Part shown: piece after piece, positions 1 through 37,795 of the stretch
Layout of the letters: every line of letters starts with the position of its first letter
Position numbering within the stretch: position 1 is the first letter of the stretch
Assembly: GCA_016741895.1 (NCBI GenBank)
Contig: JACVCT010000008.1
Span: 1-37,795 of the forward strand
Length of the DNA: 37,795 bases
DNA from: Gemmatimonadaceae bacterium
Lineage (GTDB): Bacteria > Gemmatimonadota > Gemmatimonadetes > Gemmatimonadales > Gemmatimonadaceae
Direction of reading: 5' to 3'
The notes under the pieces: generated by a model
Database searches by the model: none
What the model was told of the DNA's origin: nothing
The model's input: the letters and a program-made list of their open reading frames with translations, nothing else
Position numbers and translations under genes: made by a program

Positions 1-45
1 GCCGCAGATCGTGCCCGAGCGGCGTCCGATGCGACCGGAGGTCTC

Positions 46-2277
46 ATGATGCGTCGTCCATTGGCCGTAGTCTCCGCTGCGCTGTGGCGCGTCGCCCGGC
101 GGACGGTGTGTGCGGGTCTTCTGCTCGCTCCGTCGGCCGTTCAGGCGCGTCAGGTTGCTGGTGAAGTGCGCGGACGGGTCATCGACGCCACCGACCGTGT
201 GCCGGTGGCCGGTGCGCAGGTGGAGCTGGAAGGCACCGCCGTGCGACTGCGCACGGCCAGCGATGGCTCGTTCCATGTGCGCAGTCTCGATCCGCGCGGA
301 CACCGTGTGCGGGTGCAGGCCCTGGGCTACCGCAGCACCACCGTGGACGTGCAGGTGGTCAATGCCCGCGTGAGTGAGGTGGAGATCAGCCTCGCACGCG
401 TGGCTGCGACCCTGGTCACGCAGCAGGTCCGTGCCACGCAGGACACGGCCGCATTCAACGCACAGATTGTCGACCGTGCCAGCATCGAGCGTTCTGGCGC
501 GCGGGATGTGGCCGATGTGCTTCAGAACCTGCCGGGTGTGGTCATCACCCGATCGGGTGGCCCGGGGCAGCCGAGTCGCGTGTCCATGCGGGGCTCGTCC
601 GCCAATCAGGTTCTTGTGCTGCTGGACGGTGTGCCTCTCAACTCCGCGTTGTCGGGTGCCGCGGATCTTTCTCTGGTGCCGGTGGAGAACGTGGAACGCA
701 TCACGGTGCTGACCGGCGCGCAGTCGGCGCGCTACGGACCACGCGCCATGGCCGGCGTCATCGAGGTGGTGACCCGCCGTCCGCGCAGCGAACAGTCGCT
801 GGTTCTGCGCACGGGAGCATTGGGCGAATGGGGCGCGGCAGCCGCGGTCGCACATCAGGCGCCCGTGGGTGGAGGTCAGGGCTCGTGGTCGCTGGGCGTG
901 GATCATCGGGCCACACGAGGAGACTTTCGCTTTGCACTGCCGGCCGTGCGAGGTGGAGGATGGGCCCGACGCGAAAATGCCGACGTGGCCAATACGCAGG
1001 TGGTGGCGGGCGCATCGCTGGAAGGGCGTGCGCAGCAGGTCGTGCTTCGTGCCACCTACGGTCACACGAGGCGTGGCATGGCGGGCTCCATCGTGCAACC
1101 CTCGCTCACGGGGCGTCAGGTGTTCGATCGAGCCAGTGTGGGCACCACTGCACAGCATACGCAGTCCAACTGGGTGTTTAGCCACAGTGTCGATGCCGCG
1201 CGCGAGTCCGCCGTCTTCGCCGATGCCACGCCGCCCTTTGGCGCCGCCTTCGACAACACCACTACCGCCACCACACTTGCCGCCGTGTCCAGCGCCACGC
1301 GGACGTGGCGCGGCGTGAACACCGCTGCTGGTGTGGAATGGCGGCATTTGGGGGTGCGCGCCAATGCACTCGCTTCGGGCGCTCCCACCGGACAGACGTT
1401 GCTTGGCAGCTGGATGAACGCACGTCGCGAGCAGGACATCGGCCGGAGCGCATGGCGATGGACGACGGAAGGCGCCCTGCGTGCCGATCACAGCACGCTG
1501 CTGGACGGCGTGGCCTGGTCGCCCCGCGTGGCCACGCAGTTTGCACGCAGCGCCTGGTCCACTGGCACACTGTCGATGGGCGTCAGTTACGGCGCCGGCT
1601 TTGCGCCGCCCACGCTGGCCGATCAGTTCTTTCAGGAAGGGGTGCAGGTGCGCGCCAATCCGGCACTGCGCCCTGAGCGCACGCGGCACGATATGGAAGT
1701 GCGGCTGTCCGCGCGCGAGTTGCCCCGCTTCGGTGCGCTATGGCACGCCGAGGCAGCCAGCTACCGGGCCGACGTCGATGGCATGATTCTCTGGCTGCCC
1801 GACTTCCGGTTCATCTGGAGTCCAAGCAACTACGATGCCACTCGTCGCGGCTGGGAACTGCGCGGCGGCCTGCGCATTCCGCGCTGGCACCTCGATCTGC
1901 AAGGTGGTCTCGACGAATCGCGTGTCAGCTATGCTGGCGGCATTCTCAGCGGACAGGTGGCGTATCGTCCGCGTCGCACCGCCAATCTCCAGATCGGTAG
2001 CAGTCTCGGTGCGACGCGCGCCGAGTTCGTGCTGCGTCACGTGGGCGTGCGCCGCGTTGTGGCCGGATCGGCGCTCAATGCACTGCCGGCCTACCGCATG
2101 GCGGATGCCCGCCTGTCCACCGAATGGCAGCGTGCCCGTTGGACGCTGCAGCCCACACTGGCCGTCGAAAATCTGTTCTCTCGGCAAGCCGCCATGCTCG
2201 TGGACTATCCGTTCCCCACACGCCTGTGGAGCATCGCGCTTCGCCTGCGTCCGCCCTCCCCATCGACACTCCCCTGA
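46..2277 (+). CDS. btuB: TonB-dependent outer-membrane receptor, BtuB-like (probable cobalamin/corrinoid uptake)
   Basis: A 743-residue outer-membrane receptor. A basic, hydrophobic signal peptide (about residues 1-34, ending AVQA) is followed by a carboxypeptidase-regulatory-like beta domain (about 37-120). Next comes a TonB plug (about 125-245) with the typical LPGVVITRSGG and VLVLLDGVPLN stretches, then a beta-barrel ending in an aromatic-rich strand. The plug and barrel resemble the BtuB/Cir family. The cobalamin substrate is inferred mainly from the downstream genes, which are all for late cobalamin biosynthesis and appear co-transcribed. A GGAGG at 37-41 serves either of two adjacent ATG codons (46 or 49); the second has the better spacing. 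Another corrinoid or a siderophore is possible but less likely in this context. Confidence 0.82.
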   Translation: MMRRPLAVVSAALWRVARRTVCAGLLLAPSAVQARQVAGEVRGRVIDATDRVPVAGAQVELEGTAVRLRTASDGSFHVRSLDPRGHRVRVQALGYRSTTVDVQVVNARVSEVEISLARVAATLVTQQVRATQDTAAFNAQIVDRASIERSGARDVADVLQNLPGVVITRSGGPGQPSRVSMRGSSANQVLVLLDGVPLNSALSGAADLSLVPVENVERITVLTGAQSARYGPRAMAGVIEVVTRRPRSEQSLVLRTGALGEWGAAAAVAHQAPVGGGQGSWSLGVDHRATRGDFRFALPAVRGGGWARRENADVANTQVVAGASLEGRAQQVVLRATYGHTRRGMAGSIVQPSLTGRQVFDRASVGTTAQHTQSNWVFSHSVDAARESAVFADATPPFGAAFDNTTTATTLAAVSSATRTWRGVNTAAGVEWRHLGVRANALASGAPTGQTLLGSWMNARREQDIGRSAWRWTTEGALRADHSTLLDGVAWSPRVATQFARSAWSTGTLSMGVSYGAGFAPPTLADQFFQEGVQVRANPALRPERTRHDMEVRLSARELPRFGALWHAEAASYRADVDGMILWLPDFRFIWSPSNYDATRRGWELRGGLRIPRWHLDLQGGLDESRVSYAGGILSGQVAYRPRRTANLQIGSSLGATRAEFVLRHVGVRRVVAGSALNALPAYRMADARLSTEWQRARWTLQPTLAVENLFSRQAAMLVDYPFPTRLWSIALRLRPPSPSTLP

Positions 2278-2291
2278 ACCCCGTGTTTCCC

Positions 2292-3419
2292 ATGTCGCGC
2301 AATTCAACGTCTGCTCTTCGTTCGCTGCTTGGTCGCTGGTCGCGCCTGGCCCTCATCACCACCACCATCGGCGTGGCCGCGTGTGGTGATGATGCGATCA
2401 CCGAACCCACGCCGGCGCCCGGCTTTCTGGGTGGTGTGGCCGGCAATCGCGAGATCGGCATCGTCGTCAATTCCGGAACCAAGTCCCTCACCCTGTTCCA
2501 GCTCGGTGCGCCAACGGTCACGCAGCAGATTCCCCTTGGATCGAGCGCCACCGTGACGCCGGTGGGCTTCTCCCTGCGTGGCCGTCGCGCCGCCGTACCA
2601 CTCGGCAATGCGGCCAGCGTGGCGCTGGTTGATCTCAGCACGTCGAGCGTGAGTCGATTCTTCACCTTCCCGAGTGGCAATACCACGGGCTCGGTGTGGA
2701 GCAACGACACGACGGTGTTTGCCGCCAACACGGCAACCAACCGCGTTGGCCGCTTCTATGTCAATCAGACCGGCACGGACATCACCAGCAGTGTGGAGGT
2801 CGCGCCGTCGCCTACTGCGATGGCCTTTGCCGCGGGGCGTGTGCTGGCCGTGTCGGGCAACCTGGCCAACTTCGTACCCGTCGGTGAAGGTGTGGTCACG
2901 GCCATCAATCCCGTGACGATGGCCGTGATTGCCACAGTGCAGACCGGCGGCACCAATCCCACCGAAGCGGCCGTGGGCCCCGATGGATTGCTCTACGTGG
3001 TGAATACCGGCAACTACGTGACGCCGGCCAGCATGGCCATCATCGATCCGTCTAGCATGCAGCGCGTGGCGCTCATCAGCCCGCTGAGCGTGGGCGCCGG
3101 ACACATTGCGATCGACGCCGCAGGTCTCGCCTATATCTCGAGCTTCTCCGACGCCACCGTGGTCTTCAACACTCGCACCCGCACCTGGGTGCGTGGTCCG
3201 GACAATCCGGTGTGCGCCCGTCGTGCGGCCAGCAACACCTGTCGCGGTGCCGCATCGGCTACCGCCGCCGGCTCGGGCGTGATGTATCAGACGTTTTTCG
3301 GCAGTGCGGCCCAGGGTCTCGCGCCCTATGTGTTTGTCTACGACAAGGACACGTTCGTGTTGCGAGACAGCATCGCCGTGGGCAACGGCCCCATGTCGAT
3401 CACGGTCCGTACGTTCTGA
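2292..3419 (+). CDS. Lipoprotein with YncE-like beta-propeller repeats, candidate surface corrinoid-binding partner of BtuB
   Basis: The protein has 375 residues from the ATG at 2292, 14 bases after the receptor stop. An N-terminal signal ends in the lipobox VAAC with Cys31, so it should be a lipid-anchored protein. The rest consists of repeated beta-rich blades with phrases such as VALVDLSTSS, VTAINPVTM and MAIIDPSS, typical of YncE-like or NHL-like propellers. A Cys pair (VCARRAASNTC) may form a disulfide. In Bacteroides a propeller lipoprotein (BtuG) captures B12 and hands it to BtuB. The pairing here suggests an analogous role, but this is inference from architecture and position. An in-frame extension upstream to 2124 lies inside btuB and lacks a signal sequence, so I rejected it. 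Confidence 0.7.
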   Translation: MSRNSTSALRSLLGRWSRLALITTTIGVAACGDDAITEPTPAPGFLGGVAGNREIGIVVNSGTKSLTLFQLGAPTVTQQIPLGSSATVTPVGFSLRGRRAAVPLGNAASVALVDLSTSSVSRFFTFPSGNTTGSVWSNDTTVFAANTATNRVGRFYVNQTGTDITSSVEVAPSPTAMAFAAGRVLAVSGNLANFVPVGEGVVTAINPVTMAVIATVQTGGTNPTEAAVGPDGLLYVVNTGNYVTPASMAIIDPSSMQRVALISPLSVGAGHIAIDAAGLAYISSFSDATVVFNTRTRTWVRGPDNPVCARRAASNTCRGAASATAAGSGVMYQTFFGSAAQGLAPYVFVYDKDTFVLRDSIAVGNGPMSITVRTF

Positions 3420-3422
3420 TTC

Positions 3423-4463
3423 GTGTACACGGGCTGGGGTGAACCGGTGCGTGGTGCGGTGTCCGTTGCGCTGATCACCGACTGGTGTCTTGGCGAACCG
3501 CCAACCCGGTTTCATCCCACCGTGTGGATGGGCGCGTTCTTGCGCCGTGCACGCGCTCACGCGAATGGCATGGCGAGCGCGCGCCGCAATACGTCGGCAG
3601 TGCTCCGTGAGTTGGCGGCGGGAAGTGTGTGGGTGCTGCTCGGACTGCTGCTGGTGTGCGCCGCGTCGCTTGTGTTGACCGGGCTGCTCGCCTGGGTGCT
3701 CGCCGCTGCTGCTGTGCGCAGCGTCGGTGTGCCGGGCGTGCCGCGACACGGCGCCGGCGCTCCACTCGAGCCGGTGGCGGCGCTGACTCACGGTGTGTTG
3801 CTCAAGCCCGCTCTGGCGGCCCGTGCCCTGCTGGATGCGACCCGTGCGGTGCAGCAGGCTCTCACCATGCCCGACGAACACGCCGGTCTGGTGGAGGCGC
3901 GCCGTCAGCTGGCCTGGCATCTCGTGTCCCGTCCAACACAGGATCTTCGCGCCGACGAAGTGGCAGGCGCTGCGCTGGCCTCGCTGGCTGAGAATTTCTC
4001 CGACAGCATCGTGGCGCCACTACTGGCGTACCGTGTGGCCGGGCTGCCGGGCGCATACGCCTATCGCTTTGTGAACACGGCCGACGCCATGCTCGGGTAT
4101 CGCAGTACGGCGCTCGAATGGTTTGGCAAGCCCGCCGCCCGCCTCGATGATCTGTGCAATCTCGTGCCGGCGCGTGTGGCGGGCACGGCGTTGCTGCTGG
4201 CCAGCGTGTTGTGCAAGGCCTCACCACGGGGCGCATGGCGCTGCCTGCGTCAGGATGCGCGTCGCACACCAAGCCCCAATGGCGGCTGGCCCATGGCCGC
4301 GATGGCTGGTGCTCTGGGGGTCGTGCTGGACAAGCGTCAGACGTACACACTGAATGCGGCAGGTCGCGCGCCAACCGCCCACGATCTGATCGCCGGTCGT
4401 CGACTGGTGCGTATGGCGACCCTGCTGGTGGTGGTGGGCATTGAACTGTCCTACCTGAGCTGA
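3423..4463 (+). CDS. cbiB: Adenosylcobinamide-phosphate synthase CbiB/CobD family
   Basis: This is an integral-membrane enzyme that joins adenosylcobyric acid to the aminopropanol (phosphate) arm. The family pattern is clear: an N-terminal LITDWCLGEPPTRFHP segment, several hydrophobic helices, the signature ENFSDSIVAPLLAY, then FVNTADAMLGYRS, LDDLCNLVPARV and GGWPMAAMAGALG. The length (346 residues) is normal. The start is uncertain: GTG at 3423 overlaps the leader region without a ribosome-binding site, while GTG at 3447 has GGGGTGA upstream and would give 338 residues. It lies in the cobalamin operon directly before the PLP enzyme that would make its aminopropanol-phosphate substrate, as in many cobalamin clusters. 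Confidence 0.9.
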   Translation: MYTGWGEPVRGAVSVALITDWCLGEPPTRFHPTVWMGAFLRRARAHANGMASARRNTSAVLRELAAGSVWVLLGLLLVCAASLVLTGLLAWVLAAAAVRSVGVPGVPRHGAGAPLEPVAALTHGVLLKPALAARALLDATRAVQQALTMPDEHAGLVEARRQLAWHLVSRPTQDLRADEVAGAALASLAENFSDSIVAPLLAYRVAGLPGAYAYRFVNTADAMLGYRSTALEWFGKPAARLDDLCNLVPARVAGTALLLASVLCKASPRGAWRCLRQDARRTPSPNGGWPMAAMAGALGVVLDKRQTYTLNAAGRAPTAHDLIAGRRLVRMATLLVVVGIELSYLS

Positions 4464-4466
4464 CGC

Positions 4467-5540
4467 ATGCCCACACCTGCTTCGCATATGGCGCGGCTTG
4501 CGCCGGCGGTGCACGGCGGACGCGCTGCGTTGCCTGATGAGCAGACAGCGGTGCTCGACTTCAGCGTCTGCCTCAATGCCTATGGTCCTTCACCCGTGGT
4601 CCGTGAGGCCATGGCCGCGTGCGCCGTGGACGAGTATCCGGATCCCACGGCGCGGGCGGCGCGGAGGGCAGCGGCGGAGAGTTGGCGCTGTGATGCGGAC
4701 TGGCTCATGGTGGGCGCCGGCTCGGCGGAGCTGCTGCATGCCATCTGCCGCGCCTACCTCGCCCCTGGGCGTCGAGCTGTCGTGCTGCGTCCCTGTTTCG
4801 GGGAGTACGAACGTGCCGCGCTTCTGGCCGGCGCCTCCGTGCACGGCGTGCACGATGTGGCGGCCATGGTGGAATGGTTGGCGCACGACGTGCACGTGGC
4901 GTTCGTGGCCACACCGGAGAGTCCGAGCGGGCGCAGCATGTCGCGCGACGCGCTGGAGACGTTGGCCAATGCCTGCCTGGCGCACGACGTGCTGCTGGTG
5001 GTCGATCAGGCCTACGACGCCTTCACCCCCGCGCCGCTTGGCACTCCAATCTTCCCGGATCGTACACACGTCGTGCACCTGCGCTCCATGACCAAGGAGC
5101 ACGCCCTGGCCGGTGTGCGTGTGGCGTTTGCGCACGGACATCCTGGGGTGTTGGCGCAGATCGAGGCGGCCCGTGTGCCCTGGGCCAGCAGCCAGTTGGC
5201 CCAGGCGGCCGCGCAGGCCCTCTTCTCACCGGAGGCGCGCGCGCATGCGCGGGAGACGGTGCAGCGACTGCGCGCCGACAGTCTGCAGCTTGAGCTCGCG
5301 CTCCGTCGTCAGGGCGTCACGGTGTCCGCCAGCGATACACACTACCGCCTCATCGGTTGTCGCAGTGCCACCGACGCGCAGGACGCCTTGCTCCGGCATG
5401 AGCGGGTCCTGGTGCGTGACTGCACTTCCTTCGGCCTTCCGCGGCACATTCGCGTAGCGGCGCGACTTCCTCACGAAAACGCCAGCCTGTTGCGCGCCAT
5501 GCGCGCGCAGGCCACCCACTTCCAGACCGGCGATGACTGA
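4467..5540 (+). CDS. cobD: CobD-like threonine-phosphate decarboxylase (PLP, aminotransferase class I/II fold)
   Basis: The protein has 357 residues and the fold-type I PLP architecture of the histidinol-phosphate aminotransferase/CobD group. Visible motifs are an N-terminal LDFSVCLNAYG, the cofactor-binding VGAGSAELLHAI, the aspartate in VVDQAYDAF (about residue 180), and the Schiff-base lysine K210 in LRSMTKEHALAGVRVAF. CobD decarboxylates L-threonine-O-3-phosphate to aminopropanol phosphate for CbiB. Placement three bases after cbiB and before cobO supports this over histidinol-phosphate aminotransferase, but the families are close and sequence alone does not separate them fully. The stop overlaps the next start by eight bases. 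Confidence 0.8.
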   Translation: MPTPASHMARLAPAVHGGRAALPDEQTAVLDFSVCLNAYGPSPVVREAMAACAVDEYPDPTARAARRAAAESWRCDADWLMVGAGSAELLHAICRAYLAPGRRAVVLRPCFGEYERAALLAGASVHGVHDVAAMVEWLAHDVHVAFVATPESPSGRSMSRDALETLANACLAHDVLLVVDQAYDAFTPAPLGTPIFPDRTHVVHLRSMTKEHALAGVRVAFAHGHPGVLAQIEAARVPWASSQLAQAAAQALFSPEARAHARETVQRLRADSLQLELALRRQGVTVSASDTHYRLIGCRSATDAQDALLRHERVLVRDCTSFGLPRHIRVAARLPHENASLLRAMRAQATHFQTGDD

Positions 5541-6246
5541 ACGCAGAGCTCACACTCACGGCACCGGCACCGGGGTGCCGGACTCCAGCGCGCAAGACCA
5601 CAGTGGGCAGGACGCGCCGCGCACGGACCCGCTGCAGCAACCGACCGTCACGCGTCTCGCCAATGGTCGGCAGGTGCCCATCCCCAGGCAGAAGCGCCCC
5701 GGTCCCTATCGCGTGCCGCCACGCGCGCAGCGACATGGCTTGCTCATCGTCAACACCGGCGACGGCAAGGGCAAGACCACGGCGGCGCTTGGAGTGCTGC
5801 TGCGAGCCTATGGCCGCGGCATGGAAGTGGGCATGTATCAGTTCGTGAAGCGACTCACCAACACCGGTGAGCATCGCGTGGCGCGGCGCCTTGGTGTGGT
5901 CATGGAGGCGCTGGGGGCAGGCTGCACGGGCGCACGCAGCGTAACGGATACCGATATCGCACGGGCGCGGGCCGGTTGGCAGCGCGTGCAAGGCGTTCTT
6001 GCGGAAGGTCGCTACGACGTGCTCATCCTGGATGAACTGACCCTGCCCATGACCTGGGGCTGGCTCGACGAGCAGGACGTCATCGAGGCCCTGCGTGGTC
6101 GGGCACAGGGCACCCACGTCATTGTCACGGGTCGTCATGCCCCTGAGGCCCTGGTGGCTGCGGCCGATCTCGTGACGGACATGCGGGTCATCAAACATCC
6201 CTACCGCAGCGAGGGCCTCAAGGCGCAGGGAGGCATCGACGTATGA
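5533..6246 (+). CDS. cobO: CobO/BtuR-type corrinoid adenosyltransferase paralogue 1 (divergent lower-ligand loop, N-terminal extension)
   Basis: The 237-residue protein has a hydrophilic, probably disordered extension of about 67 residues and then a CobO/CobA P-loop domain. The Walker A is TGDGKGKTT (about 75-83), and VLILDEL (163-169) is the conserved strand after it. The family transfers the 5'-deoxyadenosyl group of ATP to Co(I) corrinoid. An oddity is that the family FTW triplet, present in the next gene as DGFTWLS, reads GAGCTGARS here. The Phe and Trp that in Salmonella CobA help form four-coordinate Co(II) are therefore replaced by Cys131 and Gly133. It overlaps both neighbours (ATGACTGA, then ATGA), so it is translated as part of the operon. 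It may have altered substrate preference or a non-catalytic role. Confidence 0.85.
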   Translation: MTERRAHTHGTGTGVPDSSAQDHSGQDAPRTDPLQQPTVTRLANGRQVPIPRQKRPGPYRVPPRAQRHGLLIVNTGDGKGKTTAALGVLLRAYGRGMEVGMYQFVKRLTNTGEHRVARRLGVVMEALGAGCTGARSVTDTDIARARAGWQRVQGVLAEGRYDVLILDELTLPMTWGWLDEQDVIEALRGRAQGTHVIVTGRHAPEALVAAADLVTDMRVIKHPYRSEGLKAQGGIDV

Positions 6247-6782
6247 GCACCGATCGCACAAGACGTCGCGGCCTGTTGCTGGTCAACACCGGAAACGGCA
6301 AGGGCAAGTCCACGGCCGCACTGGGCATTCTGGTACGGGCGGCGGGATACGACTTCTCCATCGGCATGTTCCAGTTCATCAAGAGTGCGGAGACGCGATA
6401 CGGCGAACACATTGCCGCGGAACTGCTTGGTGTGGACATCGTACCACTCGGCGACGGCTTCACCTGGCTTTCCGAAGACATCAATGCAGATCGGGCCCTC
6501 GCCGAGCGGGGCTGGCAGCGTGTGCGGGAGGTGATCGAGGCCGGGTCCTTCGACATCCTCATCCTCGATGAGCTCACCTACTGCCTGACCTATGGATGGC
6601 TCGAGGAAGAGGAGGTGCTGCGAGTACTGCGGGCGCGACCCTCGTGGATGCATGTGGTGGTCACGGGTCGCAACGCCTCACCCGCACTCATCGAGGCGGC
6701 AGACCTCGTGACGGAGATGCATCTCGTCAAGCATCCGTTCCGTGAGCAGGGCATTGGTGCGCAACCGGGTATCGAGCTGTGA
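6243..6782 (+). CDS. cobO: Cob(I)yrinic acid a,c-diamide adenosyltransferase, CobO paralogue 2 (canonical)
   Basis: This 179-residue protein is the compact, canonical form of the family. It has Walker A TGNGKGKST (about 16-24), the GMFQFIKS strand, the DGFTWLSEDI loop with Phe73 and Trp75, and ILILDELTY. It adenosylates Co(I) corrinoids on the way to adenosylcobalamin. It follows paralogue 1 in an ATGA overlap, and both keep the C-terminal KHPxRxxG and GI(E/D) ends, so they look like an old tandem duplication. As the copy with all expected residues it is the likely main adenosyltransferase of the operon. The stop overlaps the GTG of the next gene. Confidence 0.9.
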   Translation: MSTDRTRRRGLLLVNTGNGKGKSTAALGILVRAAGYDFSIGMFQFIKSAETRYGEHIAAELLGVDIVPLGDGFTWLSEDINADRALAERGWQRVREVIEAGSFDILILDELTYCLTYGWLEEEEVLRVLRARPSWMHVVVTGRNASPALIEAADLVTEMHLVKHPFREQGIGAQPGIEL

Positions 6783-8554
6783 CGCATACACGGACAGAAG
6801 GGGCCGCGTCGGTGCGCCTGCTGCTGGTGCGCCATGGAGAAACGGCGCACAATGCAACCGCTCGCTGCCAGGGCCAGCTTGACGTGCCCATGCAGGATGT
6901 CGGCGAACGACAGGTCCTGCGTTTGGCCAGCCGCCTGACATCGCCGGTGCTGGATGCCGTGGACGCCGTCTATACGTCGCCTCTGCTGCGCGCCTGGCGC
7001 ACCGTACAATTGCTACTGGGGGATCGCCAACGCCCCTGTGTGGATGCCCCGGAGTTGATGGAGCTGCACTACGGCAGTGTGCAGGGTCTGGCGGAAGCAT
7101 CGTGGCCGGATGCGCTCGGTGCAGACTGGCGTCGTGATCCCTGGCGGGTGTCGTTTCCGAACGGTGAGTCGCTGCCGGTGCTCCAAGCCCGTGTGCATCA
7201 TGTCTTGCGGCAGCTGACGCAGGCGCATGCCGGTCAGACCGTGATGCTGTCCACTCATGGACTGGTCATGCGGGTGATGCTTCAGGAAGCGCTGCGTCTC
7301 CCGCCTGCCGACTTCTGGCAGCTTCGCATTCCGAACGCGTCGGCGTGGTGGGTGTCGTGCAGCGCAGCGTCGGGACGTCTGAAGCTGGGCGATGTGCAGC
7401 GTGCCGAACCCCGGGTCACGGTGGCGGCGGCGCAAGCGACCATGGCGGACAAGACCATGCCGCGTGGCGCCATGGGAGAAGTCGAACGGGTGGCCGTGCA
7501 GGCAGCGGTGGTGCAGCAGACCCTGGAGCCGGTGATCGGTCGCGTGGGGCTGTGCATATTCGCGGCCGATCATGGTGTGACGGCGGAAGGCGTCAGCGCC
7601 TACCCGGCGGCGGTGACCGCGGAGATGACCCGCAACTTCGCGCGTGGCGGGGCGGCCATCAATGTGCTGGCGCGCGCACATGACATCTCGCTCGATCTGG
7701 TGGATGTTGGGGTGGATGGCTCGCTGGAGGCCTGGCCCGATCTGGTGCCGGCCAAGGTAGCGCATGGTACACACAACTTCCGTCGCGCAGCGGCCATGTC
7801 CGACGCCATGCTGGGTCAGGCGCTGGCAGTGGGTGCGGCGCGTGCACAGCGTATGCTGCGCAGCGGTGTGGATGCGCTCGCCCTCGGCGAGATGGGCATC
7901 GGCAACACCACCAGCGCCGCAGCGATGCTGGGTGCCATGACAGGCCTCCCGGCCGAGCGCACGGTGGGTGCCGGCACCGGCGTGCAGGGCGAACGCCTTC
8001 TCCACAAGCGTGAAGTGGTGGACGACGCGCTCGTATGGCATCGCTCAGACCTCGCCGCCGGCGGCGTGCCGCATGCGGACACGCGCGAGTGGCTGCGCCG
8101 TGTGGGGGGACTGGAGATTGCCGCCATGGCCGGCGCTGCCATGGCCGTGGTCGACCATCCCGTGCTGCTGGTGGCAGACGGCTTCATCTCCACGGTGGCC
8201 GTACTGGCGGCGGCGCGCATGCTGCACGAGTCGGCGGGGCCAGCCAATGCGTCGTCCACCTCCTTGTCGGCTTCTCCGTTTGCGTCTGCGCTGCTCGATC
8301 GTTTGGTGCTTTCGCACCGTTCCAGCGAGACCGGGCATGTCGAAGCCATCCGGGCACTCGACGAACTGCGTCGTGCCGCGCTGCACGGTGAATCCGCAGA
8401 TGGCGTAGTGCTACGGCCGTTGCTCGATCTCGGCATGCGCCTGGGTGAGGGCAGTGGTGCAGCCATGGCCGTACCGCTATTGCGATCGGCCACCGCGCTC
8501 ATGCGGCAGATGGCCACGTTCTCCGATGCGGGCGTGTCGACAGCGCTCACATGA
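6779..8554 (+). CDS. Fusion of alpha-ribazole phosphatase (CobC) and nicotinate-nucleotide:DMB phosphoribosyltransferase (CobT)
   Basis: The 591-residue protein starts at GTG 6779 in a GTGA overlap. Residues about 12-205 are a histidine-phosphatase domain, with the catalytic RHGE at 18-21 and a second histidine, His160, in LSTHGLVMR. Residues about 212-590 are CobT, shown by ADHGVTAEGVSAYP, GGAAINVLARA, the GEMGIGNTTSAAA loop with Glu371, RTVGAGTG, DGFIST, LSHRSSETGH and the GMRLGEGSGAAMA segment with the expected catalytic Glu557. CobT makes alpha-ribazole phosphate from DMB and nicotinate mononucleotide; CobC removes the phosphate before or after CobS. Joining the two consecutive steps in one chain is unusual. 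No stop or frameshift separates the domains. Confidence 0.9.
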   Translation: MTHTRTEGAASVRLLLVRHGETAHNATARCQGQLDVPMQDVGERQVLRLASRLTSPVLDAVDAVYTSPLLRAWRTVQLLLGDRQRPCVDAPELMELHYGSVQGLAEASWPDALGADWRRDPWRVSFPNGESLPVLQARVHHVLRQLTQAHAGQTVMLSTHGLVMRVMLQEALRLPPADFWQLRIPNASAWWVSCSAASGRLKLGDVQRAEPRVTVAAAQATMADKTMPRGAMGEVERVAVQAAVVQQTLEPVIGRVGLCIFAADHGVTAEGVSAYPAAVTAEMTRNFARGGAAINVLARAHDISLDLVDVGVDGSLEAWPDLVPAKVAHGTHNFRRAAAMSDAMLGQALAVGAARAQRMLRSGVDALALGEMGIGNTTSAAAMLGAMTGLPAERTVGAGTGVQGERLLHKREVVDDALVWHRSDLAAGGVPHADTREWLRRVGGLEIAAMAGAAMAVVDHPVLLVADGFISTVAVLAAARMLHESAGPANASSTSLSASPFASALLDRLVLSHRSSETGHVEAIRALDELRRAALHGESADGVVLRPLLDLGMRLGEGSGAAMAVPLLRSATALMRQMATFSDAGVSTALT

Positions 8555-9390
8555 ACCGCGAGCTGCGCGCCTTCTCGGCGGCCTGCACCTTCATGACGCG
8601 CATCCCCACCTGGCGCGTTGTGGCACATGACGTGGCGGATCTGCCGGCCTCCGCCGCCTACTTCCCGCTGGTTGGACTGCTTGTGGGGGCCGCCGGTGCG
8701 GTGGTATGGTGGCTGGCCTCCTGGCTTTGGTCACCGTGGATTGCCATACTGCTCTCCATGGCGGCGACCATTCGCCTCACGGGCGCCTTTCACGAGGATG
8801 CCCTCGCCGATTCGCTCGACGGGTTCGGGGGCGGATGGACGCGTGAGCAGGTGCTGCACATCATGAAGGACAGCCGCGTGGGTTCGTATGCGCTGGTCGG
8901 CATGTGCGTGGCTCTGTTGCTCAAGGCCGCGCTGCTCGTGGAGTTCACCACGATGGCGCCGCTGCCAGTCACGGGAATCATGGGGCGCTGGCCTGCGGTG
9001 GTGACGGCCATGCTGGCAGCGCATGTGCTTGCGCGGGCGTCCAGTGTTGCGCTCATCGGTGCGCTGCCCTACGTGCGGAGGGACGATGCCGCCACGCGCG
9101 CCAGTGCCGGCCGACCGTTTGTGGCGGGCGTCTCGCGAGCTCGCGTGATTCTGGCTCTCGCGTGTGCCGTGATGCTCAGCGTCGTGCTACTGGGCAGCGC
9201 GGTTTGGACCGTGCTTGTTGCGGCGGCCGCCGCAACTGCGCTGGCTGCGCGCTATTTCCGTGCCCGGATAGGTGGGATTACCGGTGATGCGCTGGGCGCT
9301 GCGAATCAGGTGGTGGAACTGGTGGTGTATCTCACGCTCGCGGCCAGTGTGCAGCACGGGTCGTTCCTCCAGACCGTGGTACGGTCATGA
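8551..9390 (+). CDS. cobS: Adenosylcobinamide-GDP ribazoletransferase (cobalamin synthase) CobS
   Basis: CobS is the membrane enzyme that joins adenosylcobinamide-GDP to alpha-ribazole (or its phosphate), closing the nucleotide loop. The 279-residue product has several hydrophobic helices. It carries the diagnostic HEDALADSLDGFGGG acidic motif followed by LHIMKDSRVGSYAL, an AYFPLVGLLVG helix near the N-terminus, and GGITGDALGAANQVVEL near the C-terminus. Length is slightly above the usual 250-260. Its ATG overlaps the CobC-CobT stop and its own stop overlaps the next gene (both ATGA), so the three nucleotide-loop genes are translationally coupled. Confidence 0.93.
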   Translation: MNRELRAFSAACTFMTRIPTWRVVAHDVADLPASAAYFPLVGLLVGAAGAVVWWLASWLWSPWIAILLSMAATIRLTGAFHEDALADSLDGFGGGWTREQVLHIMKDSRVGSYALVGMCVALLLKAALLVEFTTMAPLPVTGIMGRWPAVVTAMLAAHVLARASSVALIGALPYVRRDDAATRASAGRPFVAGVSRARVILALACAVMLSVVLLGSAVWTVLVAAAAATALAARYFRARIGGITGDALGAANQVVELVVYLTLAASVQHGSFLQTVVRS

Positions 9391-10001
9391 CCAATGCACC
9401 GGAGGATGAGCTCGGTACCCTGCAGCTCATTCTGCTGCGCCACGCCCATGCGGCGAGCGATGGACGCTGCATTGGCTGGACCGATGTGCCGCTCAGCGAC
9501 ACCGGGCGAGCGCAGTGCACAACGCTCATCACGACGGACGGGCCGCTGCGGCAGGTCCTGAATGCCGGAAGCGGCGACCTGCATCTGGCAAGCAGCGATC
9601 TGCGCAGAGCGCGTGAGACCGCCGTCGCCATCGGCGAGTGCGTCCGTGTGCCGATCCACGAAAGTGCCGACCTGCGTGAGATGCACTTCGGGGCCTGGGA
9701 AGGCCGGACCTGGGCCGCGCTGGAAGTGGAGGACGGAGAAGAACTGGCCACCTGGATGGCACACTGGCAGGTGGCGGCACCGCCAGGTGGAGAGACCGTC
9801 GCGCAACTGCAGCAGCGTGTCGCCACGGTGTTGCGTCGTCTGTCGCTGCGGCCAGAACGCCGGATGCTGGTGGTCAGTCACGCCGGCTGGATTCGCGTGG
9901 CGCTGTGTTTGCTGCAGAACCGACCGGTGCGCGAGATGTTTGACATCACGGTGCCACACGCGCAGCCGATTGTGCTCAGTGTTGCACGCCACCTGCTCTG
10001 A
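9387..10001 (+). CDS. Histidine-phosphatase family protein, stand-alone CobC-like
   Basis: The 204-residue protein belongs to the phosphoglycerate-mutase-like histidine phosphatases. The catalytic segment reads LRHAHAASDGRCIGWTDVPLS, with Ala in place of the common Gly after RH. The second part has LREMHFGAWEGRTW and VVSHAGWIRVAL. The GR-C-IGWTDVPLS pattern is typical of CobC alpha-ribazole phosphatases. It is the last gene of the cobalamin operon (ATGA overlap with cobS), although the operon already encodes a CobC domain fused to CobT. It may be the true alpha-ribazole-5'-phosphate phosphatase or a paralogue with another substrate. Its 3' end overlaps the convergent kynB by 26 bases. Confidence 0.8.
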   Translation: MTNAPEDELGTLQLILLRHAHAASDGRCIGWTDVPLSDTGRAQCTTLITTDGPLRQVLNAGSGDLHLASSDLRRARETAVAIGECVRVPIHESADLREMHFGAWEGRTWAALEVEDGEELATWMAHWQVAAPPGGETVAQLQQRVATVLRRLSLRPERRMLVVSHAGWIRVALCLLQNRPVREMFDITVPHAQPIVLSVARHLL

Positions 10002-10632
10002 GCAACGCCCGAACCGGCGCCGCATCGGCGCCTTCAATGGCCAGCGGCGCCGCCAGCAGTTCGTACGCGCCCGGCGTCACTGCCCGCAGATTGAGATTCT
10101 CCAGCACAAACGCGCCGCGTCCAAGCAGCGCGTGATGCACGTCGAGCGTCTTGCTGTGGCGAGTGTCCACGCTGGGCGCATCCACGCCCCACAGCACCAG
10201 GCCCTGCGACACCAGCCAGGTCGCCGTGTCGGCGCTCAGGGTGGGCCAGTCCTCGGGAAACAGGCCAGTGGCCACGCTGCGGTCCGTGCGCAGCAGCAGG
10301 CGGGCCGGGATGTCGCGCAGACCCTGCGCTTCAAGTAGGGCGACCACCATGGACGTGTCGAGTTCCTGCGCCGCGGTGTGTGTCGAGGGCAGCGCGAGCA
10401 CCACGCAGGGGCCGACAAACGCGGACACCGTGAGCGCCTCCGAGGCCGGCCAGTCCTCGTGCACGTGCAGCGGCGCATCGGCATGTGTGCCCACATGCAG
10501 ACTGGTGGTGACGGCCGCCAGGTTGACACTGTCGCCCCGGTCGAGGCGACAGGTCCACCCGCAATCAAAGCGCTGATCGCCCGGCCACTCCGGCGTGCGG
10601 GCACTCATGGGAACGGAGATGTCGTAGAGCAC
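9976..10632 (-). CDS. kynB: Kynurenine formamidase KynB (cyclase family)
   Basis: The 218-residue protein starts at a GTG at 10632. It opens with LYDISVPMSARTPEWPGD, has the metal-binding signature LHVGTHADAPLHV (about residues 45-57), and GVDAPSVD followed by KTLDVHHALL. These are hallmarks of bacterial KynB, a Zn-dependent hydrolase that cleaves N-formylkynurenine to kynurenine and formate. The tryptophan 2,3-dioxygenase gene lies 45 bases upstream on the same strand and makes its substrate. The last 26 bases overlap the convergent CobC-like gene, so there is no room for a separate intergenic terminator. kynU is not in the window. Confidence 0.9.
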   Translation of the reverse strand: MLYDISVPMSARTPEWPGDQRFDCGWTCRLDRGDSVNLAAVTTSLHVGTHADAPLHVHEDWPASEALTVSAFVGPCVVLALPSTHTAAQELDTSMVVALLEAQGLRDIPARLLLRTDRSVATGLFPEDWPTLSADTATWLVSQGLVLWGVDAPSVDTRHSKTLDVHHALLGRGAFVLENLNLRAVTPGAYELLAAPLAIEGADAAPVRALLRAGGVQH

Positions 10633-10677
10633 GGCGTGGCTCGGCGGTTCAGCTAGGACGTGAAGGCTGCAGTGGCG

Positions 10678-11412
10678 TCAGCGTCCGTAAAATGCAGAAC
10701 GCACGGCCCAGAGCTCCGGGAAGAACTTCTGGCTGACGGTGCGCGAGAGGTACTTGGCGCCGAGCGTGCCGCCGGTTCCGCCCGTGCCGGGACCGATGAT
10801 GCGCTCCACCAACTGCACGTGCAGGAAGCGCCAGCGCGCGAAGCGCTGCTCGAATTCCAGCAGTCCCTCGACAAGCAGAAACAGCGGCGTGGGACCGGGG
10901 CCGGTGTAGAGCGATGCCAGCTCCACCTGTTCATGCGCGAGCAGCGCCAGCACCAGCGACTGCAGCGTGGGCCGCTCGAGCGCGGCCTGCACCTCGGCTG
11001 GCGGCGCACCGTGCTCGCTGATGGTCTGCAGGAAGTGTGCGTCGCGCAAACCCGCCGTGGCCTCGATGGCCCGGAACTGTGCGCTCTGCGAGCCGCTGCT
11101 CGATCCCAGATAGCCACGGAACTGCGCGAAGCGCTGCGGTGGCAGCGTGTCGAGGGCGGCGAGCTGCTGCGAAATGATCTCGGTGAGCGCATTGACACGC
11201 TGCACCGAAAGCAGCGCCCGCATGGTGTCGAATTGCTGCAGGGCGGCGATGAGCGTGTCGAACTCGTGGCGCAGCACCTTGAACCAGAGCTCACTGGCCT
11301 GATGGACCACAATGAACAGCAGCTCGTCGGGGTGCTCGGGCTGCGATTGCGGCGACTGCAGCGCGAGCAGCTCCTCCAGGCGCAGGTAGGAGCCGTAGTC
11401 GATGTCGGTCAT
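10678..11412 (-). CDS. kynA: Tryptophan 2,3-dioxygenase KynA
   Basis: This haem-dependent enzyme oxidises L-tryptophan to N-formylkynurenine, the first step of the kynurenine pathway. The 244-residue product begins DIDYGSYLRLEELLALQ and has the conserved ELLFIVVHQASELWFKV-type segment (here DELLFIVVHQASELWFKV) with the distal His. It continues with LRDAHFLQTI and the C-terminal GTGGTLGAKYLSR. The length is at the short end for the family (usually 260-280) but the landmarks are present. It lies between the BshB1-like gene (80-base gap) and kynB and is probably transcribed with kynB. Its haem need may be coincidental to the hem genes upstream. Confidence 0.92.
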   Translation of the reverse strand: MTDIDYGSYLRLEELLALQSPQSQPEHPDELLFIVVHQASELWFKVLRHEFDTLIAALQQFDTMRALLSVQRVNALTEIISQQLAALDTLPPQRFAQFRGYLGSSSGSQSAQFRAIEATAGLRDAHFLQTISEHGAPPAEVQAALERPTLQSLVLALLAHEQVELASLYTGPGPTPLFLLVEGLLEFEQRFARWRFLHVQLVERIIGPGTGGTGGTLGAKYLSRTVSQKFFPELWAVRSAFYGR

Positions 11413-11492
11413 GAAAGGACGCGCGGAAACGCGAGATGGGTGGACGCCGGGGAGTGTGGCGCGGTACCGCGGAGAAGCACGGGCAACAACGG

Positions 11493-12215
11493 TCAGAACG
11501 TGGAGACACCGAGACTGGTCACGTCCTCCACTTCCATGGTCTCGTCCGTGTAGAACGGCTCGCCGTACATCCTGCGAATCAGCGACCCGTAGTGGGCTGC
11601 ATGATGCCGCACGATGTCGTACAGGGGCTCACCATTGGGATAGACCTCGCCGGCCTGCGTGGTGCCGTCGAATTGCGAGCCATAACACTTGATGGCCTCG
11701 AGCTTGCGCTCGAACTGGGCGGTGATGTCCACGACGAAGGTGGGCTTCACATGGTCTTCGCGATACGCGATGGTGTGCAGCAGCTTGAGCGGCCGGAACG
11801 CCGCGTACTCGCCGGGGGCATACTTCGCGAGGCCACTCAGGAAGCAGGCGTCACGCACCAGCTCCGTGGTGCGGCGATGGTCGGGGTGCCGGCCGCGGGG
11901 CGCCGGCGCGATGACCACGCGGGGCCGCAGCCGGCGCAGCACCTGCACCATGCGCGCGCGCGAGGCGTCGTCGTTGCTGATGCCGGCGTCGGGAAGCTCG
12001 AGGTTTTCGCGCAGCGCCACGCCCATGACGCGGCGACCGGCCTCCGCCTCCTCGGCCCGCAGCGCCGCCGAGCCGCGGGTCCCCATCTCGCCCTGCGTCA
12101 GGTCGAGGATGCCGACTCGCTTGCCCGCGTCCACGGCCTTGATGAGCGTGCCCCCGCAGGTCAGCTCGGCGTCATCCCGATGCGGCGCGATACACAACAG
12201 GTCGAGTGAATCCAT
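11493..12215 (-). CDS. bshB1: Bacillithiol biosynthesis deacetylase BshB1 (LmbE/PIG-L family)
   Basis: This 240-residue LmbE-like metal hydrolase has the N-terminal Zn motif APHRDDAELTCGGT and continues LTQGEMGTRGS, EEAEAGRRVMGV and the RGRHPDHRRT motif. These match BshB1, which removes the acetyl group from GlcNAc-malate in bacillithiol synthesis. A minor deviation is HRDD where many members have HPDD. Bacillithiol is made by Firmicutes, Bacteroidetes, Deinococcus and related groups rather than most Proteobacteria, which supports a non-proteobacterial host. It starts at ATG 12215, downstream of the palindromic repeat region. A mycothiol-type or other GlcNAc deacetylase is the alternative. 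Confidence 0.85.
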   Translation of the reverse strand: MDSLDLLCIAPHRDDAELTCGGTLIKAVDAGKRVGILDLTQGEMGTRGSAALRAEEAEAGRRVMGVALRENLELPDAGISNDDASRARMVQVLRRLRPRVVIAPAPRGRHPDHRRTTELVRDACFLSGLAKYAPGEYAAFRPLKLLHTIAYREDHVKPTFVVDITAQFERKLEAIKCYGSQFDGTTQAGEVYPNGEPLYDIVRHHAAHYGSLIRRMYGEPFYTDETMEVEDVTSLGVSTF

Positions 12216-12283
12216 GCCGAATGCTGGGCCATGGGACGGCCTCCGGCAAGCGCTCTACATTGTCGCGGCCCCGGAAAACAGCC

Positions 12284-12360
12284 AACGCAGAGCAAAGGAG
12301 GGCGCAGAGGTCGCAGAGGGAGACTCCTCCGCGACCTCTGCGTGCTCCAATCCTCTGCGT
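12284..12360. repeat. Nested palindromic intergenic repeat (CGCAGAGG type) between hemY and bshB1
   Basis: An outer arm ACGCAGAG (12285-12292) pairs with CTCTGCGT (12353-12360). An inner 12-base arm, CGCAGAGGTCGC (12303-12314), pairs perfectly with GCGACCTCTGCG (12331-12342) around a 16-base loop. The unit GCAGAG recurs within the left half. The element lies after the end of the seven-gene tetrapyrrole operon and before bshB1, so it may stop transcription or stabilise the 3' end. It resembles a dispersed GCAGAGG-type repeat. There is no obvious T-run. Confidence 0.7.
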
Positions 12361-12412
12361 GAGTTGTTATGCGACCCAGCCCAACACGGGACGTGTCGGT
12401 TTCAAGAACCCC

Positions 12413-13879
12413 TCAGGAGGCCGACCGGCCCAGATAGCTGGCCACCCGCTCGGCAGTCAGCACACCATTGGCGACGCAGTCACCAACGGATACGCCGAGG
12501 TGATAATTGCCCGCCAGGTAGAGCCCCGGGTGCTCCGCTTCGGTGCGGGCCACTGCATCCTTGACCTCCTGGTACCCCAGCAGGTACTGCGGAATGGCGC
12601 GTGGCCAGTAGGCATGATGCGTGTACACCGGGTCGCCCGTCACACCCAGCAGGTCGTGCAGATCCCGCAGCACGGCTGGCAGCAGCGCCTCGCTGCTCAG
12701 GGCGGCCTGCTGCGGCGCTCTCGCCCCACCCACAAACACCGTGAGCGTGACGTGCCCCTCGGGGGCGCGGGCAGGGAACAGCGAGGAGCTGAACAGCACT
12801 CCGAGCACACTGCGCTGTTCGACACGCGGCACCAGCATGCCAAATCCGTCGAGCGGATGTGCCACCTGCTGCCTCGTGAAGCCCAGCGTGAGCGTGCTGA
12901 CGGCCGGATAGCGCACATGTTCAATGGGCGCCGCAAATCGCCGCAGGGCCGCCGGCAACTCCATGGCGGCCAGTGCATGCGCGGGGGTAGCCAGCACCAC
13001 CGTGTCCGCAATCAGTGTGTGGGATTTCCCGTCATCGCCCGACTCCACCACCCAGCGGCCCTCGTGGGCATGCAGATGCCGCAGAGGACGCGAGAGATGC
13101 AAGGACGTCCCCAGCGACGCCGCTAGGGCGTCGGGCAGCGTCTGCACGCCATCCACGAACGACACCAGACGCGCCGGCGAGGCGGGCGCCGACGGTTGAC
13201 CCGACCCACCGGACCGCGCGCGCCGACGCTGCGCCATGAGCCCACGCGAGAGCGAGCCATGCACCATCTCGAGCTCGGTGACCCGCGGAAACGCGTGTGC
13301 CATGCTGAGCGTGTCCGGGTCGCCGGCAAAGATGCCGGAGACAAACGGATCCACGGCGTAGTCCAGCACCTCACGCCCGAGGCGGCGGCGGACAAACGAG
13401 GCGATGGACTCTTCACCGGGGCCCCGGTAACGCGGCACCAGTGGCTCGAGCAGGACACGCAGCTTGGCTCTGGTGGAGAGCAGGCGCGTGGTCAGCATGG
13501 CCCTGGGCGTGAGCGGAAACGCGTGCAGGTCCCCATCACGCACGACGTAACGCTTGTTGGCGCTGGCGTCGGGCTCGACCACATCCTGCTGCAGATCGAG
13601 TGCGCTGAGCAGCTGCTCCACCACCGGCGAACTGACGAAGGAGTTGGGCCCATGCTCTGCCACAAAGCCGTCGGCATGCGTGGTGCGCATCACGCCGCCA
13701 GCCTGCGCCGCGGCATCGAGCACCGTGACCGACACGCCCTGCTGTCGCAGCGCATGCGCGGCCGTCAGCCCGGTAATGCCGGCCCCCACCACCACGGCCG
13801 AGCAGCGACCGTCCGGATGCGGCCCGTGGGCTGATCCGTCGTGGTCCTGCTGTTCGGGGCGGCCGGTGAGGGTGCCCAT
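12413..13879 (-). CDS. hemY: Protoporphyrinogen oxidase HemY/HemG type (FAD, O2-dependent)
   Basis: The enzyme oxidises protoporphyrinogen IX to protoporphyrin IX, the branch point of haem and bacteriochlorophyll. From the ATG at 13879 the protein has 488 residues. The FAD-binding dinucleotide fold is VVVGAGITGLTAAHAL with GGVMRTTHADGFVAEHGPNSF after it, and the C-terminal FAD segment is YLAGNYHLGVSVGDCVANG. The middle contains a short Ser/Gly/Ala-rich insertion (RRRARSGGSGQPSAPASP). The start at 13879, two bases after the hemF stop, is preferred; an in-frame ATG at 13972 would overlap hemF by 91 bases with a non-conserved extension. Last gene of the tetrapyrrole operon. Confidence 0.92.
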   Translation of the reverse strand: MGTLTGRPEQQDHDGSAHGPHPDGRCSAVVVGAGITGLTAAHALRQQGVSVTVLDAAAQAGGVMRTTHADGFVAEHGPNSFVSSPVVEQLLSALDLQQDVVEPDASANKRYVVRDGDLHAFPLTPRAMLTTRLLSTRAKLRVLLEPLVPRYRGPGEESIASFVRRRLGREVLDYAVDPFVSGIFAGDPDTLSMAHAFPRVTELEMVHGSLSRGLMAQRRRARSGGSGQPSAPASPARLVSFVDGVQTLPDALAASLGTSLHLSRPLRHLHAHEGRWVVESGDDGKSHTLIADTVVLATPAHALAAMELPAALRRFAAPIEHVRYPAVSTLTLGFTRQQVAHPLDGFGMLVPRVEQRSVLGVLFSSSLFPARAPEGHVTLTVFVGGARAPQQAALSSEALLPAVLRDLHDLLGVTGDPVYTHHAYWPRAIPQYLLGYQEVKDAVARTEAEHPGLYLAGNYHLGVSVGDCVANGVLTAERVASYLGRSAS

Positions 13880-13881
13880 GC

Positions 13882-14916
13882 TCAGCTGCTGCTCAGCCAG
13901 TCGCGCGGGGCGAGCATGGCCATGAGGCGCGATTCGAACGAGCCGGGAGCATAGCGCGGGGCGTACTGCCACATGGCGAGCGGCGGGAGGCTCATGAGCA
14001 CACTCTCCACGCGTGCATTGGTCTGCAGACCGAAGGTCGTGCCACGATCATGCACCAGGTTGAACTCCACGTAGCGGCCGCGACGCACCAGCTGGAACTC
14101 GCGCTCGCGCTCGCCGAAGGGTTCATCGCGACGCCGCTCCACGATGGGCTCGTAGGCAAAGCGCAGCACACGCGCCACGTCGGACACGAAGGCCTGGAGG
14201 GCCTCGGCATCACGGCCGTGAGTGGGGTCGTCGGGCCGCAGATGATCGAAGAAGATGCCGCCGCAGCCGCGCGCTTCGTTGTCCCGATGCGTGTTGACGA
14301 AGTAGCGATCGCACCAGGCCTTGAAGTCGGCGTAGAACGCCGGATGGTGCCGCTCGCACATGCGCGCGAGCGCCTGGTGGAAGGTGCGCGGATCGTCCTC
14401 GTGCGGATAGAACGGCGTCAGATCCGTGCCGCCGCCAAACCAGCGATCGGTCACGCGTCCCTGTTCATCGGTGAGCTCGAAGTAGCGCACGTTGAGGTGC
14501 ACGGTGGGCACCATGGGGCTGCGCGGATGCACCACCAGGCTCACGCCGGTAGCAAAGAACATCGTGCTGCCCTGCGTTGCGCCGGTGCCGCCGAGGCGCC
14601 TGGCCGCGGCCTCCGGCAGCGTGCCCATGACGGCCGAGCGATTGATGCCGGCCTTTTCGAAGGTCACGCCATCGGTCATCACACGGGCCACGCCACCGCC
14701 GCCACCGGGCCGCTCCCAGCGGTCCTCGATGAAGGTGCCCCCGCGATCGAGGCGGCCGAAGAACGACGTCAGTTCGTCATGCAGACCCGCCATCCATCGC
14801 GTGATGTCGGCGCGATGACTCGAAGTCACCGGTCGACCGCTGCTGCGTGATGGCGGCTCACCGGATGAGGAGGCGAGCACCGACGACGATTCGCCGGCGG
14901 GCAGCGTGAGGGTCAT
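13882..14916 (-). CDS. hemF: Coproporphyrinogen III oxidase, aerobic, HemF
   Basis: HemF uses O2 to decarboxylate two propionates of coproporphyrinogen III, giving protoporphyrinogen IX. The 344-residue product has the family blocks FFATGVSLVVHPRSPMVPTVHLNVRYFE, WFGGGTDLTPFYPHEDD, ARGCGGIFFDHL, and EFNLVHDRGTTFGLQTNARVESVLMSLPP. The chosen start at 14916 overlaps the hemE stop by ATGA; a longer in-frame start (14985) would add 23 low-complexity residues inside hemE. The first 35-40 residues are Ser/Pro-rich and not conserved. No oxygen-independent HemN is seen here, so this pathway section needs oxygen. Confidence 0.95.
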   Translation of the reverse strand: MTLTLPAGESSSVLASSSGEPPSRSSGRPVTSSHRADITRWMAGLHDELTSFFGRLDRGGTFIEDRWERPGGGGGVARVMTDGVTFEKAGINRSAVMGTLPEAAARRLGGTGATQGSTMFFATGVSLVVHPRSPMVPTVHLNVRYFELTDEQGRVTDRWFGGGTDLTPFYPHEDDPRTFHQALARMCERHHPAFYADFKAWCDRYFVNTHRDNEARGCGGIFFDHLRPDDPTHGRDAEALQAFVSDVARVLRFAYEPIVERRRDEPFGEREREFQLVRRGRYVEFNLVHDRGTTFGLQTNARVESVLMSLPPLAMWQYAPRYAPGSFESRLMAMLAPRDWLSSS

Positions 14917-16007
14917 GCGATCTCCGCCAGTTGCGGGGCGCGCCCGCTCGCCCGCTTTGCGGCGTCGAGGCGCTCCTCGGTCCACTCCCAGGACTGCACG
15001 GCATCGATGAAGGCGCGGGCATGATCGGGATTCATGTCCGGCAGGATGCCGTGCCCGAGATTGGCCACGTGACCCACCGGGCCAAAGGCCTGGATCATGT
15101 CACGCGTGCGCCGCTGGATCTCGCTCACCGGCGCGTAGAGTGCGCAGGGATCGAGGTTGCCCTGCAGGGCCACCGAGAAGGGATCGGTGAGGCGACGCGC
15201 TTCGTGCGGCGTGGTGTGCCAGTCGACGCCAATGGCGTCGGCATGGGTGGCCGCGGCGATCTCGCTCATCGCCCAACCTGCGCCGGGCGCGAACACAATC
15301 ACCGGCACACCGGCCTCACGCGCGCGCTGCGCGGCCTTGGCGAGATAGGGCAGCGCAAAGGTGCGGAACTCCTGCGGACCCAGCGCGCCGGCCCACGACT
15401 CGAAGAGCTGCACCACCTGCGCGCCGGCTTCCACCTGCGCCACCAGGAAATCGCCCACCGCCGTGGCCAGCTTGTCGAGCAGGGCATGCGCCACATCGGG
15501 CGCTTCGAACAGCATCTTCTTGGCCACCGCGAACTGCTTGGTGCCCTTGCCCTCCACCATGTACGCGGCCAGCGTCCACGGCGAGCCCGCGAAGCCGATG
15601 AGCGGCACCCGATCGTTGAGCGCGCGGCGTGTCATGCGCAGCGCGGCCAGCATGTAGCCGAGCTGATCCTGGGGATCGACCGGATGCAGCTTGGCCACGT
15701 CGGCCGCCGTGCGCAGCGGCGACGGAAACTGCGGCCCCACGCCTTCGTCCAGCGTGAGGTGCATGCCCATGGCTTCCGGCACCACGAGGATGTCACTGAA
15801 GATGATGGCCGCGTCCACCCCGACGAGGTCGATGGGCTGCAGCGTGACTTCGGTGGCCAGTTCCGGCGTGCGGCACATGGTGAGGAAGTCGGAACCGGCA
15901 CGCACCGCGCGGTACTGCGGCAGGTAGCGACCGGCCTGACGCATCATCCACACCGGGGGACGGGACACCGGTTCACGGCGCAGGGCGCGCAACAACAAGT
16001 CGTTCAT
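14913..16007 (-). CDS. hemE: Uroporphyrinogen decarboxylase HemE
   Basis: HemE removes four acetate carboxylates from uroporphyrinogen III to give coproporphyrinogen III. The 364-residue product has the signature PPVWMMRQAGRYLPQYR near the N-terminus and FSDILVVPEAMGMHLTLDEGVGP, which carries the catalytic aspartate. It also has the family GFAGSPWTLAAYMVEGKGTKQF and the C-terminal NLGHGILPDMNPDHARAFIDAVQ. Length is standard. It is joined by ATGA overlaps to hemA upstream and hemF downstream, forming a consecutive pathway block. Confidence 0.97.
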   Translation of the reverse strand: MNDLLLRALRREPVSRPPVWMMRQAGRYLPQYRAVRAGSDFLTMCRTPELATEVTLQPIDLVGVDAAIIFSDILVVPEAMGMHLTLDEGVGPQFPSPLRTAADVAKLHPVDPQDQLGYMLAALRMTRRALNDRVPLIGFAGSPWTLAAYMVEGKGTKQFAVAKKMLFEAPDVAHALLDKLATAVGDFLVAQVEAGAQVVQLFESWAGALGPQEFRTFALPYLAKAAQRAREAGVPVIVFAPGAGWAMSEIAAATHADAIGVDWHTTPHEARRLTDPFSVALQGNLDPCALYAPVSEIQRRTRDMIQAFGPVGHVANLGHGILPDMNPDHARAFIDAVQSWEWTEERLDAAKRASGRAPQLAEIA

Positions 16008-17404
16008 GGCAACGGGGACAGGGACGGCTGAAGCGAGGCGAGATCCGCATCGGTGCCCACACGGGACACGGCCTCGCGCTGCGGCGCGGACAGCTCACGC
16101 GCATCGGAGGCGACAGGGACATCGGCCAGTGCGCCGTTCGGCGCAAACATCTCCAGCAACATCATGGCATGCTGATCGAGGGGTTCGCCACGCTGGACGG
16201 CGCGGCGGAGTGCGGCCATGGGACCGGCCAGCAGCTTGGCCACAATCCGCGCGGCCGCGCGTTCGGCCACATGCGCATCCTTCGCATGATACGCCACTTC
16301 ACGCCGCGCCACATCCTCCAGCGCGGCGCGCAGGGGCCGGATGGCGGCCCGGGCCGGCATGTTGGCCAGCCAGTCGAGAAAGGCCTCGACCTCCTGCGCG
16401 CAGATCTCTTCCGCCTGCGGCACCGCCTCCCGGCGCATGCTTTCGGCGGCCAGGACCGGCTGCGAGAGCGAATCGAGATCCACCAGCGTGACCCCGGGCA
16501 GGGCCGTGGCTGCCGGGTCCACGTTGCGCGGCAGACTCAGGTCGAGCAGGAGCAGGGCGTAGCCGGTGTTGGCGCAGGCTTCACGCGCGAGGGCAAGCCG
16601 CGGCGCTTCGAGCACGGGGATCTCGCTGCCCGTGGCCACCACCACCACGTCGGCCATGGCCGCTTCCACGTGCCGCGTCTCCCACTCGGCGGCGCGGCCT
16701 CCCACCATGGCGGCCAGGGTCACGGCGTTCTCGAAGGTGCGATTGACGATCACGAGATCGCGCGCACCGAGCTTGTGCAGCTGTTTGGCGGCGCGGGCAC
16801 CGGTCTTGCCAGCTCCCACCACCACACAGCGCGCCATGGCCAGATCACCAAAGCGCTGCGCCGCCGTGAGTGCCGCCTCGGCACCCACCGAATTGCGGCC
16901 CGCAGTGAGCGCGGTTTCGGTCTGCACGCGCTTGCCGGCGCGCAGCGCCGTTTCGAACAGACGATGCAGCACCGGACCGGTGGCCGAATGCCCCGCGGCC
17001 GAGGCCCCGTTGGCTGCCCGCTTGTAGGCCGTCTTCAGCTGACCGAGAATCTGGCCGTCACCCAGCACCTGCGATTCGAGACCCGCCGCAATGCGGATGA
17101 TGTGTGACGCCGCCTCACGCCCCTGCCGCTGACAGGCCACCCGCAGCAGCGCCTCGCCCTCGGCGCGCGTGCGCATCCAGCGACGCGCCAGGACCTGCAC
17201 GCTGCGCGCGATGACCTCGGGCGCGCTGCTCGCCACCCAGGCATAGAGCTCGGTGCGATTGCAGGTCGAGATGAGCGCCGCTTCGGTGATGACGTCGGTG
17301 CGTACCGTCTGGTACAGCTGCGCCAGACGCTCCTCCGACAGGTGGAAGCGCTCGCGCGTGGCGACATCGGCATGGCGGAAATCGATCGCGATCGAGATCA
17401 GCAT
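16004..17404 (-). CDS. hemA: Glutamyl-tRNA reductase HemA (C5 pathway)
   Basis: This enzyme reduces glutamyl-tRNA(Glu) to glutamate-1-semialdehyde, the committed step of the C5 route to 5-aminolevulinate. The 466-residue product has the catalytic Cys48 in ISTCNRTELYAW, the conserved GLESQVLGDGQILGQLK segment, and an NADP-binding fold VVGAGKTGARAAKQL followed by VIVNRTFENA. The use of GluTR rather than 5-aminolevulinate synthase separates this host from alphaproteobacterial phototrophs. It starts 25 bases after bchP on the same strand, so a bacteriochlorophyll gene and the first haem gene appear co-transcribed. hemL, hemB, hemC and hemD are not in the window. Confidence 0.95.
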   Translation of the reverse strand: MLISIAIDFRHADVATRERFHLSEERLAQLYQTVRTDVITEAALISTCNRTELYAWVASSAPEVIARSVQVLARRWMRTRAEGEALLRVACQRQGREAASHIIRIAAGLESQVLGDGQILGQLKTAYKRAANGASAAGHSATGPVLHRLFETALRAGKRVQTETALTAGRNSVGAEAALTAAQRFGDLAMARCVVVGAGKTGARAAKQLHKLGARDLVIVNRTFENAVTLAAMVGGRAAEWETRHVEAAMADVVVVATGSEIPVLEAPRLALAREACANTGYALLLLDLSLPRNVDPAATALPGVTLVDLDSLSQPVLAAESMRREAVPQAEEICAQEVEAFLDWLANMPARAAIRPLRAALEDVARREVAYHAKDAHVAERAAARIVAKLLAGPMAALRRAVQRGEPLDQHAMMLLEMFAPNGALADVPVASDARELSAPQREAVSRVGTDADLASLQPSLSPLP

Positions 17405-17429
17405 GGCGGGCGGATGACGGGATGTCGGA

Positions 17430-18683
17430 TCACGCGGGCGCGAGACCCACGAGGTGCGCCAGGTTCTTCACGAAGATGCGCACATGCGACATGGGTTTGG
17501 CGCGCACCAGCTGCTTGCGCATGTACCCGTCGAAGGTGAGCTGCTGCACGTCCCGGTCGCGGCAGATGGCGACAAAGCGCTCGCGGCGATCATCGGTCGT
17601 GTACCAGAAGCGCTGCATGATATCGAGCACGAAGAACACGGGCCCATGCAGTCGCATGAAGTTCTTGCGGGCCTGACGGAGCGCCCGCGCGTTGCCGGTC
17701 TGCAGCGCCTCTTCGACGGCGTCGGCGGCCAGACGTCCGCCGGTCATGGCGTAGAAGATGCCCTCGCCACTGGCCGGCGCCACGACACCCGCAGCGTCTC
17801 CGGCCACCACCACGTCCTTGCCGTTGTCCCAGCGGGGCAGGGGCGCGAGGGGAATGGGGGCGCCTTCGCGGCGGATGGTTTCGAGCGTGTCCATGCCGGT
17901 ATCCGCGCGCAGCTTCGCCACCGCTTCACGCAGCCCGAAGCCCTTCTGCAGGGTGCCCGTGCCAATGCTGGTGGTGGGGCCGTGCGGAAACACCCAGGCG
18001 TAGAAGTCCGGAGAGAGCGGGGCGTTGTAGTACACGTCCACGCGGTCATGCCCGAAGACTTCACTGTCCTGCGTGGGGGACTTCACCACCTCGTGATAGG
18101 CAAACACATGCCGCGCCCGATGTGAGCCGGGAATGCACTGCCGGGCCACGGGCGAAAGTGCGCCGTCCGCGCCAATGACAAAGCGCGCGCGCAGGGACCG
18201 CGGCGCGCCGTGGCGCGAGCGGCCGTCGGTGAAGCGCACGATGGCCGTGCCGTCTGCATCACGGTCGACCTGCGTGAAGGTGCCGGTGATGCGCTGCGCG
18301 CCGGCCTGCTGGGCGCGCACCCGCAACCACTCGTCGAACACGTCGCGGTCCACCATGCCCACGAAGCCCTGTCCCACCGGGATGTCCACCTTGCGCGCGC
18401 GCGGAGAGATGACACGCGCCGTGTTCACGCGCGCCACCAGCAGCGACTGCGGGATGTTGAAATCGCGCAGCAGCTGCGGCGGCACCGCGCCACCACAGGG
18501 CTTGGTGCGTCCCGCCCGATCGAGCAGCACCACCGAGCGTCCCGCACAGGCCAGCTCGTGCGCGGCCGTGGCGCCGGATGGGCCACCGCCCACGACAATC
18601 ACATCGACCAGCGCGCCGTCTTCGGGCTCGGCGGTCAGCGGCGAGGGAGACGTGGACAGGGACTGGGCGTCGAACTTCGTCAT
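17430..18683 (-). CDS. bchP: Geranylgeranyl reductase BchP
   Basis: BchP reduces the geranylgeranyl tail (of the bacteriochlorophyll or its diphosphate) to phytyl. The 417-residue flavoprotein has the dinucleotide fold VDVIVVGGGPSGATAAHELA, the diagnostic TKPCGGAVPPQLL, MVDRDVFDEWLR and a second FAD motif VVVAGDAAGVVAPASGEGIFYAM. The ATG at 18683 overlaps the stop of the upstream pucC-like gene (ATGA); a longer in-frame reading to 18767 is only the other gene read in another frame. The acidic linker after the start (about 8-25) is not conserved. The bchG - pucC-like - bchP order is the same as in purple bacteria. Confidence 0.94.
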   Translation of the reverse strand: MTKFDAQSLSTSPSPLTAEPEDGALVDVIVVGGGPSGATAAHELACAGRSVVLLDRAGRTKPCGGAVPPQLLRDFNIPQSLLVARVNTARVISPRARKVDIPVGQGFVGMVDRDVFDEWLRVRAQQAGAQRITGTFTQVDRDADGTAIVRFTDGRSRHGAPRSLRARFVIGADGALSPVARQCIPGSHRARHVFAYHEVVKSPTQDSEVFGHDRVDVYYNAPLSPDFYAWVFPHGPTTSIGTGTLQKGFGLREAVAKLRADTGMDTLETIRREGAPIPLAPLPRWDNGKDVVVAGDAAGVVAPASGEGIFYAMTGGRLAADAVEEALQTGNARALRQARKNFMRLHGPVFFVLDIMQRFWYTTDDRRERFVAICRDRDVQQLTFDGYMRKQLVRAKPMSHVRIFVKNLAHLVGLAPA

Positions 18684-20050
18684 GAGAGCACCGCCTGCAG
18701 CATATCGCCGCGTTCGCGAAGGACAGAGGTGGCGCGTTCGCTGGAGGCACTGCGCAAGGCCAGCCACGCCGACACGGAGAACAACACGGCCTGCACCGCG
18801 AACACGGCCACATAGCCGCGCACCGGTGAACCGAGAACCACGCGCGCCGCATCCACACCGGCCGCGCCGGAGAGCGTGCCCAGCGCATAGGCCATGGCCT
18901 GTGCGGCGCCAAAGACACCGAGACGCAGACCGGCACGTCCATCGCGGCGATCACCGGTGAGCGCCATCATCGAGCCGATCGCGCCGATGGCAAAGACTCC
19001 GTTGGCCAGACCCAGCACGACCACGATGCCGGTGAACGCGCTCACACTCGCGAAGCCCGGAGAGAGCAGCAGCGCGAGGTAGGCCAGGGCGGAACCGAAG
19101 CAGCCGGCCGCCGCCCACTGGCGGAGCTGACCGGTGAAACGCGCGGCGATGGCGGTGACGATCATGCCCACCAGCACACCGCCGTGATGCGCACCCGAGA
19201 GCGAGGTGCTCTCACCGGGCGTCATGCCGAAGGCCAGACCGGCGAAGGGCTCGAGAATGAGATCCTGCGCGCTGTAGGCGAACATGGCCAGGAACACGAA
19301 GCCGGCGAACAGTCGCGCCGCCGGCTCGTTCCACACGGTCTCGAAACTCTGTCGGAAGGAGGGACGCGTATTGCCGCTCGAGGGCGAGCCCGTTGTGTCC
19401 GTTGCAGCCGACGCAGGAATTGCAGCCGCGTCTTCCATGCCGCGCGTGGCAATCCACGCCACCAGCAGTCCCACGCCGCCGATGCCGGCGGCCACGGCCA
19501 CCAGCCGTGTCATGGAGAAGGGATCGAGCAGGCTGCCCGACACGATCGCGGTGATGATGATGCCCACGATCATGAGAATCCAGGTGATCGCGGCCGCCGC
19601 AGCGCGCTGCGTGGGGTGGGCCCGCTCGCTCATGAGCGCCAGCAGCGGCGTGCCGGCGGCACTGACGCCGGCGCCAAGCAGAATGGAGGCGGTGCAGGCG
19701 AGCAGCACACCCAGCAGGAGCTGTTGCTGCATGAGCCCCACGCTTGCGGTGACGGCCACACCACTGACGGCGGCGACTCCCATGCCACCGAGAATCCACG
19801 GCGTGCGGCGCGCGTGCACGTCGGAGGCATGACCGAGGCGCGGTCGCAGATAGAGCTGCACGGCGAAATGCACGGCCACCAGCAAGCCGGGAATGAGCGC
19901 GGGCAGTGCGAGCTCCACCACAATCACACGATTGACGGTGGTGGTGAGCAGCACCACCACGGCGCCGATGGCGGCCTGCACGAGGCCAAGGCGCGCCATC
20001 TGGGTCCACTTGAGCGGAGGCATAGCCGACGGCAGGGTGCTGGTGTTCAC
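18680..20050 (-). CDS. PucC/LhaA-family major-facilitator protein between bchG and bchP (ORF428/Bch2-like)
   Basis: The 456-residue polytopic protein belongs to the PucC/BCH2 group of the major facilitator superfamily, with about 12 hydrophobic helices. Typical sequence includes TTTVNRVIVVELALPALIPG near the N-terminus, RPRLGHASDVHARRTPWILGG, a Ser/Thr-rich cytosolic loop and a FAYSAQDLILEPFAGLAFGMTPGEST stretch. Homologues sit between bchG and bchP in purple bacteria and are thought to help pigment delivery or light-harvesting assembly. The GTG at 20050 is in a GTGA overlap with bchG. The same frame is open back to 20800, but that part is bchG read out of frame, so this is not a fusion protein. 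Confidence 0.88.
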   Translation of the reverse strand: MNTSTLPSAMPPLKWTQMARLGLVQAAIGAVVVLLTTTVNRVIVVELALPALIPGLLVAVHFAVQLYLRPRLGHASDVHARRTPWILGGMGVAAVSGVAVTASVGLMQQQLLLGVLLACTASILLGAGVSAAGTPLLALMSERAHPTQRAAAAAITWILMIVGIIITAIVSGSLLDPFSMTRLVAVAAGIGGVGLLVAWIATRGMEDAAAIPASAATDTTGSPSSGNTRPSFRQSFETVWNEPAARLFAGFVFLAMFAYSAQDLILEPFAGLAFGMTPGESTSLSGAHHGGVLVGMIVTAIAARFTGQLRQWAAAGCFGSALAYLALLLSPGFASVSAFTGIVVVLGLANGVFAIGAIGSMMALTGDRRDGRAGLRLGVFGAAQAMAYALGTLSGAAGVDAARVVLGSPVRGYVAVFAVQAVLFSVSAWLALRSASSERATSVLRERGDMLQAVLS

Positions 20051-20952
20051 AGGGCGCGCAGGGCAAAGGCCGATACCATCATGCCGCTCACATAGAACGG
20101 CACACCGAACGCACTCAGGTACAGCGCCCGCGATTCCGGCGCGCGCACGAACCACAACATGAGACCGGCCTGCACCAGGGCCAGCACGCCGACGGCCAGC
20201 GCATGCATCGGGCGACCCCAGGTGACCAGCAGGGCAATCACCGCGGCCTGCGCGGCCAGCATGATGAGCGAGGCCAGCCACGCCGCGCCCTTCGCGCCGT
20301 GCAGCACGGGCAGCGAGCGCACACCCATGCGTTCGTCGCCGGCCATGGCCTTGAAGTCGTTGAGTGTCATGATGCCGTGCGCGCCGAGGCTGTACAGCGC
20401 AGCGACGATCAGGATGTTGGCCGGCGGCAGCGTACTGCCGAGCATGATGCCGGCGCCGGTCACCCAGGCCAGCCCTTCGTAGGTGAAGCCCACGGCTGCG
20501 TTGCCCAGCCAGCCGTTGCGCTTGAAGCGAAAGGGCGGCGCGCTGTACGCCCAGGAGAAGGCGAGCGCGAGCGCCACGGCCGTGAGTCCGAAGCTGCCAA
20601 GCGGCAGCGCCCACAGCACACAGAGCAGGCTCCAGCCAATGGCGATGACGAGACCCCACTGGCCCGGGATGCGTCCCGAGGGAATGGGCCGATGGGGTTC
20701 GTTGATGGCGTCCACGTGGCGGTCGAACCAGTCGTTGACCGCCTGGCTGGAGGCGCAGACCATGGGACCGGTCAGTCCGATACCAAGCGCCAGCGTCCAC
20801 CAGCGCTCATTGGTGAAGGGGACCCCGGCTGAGATCGCACCACAGGTAAACGCCCACATCGGAGGGAACCACGTCACTGGCTTGAGCAGCGTGAGGACCG
20901 CAGGCAGGTCCAGACGCGCGGGAGCCGAGTGTTCTGAGAGGCTGACGCCCAT
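20047..20952 (-). CDS. bchG: Bacteriochlorophyll synthase BchG (UbiA-family prenyltransferase)
   Basis: BchG esterifies bacteriochlorophyllide a with geranylgeranyl (or phytyl) diphosphate in the membrane. The 301-residue product starts LPAVLTLLKPVTWFPPMWAFTCGAISAG. It has the first Asp-rich prenyltransferase motif NDWFDRHVDAINEPHRPIPSG and the second region DFKAMAGDERMGVRSLPV, with about eight hydrophobic helices. There is no evident ribosome-binding site before ATG 20952: a perfect PpsR-type operator ends three bases upstream. It is the first gene of the seven-gene bch/hem operon, 71 bases after ppsR. Confidence 0.95.
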   Translation of the reverse strand: MGVSLSEHSAPARLDLPAVLTLLKPVTWFPPMWAFTCGAISAGVPFTNERWWTLALGIGLTGPMVCASSQAVNDWFDRHVDAINEPHRPIPSGRIPGQWGLVIAIGWSLLCVLWALPLGSFGLTAVALALAFSWAYSAPPFRFKRNGWLGNAAVGFTYEGLAWVTGAGIMLGSTLPPANILIVAALYSLGAHGIMTLNDFKAMAGDERMGVRSLPVLHGAKGAAWLASLIMLAAQAAVIALLVTWGRPMHALAVGVLALVQAGLMLWFVRAPESRALYLSAFGVPFYVSGMMVSAFALRAL

Positions 20953-20955
20953 GAT

Positions 20956-20973
20956 TGTCTAGTTTAGTTGACA
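20956..20973 (-). promoter_or_regulatory. PpsR/CrtJ operator (perfect TGT-N12-ACA) upstream of bchG
   Basis: Read on the minus strand the site is TGTCAACTAAACTAGACA, an exact match to the TGT-N12-ACA consensus of PpsR/CrtJ. It lies three bases before the bchG start codon and in the 71-base gap after ppsR, the gene for its likely ligand. No clear -35/-10 pair was found around it. Its position would allow repression of the whole bchG-hemY operon. Confidence 0.75.
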
Positions 20974-20987
20974 CCACGGGAAAGCGA

Positions 20988-21026
20988 TAGACCCGCGGAC
21001 GTTCGGCCGCGGGATACGTGGGTCTA
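20988..21026 (-). terminator. Hairpin at the 3' end of ppsR
   Basis: CCCGCGG (20992-20998) pairs with CCGCGGG (21007-21013) around an eight-base loop; alternatively, TAGACCC (20988-20994) pairs with GGGTCTA (21020-21026). The element includes the ppsR stop codon. There is no T-run after it in the direction of ppsR transcription, so termination is possible but not certain. If weak, ppsR transcripts could read into bchG. Confidence 0.4.
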
Positions 21027-22460
21027 GCTGTCGGTGTCTCGGTCCTGTACGGCGTCCGCGAGTTTATGTCGTCGGAGCTTGACGTACAGGCTTTGTCGAC
21101 TGACGCCGAGGACTTCGGCGGCGGAGGTACGGTTGTCGTTGGTGAGTTCGAGCGCGGCTTCGATGAAGTGCCGTTCGACGAGGTCGACTGTGTCGCGCAC
21201 GAGGTCGGGCAGGGACACACGACCGACGAGGCCGGTCAGCTCCTCCACGGCGCGCGTGAGGTCACGGGCGCCCTGTGGACCGGAGGCCAGGCGCCGGCCG
21301 ATGTCGCGGATGGTGAAGCCGATGCAGGGTTCTTCGCCTTCCGGCACCCAGACGGCGGAGACTTCCACCTCGGACTGATGACCGAGGACGCCGAAGGCCG
21401 AGGTGGCCATGAGGCGCACCGCGCCGTTCTTGCGCAGCATGGAGACGAAGACCCCGAAGTCGGCGCCGGGTCGTCCGATATAGTTGCCGATGGGCAGGCC
21501 GCGCAGCTGTTCTTCCGTCGCCACCTCGGCGATGTCGAGGAAGGCCCGATTGGCTGCGAGGATGCCACCTTCGAGGTCGGTAACCACAAAACCGTCGGGC
21601 GAGCGCTCGATGAGATCGAGGACGCGCGAGGGCGAGCGACTGCCGGTGCCGGTTGCGCCATCGGCAGCGGCCGGCGAAAGCCGCAGCAGCAGCAGCGTGG
21701 CCGATTCCTGCCGGAAGCAGGAGGCGGAGGTGTGGTAGCTGCGTCCGCCTTGCAGGGTGAGACCGGTTTCCCCGGCGCGTCCGGCGCTGCGCGCGGACGA
21801 GAGCAGGTCCTCGAGTACGCGGATGCTGCCGGCGTCCACACCGAAGGGGAAGGTGCGTCCCACGAGGCGTTCGGTGGCGTCGCCGAAGATCTGGCCGGCG
21901 GCGGCGTTGGCGTCGAGCACCTTGAGATTGGTGGCGTCGAGCACGAGGATGCCGTCGCTGGCGAGCTGGAAGAGCAGGCGGTAGCGCGTTTCGACATGGC
22001 GCATGCGCCAGTAGTCGCGTTCCATGGCCTGCTGCGCTTCGACGAGACGCTGCTGCAGGGTGGACACATTGCGCATGTCGCGGCCCACGGCCACGAGGGC
22101 ACCACCCGGTCCGAGCCGCAGGGCGGTGTAGGCCACGGGCAGTTCCGACACTTCGGCCAGCAGGTGATTGACCTGACGGCGCTTGGAGACGCCCTGGCTG
22201 GCCGCTTCCTTGATGAGGGTGTCGATTTTGCCGCGTGAATCGGCGGTGACGGTGTCGCTCCACGCGCGGCCCACCCAATGGGAGGCCTCTTCGAAGTGCG
22301 AGTCGCCGCCGGAGGACAGGGCCACGTCACGAATGACGCCCGATCCATCCATGACCAACGCAATGTCCCCGGCTACGGCCAGCAGGGCCGCCGCAGTATT
22401 CGGGTCGAGTGCGCTGGAGGCGGGATTACTCCCGGTGAAGGTCTTGATGGAACTGGCCAC
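21024..22460 (-). CDS. ppsR: PpsR/CrtJ-type photosynthesis repressor (PAS domains, Fis-type HTH)
   Basis: The 478-residue regulator starts at GTG 22460, inside the last 35 bases of aerR, with GGAAGGA upstream. It has an N-terminal PAS-like domain (about 20-130), a coiled-coil linker (about 131-156), further PAS domains (about 160-260 and 280-390) and a C-terminal Fis-type helix-turn-helix with TSAAEVLGVSRQSLYVKLRRHKL (about 445-467). The family represses bch, crt and puc genes under oxygen or light. Cys248 aligns with the Cys near 250 in Rhodobacter proteins, but the Cys usually found just before the HTH (VERxCIEAAL) is Phe432 here. Upstream in-frame codons beyond 22460 are aerR read in another frame. 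Confidence 0.92.
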   Translation of the reverse strand: MASSIKTFTGSNPASSALDPNTAAALLAVAGDIALVMDGSGVIRDVALSSGGDSHFEEASHWVGRAWSDTVTADSRGKIDTLIKEAASQGVSKRRQVNHLLAEVSELPVAYTALRLGPGGALVAVGRDMRNVSTLQQRLVEAQQAMERDYWRMRHVETRYRLLFQLASDGILVLDATNLKVLDANAAAGQIFGDATERLVGRTFPFGVDAGSIRVLEDLLSSARSAGRAGETGLTLQGGRSYHTSASCFRQESATLLLLRLSPAAADGATGTGSRSPSRVLDLIERSPDGFVVTDLEGGILAANRAFLDIAEVATEEQLRGLPIGNYIGRPGADFGVFVSMLRKNGAVRLMATSAFGVLGHQSEVEVSAVWVPEGEEPCIGFTIRDIGRRLASGPQGARDLTRAVEELTGLVGRVSLPDLVRDTVDLVERHFIEAALELTNDNRTSAAEVLGVSRQSLYVKLRRHKLADAVQDRDTDS

Positions 22461-23295
22461 GAGCAGCAGATCCTTCCGGAGACGCAAGGTCGGCCGGGGC
22501 GCTGGCGCGCGCCGCAGCAAGGAGGGCGCGCGCCACCTTAGGAGCCGACCGGGTGTCCGCCGCATAGGCGTCCGCACCCAGTTCCCGGGCCAGATTGGGA
22601 TTCTTGGCGATAGGCTGCCCGCCGACCATGACCTGCACGTTGGGGTTTCGTGAAGCGGCACGCAGGCGACGGATGTCGTGCCGCAGCTTCGGCAGGCGGT
22701 TGTCGGTGCCCACGGAGAAGCCGATGACATCATACCATTGCGTCGCCACAATGGAAGCGAGGTCGGCCTCCGACCAGGGCGCACCAACCAGCACCTGCCA
22801 GCCATCGCGGATGAGGAACTCGCCAACCATGATGAGGCCGAACGTGTGCTGCTCACCGCTCATGCAACTGAGCAGCACGCTGCCCACCGGCTCGCTCTGC
22901 TCGGCATCGCCGAGAAAGGCCGGAGAGAGACTGCGCAGCAGACGCTGCATGCGTCCCATGGCCATGGTGACTTCGACGAAGTCGACTTCGTCGGACTCCC
23001 ACATTTCACCCAGCCGCCGGGCGGCAGGCGCCAACAGGTCGAGGAACACCGTTTCAATGGTGCATCCGTCCTGCAGACGGGAATCCACGAAATGGGCCCC
23101 CACCAAATCGTCGGGGTTTCGCAGCGCGTTCACGAAGGCCCGGACGTCCTCGGGCGGCAGGTTGCGTGAGACGGCCGATGCCAGAGAAGGAGAAAGCGGC
23201 CCCGCGCGATGGCTCTGCAGCAGGCGCGGCACCAGCTCGTTCTGGATCGTACGTTCGAGACGCTCGCTACGGCGCGAAGTTGAGACGTGATCCAT
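22426..23295 (-). CDS. aerR: AerR/PpaA-type antirepressor with cobalamin-binding SCHIC domain
   Basis: The 289-residue protein (ATG 23295) has an N-terminal helical region and a B12-binding-like C-terminal half (about 138-265). The cobalamin-ligand motif is SGEQHTFGL with His150; VMVGGQPIAKNP (about 222-233) is the second loop. In the helical cap, Trp99 is followed by VEVTMAMGRMQ as in AerR/PpaA rather than the Glu-His pair of CarH. AerR proteins bind cobalamin (PpaA-type proteins were also reported to bind haem) and counter PpsR/CrtJ. The gene is just upstream of ppsR and overlaps it by 35 bases. An in-frame ATG at 23343 lacks a ribosome-binding site, so I preferred the shorter form; the long/short question is real, since AerR isoforms are known. 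Confidence 0.9.
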   Translation of the reverse strand: MDHVSTSRRSERLERTIQNELVPRLLQSHRAGPLSPSLASAVSRNLPPEDVRAFVNALRNPDDLVGAHFVDSRLQDGCTIETVFLDLLAPAARRLGEMWESDEVDFVEVTMAMGRMQRLLRSLSPAFLGDAEQSEPVGSVLLSCMSGEQHTFGLIMVGEFLIRDGWQVLVGAPWSEADLASIVATQWYDVIGFSVGTDNRLPKLRHDIRRLRAASRNPNVQVMVGGQPIAKNPNLARELGADAYAADTRSAPKVARALLAAARASAPADLASPEGSAARGQFHQDLHRE

Positions 23296-23469
23296 TGACG
23301 CCTGTTGTCGGTCCCGGGCAAGAGGACACCATAGAGAGGCCACAGGCGCGGAGGGAAGAGCACAAGCCGGTCAACGGCGTACTCCAGACGCGTGGCAGGT
23401 GAGGACGAAGCCCGAGGGTGAGCTACAGCATAACGGTTGGAACCAGAAATTGATATAAGAAATTTTGTC

Positions 23470-23503
23470 TGTCAAGTGTGGTTTACGTCAACAATGCTTG
23501 ACA
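23470..23503. promoter_or_regulatory. Paired head-to-head PpsR-like sites in the aerR-bchF divergent region
   Basis: On the plus strand TGTCAAGTGTGGTTTACG (23470-23487) and on the minus strand TGTCAAGCATTGTTGACG (23503-23486) face each other and share two bases. Each is TGT-N12-ACG, one base from the PpsR consensus, and they match each other at 14 of 18 positions. The second exactly covers the TTGACA of the putative bchF promoter. This suits cooperative binding of a repressor between bchF and aerR. Confidence 0.6.
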
Positions 23504-23526
23504 ACTTCTGTTTCCGGTCGTACTGT
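23498..23526 (+). promoter_or_regulatory. Sigma70-like promoter for the bchF superoperon
   Basis: A perfect -35 TTGACA (23498-23503) is followed by a 17-base spacer and a -10 TACTGT (23521-23526, four of six consensus bases). Transcription would start near 23533, leaving about 34 untranslated bases before bchF. The -35 lies within a PpsR-like site, which explains how repression could work. No equally good promoter for aerR was found on the other strand; the remaining part of the 271-base gap (23296-23566) is AT-rich around 23440-23470 and otherwise featureless. Confidence 0.6.
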
Positions 23527-23566
23527 CGAATCACCTGGGCAGCGAACCCCCGGACCAGAAGGCGAG

Positions 23567-25383
<1,817 letters not shown>

Positions 25384-25386
25384 TCC

Positions 25387-27109
25387 ATGGAACTCACGCT
25401 CTGGACCTACGAAGGCCCGCCGCACGTGGGCGCGATGCGCGTGGCCACCTCCATGCGCGGGGTGCACTATGTGCTGCACGCGCCGCAGGGTGACACCTAC
25501 GCCGATCTGCTGTTCACGATGATCGAGCGGCGCGACCGCCGCCCACCCGTGACCTACACCACCTTCCAGGCGCGTGATCTGGGCGGTGACACGGCGGAGT
25601 TGGTGAAGACGGCCGTGCGTGATGCGTACGAGCGCTTCCGTCCCGACGCGTTGCTCGTGGGCGAATCCTGCACGGCCGAACTCATTCAGGACCAGCCCGG
25701 CAGTCTGGCGCTGGGCATGAATCTCGACGTCCCCGTGGTGCCGCTCGAACTGCCGGCCTACTCCAAGAAGGAGAACTGGGGCGCGAGCGAGACCTTCTAC
25801 CAGCTCGTGCGCACCATCCTGCTCCCGCAGGTGCCAGCGCCGGGACTCACGCGGGAACCGCCCGCCACGACGGCGGCGCGCGAAACACGGCGTCCCCGCG
25901 CGAACCTGCTGGGAGCGACGGCGCTCGGCTTCCGCAATCGCGACGACGTGCGCGAGGTCACCCGGCTGCTGCATGACCTCGGTGTGGACGTGCACGTGTG
26001 CGCGCCGCTGCACGCCACGGTGGCGGATCTCAAGCGGCTGCCCGAGGCCGACTTCAACATCTGTCTCTATCCCGAGGTGGCCGAAACCACCGCGCGCTGG
26101 ATGGAGAAGTCGTTCCGAATGCCCTTCGTGCGCAGCGTGCCCATCGGCGTGCTGGCCACCCGGCAGTTCATTCGGGAGGTGGCGGAGATGGCCGGCGTGA
26201 ACGCCGATGCGCTGCTCGAAGCGGAGCGCGTGGGCGATGCACAGATGGATGCCAGTCGCTCCCTGCTGCCCTGGTACTCCCGCTCGGTGGACAGCACCTA
26301 CCTCACCGGCAAGCGGGTGTTCGTGTTTGGCGACGCCACGCATGTGCTGGCTGCCGCACGCATCGCGCGCGACGAGCTGGGCTTCACGGTGGTGGGCGTT
26401 GGCACCTACTCACGCGAGTACGCGCGCGCCGTCCGCGACTACGCGGCCAGCATCGGCGTGGAGGCTCTCATCAGCGACGACTACCTCGCTGTGGAGCAGC
26501 GCGTGAGTGAGCTGGCCCCGGAGCTGGTGCTGGGCACACAGATGGAACGCCACATCGCCAAACGTCTGGGCATTCCCTGCGCGGTAATCTCGGCGCCCAT
26601 TCATGTGCAGGATGTGCCGGCGCGGCATTCGCCGCAGATGGGTTTCGAAGGCGCCAACGTGATCTTCGATACCTGGGTGCATCCGCTGATGATGGGACTC
26701 GAGGAGCACCTGCTGCACATGTTCCGCGATGACTTTGAGTTTGCCGATGGCGTGGTGCCCTCGCATCTGGGCGGTCGCCGCAGCGCCGGCACGTCGGAGG
26801 CCGCATCGGGAGTGGGGTCGGTCACGCTGACAGCGGGTGCGCCGGCGACAGAGAGGGACGCGACCGACCCGGTGGCGCCGGAAGCCGCCAGTGCCGTGGG
26901 GTTGACGGAAGAGGAGGCGGAAGCGCCGGCCGAGGCGTCGGTGGCAGCCGCCGTGACCTCCACACGCTGGATGCCGCTGGCGGAAGCGGAGCTCAGGAAG
27001 ATTCCGTTCTTCGTGCGTGGCAAGGCCCGTCGCAACACCGAGGCCTATGCGCTGGCGCAGGGCATTGCCGAGATCTCCGTGGACACGCTGTACGACGCGA
27101 AGGCGCACT

Positions 27110-27120
<11 letters not shown>
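25387..27120 (+). CDS. bchB: Light-independent protochlorophyllide reductase subunit B, BchB (with an inserted linker)
   Basis: BchB completes the NB cluster through Asp36 (QGDTYADL), the unusual aspartate ligand, and carries protochlorophyllide-binding residues. It starts [22 protein letters not shown] and has [15 protein letters not shown]. The C-terminal domain (residues about 529-577, [18 protein letters not shown] to [10 protein letters not shown]) is well conserved. Between the core and this domain lies a low-complexity Ala/Glu/Thr-rich linker (about residues 460-528, bases 26764-26970), which makes the protein 577 residues against about 510-530 for most homologues. The stop overlaps bchH by 11 bases. 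Confidence 0.97.
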
Positions 27121-31829
<4,709 letters not shown>

Positions 31830-31830
<1 letters not shown>

Positions 31831-32636
31831 TGCCCGCGCCCACCACCATGACACACTCCCCGACTCCAGGTCCGTCGTTCGAAGGAACGCCGCCTGGGGG
31901 TTCGCACGCCGCATCGGTTTCGTACCGAGAGCGGCGGGCCTGGATCGGGGAGTACTTCGACCGCACGGCCGCCGATGCCTGGAAGGCACTGACGTCCGAT
32001 GCGCCGGTCTCGCGGGTGCGCGCCTCGGTGCGCGCCGGACGCGACCACATGCGCGAGACGCTGCTGAGCTGGCTGCCGCCGGATCTGCATGGCATGCGGG
32101 TGCTGGACGCCGGCTGCGGCACGGGCACGGCGGCCATTGCACTGGCCGAGCGCGGCGCCGAGGTGGTGGCCATCGATCTCTCGCCCACGCTGGTGGAGCA
32201 CGCGCAGGAGCGCGCGGACGCCGTCGGCGCGCCGCCCATCGATTTCCGCTCCGGGGACATGCTCGATCCATCGCTGGGCACGTTTGACTACGTGCTGGCC
32301 ATGGACAGCATCATCCACTACGAGTTGCCCGAGATGATGGCGGTGCTCACCGCGCTCGCGCCGCGCGTGCGCGAGCGCATGCTCATCACGGTGGCGCCTC
32401 GCACACCCATGCTCACGGTGATGCGGGCCGTGGGGCGGCTGTTCCCGCGCGCCGACCGCGCACCGGCCATCGTGCCGGTATCCGACTACGCGTTCCGCAA
32501 GGCCTTCGCGGCCGTGCCGGCGCTGGACACCTGGGGCATTGTCGGGACCCGGCTGGTGGAATCGGGCTTCTACCGCTCGATGGCCATCAAGATGCAGAAC
32601 GCGTCATTGCGCGGCGACGCCGCGCCATCACGCTGA
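31830..32636 (+). CDS. bchM: Magnesium protoporphyrin IX methyltransferase BchM
   Basis: BchM methylates the 13-propionate of Mg-protoporphyrin IX using S-adenosylmethionine. The 268-residue product has the SAM-binding motif VLDAGCGTGTAAIALAERG (about 91-109), YVLAMDSIIHYE, and a C-terminal FYRSMAIKMQNASL segment. YFDRTAADAWKALTSDAPVSRVRASVRAGR is the family N-terminal pattern. A Pro/Thr/Ser-rich lead of about 25 residues makes it longer than usual (about 225-235). It shares one base with bchL (TGATG). Confidence 0.94.
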
Positions 32637-32664
32637 ACGTTCGTCAATCCGAAGGAGACACGCG

Positions 32665-32997
32665 ATGGAACCGATGACCTGGGGACTGCTGGCTGCTGCG
32701 GCAGGAGGCGCTGGACTGTGGTACGTGATGAAGCGTCGGCGCGAGGTGGCCTGCACGGTCGATCTCGAGATGACGCATGACCACTTCCACGCGCATGTGG
32801 ACCTCAAGGGTGTGTACGTCGATCCCGGCGACGAGGTGCTGGTGCGCAATACGCCCAGTCGCATCGCGTTCGGGACACAGACCACGTTCGACTCCAGCGC
32901 CGAGGTCCGTCGGGCCAGCTGGCTCAAGCGGCAGGTGGTGAAGCTCACCGGTGGCACCGCCATTCACGAACTCTACGAAGTCGGCTTCGAAGGCTGA
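32665..32997 (+). CDS. Conserved-type small membrane-anchored protein upstream of acsF (candidate cyclase accessory protein)
   Basis: The 110-residue protein starts at ATG 32665, after a clear GAAGGAGA ribosome-binding site, 28 bases after bchM and eight before acsF. One N-terminal transmembrane helix (WGLLAAAAGGAGLWYVM, about residues 6-22) is followed by KRRR, predicting a cytosolic domain of about 85 residues. That domain is beta-rich with DLEMTHDHFHAHVDL (four His), GDEVLVRNTP and a C-terminal end of ELYEVGFEG. I do not recognise a described domain with certainty. The position just before acsF is like that of BciE (rsp_6110), an AcsF cyclase subunit in alphaproteobacteria, so a cyclase partner role is a reasonable but unproven guess. 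Confidence 0.8.
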   Translation: MEPMTWGLLAAAAGGAGLWYVMKRRREVACTVDLEMTHDHFHAHVDLKGVYVDPGDEVLVRNTPSRIAFGTQTTFDSSAEVRRASWLKRQVVKLTGGTAIHELYEVGFEG

Positions 32998-33005
32998 TCC
33001 CTCCC

Positions 33006-34091
33006 ATGTACTCGACCACGACCGAAATCCCGGTGCGCCCGCTCGCGGCGCCCAACGCCACCACGCAGGCGGCGCAGCAGGATGCGATGCTCAATCCGCG
33101 CTTCTACACCACGAACTTCGCGGAAATCGACGCGCTGCACATCACGCCAGAGAACCGCCGCATGTGGGATGACATGCTGGCCGAGTTCCGGCGCGATCCC
33201 AACAAGGATCATTTCAAGCGCTCGCCGGAGTTCGACGATGACTTCTCGGCCATGGACCCGGCACTGCGCGAGCAGTTCATCGAGTTCCTCACCTCATCGG
33301 TGACGGCCGAGTTCTCGGGATGCATCCTGTACGCCGAGATCAAGAAGCGCATCAAGAATCAGGATGTGCGCGATCTCTTCGGCTTCATGAGCCGCGACGA
33401 GGGGCGTCACGCGGGGTTCATCAACCACACGCTGCGCGACTTCAACGTGGCCGTGGATCTGAGCTTCCTGACGCGGGCCAAGAAGTACACGTACTTCCAG
33501 CCCAAGTTCATCTACTACGCCACCTACCTGTCGGAGAAGATCGGTTACGCGCGGTACATCACCATCTACCGCAACTTCGAGAAGCAGCCGGACAAGCGCT
33601 TCCACCCGATCTTCAAGTTCTTCGAGAACTGGTGCCTGGACGAGTTTCGCCACGGCGAGGCGTTTGCCGTGCTGATGCGCTCCAATCCGCATCTCCTGCA
33701 GGGGGTGAACAAGCTCTGGATCCGCTTCTTCCTGCTCGCGGTGTTCTGCACCATGTACGTGCGTGATCACGCGCGGAAGGAGTTCTTCGACTTCATGGGG
33801 CTCGACGTGGACGACTACGACCGTCGTGTCATCACGCTGACCAACACCATCAGTCGCCAGGTCTTCCCGGAGACCATCGACACCGAGTCCGAGGCGTTCT
33901 GGGGGCTGTTGGACAAGATGTGGAAGAACACCGAGGCCATGCGCCGCGCCGAGCAGCAGGGCGGCATGTTCTCCGGACTCAAGGTCACGGCACTCAAGGC
34001 CGCGAACGCGTTCACCTTCCTGCGGCTGTTCCTGCGTCGTCCCCACCGGCAGGCCCTGCCGGCGGATGTGCGCATGCAGCCGGTGTGGTGA
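33006..34091 (+). CDS. acsF: Mg-protoporphyrin IX monomethyl ester oxidative cyclase AcsF
   Basis: AcsF is the di-iron, O2-dependent enzyme that forms the isocyclic ring of protochlorophyllide. The 361-residue product carries the di-iron ligand motifs AEFSGCILYAEIKKRIKN (Glu102, Glu111), SRDEGRHAGFINH (Glu132-x-x-His135) and CLDEFRHGEAFA (Glu213-x-x-His216). Also present is YFQPKFIYYATYLSEKIGYARYITIYR, typical of the family. No O2-independent BchE is in the window. The gene lies between the 110-residue protein and lhaA, whereas purple bacteria often have acsF after puhC. Confidence 0.97.
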   Translation: MYSTTTEIPVRPLAAPNATTQAAQQDAMLNPRFYTTNFAEIDALHITPENRRMWDDMLAEFRRDPNKDHFKRSPEFDDDFSAMDPALREQFIEFLTSSVTAEFSGCILYAEIKKRIKNQDVRDLFGFMSRDEGRHAGFINHTLRDFNVAVDLSFLTRAKKYTYFQPKFIYYATYLSEKIGYARYITIYRNFEKQPDKRFHPIFKFFENWCLDEFRHGEAFAVLMRSNPHLLQGVNKLWIRFFLLAVFCTMYVRDHARKEFFDFMGLDVDDYDRRVITLTNTISRQVFPETIDTESEAFWGLLDKMWKNTEAMRRAEQQGGMFSGLKVTALKAANAFTFLRLFLRRPHRQALPADVRMQPVW

Positions 34092-34109
34092 CGACGGGAG
34101 GCGCCGGTC

Positions 34110-35570
34110 ATGGCAAAATCTGCTGAACTTCCCGTGCGCATCTGGCGCGCTCTCGGCACCCGATGGATGCCGTTTGCCGACGTGGGCAGTGAGGACGTGC
34201 CGCTGTCGCGGCTCTTCCGGCTGTCGCTGTTTCAGCTGGCAGTGGGGATGGTGCAGACGCTGTTCGTGGGCACCCTCAACCGGGTGATGATCCTCGAACT
34301 CCGGGTGCCGGCGTCGCTGGTGGCCATCATGCTGGCCATCCCGCTGCTGGCTGCGCCTTTCCGCGCGCTGGTGGGGTTCAAGTCGGATACACATCGCAGC
34401 ATCCTGGGCTGGCGTCGGGTGCCCTATCTCTGGATTGGCACACAGCTGCAGTTTGGCGGTCTGGCCATCATGCCGTTTGCGCTGCTGCTGCTGTCGGAGA
34501 AGGGCAGTGGTGGCCCGGTGTGGATTGCCTACGCGGCGAGCGCCGTGGCCTTTCTGCTGGCGGGCGCCGGCGCGCATACCACGCAGACGGCGGGTCTGGC
34601 GCTGGCCACTGATCTGGTGAGCGAGGACAAGCGGCCGCGCGTGATCGCGCTGATGTACCTGATGATGCTGGTGGGTACGCTGGTGAGCGCGCTCATTCTT
34701 GAACAGCTGCTGCAGCCGTTCTCGGCGATGCGGCTGATTCAGGTCATTCAGGGAGCAGCGCTGTTCACGATCGTGGTGAACGCCTTTGCGCTCTGGAAGC
34801 AGGAAGCCAGACAGCGCGGCGTGGTGGAGTACAAGAAGGGCGAGCGTCGTCCCCAGTTCCGTGAAGCGTGGCGGACGTTCGCTTCCGGTGGTCAGGCGGT
34901 GGGACTTCTGGTGGCGTCCGGCCTCGGGTTCTTCGCGTTCAACCTGCAGGACGTGCTGCTCGAGCCCTATGGTGGCGAGATCCTGCATTTCACCGTTGCA
35001 GGTACCACGGCACTGACAGGCATCATGGCCTTTGGCGCGGTGCTGGCCTTTGTGTGGAGTGCCACACAGGACCGCACCGTGAAGGCCCCGCTTCGGCTGG
35101 CGTCGCAGGGTGTGGTGGTGGGCCTGCTGGGATTTGCCATGATCACGGCGGGCAGCATGATGAGCACCCACCCCATCTGGGCGCCGTTCTTCTTTCGTTT
35201 CGGCGTGATGCTCATTGGTTTTGGTGAGGCGCTCTTTGGTGTGGGGACGCTGTCATTCGCCATGGGTATGCGTGATGCCACGCAGCACGGCATTGCACTG
35301 GGCGCGTGGGGCGCGGTGTTTGCCACCGCCGAAGGGCTGTCGTTTGCCCTGAGCGGCCTCATGAAGGATGCGTTGTCGCACCTCGGTGCCACGCAACCGG
35401 TTGGAAGCTGGTTGGCGCAGCCTGCTGCGCCCTATACGGCGGTGTACGGCACGGAAATCGTGGTCTTGCTGATCACCCTGGTTGTTCTGGGCACTGTGGG
35501 TCGCCGCGCGGCGAACCAGGTGTCAGTTGGAGTTGCACGCCCCTTCGGTCTCGCGGACATCCCGGCGTGA
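34110..35570 (+). CDS. lhaA: LhaA/PucC-family light-harvesting 1 assembly protein
   Basis: The 486-residue polytopic protein (about 12 helices) is of the LhaA (ORF477) type that precedes puhA in purple bacteria and is needed for LH1 assembly and chlorophyll delivery. Landmarks are [86 protein letters not shown] and [26 protein letters not shown] ribosome-binding site precedes ATG 34110. It is a paralogue of the pucC-like gene at 18680-20050. It is followed 28 bases later by the reaction-centre H genes. Confidence 0.94.
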
Positions 35571-35598
35571 CCGTTCACCATTCCACCGGAGTCATCAC

Positions 35599-35802
35599 AT
35601 GATGGACTATCTCGATGGTGCCCAGATCGCGTTGTACGCGTTCTGGTTGTTTTTCTTCGGGTTGATCATCTACCTCCGCAAGGAAGACAAGCGCGAAGGT
35701 TATCCGCTCGAGTCGCCGCAGGGTCCGCGTGAGGGCTGGCCGAAGCCGGCCACGCCGAAGTCCTACATCCACCGCCACCACGGCGACGAGGGCGCGCACT
35801 GA
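35599..35802 (+). CDS. puhA: Photosynthetic reaction centre H subunit, N-terminal (transmembrane) part, as a separate gene
   Basis: This 67-residue protein corresponds to the first quarter of PuhA. One transmembrane helix (about residues 8-27, [19 protein letters not shown]) is followed by the family motif REGYPLES and a Pro-rich segment ending [20 protein letters not shown] at 35588-35591 precedes ATG 35599 (a second ATG is at 35602). The gene ends in TGA, which overlaps the next ATG (TGATG). In most phototrophs these residues are continuous with the cytoplasmic domain; here they are encoded separately in another frame. My recollection is that the Gemmatimonas phototrophica complex also has a two-part H subunit. 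Confidence 0.9.
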
Positions 35803-36347
35803 TGTCCAGCGTCAAGTATGTACCAGCTGACAGCTACAACGGCTCGCCGGTGGTGCCCACGGGCAACCCCATGATCGATGGGGTTGGCCCCGCCGCGTGG
35901 AACGAAGCGCGACGCGATGAGCCGGACGTGACGTATGATGGACGTCCGAAGCTCGTGCCCATGCGGATGGACGCCGCATTCAGCATTGCGAAGGGCGATC
36001 CCGATCCGCGCGGTCTGCCGGTGGTGGCCGCCGACAAGGTGGTGGCCGGCAAGGTCGTGGACGTGTGGGTCAATCGCTCGGAGCCGCAGGTGTCCTTCTA
36101 CGAGGTGCAGCTCAGCGGCAGCGAGCGTCGGGTGTTGCTGCCGTCCGGCTACGTGCAGTGGCCCAACTTCGGGCTCTGGGGCAATGATCGGCTGCTCGTG
36201 AAGTCCATCACCTCGGCGCAGTTTGCCAATGTGCCCGGCACGGCGCGCGAAGACCGCATCACGCTGCTCGAGGAAGACCGCATCTCGGCGTACTATGCCG
36301 GCGGTCATCTGTATGCCACGTCGTCCCGTTCCCAGCCCCTCATATGA
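35802..36347 (+). CDS. puhA: Photosynthetic reaction centre H subunit, C-terminal (cytoplasmic) part, as a separate gene
   Basis: The 181-residue protein matches PuhA from about residue 95 onward: TGNPMIDGVGPAAW, ARRDEPDVTYDGRPKLVPMR, VAGKVVDVWVNRSEP, FYEVQLSG, and the C-terminal ITLLEEDRISAYYAGGHLYA. It has no transmembrane helix and must dock on L/M and the separate helix. It starts at ATG 35802, one base into the previous stop, so it is translationally coupled. Compared with R. sphaeroides, the Glu173 position is kept (RSEP), but His126 and His128, the proposed proton-entry pair, fall at Asp and Arg. The coupling overlap and its own start argue against a simple frameshift. Confidence 0.9.
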   Translation: MSSVKYVPADSYNGSPVVPTGNPMIDGVGPAAWNEARRDEPDVTYDGRPKLVPMRMDAAFSIAKGDPDPRGLPVVAADKVVAGKVVDVWVNRSEPQVSFYEVQLSGSERRVLLPSGYVQWPNFGLWGNDRLLVKSITSAQFANVPGTAREDRITLLEEDRISAYYAGGHLYATSSRSQPLI

Positions 36348-37093
36348 ATCCGCCGGCGCTCGCTTCCGATTCGCAGGCGCCGGTCGGGCACGCGCCCGAC
36401 GCTGCGCCGTCCACGCCACGGTACATCCGTGGCGTGCCGCATCCTCTTCCTGACGGTGAGCAGCTGCTGTGGGAAGGGGCGCCGTCGATGCGGGCCGTAG
36501 CCACGCATGTCTTTCACTGGCGCCTCGTTGTGGCCTACTTCGTGGGCATGTTCGCGTTGTGGGCCATGACGACGGACACGCCGCGTGGCACGGAAGTCTG
36601 GTGGTCGGAAGCGACGCTGCGGCTGGCGCTCGGGGTCTTTGTTCTGCTCTGCGTGATGGGGCTTTCGCGGGCGGTGGCCAGCACCTCGTGGTACGCCATC
36701 ACCTCCCGCCGCATTGTCATGCGCGTGGGCATGGCCTTCCCGATGTCCATCAACATTCCCTTCACGCTGCTGCAGACGGCGGGACTAGGCGTGTTCCGTG
36801 ATGGCACCGGACAGGTGGCGCTTGGACTCGTGCCGGGTCAGCGGCTGGCCTACATCGCACTCTGGCCGCACTGCCTGGTGTGGAACATCAATCATCCGGC
36901 GCCGGTGCTGCGTGGCCTCGAGCAACCCGAGATGGTGGCCAAGCTGCTGGCCACGGCCGTGGCCGATGCGGCGGAGGCGGACCTCGACGCCAGCATCGAG
37001 CGTGGAGCGACGGATACCGCCGCACGTCCCGAACGCGGTGGCCCCTCGCGTCCCGCAGTCCGTCAGGCGCGCACCGCGCCGGCAGGAGCATGA
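36344..37093 (+). CDS. puhB: Photosynthetic complex assembly protein PuhB
   Basis: PuhB is a membrane protein needed for efficient reaction-centre assembly. The 249-residue product begins with a Pro/Ala-rich tail and then RGVPHPLPDGEQLLWEGAPSMRAVATHVFHWRLVVAYF, the family opening. Two hydrophobic helices follow (about 58-77 and 92-110), and then a bPH2-like domain with SWYAITSRRIVMRVGMAFPMSINIPF and YIALWPHCLVWNINHPAPVLRGL. The last 40 residues are Ala/Arg-rich and not conserved. It is coupled by ATGA overlaps to both puh neighbours. Confidence 0.93.
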   Translation: MNPPALASDSQAPVGHAPDAAPSTPRYIRGVPHPLPDGEQLLWEGAPSMRAVATHVFHWRLVVAYFVGMFALWAMTTDTPRGTEVWWSEATLRLALGVFVLLCVMGLSRAVASTSWYAITSRRIVMRVGMAFPMSINIPFTLLQTAGLGVFRDGTGQVALGLVPGQRLAYIALWPHCLVWNINHPAPVLRGLEQPEMVAKLLATAVADAAEADLDASIERGATDTAARPERGGPSRPAVRQARTAPAGA

Positions 37094-37653
37094 GCATGGA
37101 CATGCGTCGTCAGGCGCCCAGTGTGGTGTTCGAGCCGGAACCCGGCGAGCGTCCCGGTGCGTCCTCCACCCTGGTGGTGCCCAAGCCGGCGCTGATCATG
37201 GCGGGTGCGCTGGTCACGCTGGTCATCGGTCTTGCCGTTGCTGCCAAGAAGTTCGAAGTGGGCGCGTTCCGTGAACGCCCCACGGAAGTGCTGGTGCAGC
37301 GCAGTCTGCGATTCGAGGACGCGCCCAATCAGGGCATCGGCGTGATCGATGCCCCGACCGGCAAGACGGCCGTTGTGCTCGAGCCGGGCAGCAATGGATT
37401 CCTGCGCGGTTCGCTTCGCGCGTTGACCCGGGCGCGCAAGGCAGCGGGCATCGGCGCGGCCGAGCCGTTTCGTCTGGTGCGCTACGTGGACGGTCGTCTG
37501 GTGCTGCACGATGATGCGACGGGACAGCATGTGACCGTGACCGGGTTCGGGCCCACGCAGGTGGAGAGCTTCGACAACCTGCTCAAGGAGAAGCCAGGGC
37601 AGGGGCCGGCACCGGTTGCGCCGTATATACCGATTGGCGTTGGGCGGCGGTAA
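37090..37653 (+). CDS. puhC: Photosynthetic complex assembly protein PuhC
   Basis: PuhC is a bitopic protein needed for reaction-centre/LH1 assembly. The 187-residue product (ATG 37090, overlap ATGA with puhB, GCAGGAGC upstream) has one transmembrane helix (about 33-52) and a periplasmic domain. That domain includes RSLRFEDAPNQGIGVIDAPTGKTAVVLEPGSNGFLRGSLRALTRARK and RLVRYVDGRLVLHDDATGQHVTV, which match the family. A longer in-frame reading to 36880 lies in puhB and was rejected. It is the last gene before the strong terminator hairpin. Confidence 0.93.
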   Translation: MSMDMRRQAPSVVFEPEPGERPGASSTLVVPKPALIMAGALVTLVIGLAVAAKKFEVGAFRERPTEVLVQRSLRFEDAPNQGIGVIDAPTGKTAVVLEPGSNGFLRGSLRALTRARKAAGIGAAEPFRLVRYVDGRLVLHDDATGQHVTVTGFGPTQVESFDNLLKEKPGQGPAPVAPYIPIGVGRR

Positions 37654-37696
37654 GAGGATCCGAGCGGGTCCGGGGATGTGAGGGAACTGAAGGTGT

Positions 37697-37789
37697 GAGG
37701 ATCAGAGGATCGAAGGACAAAAGGGCGGGCCCGGGAGACACCGTACAGCATGGTGTCGCCCGGGCCCGCTCTCTTATCCTCTGATCCTC
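37697..37789 (+). terminator. Nested inverted-repeat terminator after puhC
   Basis: The inner stem pairs 37722-37742 with 37752-37772 (19 Watson-Crick pairs and one G:T wobble over 21 positions, one internal mismatch, nine-base loop), with core arms CGGGCCCGGG and CCCGGGCCCG. An outer 14-base perfect stem, GAGGATCAGAGGAT (37697-37710) with ATCCTCTGATCCTC (37776-37789), surrounds it. The tract CTCTTATCCTCT follows the inner stem. The unit GAGGATC also occurs at 37654-37660, and the pattern may continue past the window end. It probably ends the superoperon. Confidence 0.8.
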
Positions 37790-37795
37790 CGATCC

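Follow-up and report, generated by a model that had tools for sequence, protein, structure and literature searches.

A predicted membrane-anchored BciE homologue accompanies the AcsF cyclase in phototrophic Gemmatimonadota

The window analyzed here is a stretch of 37,795 nucleotides from a Gemmatimonadaceae bacterium (assembly GCA_016741895.1, contig JACVCT010000008.1). It contains bacteriochlorophyll genes, among which an open reading frame of 110 codons lies 28 bp 3' of bchM and 8 bp 5' of acsF (Table 1). A preliminary description of the window had reported a strong ribosome-binding site for this gene, and the hexamer AAGGAG is indeed found at the expected place. Substitutions relative to two homologous loci fall mainly at third codon positions (12, 11 and 43 at codon positions 1, 2 and 3 against L002; 12, 15 and 53 against L004). 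Homologues are present in 22 of the 118 genomes of the source family, in all 22 cases between bchM and acsF. On these two grounds the reading frame is confirmed as a real protein gene. Scans of the protein against Pfam and NCBIfam returned nothing usable, and the curated families do not include it; a PEP-CTERM match reached 15.6 bits, below the cut-off of 16.

Table 1. Features of the bchM-lhaA interval and of the protein encoded between bchM and acsF.
Feature	Coordinates	Strand	Basis
bchM, Mg-protoporphyrin methyltransferase (preceding pathway step)	31830..32636	+	tblastn with annotated Novosphingobium BchM, 47% identity
Shine-Dalgarno AAGGAG	32652..32657	+	sequence; 7 bases 5' of ATG
bciE homologue, 110 aa	32665..32997	+	ORF, ATG start; stop counted in coordinates
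Predicted N-terminal transmembrane helix, residues 3-21, then KRRR; predicted N-out/C-in	32671..32727	+	AlphaFold2; hydrophobicity; positive-inside rule
BciE domain, residues 28-110: four predicted beta strands, one helix, conserved C-terminal tail	32746..32994	+	alignments, profile-profile alignment, model
H-A-H motif, residues 42-44, widespread, not invariant	32788..32796	+	alignment
ELYEVGFEG tail, residues 102-110	32968..32994	+	alignment
acsF, partner cyclase, of the BciE-associated AcsF types	33006..34091	+	TIGR02029 match over cut-off; AcsF tree
lhaA (PucC/BCD family), next cluster gene	34110..35570	+	48.6% identity to the annotated Novosphingobium BCD-family protein between bchM and puhA

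Elsewhere in the window, the reaction-centre H subunit is encoded as two parts, one transmembrane (35602-35802) and one cytoplasmic (35802-36347), which is the known split puhA of Gemmatimonas; puhA of a Longimicrobiales locus (L057) likewise matches as two separate pieces. A distant second LhaA/PucC relative (25-28% identity) is found at 18770-20005 on the minus strand.

The protein has counterparts in Alphaproteobacteria. We searched plasmids by tblastn, including some with complete photosynthesis gene clusters, and found matches to a 'hypothetical protein' of 96-98 residues encoded directly 5' of acsF in Novosphingobium capsulatum (E 4e-11), Roseinatronobacter, Roseobacter litoralis, Tateyamaria and others. 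The gene order in these plasmid-borne alphaproteobacterial clusters is puhA-puhB-puhC-homologue-acsF-puhE-hemA (the gene table of Tateyamaria lacks puhB). The slot between puhC and acsF is named bciE in PMC10576062, and it is from this source, together with operon position in named Alphaproteobacteria, that the homologue takes its name here.

Sequence similarity could be detected in both directions. A profile built solely from Gemmatimonadota sequences matched four alphaproteobacterial proteins, with E-values of 1.9e-16 to 6.8e-25 for a set database size of 1,000. Conversely, we built a profile from 58 non-Gemmatimonadota proteins encoded directly 5' of acsF, which are alphaproteobacterial by title except for four titled only Proteobacteria or bacterium. 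It matched the window protein with an E-value of 2.6e-30 when the database size was fixed at 10,000. Each of the 32 Gemmatimonadota sequences was recovered with an E-value no worse than 1.3e-21, and 2,000 shuffled sequences produced no hit. Furthermore, a profile-profile comparison of the Gemmatimonadota with the other sequences using hhalign gave a probability of 100 and an E-value of about 1e-43 over 93-96 columns. Since the profiles match both ways and align with each other, the gene can be identified as a BciE homologue by sequence, beyond its position. The preliminary description had called it 'related or analogous to BciE' or else a new tetrapyrrole-handling protein. The two-way similarity over the whole soluble domain, the slot directly 5' of acsF and the link to AcsF type described below settle on the first term: as far as sequence can tell, the protein and alphaproteobacterial BciE are true homologues rather than positional analogues, which makes the proposal of a new protein superfluous. 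The original BciE paper is Chen et al. 2017.

A kinship with Ycf54 had also been considered. No Ycf54 match appears among the Pfam families listed for 87 members of the BciE family, nor does Ycf54 turn up among the listed sequence or fold matches, and PF10674 was not found in the source genome in a search where a Synechococcus control matched. We therefore abandon this kinship.

The preliminary description had also proposed a single N-terminal helix, which is borne out both by the AlphaFold2 model (residues 3-21, block pLDDT 82-87) and by comparison: all 32 non-redundant Gemmatimonadota sequences have a hydrophobic N-terminus, and none of the 59 others does. The best 17-residue Kyte-Doolittle mean ranges from 1.01 to 2.93 in the former (median 1.86) and is at most 0.99 in the latter (median 0.26). 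The least hydrophobic Gemmatimonadota members, including members of the window's genus, differ from the others by a small margin, and the N-terminus of the window copy, rich in Ala and Gly, is only moderately hydrophobic. Absence of a transmembrane helix, a trait of alphaproteobacterial BciE as seen here and not a published criterion, thus does not extend to Gemmatimonadota, and on these sequences the added helix is a predicted feature specific to the Gemmatimonadota branch of the family. Because basic residues come after the helix, the BciE domain should face the cytoplasm under the positive-inside rule.

AlphaFold2 models this domain as four strands and one helix with a mean pLDDT of about 82, a moderate confidence, and a C-terminal tail of low confidence. 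Foldseek searches with two models, those of the window protein and of Methylobacterium BciE, gave no match below an E-value of 0.3. A profile search of the PDB returned weak fragments only, the best being NDUEG3 (0.0032, two repeated short pieces), followed by IF-1 (0.1) and ribosomal L6 (0.11); individual family members show stray weak matches to TOBE or TrkA_C. As modeled, the domain appears to resemble no solved structure. In an alignment of 91 sequences, G55, D56, A84 and F108 are invariant and C30, H42, A43, H44, R89, L103 and others nearly so. The His-rich stretch MTHDHFHAH singled out in the preliminary description is thus conserved in part: H42-A43-H44 is widespread, H42 occurring in 99 and H44 in 98 of 108 sequences, and MTHDH is restricted to close relatives. 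We set aside a strict metal site in this stretch, and with it the metal-binding reading, since the histidines are not invariant. The 'conserved-looking' ELYEVGFEG end proved to be conserved across Gemmatimonadaceae (LYEVGFEG or LYDVGFEG), with counterparts in Alphaproteobacteria (ELYEVSF or ELCEFSFSEE).

We then compared the occurrence of BciE and AcsF. Scanning the genome collection for AcsF, we found a BciE homologue directly 5' in 72 of the best 80 AcsF loci: five of five in Gemmatimonadota, one of eight in betaproteobacteria and 66 of the remaining 67, whose titles name Alphaproteobacteria or specify no group. The eight loci lacking it come from seven betaproteobacteria and one alphaproteobacterium, Pelagibius, and whole-genome searches of these eight genomes revealed no copy elsewhere. 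BciE is also absent from the whole genomes of all 39 AcsF-bearing members of a betaproteobacterial family centred on Rhizobacter; the query used in the absence searches recovers the homologue in other genomes at about 1e-33 to 1e-41. In a Rhodobacterales family, the homologue adjoins acsF in 30 of 30 loci. Within the phylum Gemmatimonadota, AcsF matches were obtained in 35 of 298 genomes, and BciE is adjacent to acsF in each of the 30 loci fetched. BciE hence accompanies AcsF in all examined phototrophic Gemmatimonadota loci and tracks AcsF type well outside the Alphaproteobacteria.

Exceptions to this distribution follow the type of AcsF, not the organism. On 'quick' AcsF trees with SH-aLRT support only, BciE presence requires two to three changes, compared with about 18 when labels are shuffled. 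The AcsF of Pelagibius (L085), found without BciE, groups with beta/gamma types; the gamma-class genome G600 (L141/L175) has BciE next to a Roseobacter-type AcsF. The BciE-bearing Polynucleobacter locus L103 is nested among betaproteobacterial AcsF. BciE thus occurs with the matching AcsF type, as seen both in the AcsF tree and in its absence (0/39) from the betaproteobacterial family. Three AcsF columns differ between BciE-bearing and BciE-free sequences: F260 (L or M in BciE-free), F125 (mostly M) and A219. These candidate interface sites, notably F260, are leads only, because the comparison is confounded by ancestry.

The bciE-acsF pair has shifted as a unit between operons within Gemmatimonadota. 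It lies between bchM and lhaA in Gemmatimonadaceae. A second Gemmatimonadota family (L107, L112, L113) has the arrangement puhB-puhC-bciE-acsF, and in the Longimicrobiales locus L057 the pair is 3' of a puhE-like gene, near the proteobacterial layout. That the two genes stay together through rearrangement is a sign of joint function. The placement at the methyltransferase-cyclase step, on which the preliminary description relied, is real in 22 of 22 family homologues, but adjacency to bchM is a local rearrangement, the pair being in the puh region in other Gemmatimonadota. These puh-region layouts also limit a published statement that acsF of phototrophic Gemmatimonadetes lies consistently between bchFNBHLM and lhaA-puhABC (PMC7844134).

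Three classes of O2-dependent cyclase have been distinguished. In oxygenic phototrophs AcsF is joined by Ycf54; in Alphaproteobacteria its partner is BciE, on which the cyclase depends for closure of the fifth bacteriochlorophyll ring; and elsewhere AcsF acts alone (PMC7319587, PMC7242693, PMC13297055). The explanation that we consider best, and quite probable, is that the window protein is a membrane-anchored BciE homologue, strictly paired with one set of AcsF proteins, and a required partner of AcsF, a role suggested by homology. Because BciE has been kept, we infer that the Gemmatimonadota AcsF is BciE-dependent: it would need BciE for activity, by analogy with Alphaproteobacteria. The cytoplasmic beta domain would bind AcsF, either stabilizing it or assisting the loading of substrate or electrons; the extra helix would fix the AcsF complex to the membrane beside the product of BchM; that the helix holds the cyclase at the membrane is plausible. 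A whole-genome search of the source genome did not find BchE, a result weakened by the 91% completeness of this genome, and bchE has been reported in G. phototrophica, G. groenlandica being reported to lack it (PMC7844134). As neither BchE nor Ycf54 was found, the AcsF cyclase would be the sole route to ring E in the source organism.

However, AcsF of the betaproteobacterial class is active on its own (PMC7319587, PMC7242693), and dependence on BciE could have been lost in Gemmatimonadota. The homologue would then be a stabilizer or membrane tether retained for efficiency only, a shift of role with which the gain of a helix would agree. We regard this as unlikely: universal retention in Gemmatimonadota AcsF loci argues against a loss of dependence, since the gene is kept beside acsF in every examined locus, across two families and two operon layouts, and BciE is absent only where the AcsF type changes. 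The protein may instead serve as a tetrapyrrole channel, passing Mg-protoporphyrin or its methyl ester from BchM to AcsF with no action on AcsF itself. The bchM adjacency in Gemmatimonadaceae and the widespread H-A-H motif would suit such a role, but this adjacency is secondary, the histidines vary, and bchM and AcsF are also present in BciE-free genomes, so that a channel seems very unlikely. It is highly improbable that the protein is a photosystem assembly or structural factor, like RC-S, RC-U or the puh assembly proteins, brought beside acsF by cluster packing: a membrane helix, membership of the photosynthesis cluster and the puh-operon location in relatives and Alphaproteobacteria would fit, but its occurrence follows AcsF type, puh genes are present in BciE-free betaproteobacteria, and a single-sequence search matched no PDB chain although the Gemmatimonas complex is solved. 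RC-S or RC-U of the Gemmatimonas photosystem had in fact been our first suspicion; this PDB search, which gave no match, would miss chains deposited as unknown residues.

A BciE homologue in Gemmatimonadota bears on how the family has been described. In reviews up to 2026, BciE is an alphaproteobacterial subunit, as in the passage on cyclase components of PMC13297055, which names AcsF as the only component in Beta- and Gammaproteobacteria, Acidobacteria and Chloroflexi and does not mention Gemmatimonadota. Our literature search, which covered few subscription papers, found no naming of BciE in Gemmatimonadota; the sole match for 'bciE' with 'Gemmatimona' in the literature searched was PMC10576062, where bciE is mentioned once, for Myxococcota. 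Papers on Gemmatimonas color the unassigned genes of the cluster grey, as hypothetical, and the identity proposed here explains such a 'hypothetical' gene. BciE is also found next to acsF in some genomes of the class Gammaproteobacteria, which in GTDB includes betaproteobacteria: G367 (L142/L174), G600 and Polynucleobacter L103. These three run against the 'AcsF-only' generalization. The link between BciE and AcsF type predicts which bacteria need BciE, and expression of Gemmatimonas AcsF should include co-expression of the BciE homologue; a membrane-tethered BciE would also offer a handle for isolating the intact complex. A broader proposal, which may equally well prove right or wrong, is that BciE would be an integral membrane subunit anchoring the cyclase, and perhaps BchM, in a ring-E complex, and that dependence on BciE would be a transferable property of AcsF type, in which case the three-class scheme would have to be redrawn.

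Among known systems, RC-S and RC-U of the Gemmatimonas phototrophica photosystem are likewise small, come from phototrophic Gemmatimonas and lack a counterpart in other solved photosystems, but they are described as stabilizing the reaction-centre/antenna complex, and the window protein matches no PDB sequence. Ycf54 of oxygenic phototrophs offers a functional parallel only, as a small auxiliary protein of an AcsF-type cyclase; it shares no sequence kinship with BciE, whose domain of four predicted beta strands and one helix gave no fold match. The Rhizobacter-centred betaproteobacterial family corresponds to the published 'AcsF-only' class, where the absence of BciE fits. Compared with alphaproteobacterial BciE, the Gemmatimonadota proteins have 25-33 residues (about 28) before the conserved Cys instead of about 15, the extra length forming the predicted transmembrane helix; they end in VGFEG or VGFE with no tail beyond; and in Gemmatimonadaceae the gene pair lies between bchM and lhaA, not after puhC. 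The two share homology over the entire domain of about 83 residues, a gene immediately 5' of acsF and a tie to the type of AcsF.

Follow-up and report, generated by a model that had tools for sequence, protein, structure and literature searches.

The H subunit of the photosynthetic reaction centre is known to be made in two pieces in phototrophic Gemmatimonadota. Passages of a 2025 paper (PMC12817894) describe puhA as divided into two genes, puhA1 and puhA2, a feature specific to Gemmatimonadota, and report that a transmembrane Ht and a cytoplasmic Hc were borne out by the fitting in Gemmatimonas groenlandica. The same passages name 7O0W as the complex of G. phototrophica, place both the split and pufA2 before the divergence of Gemmatimonas and Pseudogemmatithrix, and speculate that assembly of the complex was possible only once puhA had been split. 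RC-Hc is described as a partner of RC-U in G. phototrophica in an excerpt of PMC10214105. As for gene order, two cluster types, I and II, are described in an excerpt of PMC9426454, the main text of which does not mention puhA anywhere, and an excerpt of PMC7844134 gives the position of acsF between bchFNBHLM and lhaA-puhABC as consistent in the phylum. Among the open-access texts searched, as far as the passages returned extend, the split is discussed in PMC12817894 only. The two-gene H subunit is a published feature and not new; what is added here is the wider distribution of the split and its order relative to pufA2.

The window, that is, the whole stretch of DNA analysed here, comprises 37,795 nucleotides of a Gemmatimonadaceae bacterium (contig JACVCT010000008.1, assembly GCA_016741895.1). 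An earlier note made from its sequence had claimed that puhA is split into two genes that keep family motifs right up to the split. The first part is borne out by the two ORFs at the locus (Table 1) and by all 43 puhA-bearing Gemmatimonadota genomes described below. The locus passes the Pfam cut-offs of the PuhA domains, the PRCH N-terminal region and the PRC-barrel, and it does so in two ORFs rather than in a single continuous chain. PRCH (PF03967) is divided over both genes with 72.9 and 60.5 bits (cut-off 27), with model positions 4-68 in puhA1 (E 3.6e-20) and 83-133 in puhA2 (E 2.5e-16), and the PRC-barrel (PF05239) is present in puhA2 (34.7 bits, cut-off 21.2; E 1.8e-8). The second part of the claim stands in that PRCH is matched on both sides of the junction, and is slightly too strong because 14 PF03967 positions in the linker have no match in either gene. 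The membrane helix and the REGYPL motif are contained in Ht, for which a second ATG at 35602 would give 66 residues instead of 67, and puhA2 is read in the -1 frame relative to puhA1. We take the PUCC-family gene upstream of puhA1 to be lhaA from published gene order.

Table 1 Features of the split puhA locus in the window.
Feature	Position	Strand	Basis and remarks
acsF, upstream of lhaA	33006..34091	+	TIGR02029, 439.6 bits
lhaA (assumed), PUCC-family, upstream of puhA1	34110..35570	+	PF03209, E 6e-121
puhA1 = RC-Ht, transmembrane part of reaction-centre H subunit	35599..35802	+	ORF, 67 aa; start ATG 35599, 67 codons, stop TGA 35800-35802 (sequence and ORF reading)
Shine-Dalgarno-like GAGGG	35788..35792	+	within puhA1 end, ahead of puhA2 start; anti-SD duplex -6.4 kcal/mol
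TGATG junction	35800..35804	+	puhA1 stop and puhA2 start overlap by one base (A)
puhA2 = RC-Hc, cytoplasmic part of H subunit	35802..36347	+	ORF, 181 aa; ATG at 35802, 181 codons, stop TGA 36345-36347
puhB	36344..37093	+	NF040894 (puhB_PGC), 155.3 bits, cut-off 110; ATG (36344) overlaps puhA2 stop as ATGA

Elsewhere in the window, at 46-9390 and 12413-17404, cobalamin-type and haem genes lie beside the photosynthesis genes. The former include a BtuB-like receptor, cbiB, cobD-like, cobC-cobT and cobS-like genes, several of them under curated cut-offs, and the latter hemA, hemE and genes for coproporphyrinogen oxidase and protoporphyrinogen oxidase. The cobC-cobT gene, which shares the window with the split photosynthesis gene, is itself a fusion: a single 591-aa ORF (6779-8554) in which an alpha-ribazole phosphatase-like (CobC) domain at residues 14-190, under NCBIfam's cut-off, is joined to a CobT phosphoribosyltransferase domain at residues 215-482.

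To place the locus in its phylum, 395 Gemmatimonadota genomes, a sample from a larger group, were searched with Hc. Matches were obtained in 74 genomes, of which 43 are puhA (E 2.2e-32 or better); we assigned the remaining 31 (best E 6.4e-9) to PRC-barrel proteins. In 43/43 puhA-bearing genomes, which are non-independent samples and mostly look like fragmented drafts, Ht and Hc have an ORF each. The comparison of junctions across phototrophic Gemmatimonadota that the earlier note had called for thus returned two ORFs every time. With start codons chosen by script, five kinds of junction were found: a 1-nt overlap (32 genomes), a 4-nt overlap (4), a 3-nt in-frame gap (5), and single gaps of 19 nt (L036) and 50 nt (L033). 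The junction stop codon is TGA in 40 genomes, TAG in two and TAA in one. Ht has 90-116 residues in eight genomes (L031, L032, L033, L035, L037, L038, L039 and L043) and 61-69 in the other 35; the C-terminal tails of the long Ht proteins are partly Pro/Ala-rich. Between GYP and GNPM lie 57-70 residues in fused proteins (52 of 53 rows counted) versus 45-100 in split ones, a range that leaves out L011 (value 39, misread motif). Constraint on the freed ends seems weaker, particularly in the eight long-Ht genomes.

The position of acsF varies among these loci. It precedes lhaA in the window and in L033, L036, L040, L041, L044 and L068, as well as in L042, where it is cut by the contig end. In seven loci outside the window's family (L031, L032, L034, L037, L038, L039 and L043) it lies downstream of the puh genes, as it does in the fused betaproteobacterial loci L073 and L074. 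It was not found in the stretch fetched for L035, and L028-L030 are too short to give its position. Since both arrangements occur with a split puhA, the split is common to both types. A small unnamed gene stands directly before acsF in the window (32665-32997), and the two adjoin in 13/13 other Gemmatimonadota loci showing both, with acsF before lhaA or after puhC. Because they are adjacent at either position, the small gene and acsF seem to move as one unit. In L073 and L074 acsF is present without a match to the small gene, and L042 shows only its contig-cut acsF.

Relatives from outside and inside the phylum were compared among the best 80 of 539 loci in a contig scan. Twenty-nine of these 80 belong to the Gemmatimonadota group, as assigned by identity and contig, a few under other titles; 28 are split, many of them on the same contigs as in the survey of 395 genomes, and L060, cut by a contig end, was dropped from the split count. 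The other 51 of the best 80 are labelled Proteobacteria, apart from one Myxococcota and a few doubtful names, and carry puhA as one ORF without exception (51/51). They include the gammaproteobacterial MAG locus L118 (2902-3468), in which a 188-aa puhA ORF jumps in mid-helix to GNPM; this may be a real internal deletion or a misassembly. Three wider searches, judged mostly by open-frame length, yielded no split either. In the phylum of a Myxococcota MAG (377 genomes), five genomes match and four have puhA in open frames of 281-406 aa, which also matched the Ht profile; the fifth match, G716 (E 4.3e-4), we regard as a chance hit to a PRC-barrel. In the order of a betaproteobacterial MAG (349 genomes), matches occur in 42 genomes, 41 of them with open frames of 256 aa or more; G1119 was rejected as a split puhA, being cut by the end of its contig. 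In the order of a Thiocapsa MAG (195 genomes), open frames of 253 aa or longer are present in all 75 matching genomes, with an additional 44-aa piece at a contig edge in G1226. As far as we looked, within the genomes searched, the split is confined to Gemmatimonadota.

The distribution of pufA2, the gene linked to the outer antenna ring, is narrower than that of the split. With a profile built from five PufA2 proteins, full-length PufA2 was detected in 28 of 43 genomes, namely in 5 of a set of 20 Gemmatimonadota (108-118 bits, these five being the profile sources) and in 23 of 23 others (77-114 bits). Both species with solved structures have pufA2 and the double ring. In the window's genome, the pufA2 gene lies at G000:C301:12598-12765 (113.8 bits), on the contig that also encodes PufL and PufM. 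pufA2 was not found in 13 of the 43 genomes (G245, G170, G135, G393, G281, G319, G192, G151, G093, G101, G100, G344 and G288), in which the best match reached 15-30 bits over 31-38 of 54 positions and fell on the pufA beside pufL. A spacing of some 12-30 nt, with no gene in it, separates pufB from pufA in 12 of these genomes; in G288 the absence of an intervening gene is read from coordinates alone. G336, whose puf genes are mostly missing, and G145 were left unjudged; two relatives of G145 within its genus have pufA2. Since 13 of 43 split-puhA genomes are without detected pufA2, pufA2 does not define the split. Moreover, as the split is wider than pufA2, it is probably older, and the joint dating given in the cited passages of PMC12817894 can be refined. 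The main reading against this order is that pufA2 is ancestral and was then lost repeatedly; such a history needs several losses on the PufL+PufM tree, in which the five pufA2 holders form one group (100/99).

That tree (42 rows; bootstrap not fully settled), built without G401 and G748, which have no PufL/PufM match, and without G336, which has a partial one, also bears on whether puhA was split once or twice, as a single branch (96/91) sets all 18 Gemmatimonadota apart. A quick free PuhA tree of joined Ht+Hc with fused PuhA (43 + 53 rows) suggests instead that puhA was split twice independently, in the lineage of G135, G393 and G281 with its in-frame 3-nt gap and in the rest. Two changes are required on this tree, since L040-L042, on long branches, are placed next to Thiococcus pfennigii (96% SH-aLRT). 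However, holding the 43 together against 51 fused rows gave a log-likelihood 11 units above that of the free tree (p-AU 0.7), a value that leaves a single clade unrejected and does not by itself show the clade. L118 was left out of both trees, and L104 and L127 also of the one-clade test. The junction type and stops of G135, G393 and G281 are unlike most others, but the 3-nt in-frame gap recurs in L030 and L034, these three genomes share the acsF-lhaA order of the window, and their Ht ends in His-stop as in 31 others. Gemmatimonadales are scattered in PufL or PufM trees in the excerpt of PMC9426454, which would also favour two events. Taken together, we regard two fissions as improbable, and one fission appears to be the better reading.

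Because puhA is fused in 51/51 outside loci, the Gemmatimonadota group together in the PufL+PufM tree, and 13 split genomes are without detected pufA2, a single split that preceded pufA2 is the most likely history. The evidence thereby argues against a tie between the split and the double antenna ring. We think it likely that the fission of puhA is the oldest lineage-specific change of the cluster examined, a founding event, and that the double ring came later in one branch, so that the split would be no accommodation to it. Perhaps every line sampled has kept the split because assembly in a foreign host goes better with two small pieces. If so, the ends freed by the split could change, as the wider spacing between the two motifs in split proteins would illustrate.

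At the junction, an anti-SD duplex at or below -5 kcal/mol precedes Hc in 42/43 genomes, with a mean of -8.9 over the 43 versus -3.1 at positions inside Ht genes, 25% of which reach -5 kcal/mol; the test is weaker than it appears, the background being drawn from the same genes and the rows being related. L031 has no good SD-like stretch before Hc (-3.0). The overlap and the SD-like stretch suggest that Hc may be translationally coupled to Ht, and coupling would be expected to be weaker across the gaps of L033 and L036. Alternatively, programmed frameshifting or stop-codon readthrough could make one fused H chain from the two frames. In many genomes the Hc frame continues without a stop for some distance ahead of its ATG, and in five it is also the frame of Ht. 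Nevertheless, TGA, TAG and TAA are all used as the junction stop, 40/43 genomes lack an X XXY YYZ heptamer within the 60 nt preceding the stop, and of the 38 genomes with Ht and Hc in different frames, 12 have an Hc frame that stays open for at most 27 nt before the ATG. The heptamers that do occur fit poorly: that of L004 and L005 lies about 58 nt upstream, beyond the 24 nt over which their Hc frame is open, and that of L040, about 37 nt upstream, belongs to a genome that is already in frame. No conserved frameshift or readthrough signal was found at the junctions of the 43 genomes. Given the varied stops, the missing conserved heptamer, the short open stretch of the Hc frame in those 12 genomes, and the deposition of Ht and Hc in the PDB as separate chains, recoding was rejected as very unlikely.

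A sequencing or assembly error near 35800 that breaks one intact puhA, which the earlier note had set as its refutation, has next to no probability. In favour of an error, the draft assembly that contains the window is fragmented (426 contigs), and genes overlapping by one base can resemble a frameshift. Yet the identical junction is found in G181 (Hc 97%, Ht 100% identical), five genomes have both parts in frame with a stop and a 3-nt spacer, which an indel would not yield, and Ht and Hc are exactly as long as their 7o0u counterparts; the split junctions of 43/43 genomes refute the error and in practice rule it out. Equally negligible is a decaying puhA pseudogene, of which a split is often an early sign: it was rejected on the evidence of selection and structure, as Ht and Hc are both under purifying selection (Nei-Gojobori dN/dS 0 to 0.21 for Ht and 0.008 to 0.20 for Hc, hence at most 0.21 for both parts in 13/13 pairs), the pufL, pufM, bchN, bchB, bchL and acsF frames are open in the window's genome, and both chains are present in the complexes of relatives.

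The preferred reading is that the locus encodes a genuinely two-piece H subunit. In it, the product of puhA1 is short and consists of a single membrane helix plus the surface segment that follows, and that of puhA2 is a soluble PRC-barrel cap. Ht and Hc would dock on PufL/PufM as the one-chain H does elsewhere, with docking probably taking the place of the H linker. Hc would have its own ribosome-binding site, embedded in the terminal part of puhA1, and would probably be initiated there by ribosomes coming straight from the Ht stop, which would keep production of the two in step. The fission would have occurred once, in the founding photosynthesis gene cluster of the sampled phototrophic Gemmatimonadota, followed by pufA2 in one branch. 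We are highly confident in this explanation as a whole, which joins a genuine two-piece H, a probable coupled start of Hc, and a single fission before pufA2. The ORFs, their conservation, the sites and the distribution come from this analysis and the two chains from structures of relatives solved by others, whereas coupling, single origin and order are what we infer.

H is one chain in the purple bacteria compared and two pieces in every phototrophic Gemmatimonadota genome sampled. The two-piece H offers a natural test of the role of the H linker and of the assembly of a complex acquired across phyla. If the split predates the outer antenna ring, each of these novelties can be investigated without the other, and a divided puhA would serve as an easily read sign that the photosynthesis gene clusters of the phylum share a single origin.

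Among described systems, single-chain purple-bacterial PuhA (3wmm, presumably of Thermochromatium tepidum, and 1dxr, presumably of Blastochloris viridis) has the same domains in the same order as Ht plus Hc, in one chain there and from two genes here. Ht matches 3wmm (1.5e-17) and Hc matches both 1dxr (4.8e-50) and 3wmm (1.6e-49), with about 15 residues of 3wmm between 73 and 89 matched by neither gene. The closest counterparts are the RC-Ht and RC-Hc of G. phototrophica (PDB 7o0u, 7o0v, 7o0w and 7o0x), the same chains with the same lengths of 67 and 181 aa. In 7o0u, H1 (67 aa) and H2 (181 aa, 'RC-Hc') are separate chains, and the adjacent, separate Ht and Hc genes of the window match the solved chains over their full length (7o0u_H1, E 1.9e-37; 9h22_H, 6e-33; 7o0u_H2, E 1.3e-99). 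The earlier note had mentioned a two-part H in G. phototrophica and proposed a two-piece subunit. The mention was right, 7O0W being the complex of that species with both chains, and the proposal gains support from Ht and Hc being separate chains of one complex in near relatives. G. phototrophica is nevertheless another species: Ht and Hc of the window are 82% and 78% identical to those of L005, the locus that encodes the 7o0u sequences. A full-length Hc was found in 17 other genomes of the window's genus, one of which encodes the Ht of 7o0u, but not in 6 searched genomes of the genus; letter for letter, the Ht of G039 equals 7o0u_H1 and that of G074 equals 9h22_H. In 9h22 and 9h19, chain H is the 'Ht' and chain K the 'Hc' sub unit of the reaction centre; both entries are taken to be of G. 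groenlandica from the subject of PMC12817894, not from a record. These entries and the puhA1/puhA2 of that paper's excerpts show the same split as the window. Those excerpts name only Gemmatimonas and Pseudogemmatithrix, whereas in the present survey the split is also found in genomes without detected pufA2.
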